DNA of 33,255 nt from Sphingomonadales bacterium (GTDB lineage Bacteria > Pseudomonadota > Alphaproteobacteria > Sphingomonadales > Sphingomonadaceae): assembly GCA_013791705.1 (NCBI GenBank), contig VMTF01000199.1:1-33255 (forward strand), given 5' to 3'. Below, piece after piece: positions 1-33,255 of the stretch. The translations under genes were made by a program, and so were the position numbers. Within the stretch, counting starts at the first letter, position 1; every line of letters starts with the position of its first letter. The notes below the pieces were generated by a model that was not told where the DNA came from, did not search any database, and saw only the letters and a list, made by a program, of their open reading frames with translations.

Positions 1-623
1 ACGCCCGATTCCTCGATCACGCCATTGCGGTAACACACCGCCCAAACCCAGCGCAGAGCGACGTCGGGCGGCCGCACCGGGCGGCCGCCCAGCACGAACC
101 CCGCGTTCGACGCATTGTCCGAGATGGTGTCGAGCACCTTGCGGGTGCGGCCGGTGTCCGGATCGATCGGCTGTATCCGCTGGTCGATGATCTCGACCGC
201 CGGAACCACGTGATCGGTCGCGTTGAGGACGTCGAACATCGTGCAGTTCGGGCCTTCGAGCGGCGACTTCAGGACGAACGCGAGTTCAAGTTCGACCCGG
301 GGGAAAATGAACCGGCTGATGTCGATGTCCGTTCCGGTCGCGAACACCATGTTGTCCAGCAGCGAGCCATAGTCGGGCTCGGTGATGTTCGACGAGCGTT
401 GCATGGCGCGACTCGTCAGGCCGATCTTGTGGCCGATGATCTTGTGGCCGCGCGCGAGCTTGCGGGCGATCCAGGCGCGCTGGATCGCATAGGCATCGGG
501 GATCGTCATGCCCGGATGTTCGAGCGAGAACTGGCGAATCTGGACGCGATCGCGCTCGGATTGATCCAGTCGCGCCGCAAGGTCGGCGATCGTAGCGGCG
601 TCGAGCGTTGTAACTTCAGTCAT
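1..623 (-). CDS. 2-oxo-hept-4-ene-1,7-dioate / 2-hydroxypenta-2,4-dienoate hydratase (HpaH/MhpD family), C-terminus cut by window edge
   Basis: Manual reverse-strand translation from ATG at 623: [48 protein letters not shown]...[12 protein letters not shown]...[11 protein letters not shown]...[20 protein letters not shown], open to base 1. Strong resemblance to HpaH ([31 protein letters not shown]). Not in the ORF track, presumably because it runs off the edge. Confidence 0.9.
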
Positions 624-819
624 TTCCCGAAAACCCTGGCCCTGTTTGGTATGCGGCATGTGGCGCAAATGCCATGACAGCAAATCCTTGCCGCACAGTC
701 ACGTCCCGAACCGTGTGAGGCGCGGCTTGCCGATAAGGCGCGACGGCCTGGTCATTGCCCGGTGACCGCGCGGGCCATAGGCTTTACCTTTGGCCGGGCA
801 GTGATATCGGTATTTCACC

Positions 820-1770
820 ATGGATGAAAACCAGCTTCGCAATTTCATGATGATCTGCCGCTGCGCGTCGATCACCGAGGCGGCCGATCGTCTGGGGATT
901 GCCCAACCATCGTTGAGCCAGCAGTTGCTGCGGCTGGAGGACGAGTTTCGGAGCAAGCTGTTTCATCGCACCTCGCGCGGGGTGGTCGCAACCGACGCGG
1001 GCCGGATGCTGCTCGAACACGCATCGGCGATCCTGCAGGCGATGAACCGCGCGCGCGAGGAAATCCACGAGAGCGACCGCGAGCCCCACGGGGAAGTCAG
1101 CATCGGTCTTCCCGCCACAGCCAGCATGGTGCTGGGCGTGCCGCTGCTGGTCGCGGCCAGGCCCGCGCTGCCGCAGGTCAATTTGCGGGTGCGCGAGGCG
1201 AGCGGCGAGATCATTCGCCAATGGCTGGACGAGAACCGGATCGACCTGGCCGTGCTGTACGATGCCGAAGGCGTCCGGCACCTTTCGACCAAGCCGATCG
1301 CGCGCGAAACGCTGCTGCTGGTGGGGCCGCCGGGCCTGTTCGGGCCACTGGACGAGCATGGCATCGCGCTCGAACCGGTCGATCCCGTGGTGCTGGGCAA
1401 CCGCGATTTCATCCTGCCGTCGGTGTCACATGGTTTGCGCAAGCTGATCGAGCGGCGCCTGCAGGACCACAACATCAATATCTCGGCCACGATCGAGATC
1501 GATTCGCTGGCCCATACCAAGACGCTGGTGCGCGCCGGGATGGGTTATACGCTGCTGTCGCATGCGGCGATCAGCGCGGAACTGGCCAACAATGAACTGT
1601 CCGCGGCCCGGGTCGGCAACGTCGATTTTTCGCGCAGCGTGTCGCTGGCCCGCAACCCGGCCAAGGCCCTGACGCGCGCCTCGCTGGAGATCGAAGACCT
1701 GACGCGCAAACTGGTGCGCGAAATGATCGCCGACGGACGGTGGATCGCAGAGCCGATTGACGACCTGTGA
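820..1770 (+). CDS. LysR-family transcriptional regulator
   Basis: N-terminal HTH MDENQLRNFMMICRCASITEAADRLGIAQPSLSQQLLRLEDEFRSKLFHRTSRGVVATDAG is typical LysR; divergent from the HpaH-like gene. Confidence 0.93.
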   Translation: MDENQLRNFMMICRCASITEAADRLGIAQPSLSQQLLRLEDEFRSKLFHRTSRGVVATDAGRMLLEHASAILQAMNRAREEIHESDREPHGEVSIGLPATASMVLGVPLLVAARPALPQVNLRVREASGEIIRQWLDENRIDLAVLYDAEGVRHLSTKPIARETLLLVGPPGLFGPLDEHGIALEPVDPVVLGNRDFILPSVSHGLRKLIERRLQDHNINISATIEIDSLAHTKTLVRAGMGYTLLSHAAISAELANNELSAARVGNVDFSRSVSLARNPAKALTRASLEIEDLTRKLVREMIADGRWIAEPIDDL

Positions 1771-1887
1771 GGGCCACGGTGGGCGGGGCTGTCCCGCTCG
1801 GGGGACGCCGCGACATGGTTTCTCTGATTGTAATCGCCAGTCGCAATGTGTAATTATGGCGTCAACTGGAGAATGGGAGAAGCTCGA

Positions 1888-3189
1888 ATGTCCCTGTCTG
1901 ACGTATTGGACGATCGCCGCGTGATGCCCGCCGATGTTGCCGCGCGCATGGCTGATCCCAAGGCTTATGGTGAGTGGGCGCCGATCCATCGCAACCTGAC
2001 CTGGCTGCGGCAGAACATGCCGCTCGCGCTGGCGAACGTGGATGGCTACGATCCGTTCTGGGTGGTGACCAAGTATGAGGACATCAAGGAAATCGGCCGG
2101 CAGCCGACGATCTTCCTCAACAACGGCATCCGCAAGACGCTGATCAATCAGGACTTCGCGCGCCGCTCGGACGAGGCGCTGGCGGAAGGACGCAAGCCGT
2201 TCAACCGCTCGTTGCTGACGATGGATGCGCCCGAACACATGCGCTACCGGCTCATCGCGGCCCCGCGCTGTTCGCCCAAGAGGGTGAAGACGCTGACCGA
2301 CAAGGTGCGCGAGATCGCCCGGGGCGTGTTCGACCGGCTGGAAGGGGACGGCGGCGAATGCGACTTCATGGACACCGTTTCGAACCGCTATCCGCTGCGG
2401 GTGATCATCGCGTTGCTCGGGCTTCCGCCGGAAGACGAGGACATGCTGCTCGACATGACGCAGCGGTTCTTTTCCCCCAGCGATCCCGATGTTACCGCCG
2501 AGCAGAAGGGCAATTCGATCGGCGCGACGGCCAATCACGACGTGGCGCACGAGATGTTCGAATACTTTTCGGCGATCGTGGCCGAGCGGCGCAGGAATCC
2601 GGGCGATGACATCGCCTCGGTGATCGCCAACGCGCAGATCGACGGCAAGCCGATCGAACTGTTCGACGCGGCCAGCTATTACATGACGATCGCGACCGCC
2701 GGCCACGACACCACCGCGTCTTCCACCGGCGGCGCCGTGTGGGCGCTGGCCGAACGGCCGGACGAATTCGCCAAGGTGAAGGCCAACCGCAAGCTGATCC
2801 CCTCGCTGATGTACGAGGCAGTCCGCTGGACCTCGCCGGTCAGCCATTTCATGCGCACGGCCACCGCCGATTACACCTTGCGCGGCCAGCAGATCCGGGC
2901 CGGTGACTGGCTGATGCTGTGCTACCCCTCGGCCAACCGGGACGAGGACATCTTCCCCGACCCGTTCGAATTCCGCGCCGATCGCGTGCCCAATCCGCAA
3001 CTGGGGTTCGGCTTTGGCGCGCACGTCTGCCTTGGCCAGCATCTTGCCAAGCTTGAGATGCAGATCTTTTTCGAGGAACTGTTCAACCGGGTCGATCTTG
3101 TCGAACTTGCCGGTGAGCCCCGGCGGTTCGATTCGATCGTGGTGGGCGGCGTGAAGCGCTTGCCGCTGCGCTACCGGCTGGCCAAGTGA
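1888..3189 (+). CDS. Cytochrome P450 (bacterial class I type)
   Basis: AGHDTT I-helix motif, EAVRW (ExxR), heme loop FGFGAHVCLGQHLAKLE. Start chosen at MSLSDVLDD (1888); the ORF opens at 1846. Confidence 0.93.
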   Translation: MSLSDVLDDRRVMPADVAARMADPKAYGEWAPIHRNLTWLRQNMPLALANVDGYDPFWVVTKYEDIKEIGRQPTIFLNNGIRKTLINQDFARRSDEALAEGRKPFNRSLLTMDAPEHMRYRLIAAPRCSPKRVKTLTDKVREIARGVFDRLEGDGGECDFMDTVSNRYPLRVIIALLGLPPEDEDMLLDMTQRFFSPSDPDVTAEQKGNSIGATANHDVAHEMFEYFSAIVAERRRNPGDDIASVIANAQIDGKPIELFDAASYYMTIATAGHDTTASSTGGAVWALAERPDEFAKVKANRKLIPSLMYEAVRWTSPVSHFMRTATADYTLRGQQIRAGDWLMLCYPSANRDEDIFPDPFEFRADRVPNPQLGFGFGAHVCLGQHLAKLEMQIFFEELFNRVDLVELAGEPRRFDSIVVGGVKRLPLRYRLAK

Positions 3190-3211
3190 ACGGTCTGCCG
3201 GGCCACTCCGC

Positions 3212-4063
3212 CTAAGGTTCGCGATAGCCCAGTTCGGCGGACAGGGCCGCGACCTGCCGGCGCAGCTTGCAGGCGATCGGGCCATCGGGGGCGGGATCGA
3301 GGTCGGTTGCAGGCCCGAGCGTCGACAGCGCCGCGACTAGCGCGCCGCGATAGTCGAAGATCGGGGCGGACAGCCCGTTGACGGTTGGCGTCAGGCTGCC
3401 TTGCGAGATGCCGATGCCGTTGGTTCTCACTTCGCTGAAGATGCGATCGATCGCTTCGCGGGAGAGCGGCGGGCCGGCCTCGTTGGTCGATCCGACATGC
3501 CAGGGCCGTTCCAGCAGCGGGTTCACGCGTTCGCGCGGGAGCCATGCGCCGAACACGCGCCCGGTGGCCGAGGCCAGCAGGGGCATGACTTCGCCGACCC
3601 GGGTGCCATAGGTGATCGGTCGGCGCGGGTCTTCGACCGCGATGACGGTCGGCCCTTCCTGGGTCCAGATCGCCAGGGCGACGGAAAAGCCCAGCGCATC
3701 GCAAATCTCGGGCAGGCGGGGAATGACCAGCCGGACCACGTCGAGGCTCTGGATCGCGCGCACGCCCAGCACGCGGGCCATCGGGCCGAGCCGGTAGCGG
3801 CCGGTGTTCTCGTCGCGCTCCACCAGTTGCGACCGGATCAGGCTCACCATGTAGCGATGGGCCTTGGCCGGCGGCATCCCGGCGCTGGCCGCGAGCGTCT
3901 TGAGCATCGGGGCCGGGTTGTCGAACGCGTGTTTCGCCAGCGCCGCGACGAGGCGCATGCCGATCTCGATCGACTGGACGCCAAGCTTGCCATCGGTTTC
4001 CGGCGCCGCGGCGCTGGTGCCGGGGGCATCGTCGCTCGGGGAGTGGGACAGGGATTTCGGCAA
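3212..4063 (-). CDS. IclR-family transcriptional regulator
   Basis: N-terminal wHTH (ALAKHAFDNPAPMLKTLAASAGMPPAKAHRYMVSLIRSQLVERDENTGRYRLGP) and C-terminal IclR ligand-binding pattern. Confidence 0.88.
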   Translation of the reverse strand: MPKSLSHSPSDDAPGTSAAAPETDGKLGVQSIEIGMRLVAALAKHAFDNPAPMLKTLAASAGMPPAKAHRYMVSLIRSQLVERDENTGRYRLGPMARVLGVRAIQSLDVVRLVIPRLPEICDALGFSVALAIWTQEGPTVIAVEDPRRPITYGTRVGEVMPLLASATGRVFGAWLPRERVNPLLERPWHVGSTNEAGPPLSREAIDRIFSEVRTNGIGISQGSLTPTVNGLSAPIFDYRGALVAALSTLGPATDLDPAPDGPIACKLRRQVAALSAELGYREP

Positions 4064-4309
4064 GGTCGAAAGGTTCCAGTGCGCAGCACTCCGCAGGTAA
4101 CGCAGCGTGGCGGGAATGGCCAGTCATGGCGGGCGGTATCCCCCGATAGCCCCGCCGGGCGATTGACAGGCCCCGATCAGGGTTCACGATGGCCTGAATG
4201 CGCCGGTCCCCCAGGAGGGGACGCCGATTACCGGGCCGGGCGGGCTAATCGCTAGCTTTGCCGCTGCGACGAATGTCTGTCGCCTCGGCGGCACTGACGG
4301 GATGGAACC

Positions 4310-5482
4310 ATGGCCAAAACGAACTTGCAGGGCACCAACTTTCCGGAAATCCGGGAAGGGGTAGCGCGGTTGTGTGCTGAATATCCTGGCGAATACTGGC
4401 GCGCGCTCGATCGCGAGATGGCCTATCCCGAAGCTTTCGTGAAAGCGCTCGGCGATGCGGGCTATCTGGCCGCGCTGATCCCCGAGGAATTCGGCGGGTC
4501 CGGCCTGCCGCTCTCCGCCGCCGCGGCGATCCTGGAAGAAGTGCAGCGCGCCGGTTGCAACGGCTCTGCATGCCACGCGCAAATGTATATCATGGGCGCC
4601 TTGCTGCGCCATGGCAGCGCCGCGCAGAAGCAGCAGTATCTGCCGAAGATCGCCAGCGGCGAACTGCGGCTGCAGGCCTTCGGCGTGACCGAGCCGACCA
4701 GCGGGACCGATACCGGCGCGCTCAAGACGGTGGCGGTGCGGCAGGGCGATAAATACATCGTCAACGGCCAGAAGATCTGGACCTCGCGCGCGGAATATTC
4801 CGACCTCATGCTGCTGCTGGCGCGGACCACGCCGCGCGATCAGGTTGCGCGCGGGATCGACGGGTTGTCGATCTTCGTGCTCGACATGAACAAGGCCCGC
4901 GAGGCCGGGTCGCTGACGATCCGGCCGATCCGCACGATGATGAACCATTCGACCACCGAAGTGTTCTTCGACAATGTCGAGGTACCGGCGGAAAACCTGA
5001 TCGGCGAGGAGGGCAAGGGCTTCCGCTACATCCTTTCGGGCATGAACGCGGAGCGCATCCTGATCGCCGCCGAATGCATCGGCGATGCCAAGTGGTTCAT
5101 CGACAAGGCCAGCAACTATGCCAACGAGCGGCACCTGTTCGGCCGGCCGATCGGCCAGAACCAAGGGGTGCAGTTCCCGATCGCCAAGGCCTATGCCCAC
5201 ATGCGTGCGGCCGAACTGATGGTGAACCATGCGGCCGAATTGTTCGAGGCGGGCGAGCCCTGCGGCGAGCAGGCCAATACCGCCAAGATGCTGGCGGCCG
5301 ATGCTTCATGGGAGGCAGGCGAAGCGGCGGTCCAGACACACGGCGGGTTCGGTTTCGCCGAGGAATATGATGTCGAGCGCAAGTTCCGCGAAACCCGGCT
5401 TTACCAGGTCGCGCCGATCTCGACCAACATGATCCTGAGCTTCATTTCCGAGCACGTGCTCGGGCTGCCGAGATCGTACTGA
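4310..5482 (+). CDS. Acyl-CoA dehydrogenase
   Basis: GVTEPTSGTDTGALKTVAVRQGDKYIVNGQKIWTSRAEYSD, GFGFAEEYDVERKFRETRLYQVAPIS; full ACAD length (390 aa). Confidence 0.93.
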   Translation: MAKTNLQGTNFPEIREGVARLCAEYPGEYWRALDREMAYPEAFVKALGDAGYLAALIPEEFGGSGLPLSAAAAILEEVQRAGCNGSACHAQMYIMGALLRHGSAAQKQQYLPKIASGELRLQAFGVTEPTSGTDTGALKTVAVRQGDKYIVNGQKIWTSRAEYSDLMLLLARTTPRDQVARGIDGLSIFVLDMNKAREAGSLTIRPIRTMMNHSTTEVFFDNVEVPAENLIGEEGKGFRYILSGMNAERILIAAECIGDAKWFIDKASNYANERHLFGRPIGQNQGVQFPIAKAYAHMRAAELMVNHAAELFEAGEPCGEQANTAKMLAADASWEAGEAAVQTHGGFGFAEEYDVERKFRETRLYQVAPISTNMILSFISEHVLGLPRSY

Positions 5483-6591
5483 TGCCTGAACGCCTGCCGC
5501 TTGAAGGGATTACGGTCGTCGCGGTCGAGCAGGCCGTGGCCGCGCCGTTCTGCACGTCGCGGCTGGCCGATGCGGGCGCGCGGGTGATCAAGGTCGAGCG
5601 GCCGGAAGGCGACTTCGCGCGCGGCTACGATGCGGTTGCGGCCGGGCAGAGCAGCTATTTCGTGTGGCTCAATCGCGGCAAGGAATCGGTCGTGATCGAT
5701 CTGGCCAGGCCGGACGGACAGGCGGCTTTCGCGCACTTGCTCGAAAGCGCCGACGTGCTGGTGCAAAACCTCAAGCCGGGCGCGCTGGCCCGGCTCGGGT
5801 TTGGCGCGGAAGCCTTGCGCCAGCGCCATCCCCGGCTGATCGTCTGCGCGATCAGCGGCTATGGCGAGAGCGGGCCGATGGCCGACCGCAAGGCCTATGA
5901 CTTGCTGATCCAGGCCGAATCCGGGCTGGCCTCGATTACCGGCGGGCCGAACGAGCCGGCGCGGGTCGGCACGTCGGTGGTCGATATCGCCACCGGGGCG
6001 ACCGCCCATGCGGCGATCCTGGAAGCCCTGATCGGCCGCGCCGCGACCGGGGAAGGGGCCGACATCCGCATTTCGATGTTCGACGTGATGGCCGACTGGC
6101 TGACCGTTCCGCTGCTGCACCAGGAAGGCGGCCGCCCGCCCAAGCGGCTCGGCCTCGCGCATCCCTCGATCGCGCCTTACGGGGTCTTCACGACCAGCGA
6201 CGGCAAGCAGATCCTGATCTCGATCCAGAGCGAGCGCGAATGGGCGGCCTTTGCCCGCAAGGTGCTGGACGACGAAAGCCTCATCACCGATCCGCGCTTT
6301 GCCAGCAACGTCGAGCGGGTCGCCAACCGCGCACAGACCGACCAGCGCGTGGCCGAGGCCTTTGCGGCGATGGACGCGGGCGAAGCGCGCCGCCGGCTCG
6401 AGGCCGCCGACGTGGCCTTTGCCGCCGTCAACGACATGGCCGACTTGTCTGCGCATCCGCATTTGCGGCGCATTTCGGTGGAAACGCCGAACGGCCCCGT
6501 GTCCTATCCGGCCCCGGCGCCGATCTTTGTCGATCAGCCGCGGCATTATGGTGCGGTTCCCGCGCTGGGCGGCGGGGAGGGGGGACAATGA
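5482..6591 (+). CDS. Class III (CaiB/BaiF) CoA-transferase
   Basis: PLEGITVVAVEQAVAAPFCTSRLADAGARVIKVERPEGDFARGYD...LNRGKESVVIDLARPDGQ...ISGYGESGPMADRKAYDLLIQAESGL; TGATG coupling to the upstream ACAD. Confidence 0.92.
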   Translation: MPERLPLEGITVVAVEQAVAAPFCTSRLADAGARVIKVERPEGDFARGYDAVAAGQSSYFVWLNRGKESVVIDLARPDGQAAFAHLLESADVLVQNLKPGALARLGFGAEALRQRHPRLIVCAISGYGESGPMADRKAYDLLIQAESGLASITGGPNEPARVGTSVVDIATGATAHAAILEALIGRAATGEGADIRISMFDVMADWLTVPLLHQEGGRPPKRLGLAHPSIAPYGVFTTSDGKQILISIQSEREWAAFARKVLDDESLITDPRFASNVERVANRAQTDQRVAEAFAAMDAGEARRRLEAADVAFAAVNDMADLSAHPHLRRISVETPNGPVSYPAPAPIFVDQPRHYGAVPALGGGEGGQ

Positions 6592-7475
6592 GCCCGTCGC
6601 CCCGGAGTCCGTCGCTCGATCTGGCGCACTTGCGCGAATGGATCGGCCGTGAGGAGACCGCCGAGGATGTGCTGACCGCCGCGCTGGCGCAGCGCTTCCA
6701 TGCGACGCTGGGCCTGCCGGGCAGCCCCGCGCGGGTTGGCGAGGTCGCGCCGCGCCTGATCCATTTCTGCCTGTGCCAGCCGGCGGTGCCGACCGCCGAG
6801 CTTGGCCGCGACGGCCATCCGCCGACCGGCGGCTTCCTGCCTCCGGTGCCCTTGCCACGGCGGATGTGGGCGGCCAGTTCGCTGAGCTTCGCCGGCGACT
6901 TGTGCGTGGGCGACCGGGTTAAGCGCCGCTCGCGGATCGCGGGCGTGACGATGAAGGAAGGGCGCAGCGGCGCGCTGTGCTTCGTCACGGTCGAACACCA
7001 GATTTCCACCGGCGCGAAGCCGCTGATCGAGGAACTCCAGACGCTGGTTTATCGCGGGGCGGAAACCGCGCCGAAGGCTTCGAGCCCGGCTACTCCGCCT
7101 GCCGCGCAGCCGGCGGTGGAAAGCGGCGAGACCGTGGTTTCGCGCGATGCCACGCCGCCGCTGCTGTTCCGCTATTCCGCGCTGACCTTCAATTCGCACC
7201 GGATTCACTACGATCTGCCCTATGCGATGGAGGAGGAAGGCTATCCGGGGCTGGTGGTGCATGGCCCGTTGCAGGCGACTTTGCTGTTTCATCTGGCCGC
7301 GCAGTGCCGGTTCGGCCAGCCGCCGGACCGCTTCGAATTCCGCAGCGCCTCGCCGCTGTTCGCGCATGATCCGCTGGTGCTGCACGCCGGTCCGTTGCAG
7401 GGGCACCGGATCGACGGGTGGAGCGCGCGGCCCGGCGGCCCGGCGGCGATGCGGGCCGAGGCATTCTGGCGATGA
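6588..7475 (+). CDS. HTD2/MaoC-type acyl-CoA hydratase (FAS1-type dehydratase, mesaconyl-C4-CoA hydratase-like)
   Basis: ATGA overlap with the CoA-transferase (6588-6591). Sequence TPPLLFRYSALTFNSHRIHYDLPYAMEEEGYPGLVVHGPLQATLLFHLA is a MaoC/HTD2 hot-dog hydratase signature. Confidence 0.82.
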   Translation: MSPSPRSPSLDLAHLREWIGREETAEDVLTAALAQRFHATLGLPGSPARVGEVAPRLIHFCLCQPAVPTAELGRDGHPPTGGFLPPVPLPRRMWAASSLSFAGDLCVGDRVKRRSRIAGVTMKEGRSGALCFVTVEHQISTGAKPLIEELQTLVYRGAETAPKASSPATPPAAQPAVESGETVVSRDATPPLLFRYSALTFNSHRIHYDLPYAMEEEGYPGLVVHGPLQATLLFHLAAQCRFGQPPDRFEFRSASPLFAHDPLVLHAGPLQGHRIDGWSARPGGPAAMRAEAFWR

Positions 7476-7605
7476 CTGTGCCGGTAACATTCTGCCATAG
7501 GCATGGCCAATGCACCGCAGCACGACACGGGGCTACCTTGGCGGCGGCGCAAGTCGTAGCGCCGGACAGGTTGATTTGGCCAAGACGCGAAAGAGGTCTG
7601 AACTC

Positions 7606-8538
7606 ATGCAGATAGCCGGCATGGTATCGATGGCGCATTCGCCTTCATGGAACCTGCAGCCCCAGGACGGGCCGCCCCGACCCTATATCGAGGCGGTGTT
7701 CAGGACGCGCGACATCGTCGCCCGGGTCAAGCCGGACCTGCTGGTGGTGTTCGGGCCGGACCACGTCCGCAATTTCTTCTTCGACCTGATGCCGACGTTC
7801 TGCATCGGGGTGGAGCAGGTGACGGCGTTCGGCGACTATGACTCGCCCGGCGGGGATTTGCCGAACTCGCCCGAAATTGCGCACTTCATCGCCGATCACG
7901 TGATGCGGGACGGCTTCGATCCGGCGCTGTCCTACAACATGGGCGTCGATCACGGCATCAGCCAGCCGGTGGCCGCGCTGGTGCCTGACCTGTCCGTTCC
8001 GGTCGTGCCGATCGTGGTGAATGCCGCCGGTCCGCCGCTGCCGACGCTGGCCCGGTGCCATGCTTTCGGGCGCAGCGTGGGTGCGGCGATCCGGGCCTTT
8101 CCGGGCGCGGGCCGGGCGCTGATCGTGGGATCGGGCGGAATGTCGCACTGGCCGCCCGCGGTTTCGCCCGACAGCCCGGAAGTTTCAGCCGAAACGCGCG
8201 ATTACCTGATCAACGGCCGCCCGCGCGTGCACGCTTTCAATGCCGAGCGCGAGGCATCCTCGCGCCTGCGCCGCGCCGAAGCCCGCACCGGGCCGATCAA
8301 CGAGGCGTGGGACCACTGGTTTCTCGAGTGCCTGCGCAATGACCGGATCGAGGACATCATCGCGCTCGACAATGCCGACCTGCTCGAAGCCGCCGGGCCG
8401 GGCGGGCAGGAGTTGCGCGCCTGGCTCGCGGCCCTGGGCGCGTGGGACGGGCCGATCACGAATATCGACTATTGCCCGGTTCCGACCTGGATCACCGGCA
8501 TGGGTTGCATCAGCGCATTTGAAACGGAGACAGCATGA
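7606..8538 (+). CDS. Extradiol ring-cleavage dioxygenase, LigB superfamily, MhpB (2,3-dihydroxyphenylpropionate 1,2-dioxygenase)-like
   Basis: MQIAGMVSMAHSPSWNLQ...LLVVFGPDHVRNFFFDLMPTFCIGV...SYNMGVDHGISQP...GSGGMSHWPP...WDHWFLECLRNDRIEDI closely parallels MhpB. Start chosen at 7606 rather than 7510. Confidence 0.9.
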   Translation: MQIAGMVSMAHSPSWNLQPQDGPPRPYIEAVFRTRDIVARVKPDLLVVFGPDHVRNFFFDLMPTFCIGVEQVTAFGDYDSPGGDLPNSPEIAHFIADHVMRDGFDPALSYNMGVDHGISQPVAALVPDLSVPVVPIVVNAAGPPLPTLARCHAFGRSVGAAIRAFPGAGRALIVGSGGMSHWPPAVSPDSPEVSAETRDYLINGRPRVHAFNAEREASSRLRRAEARTGPINEAWDHWFLECLRNDRIEDIIALDNADLLEAAGPGGQELRAWLAALGAWDGPITNIDYCPVPTWITGMGCISAFETETA

Positions 8539-9419
8539 CAAGCGACTACGAGCATCGCAGCATCTGGGGCCATCTGATGAAGCTGGCGTTCTGCCAGGGC
8601 TATGTCGACGCCGGCGGGATCCGCACGCGCTATGTCGAGGCCGGCCCCAAGGACGCGCCGCCGCTGATCATGATTCACGGCACCGGCAGCAGTTGGGAAT
8701 GCTTCTGCGCGACGCTGGAGAGCCATTCGCAGCATTTCCGCTGCTTCGCGATCGACATGGCCGGCAGCGGGTTCAGCGCGCGGCCGGACGAGCCTTATGA
8801 AATCGGCTTCTACGTGAAGCACGTGCTGGGGTTCATGGACGCCATGGGCCTGGCCAAGGCTTCGTTTATCGGGGTTTCGCTGGGGGCATGGGTGACGAGC
8901 CGGCTGGTGGTGGACCATCCCGAGCGGGTCGAGAAGCTCACCTTGCTCGCCGCTTCCGGCCTGATCGTCAACACGGCCACGCTTTCGCGCACCAAGACCG
9001 TGCGCAACGCGGCGGTCGACGATCCGAGCTGGGAGAACATCAAGCCGGTGTTCAATTCGATCCTCTACAAGGAAGAGGATCGCCTCCCCGATCTGATCCA
9101 GGTGCGGCAGACGATCTATCGCGAACCGGACATGAAGCAGGCGATGAACAACATTCTCGTCCTGCAGAACGAGGACGTGCGGCGCCGCAACCTTGTGACG
9201 GAGGAGGAGTGGAAGACGGTGAGGGTGCCGATTTTCATCATCCTCGCGCCCGACGACAACCCCGATTACACCACGACCGGCAAGCGCATTGCCGAGCTGG
9301 CATCGGATGTGCGCACGATGACTATCGACCATGTCAAACACTGGGCGCACTTCGAGGCGCCCGAACAGTTCAACCCGGCGAACCTTGCATTCCTGCTTGG
9401 GCAGCCGATGCCCGCCTGA
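8535..9419 (+). CDS. Alpha/beta hydrolase, probable meta-cleavage product C-C hydrolase (MhpC-like)
   Basis: IMIHGTGSSWECF, GVSLGAWVTSRLVVDHPERVEKLTLLAASGL, late His (DHVKHWAHFEAPEQFN); ATGA overlap with the extradiol dioxygenase. Confidence 0.88.
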   Translation: MTSDYEHRSIWGHLMKLAFCQGYVDAGGIRTRYVEAGPKDAPPLIMIHGTGSSWECFCATLESHSQHFRCFAIDMAGSGFSARPDEPYEIGFYVKHVLGFMDAMGLAKASFIGVSLGAWVTSRLVVDHPERVEKLTLLAASGLIVNTATLSRTKTVRNAAVDDPSWENIKPVFNSILYKEEDRLPDLIQVRQTIYREPDMKQAMNNILVLQNEDVRRRNLVTEEEWKTVRVPIFIILAPDDNPDYTTTGKRIAELASDVRTMTIDHVKHWAHFEAPEQFNPANLAFLLGQPMPA

Positions 9420-9450
9420 CGCGGCGATAGCGCAGACTGCAATCAGATGA

Positions 9451-9474
9451 CCGGGCCGCGAACAGGCGGCCCGG
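9451..9474. repeat. Perfect 9-bp inverted repeat (hairpin) in the hydrolase-ALDH gap
   Basis: ccgggccgc-gaacag-gcggcccgg read directly from sequence. Confidence 0.7.
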
Positions 9475-9502
9475 CTAGCCCCCTGGGGCCACGGAGAAAC
9501 AC

Positions 9503-10966
9503 ATGGCGACCACCACCGCGAGCGGCTTCATCCACGGCGCATTCATCGGCAACCGGATGGTCACCGCCGCGAGCGGCGATACCGTGCCGGTGATCGATCC
9601 CGCCAATGGCGAGGTCTTCACGCACATCACCGAATGCGGCGCGGCCGAAGTCGACGCTGCTGTCGCCGCCGGGCGGGCCGCGCTCGACGAGGGCGAATGG
9701 GGGCGGATGCCCGCGTTTGAGCGCGGCCGCTTGCTGGCGCGGCTGTCGCAGGCGATCACCGCCAATGCGGTGGAACTGGCCGCGCTGGAATCGCGCGATA
9801 CGGGCAAGCCCGCCCGCCAGGCCAGCGCCGACATTACGGCTGCCGCGCGGTACTTCGAGTTTTATGCCGGGGCCGCCGACAAGATGCATGGGGAAACGAT
9901 CCCCTACCTGAACGGGTTCTTCGTTGCGACCGAGCGCGAGCCGCATGGGGTCGTCGCTCACGTCATCCCGTGGAACTATCCGGCGCAGATGTTCGGCCGC
10001 AATGTCGCGCCTTCGCTGGCGGTCGGCAACGCGGTGGTGGTGAAGCCGGCGGAAGATGCCTGTCTGTCCGTGCTGCGGATGGCCGGGCTTGCGGCCGAAG
10101 TGGGCTTTCCCGCCGGCGCACTGGCGGTCTTGCCCGGACGCGGGGCGGTGACCGGCGCGCTGCTTAGCGGGCATCACGACATCGACTATATCGCCTTCAC
10201 CGGCAGCCCGGCGGTCGGCGAAATGATCCAGGTTGCCGCTGCCCGGCGCGCGATCGGCTGCACGCTCGAACTGGGCGGCAAATCGCCGCACATCCTGTTC
10301 GGCGATGCCGACCTGTCGCTGGCCGTCCCCGCGATCGTCAACGGGATCGTCAATAACGCCGGCCAGACCTGCTCGGCGGGATCGCGCGTGCTGGTGGAGC
10401 GGGCGCACTTCGATCGCCTGGTGGGCGCGATTGCCGAGGCGTTCGGCAGGCTGCGGGCGGGGACGCCGGAGATGGACCTTGATCTGGGGCCGGTGATCAA
10501 TCCCGGCCAGCGCCAGCGGGTCGAGCGCTTTTGCGATCAGGCGGAGCGCGACGGGATTGCCTTGCTGGCGCAAGGCTCGATTGCAGGGAACGTGCCGGAC
10601 GGCGGCCTGTTCGTCGCGCCCCGGCTCTATGGGCCGGTCGACCCGGCTAACGTGCTGGCGCGTGATGAAGTGTTTGGCCCGGTGCTCTGCGTGATCCCGT
10701 TCGAGGACGAGGCCGAGGCGCTGCATCTGGCGAACGACAGCGAATTCGGGCTGCTGGCCGGAGTCTGGACCAACGACGGCGGCCGCGCGTTGCGGCTGGC
10801 CCGGCGGATCAAGGCGGGCCAGATCTACATCAACGGCTTCGCGGCCGGGGGCGGGATCGAACTGCCGTTCGGCGGGGTGAAGCGTTCAGGCCACGGCCGC
10901 GAGAAGGGTCTCGCCGCGATGCACGAACTCTCGACGATCAAGACGATCATCCAGCGCCACGGCTAG
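9503..10966 (+). CDS. NAD(P)-dependent aldehyde dehydrogenase
   Basis: HVIPWNYPAQMFGRNVAPSLAVGNAVVVKPAE, FTGSPAVGEMIQ, LELGGKSPHI, NNAGQTCSAGSRVLVE, DEVFGPVLCVIPFEDEAEAL. Confidence 0.95.
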   Translation: MATTTASGFIHGAFIGNRMVTAASGDTVPVIDPANGEVFTHITECGAAEVDAAVAAGRAALDEGEWGRMPAFERGRLLARLSQAITANAVELAALESRDTGKPARQASADITAAARYFEFYAGAADKMHGETIPYLNGFFVATEREPHGVVAHVIPWNYPAQMFGRNVAPSLAVGNAVVVKPAEDACLSVLRMAGLAAEVGFPAGALAVLPGRGAVTGALLSGHHDIDYIAFTGSPAVGEMIQVAAARRAIGCTLELGGKSPHILFGDADLSLAVPAIVNGIVNNAGQTCSAGSRVLVERAHFDRLVGAIAEAFGRLRAGTPEMDLDLGPVINPGQRQRVERFCDQAERDGIALLAQGSIAGNVPDGGLFVAPRLYGPVDPANVLARDEVFGPVLCVIPFEDEAEALHLANDSEFGLLAGVWTNDGGRALRLARRIKAGQIYINGFAAGGGIELPFGGVKRSGHGREKGLAAMHELSTIKTIIQRHG

Positions 10967-10977
10967 GGCCATTGGGT

Positions 10978-11763
10978 TCAGATCAGCGAGAGGTAGCGTT
11001 GCAGCAATTCGTGGCGACCGGCGATCTTCAGGCGCGCGTAGAGCCGTTTGCGATAGGTGGCGATGGTTTCCTCGCCAAGGCCCAGATCGAGCGCGATGCC
11101 ATAGGCGGAAATGCCGAACAGGATGCGGGCGCGGACTTGCAGTTCGCGCTCGGACAGGCCCCAGTTGCCGTCCCGCAGGTTGCGTTCGATCACTTCGACG
11201 GACTTGAAGTTGGCGAGCGTCCGGCCCCGGTCCCAATGGAGGCTGGCGTGCTTGGCGCAGGCCGCGATCAGGGTGTCGGCGCTGGCTGCCAGATCGGTGA
11301 GCGCATCGTCCTCGAACTGGCCGGATTCGCGCGAACGGAGCAGGGCGAGCGCATAGAGATCATCGACCGATCGGCCGCAGACCATCACCCGGTCGACGAT
11401 CTGGAAATATTCGAGGGCGGAGTGGAGTGCGGGATCGGCGATGTCCTCCATTTCGTCATGCAGCACGACCGCGTGGGCGGACGATCGGACGACTTCGTTG
11501 GCCTGATGGAGTTCGGCATAGGAGCGGGGCGGCCAGCGATGATCCTTGGGCACGGTGGTGATCGCATGGCGCCCGCGAATGCTGGCGCCGCCGAGGAATT
11601 CCGCGTTCCCGTTGCGAATCCGGTAGACGCTGTAATGTTCGGCTCCGGCCAGTTCATGCAGCACGCGCAGGGTTTCGCTCTCGAAGTTGTCGGTGCCGAG
11701 CGCATCGACGACCGGAGCCAGCGATCCGGGGCGCCGCTCCTGCTGCATGACCATGGTTGCCAT
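10978..11763 (-). CDS. LuxR-type HTH transcriptional regulator with N-terminal autoinducer-binding-like domain
   Basis: C-terminal LSERELQVRARILFGISAYGIALDLGLGEETIATYRKRLYARLKIAGRHELLQRYL is a LuxR/GerE HTH; N-terminus resembles sensor-type LuxR proteins. Start at MATMVMQQ (11763). Confidence 0.82.
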   Translation of the reverse strand: MATMVMQQERRPGSLAPVVDALGTDNFESETLRVLHELAGAEHYSVYRIRNGNAEFLGGASIRGRHAITTVPKDHRWPPRSYAELHQANEVVRSSAHAVVLHDEMEDIADPALHSALEYFQIVDRVMVCGRSVDDLYALALLRSRESGQFEDDALTDLAASADTLIAACAKHASLHWDRGRTLANFKSVEVIERNLRDGNWGLSERELQVRARILFGISAYGIALDLGLGEETIATYRKRLYARLKIAGRHELLQRYLSLI

Positions 11764-11960
11764 CAGTTGTTTTCTCCCAGTTCGTTCAAGCCGTGCGCTT
11801 GTTGCGATCTTGTCCCGGTAGTTTCTGCTTTTCACGGACTGTGTAACCATAGTGCCGGTGGAGGCGAGCGGCAATTCGATCGATCGTCGATAGGTTTATC
11901 CTATGGGCGCCAGTGTTTCGCCGACTCCCGAGGGGGGCGGCGTTTGTCCAGGAGTGACGC

Positions 11961-13493
11961 GTGACCACATTCGCTGACCCGAGCCCGTTGCTGGGCGACG
12001 AATACGAGACCCTTGGCGCACTGCTGCAGGCGGCGGCGCGCGAATTTCCCGATCAGGAAGCCCTTGTTCTCGGGGACCGGCGGCTGACGTATCGCGGGTG
12101 GCATGAGGCGGCGATGCGGCTGGGCGCCGAGCTGGTCGCGCGTGGCTTCGAGCCGGGCCAGATTGGCCTGATCTATCTCGATTCCACGATCGAATACGCG
12201 ATTGCCTTCGCGGCGGTTCAGGCTGCGGGCGGGATTGCGACCGGGGTGAACCTGCGGCTCGCCAATCGCTATGTGGGCGCGATTGCCGAGCGGGCCAAGC
12301 CGGCGGTGGTTTTTGCGCATGTGGGCCACGAAGTCCCGTTCGACGAAGCGCTGGTCTTGCGCTGCGATCCCGGCTCCATGGCGGCCAAAGGCCCCGGCCT
12401 GCCCGCGCTGGTGGAGCGCCGGGCGGACGATATCGCGACGATCATCTGGACCAGCGGAACCACCGGGCTGCCGAAGGGCGCGGCGATGGACCACGCCAAT
12501 CTGAGGGCGGCAACGCGGACATCGGGGCCGTTGGCCGCGCCATTCGGCCGGAAGATCAATTCCACCCCGTTTGCCCATGCCGGATTTACCGGGAAGATCT
12601 GGGAACAGATCGCCTTCGGCATGACGCTCGTGATCAACACCCCACCCTGGACGGCGCATAAAATGCTGCAGTTGCTGGTCGATGAGCACATCACGATCGG
12701 CGCAGGTGTGCCCGCGCAATGGGCCAAGCTGGTCGAACTGCCCGAGCTGGCGAGCGCCGACCTGTCCGCCTTGCAGGTGGGAATTACCGCGACCGCGCCG
12801 GCGCCGCCCGAACTGGTCGAGCGCGTGACGACCGCGCTCGGCATTCCGCTGATCGTCCGCTATTCGATGACCGAATGTCCCTCGATGACCGGGACGCGCC
12901 CGGGTGACGATGCCGAAGTGCTGTTCAACACCGTCGGCAGGCCGCAACGCGGCGTGGAAATCGAACTGGTCGAGGAAGATCTGCGCCCTGTCGCGGCGGG
13001 CGAGATCGGGCGCATCCGGGTGCGCGCCGCACAAGTGATGCGCGGCTATTGGGACGATCCGGAGCAGACCGCGCTGGTGCTGAGCGAAGACGGGTGGTTG
13101 CTGACGTCAGACCTGGCCCGGCTGCGCCCCGATGGGAACCTGGTCATCGCCGGGCGGGTGAGCGACATGTATATTCGCGGGGGCTACAACGTTTATCCGA
13201 TCGAGGTGGAGCGGGTGCTGAGCGATCACCCGCAAGTCCGCACCGCGGCGGTGATCGGGCGGCCCGCGCCGGTGATCGGCGAGATCGGCGTGGCCTTCGT
13301 CGAGCCGGCCGATCCGGCCGATCCGCCCTCGCTGGCAGAACTGCGGGCCTGGGTGGCTTCGCAACTGGCGGACTACAAGGCGCCCGACGAACTGGTGATC
13401 GTCGATGCGCTGCCGCTCAACCTCGTGATGAAGGTCGACAAGCTCGCCTTGCGGGACATGCTGGCGACTGCCGAGGTGATCGCGTTTCGCTAA
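11961..13493 (+). CDS. Acyl-CoA ligase (ANL superfamily)
   Basis: IIWTSGTTGLPKGAAM, YSMTECPSMTGT, DGWLLTSDLARLRPDGNLVIAGRVSDMYIRGGYNVYPIEVE; GTG start. Confidence 0.93.
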   Translation: MTTFADPSPLLGDEYETLGALLQAAAREFPDQEALVLGDRRLTYRGWHEAAMRLGAELVARGFEPGQIGLIYLDSTIEYAIAFAAVQAAGGIATGVNLRLANRYVGAIAERAKPAVVFAHVGHEVPFDEALVLRCDPGSMAAKGPGLPALVERRADDIATIIWTSGTTGLPKGAAMDHANLRAATRTSGPLAAPFGRKINSTPFAHAGFTGKIWEQIAFGMTLVINTPPWTAHKMLQLLVDEHITIGAGVPAQWAKLVELPELASADLSALQVGITATAPAPPELVERVTTALGIPLIVRYSMTECPSMTGTRPGDDAEVLFNTVGRPQRGVEIELVEEDLRPVAAGEIGRIRVRAAQVMRGYWDDPEQTALVLSEDGWLLTSDLARLRPDGNLVIAGRVSDMYIRGGYNVYPIEVERVLSDHPQVRTAAVIGRPAPVIGEIGVAFVEPADPADPPSLAELRAWVASQLADYKAPDELVIVDALPLNLVMKVDKLALRDMLATAEVIAFR

Positions 13494-13498
13494 AGCGC

Positions 13499-13579
13499 CG
13501 GCACCAGCCCGCTCCCCCACCCGGCCACCCATATTATACAATGGCTTGGGTGGCCGGGTGGGGGAGCGGGCTGGTGCCG
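13499..13579. repeat. 33-bp perfect inverted repeat with 15-nt loop between convergent genes
   Basis: Left arm 13499-13531 cggcaccagcccgctcccccacccggccaccca; right arm 13547-13579 tgggtggccgggtgggggagcgggctggtgccg is its exact reverse complement. Confidence 0.95.
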
Positions 13580-13605
13580 AATTGCCGTAGCCAAAACCGC
13601 CAGAC

Positions 13606-14766
13606 TCAGTCGGCGCCGAGGATCATCGTCCCGTTCGAGCAGAACCAGCCGCCGGTGCCGCTGACGCAGGCGAGCTTGGCGTCGGCCACCTGACGATCAC
13701 CGCAACCGCCGCGCAACTGGCGCGCCGCTTCGACCAGCAGGAACAACCCGCGCATCCCCGGGTGGCACGCGGAAAGACCGCCGCCATCGGTGTTGGTGGG
13801 AAGCGCGCCGCCAACCCGCAGCCGTCCGTCCGCCACGAATGGGCCGCCTTCACCCTTCCGGCAGAAGCCGAGGTCTTCCATCGTGATCAGCAACATGTAG
13901 GTGAAAGCATCATAGACTTGCGCGACGTCGATCTCGTCCGGGCGGATTCCGGCGCGCTGGAAAGCGAGGGGGCCGGATACCGCCGCGGGCGAGGTCGTGA
14001 AATCGTCCCACTGGCTCATCGAGACATGCGACATGGATTCGGCGCTGCCCAGCACCCAGACCGGCTTGACGCCAAGATCCTTGACCCGGTCTTCCGCGAC
14101 CATGATCACCGCCGCGCCGCCATCGGACCGGATGCAGCATTGCAGCTTGGTAAAGGGGTCGGCGATCATCGGGCCATCGAGCACGTCGGCGATCTCGATC
14201 GGCGTGCGATAGGACGCGAACGGCGTGAGCCCGGCGTTGAAGCGGGCCGAGACGGCGATTTCCGCCATCTGTTCCAGCGTGGTGCCGAATTCGTACATGT
14301 GGCGCCGGGCGGCCATCGCGTATTTCGAAATCAGGGTGTGGCCGAACGGCGCTTCGAACTGGCTTGGCCCGCGCGTGCCCCAGGCGAGGCTGGCGGTGCG
14401 CAGCTTGCGCTTGAGATCGGTCCGCGCGGTCGAGCCGTAGGCAAGCAGCACGACATCGGCGCGGCCTTGCGCGATCGCATCGGCGGCATGGGCGGCCATG
14501 ACTTCCCAGGTGGCGCCGCCGACGCCGGTCGAATCGGTCCAGCGGGGCTTGAGGCCCATGTATTCGGCCACTTCGATCGGCTGGAGCGCGCCGAGGCCCG
14601 CCGAGGCGAAGCCATCGATGTCGGACGGTTTCAGGCCCGATTCCATCAGCGCGGCCCGCGCGGCCTGCGCGTGCAGTGCAAACGGGGTCGCATCAGGGGA
14701 GCCCGGCAGACCCGACAGACCAACACCGGCAATCGCTACGCGCCGAACCATAATTACGCCTCTCAA
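13606..14766 (-). CDS. Thiolase-fold protein, SCPx/lipid-transfer (Ltp2-like) type
   Basis: MVRRVAIAGVGLSGLPG...SGLKPSDIDGFASAGLG...VAQVYDAFTYMLLITMEDLGFCRKGEGG...LPTNTDGGGLSACHPGMRGLFLLVEAARQLRG. Confidence 0.88.
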   Translation of the reverse strand: MRGVIMVRRVAIAGVGLSGLPGSPDATPFALHAQAARAALMESGLKPSDIDGFASAGLGALQPIEVAEYMGLKPRWTDSTGVGGATWEVMAAHAADAIAQGRADVVLLAYGSTARTDLKRKLRTASLAWGTRGPSQFEAPFGHTLISKYAMAARRHMYEFGTTLEQMAEIAVSARFNAGLTPFASYRTPIEIADVLDGPMIADPFTKLQCCIRSDGGAAVIMVAEDRVKDLGVKPVWVLGSAESMSHVSMSQWDDFTTSPAAVSGPLAFQRAGIRPDEIDVAQVYDAFTYMLLITMEDLGFCRKGEGGPFVADGRLRVGGALPTNTDGGGLSACHPGMRGLFLLVEAARQLRGGCGDRQVADAKLACVSGTGGWFCSNGTMILGAD

Positions 14767-14904
14767 TTACACCTGACGGTCGCTGATAGGCCAGTGGAGC
14801 GAAAGGTGCTGTCACCGTGACGGGGACTCTTCGTGACACCCGCCGGCAACTAGAGGTTGGCTGGAATGCGGCCGCGATGCTGGCCGCCTTGTCAGGAGGT
14901 TCAT

Positions 14905-15711
14905 TTGAGCGATTCAGCCGTCGATACGGTGTTGTGCGATGTCACGGACGGCGTCATGCGGATCACGCTCAACCGCCCCGACAAGGCCAATGCGATCGCG
15001 CCCGAGGCGCGCAACCGCCTGATCGAGCTGTTGGGCGAGGCCGATGGCGATGTCGAGGTGCGGGCGGTCGCGATCCATTCCACCGGCAAATTCTTCTGCA
15101 CGGGCGCCGATGTCAGCCGGATGTCGGGCTCGATGGCCACGCCGCGCCCGACCGGCACGACCATGCGCACCATGCTCGGCGGCGCGCAGCGCCTGATCGC
15201 GGCGGTGCTCGATTGCGGCAAGCCGGTCGTGGCGGTGGTGCAGGGGCCGGCGGCGGGGATGGGCGCGCACCTGGCCTTTGCCAGCGACTTCATCGTGGCC
15301 TCCGAGGATGCCTGGTTTTCGCTGCCGTTCGTGCAGCGCGGGCTCGCGCTCGATGCGGCCGGGGCCTACTTGCTGCCGCGCCGGATGGGGCTGCAGAAAG
15401 CCAAGGAGCTCGCGTTTCTGGGCGACCGCCTGACCGCTGCCGAGGGGCAGGCGCTGGGCGTGGTCAACCGCGTTTGCGCGGCCGATCAGCTTGAAGCGAC
15501 CGCCGCCGAACTGGTCGGCCGGCTCGCCGCTGCCGCGACAACCGCGATCGGCCTGTCGAAAAAGCTGCTGAATGCATCGCTTGACGCCGACCGCAACAGC
15601 GCGTTCCTCGCCGAGGCAATGTCGCAGGAAATCGTCGGACGCACGGACGACATCAAAGAGGGCGTCGCGGCTTTCATGGACAAGCGGCCCGTGAACTTCA
15701 GGGGGTATTGA
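14905..15711 (+). CDS. Enoyl-CoA hydratase/isomerase
   Basis: MRITLNRPDKANAIAPEARNRL, GKFFCTGADVSRM, VVQGPAAGMGAHLAFASDFIVASEDAWFSLPFVQRGLALD. Likely TTG start at 14905 with aggagg at 14894-14899; the ATG-opened ORF begins at 14857. Confidence 0.92.
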   Translation: MSDSAVDTVLCDVTDGVMRITLNRPDKANAIAPEARNRLIELLGEADGDVEVRAVAIHSTGKFFCTGADVSRMSGSMATPRPTGTTMRTMLGGAQRLIAAVLDCGKPVVAVVQGPAAGMGAHLAFASDFIVASEDAWFSLPFVQRGLALDAAGAYLLPRRMGLQKAKELAFLGDRLTAAEGQALGVVNRVCAADQLEATAAELVGRLAAAATTAIGLSKKLLNASLDADRNSAFLAEAMSQEIVGRTDDIKEGVAAFMDKRPVNFRGY

Positions 15712-16130
15712 TGGCCAGCGCCGCACCGCGTTTCGACCTTCCGACGATCGAGCCGGAAACACAGCCGTTCTGGGACGCGCTGAAAGAAGGCAAGCTGTTG
15801 CTCGGCAAGTGCAACGGCTGCGGCAGGGTGCATTATTACCCGCGCCCGATGTGCCCGCACTGCTGGAGCGAGGATGTCACCCTGGTGGCCGCCGCCGGGC
15901 GCGGCACGCTCTACACCTGGTCGACCGTTTTCGTGAACGACCTTCCGCCGTTCAATGCCAAGCTGCCCTATATCGCGGCGCAGGTCGATCTTGAGGAGGG
16001 CGTGCGCATCACGACCATCATCGTCGACGTCCCGCCCGAGAAGCTCAGCATCGGCATGGCGGTGGACATCGGGTTCGAGCCCATTTCAGATGACGTAACG
16101 ATACCGGTGTTCCGGCCGGCAGGGAGTTGA
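15708..16130 (+). CDS. DUF35 zinc-ribbon/OB-fold protein (thiolase partner type)
   Basis: Rubredoxin-like zinc ribbon CNGCGRVHYYPRPMCPHC followed by the OB segment GRGTLYTWSTVFVNDLPPFNAKLPYIAAQVDLEEGVRI. Confidence 0.92.
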   Translation: MMASAAPRFDLPTIEPETQPFWDALKEGKLLLGKCNGCGRVHYYPRPMCPHCWSEDVTLVAAAGRGTLYTWSTVFVNDLPPFNAKLPYIAAQVDLEEGVRITTIIVDVPPEKLSIGMAVDIGFEPISDDVTIPVFRPAGS

Positions 16131-16136
16131 ACAGAC

Positions 16137-17057
16137 ATGGCAGGTATTCTTGAGGGCAAAGTTGCCCTGGTGACCGGCGCGGGCCACGGCAGCGGCCGGG
16201 GCCACGCTCTCGAACTGGCGAAGCAGGGCGCCAAGGTGATCATCAATGATCTTGGCGGGTCGGTAAATGGCGAGGGCCAGGGCCGCGACGCGGACGTGGT
16301 GGTCGACATCATCAAGGCACGCGGCGGCGAGGCCGTGGCTGATTACGGTGATGTCAGCGACGAGGCTGCCGCAAACGCGATGGTCAAGCGCGGGCTTGAG
16401 GAATGGGGCCAGATCGACATTGTCGTCAACAACGCCGGGATCGTGCGCGACAAGGCGATCTGGAACATGAGCGCCAGCGATTTCGACATGGTGATGAATG
16501 TTCACGTGCGCGGAACGTGGCTGACCTGCCGCGCCGCAGCGCAGATCTGGCGGGCTGCAGCCAAGGCGGGCAATGGCCGCTATCCGGGCCGGATCATCAA
16601 CACCACGTCCGGCGCCGGCTTGCTCGGCCACTTCGGGCAGACCAACTATGCGACCGCCAAGGCCGCGGTGGCGGGCCTGACGCTGACCCTGTCGCTCGAA
16701 CTGGCCTCGATCGGGGCGACCGCCAACATCATTTCGCCGGGCGGCCTGACCCGGATTTCGTCGACCATCGGCATGGGCACGCCCAAGGAGCCGGACGATT
16801 TCGATCAGGACGAATTCGATCCGTTCGATCCTTCGCTCGGTTCGCCCGTTGTTGCCTGGCTCGCCAGCGACGAAGCGCAACTGGTCACGGGCCAGTGCTT
16901 CCGCAGCGTGCGGGACCAGCTTTCCGTGCTCAAGCCGTGGTCCGAGTTCAAGGGTCTGACCAGCGGCGGCAAGCGCTGGAAGGCCGAGGAACTGGGCAAG
17001 ATCGTTGCGACCGACATCTTCGGCACCCGTGCGCCGGGTCTGCGGCTGGGGAGCTGA
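16137..17057 (+). CDS. Short-chain dehydrogenase (3-hydroxyacyl-CoA dehydrogenase-like SDR)
   Basis: VALVTGAGHGSGRGHALELAKQGAKVIINDLGGS, NNAGIVRDK, NYATAKAAVAGL. Confidence 0.93.
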   Translation: MAGILEGKVALVTGAGHGSGRGHALELAKQGAKVIINDLGGSVNGEGQGRDADVVVDIIKARGGEAVADYGDVSDEAAANAMVKRGLEEWGQIDIVVNNAGIVRDKAIWNMSASDFDMVMNVHVRGTWLTCRAAAQIWRAAAKAGNGRYPGRIINTTSGAGLLGHFGQTNYATAKAAVAGLTLTLSLELASIGATANIISPGGLTRISSTIGMGTPKEPDDFDQDEFDPFDPSLGSPVVAWLASDEAQLVTGQCFRSVRDQLSVLKPWSEFKGLTSGGKRWKAEELGKIVATDIFGTRAPGLRLGS

Positions 17058-17062
17058 ACGCC

Positions 17063-17515
17063 ATGACCGTATTGCTGAGCAGGGAAAGCCTTCCCGGCCT
17101 CGTCGGCACCGTGATCGGCCCGGGCGAATGGGTCGAGGTGACGCAGGAACGCGTGAACGAGTTCGCCAATGCGAGCGGGGATCACCAGTGGATCCATGTC
17201 GATGTCGAGCGGGCCAAGGCCGGGCCGTTCGGGACGACGATCGCGCACGGGCTGCTGACGCTGTCGATGATCGCGGCGCTGGCGCAAGGCCTGACGAAGT
17301 TCGACGGGTTCAAGATGGGCGTGAACTATGGCTACGAGAAGATCCGGTTTCCGACGCCGGTTCCGGTCGGCTCGCGCCTCAGGGTTTCGTCCAAGATCGT
17401 GAGCTTCGAGCCGGTCGGCGCGATGTTCCAGACGATCGTGGAATACACGGTCGAACGCGAAGGCGCGGACAAGCCGGCCTGCGTGGCGCAGATGATCTTT
17501 CGCCATAGTGTCTGA
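17063..17515 (+). CDS. MaoC-family dehydratase ((R)-specific enoyl-CoA hydratase-like)
   Basis: FANASGDHQWIHVDVERAKAGPFGTTIAHGLLTLSMI is the hydratase-2 signature. Confidence 0.93.
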   Translation: MTVLLSRESLPGLVGTVIGPGEWVEVTQERVNEFANASGDHQWIHVDVERAKAGPFGTTIAHGLLTLSMIAALAQGLTKFDGFKMGVNYGYEKIRFPTPVPVGSRLRVSSKIVSFEPVGAMFQTIVEYTVEREGADKPACVAQMIFRHSV

Positions 17516-17583
17516 CTATGGCGGCGGGGCTGGCTGCCGATGTGGCTGCCCCCCCCCCGCTGGTCGTGACGCGCACTACGTCT

Positions 17584-17661
17584 GCTCAGGCTGAGCTTGT
17601 CGAAGCCCCCGCGCCGAGGCCCGACCGGCATCCCGAGGCCTTCGACAGGCTCAGGCTGAGC
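17584..17661. repeat. Imperfect 22-bp inverted repeat (20/22) in a convergent intergenic region
   Basis: gctcaggctgagcttgtcgaag (17584-17605) versus the reverse complement of cttcgacaggctcaggctgagc (17640-17661). Confidence 0.8.
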
Positions 17662-17744
17662 GGGGTGATCAGGTTGGGCGGGTGTGGGGAAAAGGTGAAT
17701 AGCGATGTTGACCGCGATCACTTTCCCAAGTCACGCGGCCGCCC

Positions 17745-18533
17745 TTAATACGGACTTCCGCCGCTCTCGACCGCGCTTCCGCGCCGGGTGAAGCGGCTGG
17801 CCAGCGCCTCGGTCGCCCGCGCCAGCAGGCTCATGTCGGTGCCGACGGCGACGAACGTGCAGCCCAGCTCGATATAGCGATCGGCCAGTGCCGGGTCCGC
17901 GCTCAGGATGCCGGGGGCCTTGCCGGCCGCGCGGATGCTGGCGATGGCGGCTTCGATCGCGGCGACGACTTCGGGGTGTCCGGGCCGGCCGAGGTGGCCG
18001 AGCGAGGCGGCCAAGTCGGCCGGGCCGATGAACACGCCGTCGACGCCTTCGGTGCGGCAGATTTCATCCAGATTGGCGAGGGCTTCGCGGGTTTCGATCT
18101 GGACCAGCAGGCAGACTTCGCGGTTGGCCTCAGCAACGTAGTTCGCGTCGCGGCCCCAGCGCGAGGCGCGGCTCATGCCGACGCCGCGGATGCCTTCCGG
18201 CGGATAGCGGCACGCGCGCACCAACTGCGCGGCCTGCTCGGCCGAGTTCACCATCGGGATCAGCAGCGTCTCGAAGCCGAGATCGAGATATTGCTTGATC
18301 AGCCGCGCCTCGCCGAACGGCGGGCGGGCGACCGCATGGGCGGGGGTGCCGGTGACGGCCTGCAATTGCGCGAGCAGGCCCGGAATGTCGGTCGGGCTGT
18401 GCTCACCATCGAACAACAGCCAGTCAAACCCCGCGCCCGCGCAGATTTCCGCACAATAGGGGGACGCGAGGCCTTGCCACAGGCCGATCTGGAGCTGGCC
18501 GGCGGCGAGCGCCTGTTTGAACGCATTTTTCAT
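17745..18533 (-). CDS. HpcH/HpaI aldolase (4-hydroxy-2-oxoheptanedioate aldolase-like)
   Basis: [50 protein letters not shown]...[38 protein letters not shown] matches HpaI nearly motif for motif. Confidence 0.94.
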
Positions 18534-18720
18534 AGGTCGCATCACTCGCTGCTTCGCGCTGCCCAGGCTATAACGCATTGCCGAAAGTCCCGGCTGCTTC
18601 AAGTACTGCGGCCGGCCATTGGAAAATACTATGGCCAGCAAAGTGTCTGGTGGCTAGCCCTGCGCTCGCGGCGGCCATAGTGCGGTATGGCCACCAGTTC
18701 TTGCGACGCAGAGTCGCGAG

Positions 18721-18758
18721 CCTGCACATTCAATCTGGGCCTGCACATTCAATCTGGG
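18721..18758. repeat. Perfect tandem duplication of a 19-bp unit directly upstream of the acyl-CoA ligase start
   Basis: cctgcacattcaatctggg (18721-18739) repeated exactly at 18740-18758; ATG at 18766. Confidence 0.95.
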
Positions 18759-18765
18759 AAAGCCG

Positions 18766-20334
18766 ATGTTCCTTCGCGATTTCGTCCGGCGCTGCGCCGA
18801 AAAATTTGCACCCGACACTGCCTATATCGATGCCGACCGGCGGAGCACCTGGGCGGAAATGCATCGCCGCTCCAGCCGGCTGACGCGGGCCATGCAGGAT
18901 TTCGGCGTCGGCAAGGGGGTGCGCACCGCGATCCTTTCGCACAACCGGATCGAGGTGGCGGAACACTGGTTCGCCTGCCTGAAGGGCGGCGCGGTCCGCG
19001 CGGGGCTCAACTGGCGCTATTCGACGCGCGAAATGCTGCACGTCATCCGCGATTGCGATGCCCGCGCGATCTTCATCGAAGCGCAGTGCGCGGCGAGCCT
19101 GGCCGATCATTTCGAGGAACTCGCGGCCGAGGGGCGCATCCTGATCGGGTTCGGCGGTCCGCACGACCTGCCGATCGACTACGAGAAGCTGATCGCCGGC
19201 ACCGAGGCCGCGCCCGACCTGCCCGAGCTGGACGAGGACGGACTTGGTGCGATCGGCTATACTTCGGGCACCACCGGCAACCCCAAGGGCGTGCTGCTGA
19301 GCCACCGCAACCTGATCACCTCGCTGGTCTTCAACAACATGGTCAACGGCTATACCAAGCAGGATGTCCGTATCTATGTGACCAACCCGGCCGGCATCAA
19401 CATCAACACGATGTGCATGAACATGATCACCGGCATGACCACCGTGCTGGAGAACTTCAACGCCGAGCGGTTCCTCGACAAGATCGAGGAGCACCGGGTG
19501 ACGACTGTTACCGTGGTGCCGACCATGCTGCGCCGCATCGTGGACGACGTGAAGGCCGGAAACTGGGATATCTCGTCATTGCGGCAGGTCTGCTACGGGA
19601 CGATGCCGGCGACCCCGGCGCTGATCCGCGATGCCTATGACACGCTGGGCTGCGAGTTCCTCAATCGCTATGGCGTGTCGGAATCGACCGGCGCGATCGC
19701 GCTGCTCGACGATGTCGGCCACCAGCAGGCGCTGGCCGGCGAGCCCGATCTCCTGCGCTCGGTCGGCCGGACGATGCCCCACGCCGATCTCCAGATCCGC
19801 GATGAAGACGGCAACGAGCTGCCGCGCGGCGAACTCGGGCTGGTGTGGATCGGCGGGGACACCGTGATGCAGGGCTATCTGAACCTGCCGGAACTCAACG
19901 CGGGCACGGTGTTCGGCAAGTGGCTCAAGACCGGCGATTTCGGCCGGATGGACGAGCGCGGGTATGTTTTCCTTGGTGATCGCCAGCACAACATGATCGT
20001 GACCGGCGGCTTCAACGTCTATCCCAACGCGGTCGAGAACGCGATTGCGGAATACCGGGGCGTGGCCGAAGTGGCGGTGTTCGGCATGCCGCACGAACAG
20101 TGGGGCGAGGCCGTCGTGGCGGCGGTTACGGTGGCGGCCGGTGCGGACGTAACGATCGAGGCGCTCCAGCAGCATTGCCGCGCTGCAGTGTCCAAGTTCG
20201 AAGTGCCCAAGCATATTGCAATCATTCCCGCGCTTCCGCGCGGGAATACCGACAAGGTCGACAAGCGGGCGATTCAGACAATGTTCGCACAGCCCGGCAT
20301 GTTGCCCTGGTCGATCGAGAAGGAGACTACGTGA
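18766..20334 (+). CDS. Acyl/aryl-CoA ligase (ANL superfamily), IpfF-like by context
   Basis: IGYTSGTTGNPKGVLLSHRN, NRYGVSESTGAIALLDD, GKWLKTGDFGRMDERGYVFLGDRQHNMIVTGGFNVYPNAVE, PRGNTDKVDKR. Confidence 0.93.
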   Translation: MFLRDFVRRCAEKFAPDTAYIDADRRSTWAEMHRRSSRLTRAMQDFGVGKGVRTAILSHNRIEVAEHWFACLKGGAVRAGLNWRYSTREMLHVIRDCDARAIFIEAQCAASLADHFEELAAEGRILIGFGGPHDLPIDYEKLIAGTEAAPDLPELDEDGLGAIGYTSGTTGNPKGVLLSHRNLITSLVFNNMVNGYTKQDVRIYVTNPAGININTMCMNMITGMTTVLENFNAERFLDKIEEHRVTTVTVVPTMLRRIVDDVKAGNWDISSLRQVCYGTMPATPALIRDAYDTLGCEFLNRYGVSESTGAIALLDDVGHQQALAGEPDLLRSVGRTMPHADLQIRDEDGNELPRGELGLVWIGGDTVMQGYLNLPELNAGTVFGKWLKTGDFGRMDERGYVFLGDRQHNMIVTGGFNVYPNAVENAIAEYRGVAEVAVFGMPHEQWGEAVVAAVTVAAGADVTIEALQQHCRAAVSKFEVPKHIAIIPALPRGNTDKVDKRAIQTMFAQPGMLPWSIEKETT

Positions 20335-21641
20335 TGGCAACTGCAGCAACTCTGCCGCCGGCGATAGATTATCGCCATCTCGTTCAGGACGGGCGTCTGC
20401 ACGGATCGCTCTATACCGATCCCGAAATCTTCGCGCAGGAGATGGAAGCCATCTTCCATCGCGGCTGGAGCTTCGTCGCACACGATAGCGAAGTGCCCAA
20501 CAACGGCGATTTCGTCGTCCGCAAGGTGGGCACCCAGTCGCTCATCGTGGTGCGTGACAGCAAGGGTGAAATCCGCATTCACTACAACCGCTGCTCGCAT
20601 CGCGGCGCCGTGCTTTGCCAGACCAGTTCCGGGCACCGTTCGCGCCTGACCTGCCCCTATCACGCCTGGACCTTCGCGCTGGACGGCCGCCTGATCGGCG
20701 TGCCGGACGAAGAGGCCTATCCCGCCGGGTTCAGCAAGGCGGACGCGGGGCTGGCGCCGGTGGCCCGGGTCGACAGTTATGGCGGCTTCATTTTCGTCAA
20801 TCTGGTGCCGAACGGATATTCTTTGCGCGACCATCTGGGCAAGGCGACCGATCTGATCGACGGGTTGCTGGGGCTTTCGCCGGTCGGCAGAATTCAGCTC
20901 AATGCCGGGTGGATGAAGCACAAGATGCGGTCCAACTGGAAGATCATCGTCGAGAACCAGGTCGATGGCTATCATGCCCAGATGGTGCATGGCTCTCTGC
21001 TCAAGGCGAACCAGACTTTCGCCACCGTTCGCGACCGCAAACCGACTTCGCCGACCCGCGTGCAGGACTTCGGCATGGGGCACACCGATATCGATCACAC
21101 CAGCGATTATCTCAAGGCCAACGACCGGTTGTTCCGCTGGACCGGCGGGATCGATCCGGCCCGCCTGCCGAATTATGTGAAGGCGATGCAGGACGCCTAT
21201 GGCGAGGAAGATGCGCGCCGCCGGCTGATCGGCGGGCCGCCGCACTCGATGCTGTTCCCCAACCTTTCGCTCGCCGAGATGAACATCATGGTGATCGAGC
21301 CGGTCAGCCCGACCGCATCGATCCAGTATACCTGCCCGGTGTTCCTGGAAGGCGCGGACGAGCTGAACGCGCGCACCTTGCGGCGCTGTGAAGGCGCGCT
21401 CGGGCCGGCCGGCTTCCTGATCGCCGACGATGCCGAGATCGGCGAACTGACGCAGATGGGCGTTGCCAACCTCGAGCCGGAATGGATCAACCTGTCGCGC
21501 GGGATGGACACCGAGGAAGTCCTTCCCAACGGCGTGAAGCGGGCCGGTCTGATGGACGAAACCAGCCAGCGCGGGTTCTGGCGGCATTACCGCGAGGTGA
21601 TGTCGGCCAGCGATCACGCCATGGGCCGGGAGAACGGATGA
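20334..21641 (+). CDS. Rieske non-heme iron aromatic ring-hydroxylating dioxygenase, alpha subunit (IpfA-like by context)
   Basis: Rieske ligands NRCSHRGAVLCQ...CPYHAWTF; mononuclear iron region NWKIIVENQVDGYHAQMVHGS; TGATG coupling with the ligase. Confidence 0.95.
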   Translation: MATAATLPPAIDYRHLVQDGRLHGSLYTDPEIFAQEMEAIFHRGWSFVAHDSEVPNNGDFVVRKVGTQSLIVVRDSKGEIRIHYNRCSHRGAVLCQTSSGHRSRLTCPYHAWTFALDGRLIGVPDEEAYPAGFSKADAGLAPVARVDSYGGFIFVNLVPNGYSLRDHLGKATDLIDGLLGLSPVGRIQLNAGWMKHKMRSNWKIIVENQVDGYHAQMVHGSLLKANQTFATVRDRKPTSPTRVQDFGMGHTDIDHTSDYLKANDRLFRWTGGIDPARLPNYVKAMQDAYGEEDARRRLIGGPPHSMLFPNLSLAEMNIMVIEPVSPTASIQYTCPVFLEGADELNARTLRRCEGALGPAGFLIADDAEIGELTQMGVANLEPEWINLSRGMDTEEVLPNGVKRAGLMDETSQRGFWRHYREVMSASDHAMGRENG

Positions 21642-22135
21642 TGATGCAGGCAACTCTGGAAAAACCGGCGCTGGCCGAACGGGTCGCGCAGTTCCTCTAT
21701 CGCGAGGCCGTGCTCGCTGACGAGCACCGCTACAACGAGTGGGAGGCGCTGTGGGCGCAGGATGATGTGCTCTACTGGGTGCCGATGCGGCCTGACGCCG
21801 ATCCCACCAGGGAAGTGTCATATATCTATGACAACCGCGCCCGCCTGGCGAGCCGCATCCGCCAGCTCAACACCGGTATGCGCCACGCGCAGGCCCCGCA
21901 ATCGGGCCTGCGCCGGATAATCTCGAACATCGAGATCGAGCCCGGCGAGGGGGATGAGGTGGTTACGCGTTCCAACTTCATCCTGATGGAATCGCGCCGC
22001 GGGGTTCAGTTCCTGTGGGCGGGCCGGACCACGCATGTGCTGGCGCCGGAGGGTGACAGCTTCCGGATCCGGCGCAAGACGATCAATCTGGTCGAAGCCA
22101 ACGAGCCGATCGGCACGCTTGCGTTCCTGATCTGA
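21638..22135 (+). CDS. Aromatic ring-hydroxylating dioxygenase beta subunit
   Basis: NTF2-like small subunit: VAQFLYREAVLADEHRYNEWEALWAQDDVLYWVPMRPD...RVRQ-like SRIRQLNTGMRHAQAPQSGLRRIISNIEIE; overlaps the alpha stop. Confidence 0.92.
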   Translation: MMMQATLEKPALAERVAQFLYREAVLADEHRYNEWEALWAQDDVLYWVPMRPDADPTREVSYIYDNRARLASRIRQLNTGMRHAQAPQSGLRRIISNIEIEPGEGDEVVTRSNFILMESRRGVQFLWAGRTTHVLAPEGDSFRIRRKTINLVEANEPIGTLAFLI

Positions 22136-22136
22136 C

Positions 22137-23303
22137 ATGAAGGCTGCAATTGCCGGACTTGGCACTGCCGGTCTGACCCGTGATGCGACCCCGCCGGCGG
22201 CGGAGCTGGCCCGGCAGGCGGTCTCGGCTGCAGCGGGCGATGCCGGGCTCCCGGTGTCCGCGATCGACGGGCTGGTGGTGTGCCGGACAAGCGCGGCGGG
22301 GGATTCCGTGCTGGGGCTCGATCTCCAGCGTGCGCTGGGTCTGCGCGATCTGACGCTTAACCGGATTGCGCTGTGCGAGGGGGCCAGCGCGCTGGCGGCG
22401 ATCCAGCTTGCGGCGCTCGCCGTGTCGGGCTGTTCCGCGCGGGCGGTCGTTTGCGTGTTCGCCGATACGCCGGTTATTCCCGGCAAGCGCATGAGTGCTT
22501 CGTTCGGGCGGCTGAAGACCGGCACCGGCCTTGAAGGGCTGCGCTATAGCGCGGGCCTGTTCGGCGGCGCGGCGATGTATGCGCTGAGCGCGATGCGCTA
22601 TCTGGCGGTGCATGGACTGGGCGAGGAGGTGCTGGCCGACGTGGCGATCACGACCCGGCAGTGGGCAGCGCTCAACCCGGCTGCTTCCTATCGCAAGCCG
22701 CTGACGCGCGAGGACTATTTCGCCGCACGCTATATCGCCGAGCCGTTGCGCCTGTTCGATTGCGCGGCGCCGGTAAACGGCGCGATCGCGGTGCTGGTGA
22801 CAACGCCTGAGCTGGCGGCGGATTGCGCGCAACCGCCGGTGCATATCCTCGCCTGCGCCGAAGGCCATCCCGGCACGCCGGATCGTAGCGGGTTCGACCG
22901 GCAATTGAACCACGGCGGGGCGATCGCGGCCAAGGCGCTGTTCGGAGCGACCGGACTGGGGCCGGCCGAGATCGACTTGTGCGAATTCTATGATGCCTTC
23001 AGCATTTCGCCGCTGCTGGCGCTTGAAGCCTATGGCTTCCATCCGCCCGGTGAGGCGCGTCAGGCCTATGCGGGCGGGAATGCGGCGCCCGGCGGAACGA
23101 TGCCGATCAATACCGGCGGCGGGCACTTGTCGGGCTTTTACCTGCAGGGGATGACGCCGTTGGCCGAAGCGATCGTGCAATTGCGCGGCGCGGCGGGCGA
23201 GCGACAGGTGGCGCGTGCCCGCACCGCGCTCGTGACCAACGACGGGGGGCGGTTCGATTACCACCTCGGCATGATCCTCGGCGCAGCGGAGCACCGGCCA
23301 TGA
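22137..23303 (+). CDS. SCPx-type thiolase / acetyl-CoA acetyltransferase-like (IpfD-like by context)
   Basis: MKAAIAGLGTAGLTRDATPPAAELARQAV...LNRIALCEGASALAAIQLAALAV...EFYDAFSISPLLALEAYGF...MPINTGGGHLSGFYLQGM. Confidence 0.88.
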   Translation: MKAAIAGLGTAGLTRDATPPAAELARQAVSAAAGDAGLPVSAIDGLVVCRTSAAGDSVLGLDLQRALGLRDLTLNRIALCEGASALAAIQLAALAVSGCSARAVVCVFADTPVIPGKRMSASFGRLKTGTGLEGLRYSAGLFGGAAMYALSAMRYLAVHGLGEEVLADVAITTRQWAALNPAASYRKPLTREDYFAARYIAEPLRLFDCAAPVNGAIAVLVTTPELAADCAQPPVHILACAEGHPGTPDRSGFDRQLNHGGAIAAKALFGATGLGPAEIDLCEFYDAFSISPLLALEAYGFHPPGEARQAYAGGNAAPGGTMPINTGGGHLSGFYLQGMTPLAEAIVQLRGAAGERQVARARTALVTNDGGRFDYHLGMILGAAEHRP

Positions 23304-23695
23304 CCTTTCCGCCGATTCCGGAACCGGACGCCGCGTCTGCCCGGTTCTTTGCCGCGCTCGACGCCGGCCGCATCGAATTGCTGCGGTGTGCGGACTGCGG
23401 CTCGATGCACCTGGCCGCGCTGATCTGCGATGCTTGCGGCGGAACGCAGTTCGCCACTGTGCCCGCAAGCGGGGCAGGGATCGTCCACAGCTTTACCCGG
23501 CTGCACATGGCGCACCATCCGGCCTTTGCCGAACAATTGCCGCTTACGGCCGGGGTGGTCGAGCTGGCCGAAGGTCCGCGCCTGTTCGCGCAACTTGTGG
23601 GCGAGGGCACGCTTGCGATCGGCGCGCCGGTGTCGGCCGAGATCCGCGACTGCGACGGGCGCGGGGTGGCGGTGTTCCGGCTTGTTGCGGGCTAG
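23300..23695 (+). CDS. DUF35 zinc-ribbon/OB-fold protein (IpfE-like by context)
   Basis: CADCGSMHLAALICDACG zinc ribbon plus OB segment; ATGA overlap with the thiolase. Confidence 0.9.
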   Translation: MTFPPIPEPDAASARFFAALDAGRIELLRCADCGSMHLAALICDACGGTQFATVPASGAGIVHSFTRLHMAHHPAFAEQLPLTAGVVELAEGPRLFAQLVGEGTLAIGAPVSAEIRDCDGRGVAVFRLVAG

Positions 23696-24807
23696 GAGGC
23701 GAGGCCCAGGGTGCCGGGTGGCAGGCTGCGGTGCGCCACGAAATCGGGCGACAAGGGCGGCACTGGCAGTCCCAGCCGGTCAGCCAGGATCTGGGTCAGC
23801 GTATTGGCCGTCGCCATGGTGCTGCCGGGCGACAGGCGGCCGGCTTCGACCGATATATCGGTCGCGCGGATCAGGGTCGTGGCCATGAAGAATGCGCCCA
23901 TGATCACGAAATACTCGAGGTCCGGCACGTCCTTGCCACTGGCCGTGCGATACCGCGCCAGCACGTCTTCGGCACCGGGCCAGCCGGGCGAACGGGGGAT
24001 GCCGATCGCTTCAGCGTGGAACTCGTCGGACATCACCCAATAGGCGACGTCCAGCCCGCGCGGGCCGATCAGCGCGCCTTCCCAATCGAGCACGGCGGCG
24101 ACGGACTGGTCGGCGGCAAACAGGATATTGCCGGGCCGGGCATCGCCCCACAGCAAGACCTCTTCGGTGTCCTGCAGACCCGAGCGGTTGGCGCGCAGAT
24201 ATTCGAGCGCGCGGTCGGTGATCGGGAACGGGCGGCCTTGCGTGGCCCATGCATACCATTCCTCCAGCCGGGCGAGGTGGGCCTCAAGCGCGGTGCGCCC
24301 GGCATTGCCTTCGGCGAGAAAGGCGTGGGACTTGCGCCAGTCGATGCCGTGGATCGCGGCCATTGCATCGATGCCGTTTTCGGCGATGCGGCGGCGTTCT
24401 TCAGGCGCAAGCTCGGTCAGCAGTCCGGCGCGGTGCAGCGAGGGACGCCCCAGCGGCGACTGGCCCGCCACCTCGCGCATCACCAGAAAGCGCTGGCCCA
24501 GCACGGATGGATCGCTTTCCACCGCGATCATCGGCGGGACCGGGACCGTGCCGGCGCGGGCAACGCCATCCATCACGCGAAATTCGCGCAGGATATCAGG
24601 CTGCATGAAGAGCTGTTTGCCGCGCTGTTCGAGCCGGACGATGAAGCGTTCTTCACCCCCATCGGGGCTGTGGCAGACGAGGCGGAACAGTTCGCTCGAC
24701 TGGCCGCCGGCAAACTGGACGAAACTGACAATTTCCGTGCGAGGCCGGAATGCCGGAGTCCGGGCGATCCATGCGGCGAGCGAGGTGGCCGCCGCTTCAG
24801 TCGTCAT
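23692..24807 (-). CDS. APH/choline-kinase-fold phosphotransferase (ACAD10/11 kinase domain / LvaA-like)
   Basis: FAGGQSSELFRLVC, MREVAG, LLWGDARPGNILF (catalytic loop), AAVLDWEGALIGPRGLDVAYW (DxE metal motif). Confidence 0.87.
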   Translation of the reverse strand: MTTEAAATSLAAWIARTPAFRPRTEIVSFVQFAGGQSSELFRLVCHSPDGGEERFIVRLEQRGKQLFMQPDILREFRVMDGVARAGTVPVPPMIAVESDPSVLGQRFLVMREVAGQSPLGRPSLHRAGLLTELAPEERRRIAENGIDAMAAIHGIDWRKSHAFLAEGNAGRTALEAHLARLEEWYAWATQGRPFPITDRALEYLRANRSGLQDTEEVLLWGDARPGNILFAADQSVAAVLDWEGALIGPRGLDVAYWVMSDEFHAEAIGIPRSPGWPGAEDVLARYRTASGKDVPDLEYFVIMGAFFMATTLIRATDISVEAGRLSPGSTMATANTLTQILADRLGLPVPPLSPDFVAHRSLPPGTLGLAS

Positions 24808-25753
24808 GGGCGACCCTGATCACGATCTTGGCGCCGGGGCTGCCATTCTGGGCCGCCCACGCAGCCTGGATGTCCTCCAGATCATAGACGATCGTGTCGA
24901 TCTCCCAATTGCCTTCGCGGGCATAGGCCAGCAGGCGCTCGAATGCGGCGCGGCGTTCTGCGGCGGGGCGGATCAGTTCGCCGGTATCGACCCCGATGTG
25001 CGATCGGCGCCGCAGTTCGGTGAGGGTGAGGGTGAACGTCCGGCCTGCCCGCGTGCCGACGCTCATCACGCGGCCGCCTTCGGCGGTGCAGCGGAAGGCG
25101 GCTTCGCCCGGCGCACCGAACAGGGGATCGAGCACGACGTCATAGCCTTTTTCGCCCATCTCGGCGGCGAGCGCGGCCTGATCGTCGCCCTGGCCGAGCT
25201 GGACTGTGGCATCGACCATCCCGCGCTCCTTGAGGCGCGCGAGCGTGTCGGCGGAGCGCGCCGCACCGACGACATATCCGGCACCCAGACGGCGCGCGGT
25301 TAGCGTACCGATCTGTCCGACCGGCCCGGTCGCGCCGAGGATCAGCACCCGCTCGCCCGGCTTGATCTGCGCAGCCTCGAGCGGGATCAGCGCGCCCAGA
25401 CCGGCGAGCGCCAGCGCGATGACCTGCCGCGCATCCGCCTCTTCGGGAATGGGCCAGATTTCCGCGTCGGGCACGATGGTATAGTCCGACATTGCGCCCT
25501 GCTGCGGGACCGAATGGCCGAAATAGACCCGCGTTCCGTCTTCCAGCCGGCCAACACCCTCGCCGCCGATGATATAGGGGAAAACCGGGCTCTTGTAGGT
25601 GCCGCGCACGCGCAGCACGTCAGTGGGCTGCAGCCCGGCCCATTCGACCTTGATCCGTTTTGTGCCGGGAAGCGCTCCGGGCAGTGGCTGGTCGGTAAAA
25701 TAGGGCACCGTGTTCAGCGCTTCGACGATTGCGGCTCGCATGGTTTGCTCCAT
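24797..25753 (-). CDS. Medium-chain dehydrogenase/reductase (quinone oxidoreductase-like)
   Basis: IIGGEGVGRLEDGTRVYF, LALAGLGALIPLEAAQIKPGERVLILGATGPVGQIGTLTARRLGAGYVVGAARS. Confidence 0.9.
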   Translation of the reverse strand: MEQTMRAAIVEALNTVPYFTDQPLPGALPGTKRIKVEWAGLQPTDVLRVRGTYKSPVFPYIIGGEGVGRLEDGTRVYFGHSVPQQGAMSDYTIVPDAEIWPIPEEADARQVIALALAGLGALIPLEAAQIKPGERVLILGATGPVGQIGTLTARRLGAGYVVGAARSADTLARLKERGMVDATVQLGQGDDQAALAAEMGEKGYDVVLDPLFGAPGEAAFRCTAEGGRVMSVGTRAGRTFTLTLTELRRRSHIGVDTGELIRPAAERRAAFERLLAYAREGNWEIDTIVYDLEDIQAAWAAQNGSPGAKIVIRVAHDD

Positions 25754-25790
25754 GAAGACTGGGTGTAACGGGCAGGAGCGACACGGCCGC

Positions 25791-26576
25791 CTACTTCACA
25801 TGGCGTTGGCGCAGCATCCGCAGCAATTCCTGCTGTTCCGCGCGGTCGCTGAGGCTGCTGTTGATCAGGCGCTCGACGTTGCGGCCCTGGCTGCGATCAA
25901 GATCGCGGGCCAGTTCGATGGCGAGCTTGGCCGAGCCCATCACTTCGGGGGGATGCCTGGCGATGCGCTGGCAGAACGCGCTGACTTGTTCGCGGAACGT
26001 CTCTTCGGGATAGACGGCATGGATCAGGCCCACGGTGAGGGCTTGCTGCGCTTCCATCGTTTCCGCGGCCATGATGAACCAGCGGGCCCAGTGCGCGCCG
26101 ATGGTGCGGACCAGCCGGCTGGTGCCGCCCGAACCCGGGATCATGCCCATGTTCAGCTCGGGCAGCATATATTTCACCGCCGGGCTCGCGAGGCGGAAGT
26201 CGCACGACAGCGACATTTCCAGCCCGGCGCCGTAGCACGGACCCTGGTGGGCGACGACGATCGGCTTTTCGATCGCTTCGAGCTTGTCATACAGATCGTG
26301 CCGGGCGACGGCACGATAGTCCCGGCGGAACCCGGTTGGTCCCTCGCTGACACCGCCCGTCTTCAGGTCAGCGATCTCGAAGCCGGCCGAAAAGAAGCTG
26401 CCTTCCGATTCGATCAGCAGCACCCGCAAGTCCGGATCGGCGGCGAATTCATCCGCCGTTTGCGCCAGCGCATCGAACATCGCCCGATTGATCGCGTTGC
26501 GCTTGGCCGCCCGATCGAGCCGGTAAATCAACACCGCGCCATCGCGGCGCACGGAGAATTCAGGTTTGGTTTCCAT
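25791..26576 (-). CDS. Enoyl-CoA hydratase/isomerase
   Basis: LIYRLDRAAKRNAINRAMFDALAQ, GSFFSAGFEIADL, VVAHQGPCYGAGLEMSLSCDFRLASPAVKYMLPELNMGMIPGSGGTSRL. Confidence 0.93.
   Translation of the reverse strand: METKPEFSVRRDGAVLIYRLDRAAKRNAINRAMFDALAQTADEFAADPDLRVLLIESEGSFFSAGFEIADLKTGGVSEGPTGFRRDYRAVARHDLYDKLEAIEKPIVVAHQGPCYGAGLEMSLSCDFRLASPAVKYMLPELNMGMIPGSGGTSRLVRTIGAHWARWFIMAAETMEAQQALTVGLIHAVYPEETFREQVSAFCQRIARHPPEVMGSAKLAIELARDLDRSQGRNVERLINSSLSDRAEQQELLRMLRQRHVK
26470..26564 (-). repeat. 95-bp exact inverted repeat, copy 1 (partner 33161-33255)
   Basis: Reverse complement of 26470-26564 is base-for-base identical to 33161-33255 (cctgaattctccgtgcgcc...gcgatgttcgatgc). Confidence 0.97.
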
Positions 26577-26579
26577 GGC

Positions 26580-28763
26580 TCAGGCCCTCGTTCTGGGCAG
26601 GCCAAGGCCCGCCTCGGCAATGATGCTTCTCTGAACTTCGCTCGTTCCGGCATAAACCGTGCTCGGGACCGAGCGGCGGAACGCGCGTTCGATCCGGCCG
26701 AGCGGGGTAAAGCCCCGGAACACGGATTCGGGTGCCGCCAGGGCAACCAGGTCGGAACTGCACGAAACCCAGGCTTCGCTGGCGAACAGCTTCGTGCTCG
26801 GGCCATAGTGCTTGCGGGGACGGCCGTTGGCGAAGGCCTCGGCAGTGCGGCGGTTGAGGGCATCCGCGACTTCCAGCCGCACGGCGACCGAAGCCAGAAC
26901 CATCTGTGCCGCAGTCGTGTCAATCGGCGCGGCCCCGTCGGCGGCAGGTGTTCTGGCCCATTCCAGTGCACATTCCAGCATCCCCCGGATTGCGCCATAG
27001 AAGTGATCGCCCGCGCCCTGTTCGAGCGCCAGCAGGGTCGCGAGCACCTTGGCGCCGGCGTTGACTTCGCCGAGGCGATAATCGTCATGCAGACGGACGC
27101 CGTCGTAGAAGGTAGTGTTGGTCCGTTCGCCGCCCACGGTCTTGATTTCGTGGCAACGATAGCCCGGCACGGTGGTCGGCATCGCGAACAGGGTGATGCC
27201 GCCGTGCTTGCTCTCGCCGGTGCGCGTAAGCAGGATCACGTAGTCGGCGAAATGGCCTTGCGACGTGAACATCTTCTGGCCGTCGATCACCCATTCGTCA
27301 CCGTCGCGAACCGCGCGCGTCTTGACCGCGAAAATGTCGGACCCGCACGATGGTTCGGAGTAGCCGAGCGCCGCGTAAGCTTGCCCTGCGGCCAGTTTCG
27401 GGAGGATCTCCGCCTTGGCCCGATCCGAGCCATAGCGCATCAGCATCTTGCCGAGCATGTCGCCGATCCCGACGATCACATAGTCCCAGTCATACTCGGT
27501 GAAGGTGTCGCGGATGGCGCTGACCGCGAAGGCATCATAGCCGCTGCCGCCCAGTTCGACCGGCCAATCCGGATAGAGCAGGTTGCGGCTTGCCAGCTTC
27601 TGGAACAACTCCTTGTCGAAGAAGTCATCAGATTCGAATTGCCATTTGCTGCGCGTTTCCGTGACGTGTTCGGCCAGCACCTCGCGAACCCGGTTGCCGG
27701 CTTCCCGCGCGCCGGCGGGATATTCGAACGTGATGGCAACCGGGCCGGCGTCCGGAAGGTCCGCCGGCTCGTTCTTCCACAGGCGCCGGGCCGCCACGGC
27801 CAGTTCCGCGTCGGGATTGCCGGCCGCAAGCGCCCAGGCGTTGACGCGCCGGAAATACATTTGCGCATCGTATTCGAGCGTCATGCCGTAGCCGCCAAAC
27901 ACCCGCATCGCGCGAATGGTGGCCTGGCGGCAGGCTTTCGCGGCCCACCAGAACGACATCGGGACCATCGCCGCCGCCATCGGGTGCCCCGATGCAATCC
28001 GCTCGACCGCGCGCCAGACCAGCAGTCCGGCGCCATCGACTTCGGCGCTGGCTTCGGCGAGCGGATGGGCGAGGCCCTGATAGCTGCCGATCGGCTGGCC
28101 GAACGCTTCGCGCTCCTTGGCATAGTCCGCCGCGAGATCGATCGCCTTGCGGGCGGCGGCGGCGACTGAGGCCGCGGTGAGCAGTTTCCACTCGTCGATC
28201 GCGGCGCGGAATGCGGCGATCGCCGCAGACCCGCTGGCAACCGCTTCGCCGACTTCCGGCCCGAGCAGCACGTCGCAGGTGGCGATGGAGCCGGTGTTCG
28301 GCTTGTTCGCGCCGAACGGTCCCCGGACCACCCGCACCTGATCGCCGCAGCGGAACAGGATGCGCTGCGCCACGGGCGCGGCGACAACCGGACGGGGCGC
28401 CGGATGGGCCGCGTCGGCGAGTGCGAACGTGACGATTTCGCCTGCGGCGACGGATGAAACGTCGCCGGTCAGCGCGGCGAGCAGGCGCGCCGCGACGATC
28501 GCCTCGGTCGCGGGGATGAGCGGAAGAAAGGTGCCAATCGTTTCGGCGACGATGACCGCGTCCATCAGGCTGCCGCCCGCGCCGCCGCTGTCTTCAGGAA
28601 CGCGCAGGAGGGGCAGGCCCATCTCGGCGAATGCCTGCCAGGTCTCGGCATCGTGGCCGATCGCCTCGCTCTCGCGGATGCGGGCCGGCGTCGATGTTCT
28701 GGCCAGAGCGCGCGTCAACATGTCGCGCAGCATTCGCTGATCGTCGGTCAGTTCAAGAATCAT
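26580..28763 (-). CDS. Two-domain fused acyl-CoA dehydrogenase (FadE34-type architecture)
   Basis: N-half MILELTDDQRMLRDMLTRAL...REAFGQPIGSYQGLAHPLAE...RVFGGYGMTLEYDAQMYFRRV; C-half restarts the ACAD fold: LYPDWPVELGGSGYDAF...YSEPSCGSDIFAVKTRAVRDGDEWVIDGQKMFTSQGHFADYVIL...STVYAGTSEVQRSIIAEAGLGL. Start chosen at 28763. Confidence 0.92.
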   Translation of the reverse strand: MILELTDDQRMLRDMLTRALARTSTPARIRESEAIGHDAETWQAFAEMGLPLLRVPEDSGGAGGSLMDAVIVAETIGTFLPLIPATEAIVAARLLAALTGDVSSVAAGEIVTFALADAAHPAPRPVVAAPVAQRILFRCGDQVRVVRGPFGANKPNTGSIATCDVLLGPEVGEAVASGSAAIAAFRAAIDEWKLLTAASVAAAARKAIDLAADYAKEREAFGQPIGSYQGLAHPLAEASAEVDGAGLLVWRAVERIASGHPMAAAMVPMSFWWAAKACRQATIRAMRVFGGYGMTLEYDAQMYFRRVNAWALAAGNPDAELAVAARRLWKNEPADLPDAGPVAITFEYPAGAREAGNRVREVLAEHVTETRSKWQFESDDFFDKELFQKLASRNLLYPDWPVELGGSGYDAFAVSAIRDTFTEYDWDYVIVGIGDMLGKMLMRYGSDRAKAEILPKLAAGQAYAALGYSEPSCGSDIFAVKTRAVRDGDEWVIDGQKMFTSQGHFADYVILLTRTGESKHGGITLFAMPTTVPGYRCHEIKTVGGERTNTTFYDGVRLHDDYRLGEVNAGAKVLATLLALEQGAGDHFYGAIRGMLECALEWARTPAADGAAPIDTTAAQMVLASVAVRLEVADALNRRTAEAFANGRPRKHYGPSTKLFASEAWVSCSSDLVALAAPESVFRGFTPLGRIERAFRRSVPSTVYAGTSEVQRSIIAEAGLGLPRTRA

Positions 28764-28890
28764 GCGGTCTGCCTTCTGTTTCCGTTCGTTCACGCAGTTG
28801 TTCGCGCAGCCTGGCCTTCAGGATCTTGCCGGCCGGGGCGCGGGGGTAGTCATCGACAATCGCCTGGCGCTCGGGCGTCTTCCGGCGGGC
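28753..28890 (-). pseudogene. Truncated C-terminal remnant of an acyl-CoA ligase
   Basis: ORF 28753-28968 (-) ends KTPERQAIVDDYPRAPAGKILKARLREQLRERTETEGRPHDS, the ANL C-terminal PRxxxGKIxKxxLRE motif, with no adenylation core upstream. The 5' boundary is approximate. Confidence 0.7.
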
Positions 28891-29030
28891 GAGGCCGGAT
28901 TTCCCTCGCCCGGCCCAGTCCGCTCGCGGCGCAATCCGTTTACCGTGCCACCATGGGAGGGCCACCACTTCGGGCGAAGTCCCTTCACAGGGGCTATGGG
29001 CGGTGGGCTGCGAGACCTACGCAAGCCGGT

Positions 29031-30203
29031 ATGACCATATCCGCTGAACTGGGTGGCTGGGAGCTGCCGCTTGAGCTGCAAATGTTGCGCGATACCGTGC
29101 GCGGCTTTGTTGCTGACGACGTTGCAGCGGCGGAAGCGACGCTTGCGCTCGGGCAGGCCAAACTTGCTCCTGAAATCCTGGCTCCTTTGCAGGAGAAGGC
29201 TCGCAAGCTTGGCCTTTGGGCGCTGGCGACGCCAGAGCGTTTCGGCGGGGCTGGCCTTGGCGTGCTGGCCCAGGTGGTGGTCGCGGAGGAAGCGGCCAAG
29301 TGCCGCCTTGGCGCGTTCTTTCCCGGAGCAGGGGCAATCGGGGGCGATCCGCCATCGGTGATCTTTCAGGGGACGCCCGAGCAGTTCGAGCACTATGGCC
29401 GCCCGATCATCGAGGGCCGGATGCCCAAGGCCTTTACCGCGATCAGCGAGGCGACCGGCGGCAGCGATCCCGCGCGGGCGATCCAGTGCCGCGCGGTGCG
29501 CGACGGCGACAACTACATTCTCAACGGCAGCAAGACCTGGACCACCCATGCGGACAGCGCCCAGTGGGGTGTCGTCTATGCCCGGACCGGCGAGCCGGGC
29601 CGCCGCGACGGGATCAGTTGCTTCATCATTGAGACCGGCTTGCCGGGCTTCACCCGCTCGCCGATCCCGGTGATGATCGCCAACAGCCCCAGCGAACTGC
29701 ATTTCGAGGATGTTGCCGTGCCGGTCGCCAACCGGATCGGGGCGGAGGGCGGGGGCTTTGCCATGGCCGACAGTTTCCTGACGCGGGCCCGCATCGTCTA
29801 TGGCGCGGGGCCGATCGGCATTGCCGAGGAAGCGCTCAGGCTGGCGGTGGAATGGGCCAAGGAACGCCGGGTGTTCGGCGGATTGCTGGCCGAAAAGCAA
29901 GGCGCGCAGTGGATGCTGGCGGATTGCCGGATCGCGCTCGATGCCGCGCGCCTGCTGGTTTATCGCGCGGCGTGGAAGGCGGATCGGAACGAACCGGCGC
30001 GGCCCGAAGCGGCCATGGCCAAGTGGGCCGCGACCGAGGCGGCCTTCAAGACGCTCGACACCTGCATCCAGTTGATGGGTGGGATGGGCGTTTCGTGCGA
30101 ACTGCCGCTGGAACGCTGGTTCCGCGAGTTGCGGATCAAGCGGCTGGGCGAAGGTGCTACCGAAATCCAGCGCATGATCGTCGCGCGGGATGTCCTTGCC
30201 TGA
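29031..30203 (+). CDS. Acyl-CoA dehydrogenase
   Basis: MTISAELGGWELPLELQMLRDTVRGFVADDV...AISEATGGSDPARAIQCRAVRDGDNYILNGSKTWTTHADSAQWGVVYART...MGGMGVSCELPLERWFRELRIKRLGEGATEIQRMIVARDVL. Confidence 0.93.
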   Translation: MTISAELGGWELPLELQMLRDTVRGFVADDVAAAEATLALGQAKLAPEILAPLQEKARKLGLWALATPERFGGAGLGVLAQVVVAEEAAKCRLGAFFPGAGAIGGDPPSVIFQGTPEQFEHYGRPIIEGRMPKAFTAISEATGGSDPARAIQCRAVRDGDNYILNGSKTWTTHADSAQWGVVYARTGEPGRRDGISCFIIETGLPGFTRSPIPVMIANSPSELHFEDVAVPVANRIGAEGGGFAMADSFLTRARIVYGAGPIGIAEEALRLAVEWAKERRVFGGLLAEKQGAQWMLADCRIALDAARLLVYRAAWKADRNEPARPEAAMAKWAATEAAFKTLDTCIQLMGGMGVSCELPLERWFRELRIKRLGEGATEIQRMIVARDVLA

Positions 30204-30238
30204 GGGGTGGACGGCGCGCGCCCTTGCGGCCCTACCGC

Positions 30239-31859
30239 TCAGGCGACGAGACGGACGAGTTCGTCAGCGGTCGCATCGAGTGCCTGCTCGGTGCAGATGG
30301 CGGCGACGTAGCGATCCGGGCGCAGCAGGATGCACTGGGCATCGGGGAGGCGCAGCGACCAATCGCGGAACGCACCGGCCACATCGTCGAGCACAATGGT
30401 GCCCTCCTGCACCTGCTTCGCGTCGGGATGCGCGCGCGAGCGGTTGATCCGCACGAAGACCCCGCCCATCGCCAGCCACCGATCCCGCACCGCCGGCGAA
30501 AGCGCCGCCTGCGGATCACGATTGACGCCAATGATCGCAAACCAGTTGCCGATTGCATCGTCCAGACGAACCCTGCGCCCTTCGGCCGTCTCCACGAACG
30601 GCTGGGGCAGCATCCGGCCGACCGGGCCATCTTTTTCCATTCCGTCGCGCGGCACGACGATGCCTTCGGTATAACGCGGAAGCGGCTTGAACTTCATCTG
30701 CAGGATATAGTCCCGCACGGACGGCAAGCCCTGGATCAGCCGGAAGAATATGTCTCTGAGGGCTTCGGTGAGGCGTGACCTGGGCGAATAGAGAACGCCG
30801 AACATCTTGGCGACGTTGACCATGGTCAGCGCATGGTCGCGCCGTTCGACGTCGTAGCTGTCAAGCACCGCGGGCTTGAGCTGGCCCTTCACCACGCCGG
30901 CCAGCTTCCAGCCGAGGTTGGTGACATCGCGCAGACCCGAATTCATCCCCTGACCGAAAAACGGCGGCTGGAGATGCGCTGCATCGCCGGCGAGGAACAC
31001 CCGGCCAACCTTGAAGCGATCGGCCACCCGGGTGTGATGCAGATAGACCCGGCTGCGCAGCAGGGTCGGGCGCGGTGTCCCCTCGGGATAGAATTTGTCG
31101 AGCAGACGTTCGACATTCTCCGGCGACTGCATCTCCTCGTCGGTTTCGTCCGCCGCAAGCCGGAATTCGAACCGGCGATGGCCGTAGGGCAGGTCAATCG
31201 ACATCGAAGGGCGCTTCACGTCGCAATAGACCGCCGAATAGGGCGCATAGAGGCGATCGTCCTTGAGATCGACCACCAGCCAGCGATCGGCGTAAGTCTC
31301 GCCGCGCAATTCGACCCCGATAAGCTGGCGGATCGTGCTGCGTCCGCCATCCGCGCCGACCACGTAGTCGGCCTTGATCGTGGTTTCCTGTCCGGCCGCA
31401 TCGCGCACCGTGACGCTGACGCCCTCAGCCCCCTGTTCCAGATTTATCGCGTCAAGGCCCAGCATCATCCGCACGCAAGCATAGCGCTCCAGCCCCTTGC
31501 GCAGCGTTGTCTCGGTCAGCGGCTGGATAAACAGATTGCGGCGCGGCCAGCCGAAGGGCTGCGCCTGCGGCTGGACTTCCGCGAAAAGGCGGCCCACGCG
31601 ACGTGTGGTAGCGCGCCGCCGTATTCTGGATCATGTCCTTCAACAGAACATCGACCAGGCCAACCGTCTGGTAGCCGCGCAGCGCTTCATCGTCGATGCC
31701 GACCGCGCGGGGATAGGGAATGATATCGTCTTCCCGGTCCACGATGATGGTGTCGACGCCATACATGCCCAGATGATTGGCGATCGTGACGCCGCACGGA
31801 CCTGCCCCGACGATCAAGACTTTCGTGCTGATAACCTGCAAGGACACGGCCTCCCCCAA
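30239..31859 (-). pseudogene. MhpA-like 3-(3-hydroxyphenyl)propionate FAD monooxygenase, interrupted by an apparent +1 frameshift (or sequencing error)
   Basis: N-part (ORF 31452-31859) KVLIVGAGPCGVTIANHLGMYGVDTIIVDREDDIIPYPRAVGIDDEALRGYQTVGLVDVLLKDMIQNTAARYHTSRG; C-part (ORF 30239-31597) GRLFAEVQPQAQPFGWPRRNLFIQPLTE...GRVFLAGDAAHLQPPFFGQGMNSGLRDVTNLGWKLA. They join in MhpA order when one G of the GGG at 31593-31595 is removed. Confidence 0.85.
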
Positions 31860-32146
31860 TTTTGCTTTTGACGCCTATATAACCGTTATTCGAGAAGGCA
31901 ATCCCTTATTATGAGACTTGGCGGCGGTGCCAGACGGAAGGGAAGGCTTCAGTCGAGCACGGCGCCAGTGCGGATGTCGCACTTGCCGGACCCCGGTGGG
32001 AGTTTGATAGGCAAGGATCAAAACACTGGCTATTGAAGCAGGGAGGGCTCGCGGCCGCACACAACGTCGGAGCGGTTTCATGATTCTAAAGCGGCAGCCC
32101 GCGCTCGGGGTACTGGAATGGTCCCACCGGCAACCGCGCACGACCA

Positions 32147-33007
32147 TTGAATTTTTGGACCGACATGGTGACCATGACCAAGAAAACGAGCCTGGCCGAA
32201 GAAAACGATACCTCCTCCTGGATTCCCGAAAAGGAGGCTCGCGGCGGCGCCCGCGCGGTCATGGCCAACACGACGGCCGACCGTGCGATCGACGTGCTGC
32301 TGGCCTTCTCCGAGGACACGCCGGCCTGGTCTGCGGCCGAACTTGCGGCCAAGTTCGAAATGCCGCGCAGCACGATGTATCGTTACCTGACCTCGCTGCG
32401 CGCCTGTTCGCTGATTATCAGCGACGAGGGCAATCGCTACCGCCTCGGACCCCGGGTGATCCAGCTCGCGCGGATCGCCAGAATGGGTTCCTCGGCGGTG
32501 CAGGTCGCACTGCCCTATCTGCGGCAAATATCGGAAGCGTTCGGCGAGCTGACCCTGCTGAAAGAGCGGCGCGGCGACGAACTCATCTGCATCGATCGCA
32601 TGGAGGGCACGCACCGCGTGGCGATCGCGTCCACCACCGGCAGTCTCTTGCCGTGGCCCACGGCGCCGAGCGCGAAGATCTTCTTCGCCTATGCCACCGA
32701 AACCGACCGGAAGCGCCTGCTCTCCATGATGACGCCGATCGCCTACACGGCCAAGACAGTCACCACCAAGGAAGGCCTGCTGGCCGATGCCGAAGCTATC
32801 CGAAGGCGCGGTTATTCGTGCTCGGACGAGGAACATGACGAGAGCGTGCTGGGTTTTGCCGTGCCGATCTTCGAGGATGGCGTTTGTCGCTATACGCTCT
32901 CGATTGCGGCGCCCGCCTTTCGCTGGCCGAAAGCGAAACAGACCAAACTGATCAGCGCGTTGCGGCAGGCCGCCGCCGAAATCAGCAGCGCGTTAAGCGG
33001 CAACTGA
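32147..33007 (+). CDS. IclR-family transcriptional regulator
   Basis: ADRAIDVLLAFSEDTPAWSAAELAAKFEMPRSTMYRYLTSLRACSLIISDEGNRYRLGPRVIQLARIA plus C-terminal IclR effector domain. The true start may be an internal ATG. Confidence 0.9.
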   Translation: MNFWTDMVTMTKKTSLAEENDTSSWIPEKEARGGARAVMANTTADRAIDVLLAFSEDTPAWSAAELAAKFEMPRSTMYRYLTSLRACSLIISDEGNRYRLGPRVIQLARIARMGSSAVQVALPYLRQISEAFGELTLLKERRGDELICIDRMEGTHRVAIASTTGSLLPWPTAPSAKIFFAYATETDRKRLLSMMTPIAYTAKTVTTKEGLLADAEAIRRRGYSCSDEEHDESVLGFAVPIFEDGVCRYTLSIAAPAFRWPKAKQTKLISALRQAAAEISSALSGN

Positions 33008-33148
33008 CTTATCGGCCGTCTCAGGATATTGCTTGGCGGCCCAGGTTCCCAAACCGGCTCCAGACGCAGTTTACACCAGAACGAGCAACGTGCAGAGATG
33101 CGCCAAATTCGAGGCAGCAAGTAACCTGCTCATAACGAGGAGCCGATC

Positions 33149-33255
33149 ATGGAAGCTGCGCCTGAATTCTCCGTGCGCCGCGATGGCGCGGTGTTGATTT
33201 ACCGGCTCGATCGGGCGGCCAAGCGCAACGCGATCAATCGGGCGATGTTCGATGC
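33149..33255 (+). CDS. Enoyl-CoA hydratase/isomerase, 5' fragment truncated by window edge
   Basis: MEAAPEFSVRRDGAVLIYRLDRAAKRNAINRAMFD; near-identical to the N-terminus of the 25791-26576 gene. Confidence 0.85.
   Translation, partial: MEAAPEFSVRRDGAVLIYRLDRAAKRNAINRAMFD
33161..33255 (+). repeat. 95-bp exact inverted repeat, copy 2, running off the window end
   Basis: See partner at 26470-26564; identity probably continues past the window. Confidence 0.97.

Follow-up and report, generated by a model that had tools for sequence, protein, structure and literature searches.

The Five-Gene Module

The window analysed here is a stretch of 33,255 nucleotides, contig C208 (VMTF01000199.1) in the 3.09 Mb draft genome of a Sphingomonadales bacterium. 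Between positions 18766 and 23695, it contains five genes on the forward strand, encoding an IpfF-like CoA ligase (18766-20334; Pfam AMP-binding and AMP-binding_C), an IpfA-like Rieske oxygenase alpha subunit (20334-21641; Rieske and Ring_hydroxyl_A), an IpfB-like beta subunit (21638-22135; Ring_hydroxyl_B), a thiolase-fold putative retro-aldolase resembling IpfD and Ltp2 (22137-23303; Thiolase_C_1), and an IpfE-like DUF35/OB-fold partner with a Cys4 zinc ribbon (23300-23695; OB_ChsH2_C (DUF35)). Pfam assignments and open frames agree with the five functions and the common strand given in a preliminary description of this DNA, and its junction coordinates proved exact when the sequence was read directly: the ligase and alpha genes meet in TGATG at 20334, the alpha and beta genes in ATGA at 21638, a single base (22136) lies between the beta stop codon and the thiolase ATG, and the thiolase and DUF35 genes overlap in ATGA at 23300. 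The five functions are clustered on one strand, as in the Ipf system. The same set recurs at some 40 loci distributed over several phyla, and the closest relatives keep the same order.

The alpha subunit contains the Rieske residues C87/H89/C107/H110 and the iron ligands H214/H219/D366, which are invariant in 77 homologues and whose roles are assigned by analogy with known Rieske oxygenases. It does not reach the curated NCBIfam cut-offs for BenA, HcaE or anthranilate dioxygenases, scoring at best 191 bits where the cut-off is 781. The contig itself yielded no dedicated ferredoxin or reductase; contig C286 encodes a Rieske-type ferredoxin (109 aa), and further [2Fe-2S] proteins are encoded elsewhere in the genome. 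Likewise, ipfH and ipfI lie outside the ipfABDEF block on the ibuprofen plasmids (PMC9956071).

The Surrounding Catabolic Island

The module is preceded by a series of catabolic genes, many of which recur in a genome of the same genus. This relative keeps the module itself, with 56-81% identity per protein, and its island contains, within 56 kb of the module, a LysR regulator, P450, second thiolase, enoyl-CoA hydratase, second DUF35 protein, SDR, MaoC, second ligase, ADH, APH, acyl-CoA dehydrogenase, CoA-transferase and FAS1-type dehydratase. In the window, the forward strand encodes a cytochrome P450 (1846-3189; 66% identical in the same-genus island), an acyl-CoA dehydrogenase, a class III CoA-transferase and a FAS1-type dehydratase (4310-7475; 87, 77 and 51%), an aldehyde dehydrogenase (9503-10966) and a second CoA ligase (11961-13493; 54%). 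A second SCP-type thiolase of a different family (13606-14766, reverse strand; 87%) has a YDAF motif and a His at the position of Tyr344 of Ltp2. The enoyl-CoA hydratase, second DUF35 protein, SDR and MaoC genes that follow (14857-17515, forward strand) probably serve side-chain shortening. Judging by the content of the same-genus island, the module has its firmest partners in the putative shortening genes as a whole.

Three further genes point to a lower pathway. A LigB-type extradiol dioxygenase (7510-8538, forward) is nearest to MhpB, a 3-carboxyethylcatechol 2,3-dioxygenase, and an alpha/beta hydrolase (8535-9419, forward) to the C-C-bond hydrolase HsaD, both below cut-off, while an HpaI-type pyruvate aldolase immediately upstream of the module (17745-18641, reverse) is above the cut-off of TIGR02311. 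Since MhpB-like, hydrolase and HpaI genes are absent within 56 kb in the same-genus island, linkage is less well supported for the lower pathway than for the module itself. A genome search for a dedicated hydratase (FAA_hydrolase family, HpaH/MhpD) returned one member only, on another contig and with no visible link to the pathway.

Two reverse-strand genes downstream have unusual frames. An MhpA-like FAD hydroxylase (30239-31860), which scores above an NCBIfam cut-off, has about 85 N-terminal residues in another frame; the break is a frameshift, either an assembly error or real, and longer, unbroken homologues are present in loci L016, L022, L027 and L064. At 26580-28793, two acyl-CoA dehydrogenases form a tandem within a single frame of 737 aa. 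As the same fusion recurs in L019 and L020 (726 aa, 65% identity), it looks genuine and may represent a heteromeric dehydrogenase whose subunits have become joined.

With an E-value threshold of 1e-60, only three genomes among 401 from the order were found to contain the module, one of them that of the window, a rarity that fits horizontal acquisition. This patchy distribution, together with the density of catabolic genes on the contig and the frameshifted MhpA-like neighbour, could also be taken to mean that unrelated catabolic genes have come to lie side by side in a degradation island, or that an operon is decaying. The junctions of the five genes overlap, however, their frames and catalytic residues are intact, and the same module is present in many distant genomes, so that chance juxtaposition or decay is hardly credible.

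Phylogeny and Relation to IpfABDEF

In Ipf-dependent ibuprofen degradation, CoA ligation is followed by formation of a dihydrodiol and its retro-aldol cleavage to propionyl-CoA and 4-isobutylcatechol (PMC9195938). All five proteins of the window are homologous to their Ipf counterparts, with pairwise BLAST E-values from 2e-11 (DUF35) to 3e-134 (ligase) and identities to the pIBU218 proteins of 42% (F, over 525 aligned columns), 39% (A), 48% (B), 47% (D) and 36% (E); the ligase is 81-88% identical to those of Sphingomonadales relatives. Among 72,556 plasmids, the two top-listed thiolase matches come from pRW412a and pIBU218, both of them ibuprofen plasmids. Their annotated order is alpha, beta, thiolase, OB-fold and AMP-binding, which confirms the earlier observation that ipf is arranged A-B-D-E-F and the window F-A-B-D-E. 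The window thus lacks the published Ipf order, but order is not mechanistically defining.

Related loci were collected from 85,462 genomes using the thiolase alone as query; the nearest matches to the window come from genomes of Sphingomonadales. In the thiolase tree, the Rieske-linked thiolases and IpfD form a clade of 43 rows (support 100), set apart from the window's second SCP-type thiolase and from a true thiolase. Although the query was the thiolase alone, members of this clade adjoin a Rieske alpha gene in every locus with a long enough contig; the two in which no alpha was detected are L021, with a contig that starts within the beta gene, and L067, a contig of 1.8 kb.

A first alpha tree was built from the loci chosen by thiolase and could hence have been biased. 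Further alphas were therefore drawn from 399 genomes of the phylum and 386 of the class, sampled on alpha similarity only. Among those with 40-46% identity, 12 of 13 have no Ipf-type thiolase nearby, which rules out alpha identity as a diagnostic for the system, though most belong to a separate sister group. In the rebuilt tree including this sample, the window's alpha falls into an IpfA-lineage clade of 45 rows (support 99/92), at a distance from HcaE, XylX (benzoate type), TphA2 and IacC-like enzymes. The 41 linked alphas of the initial set all remain in this clade, and only four of its rows are unlinked. Within the clade, the window belongs to clade I (17 rows, 98/91) and IpfA to clade II, a split with which the thiolase tree is compatible.

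The alpha and thiolase thus lie in the IpfA and IpfD lineages, respectively. These trees make up the sequence half of the test put forward for the proposal of an ipf-like unit, which they leave standing; the placement needs refinement, as the window shares a clade with the Ipf lineage but lies in a subclade that is sister to true Ipf and not inside it. Clade I extends to Comamonadaceae, Caulobacteraceae, Frankia, Rhodococcus and Streptomyces, and the literature searched contained no characterised reaction for any of its members.

Outside these clades, annotated members of the sister group of Rieske oxygenases (L098-L102, L195-L200, L204-L206) are located beside enoyl-CoA hydratases, SDRs and KAS/OB-fold proteins, in hosts that include Mycobacterium avium, Pseudonocardia, Rhodococcus opacus, Variovorax and plasmids of Sulfitobacter. 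One member, L200, adjoins a YDAF thiolase, and the group may represent another aryl-CoA dioxygenase system. The alphas of L201-L203, from three genomes of one family, are nearest to clade II, and the Ipf-type thiolase is absent from their fetched flanks.

Gene order and neighbours also follow the clades. Proteobacterial clade I loci showing all five genes are ordered F-A-B-D-E, with the exception of L026, in which E has moved; actinobacterial loci are ordered D-E-A-B-F, and clade II loci A-B-D-E-F or A-B-F-D-E. The latter is the annotated order of L008, where an apparent A-F-B results from an over-long frame. An HpaI-type aldolase is found nearby in 13 of 17 clade I loci but in none of 23 clade II loci (Fisher p ~2e-7, uncorrected for shared ancestry). 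The preliminary description had considered that the substrate might be a different arylalkanoate, a suggestion that gains support from these conserved clade I neighbours, the HpaI aldolase and the MhpB/MhpC-like genes.

The same data bear on whether the module is simply an ibuprofen operon in another order, with the substrate and product of IpfABDEF. Homology of all five proteins to Ipf would allow this, as would the breadth of IpfF, which accepts several arylacetates and 2-phenylpropionate (PMC9956071). Nevertheless, it is very unlikely: the window is in the sister subclade and not with IpfA and IpfD, true ipf sequences are nearly invariant among isolates (PMC11892951) as opposed to 36-48% identity here, and the HpaI and MhpB-like neighbours of the window are missing from clade II loci.

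The Thiolase-Fold Protein as a Putative Retro-Aldolase

The catalytic residues of the steroid aldolase Ltp2 are Tyr294, the base within a YDHF motif, and Tyr344, the acid, whereas Sal requires the Cys of its YDC-type motif; both enzymes normally act after a hydratase (PMC12329534). In the alignment, Tyr285 (within YDAF) and Tyr335 of the window protein occupy the columns of Tyr294 and Tyr344, and a Gly occupies that of the nucleophilic Cys of thiolases. Tyr246 was also considered as an Ltp2 catalytic residue and was rejected, as the alignment has Ala at that column and the literature names Tyr294 and Tyr344 (PMC12329534).

Both tyrosines are present in 40 of 40 Rieske-linked homologues and the nucleophilic Cys in none, its column being filled by Gly (39/40) or Ala (1/40). 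The Rieske-linked homologues (n=40) carry the motif YD[A/P/S/N]F; of the 50 homologues for which no Rieske neighbour was detected, 48 carry YDC. Since Sal needs the Cys of the latter motif, the signature of the Rieske-linked group is distinct in being Cys-free. Many Rieske-less loci of Chloroflexota/Dehalococcoidia (L030, L032, L033, L036, L037 and others to L095) encode close relatives of the aldolase together with DUF35; these have a YDCY motif and both tyrosines.

The AlphaFold2 model of the window protein has a mean pLDDT of 85, and its best Foldseek matches in the PDB are Sal-Shy(DUF35) (9myr) and Ltp2-ChsH2(DUF35) (6ok1), the two solved DUF35-bound steroid aldolases, ahead of true thiolases. 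The protein shares with Ltp2-type retro-aldolases the tyrosine pair without Cys, the fold and the DUF35 partner. Lacking the nucleophilic Cys, it is not a true thiolase, and of the SCPx-type thiolase originally assigned only the SCP2-type/thiolase fold holds, the active site being of the retro-aldolase type. His296 of YDHF and the ChsH1-ChsH2 hydratase partner are likewise absent, with YDAF and dioxygenase genes in place of the fused hydratase. Judged by its residues and modelled fold, the "thiolase" is better read as a putative retro-aldolase that would work like Ltp2, yet is not an Ltp2.

The habit of Ltp2 and Sal of following a hydratase (PMC12329534) raises the alternative that the Rieske oxygenase and the aldolase/DUF35 pair act at different steps: the aryl-CoA would be hydroxylated elsewhere on the ring, and the pair would cleave a hydratase-made beta-hydroxyacyl-CoA, as Ltp2 does in steroid side-chain degradation. 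Enoyl-CoA hydratase, MaoC and acyl-CoA dehydrogenase genes are indeed present in the window, and Rieske-less relatives of the aldolase are common in Chloroflexota. Yet the Rieske-linked aldolases form one clade, always beside the Rieske pair where the contig allows, they differ in their Cys-free motif from the Rieske-less relatives, and a separate second thiolase/hydratase/DUF35 set in the window would serve beta-oxidation. Separate steps are therefore considered unlikely.

Proposed Pathway

An Ipf-like deacylating dioxygenation is the preferred reading, with a probability of about 0.8. It is built on gene content, homology, trees, active-site residues and conserved linkage, from which we infer the individual reactions, their sequence and the class of substrate. 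Probably, the P450, acyl-CoA dehydrogenases, hydratases and second ligase and thiolase first shorten a longer side chain. The ligase would then convert the arylalkanoate to an arylacetyl- or 2-arylpropionyl-type CoA thioester, and the Rieske alpha/beta pair, with a ferredoxin and reductase encoded elsewhere, would dioxygenate the ring carbon bearing the side chain and its neighbour. The predicted product of this ipso-dioxygenation is a cis-dihydrodiol in which a tertiary alcohol lies beta to the thioester. Its retro-aldol cleavage by the thiolase-fold/DUF35 pair, with Tyr285 as base and Tyr335 as acid by analogy with Ltp2, would release acetyl- or propionyl-CoA, while the ring re-aromatises to a catechol, which presumably helps the cleavage.

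The MhpB-like dioxygenase, the hydrolase and the HpaI-type aldolase probably open the catechol and complete its degradation in an Mhp-like ring cleavage. Given what is known of the Mhp and Hpa pathways, the likeness of these genes to MhpB, HsaD and HpaI suggests that the catechol bears a carboxyalkyl group beside a hydroxyl, unlike 4-isobutylcatechol.

The five-gene core is kept as a unit at about 40% identity across several phyla, including uncultivated marine and freshwater lineages. The system is thus more widespread than the ibuprofen literature suggests, and its conservation suggests that it has a role in nature and was only recruited from there for the degradation of drugs. A broader proposal, tentative and rated at slightly under even odds, is that the ibuprofen operon is a recent twig of an older, broad family that dioxygenates natural aromatic acids and then cleaves them by retro-aldol chemistry. 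Clade I would be a pathway of its own, acting on a natural arylalkanoate whose ring carries a second carboxyalkyl substituent, e.g., a ring-opened hydroaromatic or an aromatic terpenoid, and leading to a deacylated catechol for Mhp/HpaI-type cleavage, and the Cys-free YDAF/Tyr site would be a distinct retro-aldolase solution enabled by re-aromatisation. Clade I also offers a ready set of operons for finding new arylalkanoate-degrading enzymes.

Comparison with Known Systems

Relatives of the module are found in the Rhodococcus plasmid clusters of pDK3, pLP4 and pGD02.2.1 and in Streptomyces NBC_00564, for which no characterisation was found. They share with the window the clade I aldolase and Rieske pair and also contain a hydrolase, HpaH/HpaI, a second ligase, an aldehyde dehydrogenase and a second thiolase 69-73% identical to that of the window. 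They differ in gene order (D-E-A-B-F or D-E-A-B), in their divergent lower operon and in their actinobacterial hosts.

The steroid aldolases Ltp2-ChsH2(DUF35) and Sal-Shy(DUF35) resemble the window pair in thiolase fold, DUF35 partner, Tyr294/Tyr344 equivalents and absence of a Cys nucleophile. In the window, however, the beta-hydroxyacyl-CoA would come from a dioxygenase and not from a hydratase, DUF35 is a free protein, and Ala replaces the His or Cys of YDHF/YDCY.

The closest characterised counterpart is IpfABDEF of Sphingomonas Ibu-2, Rhizorhabdus wittichii MPO218 (pIBU218) and Sphingopyxis granuli RW412 (pRW412a), which has the five protein families in common with the window, tightly clustered on one strand and homologous in every pair, with matching active-site residues in IpfD. 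IpfE of the ibuprofen plasmid (L007, 13117-13515) has lost the Cys4 zinc-ribbon cysteines, which the window DUF35 protein retains. The lower pathways differ as well, Ipf being associated with ipfL/ipfM (catechol 2,3-dioxygenase/hydroxymuconic semialdehyde dehydrogenase) and the window with HpaI, MhpB-like and hydrolase genes. With its F-A-B-D-E order, its position in the sister subclade and its 36-48% identity, the module is, at the level of sequence, a variant of the Ipf system: homologous throughout and expected to perform the same chemistry, but belonging to a separate clade with a different gene order and different neighbours.
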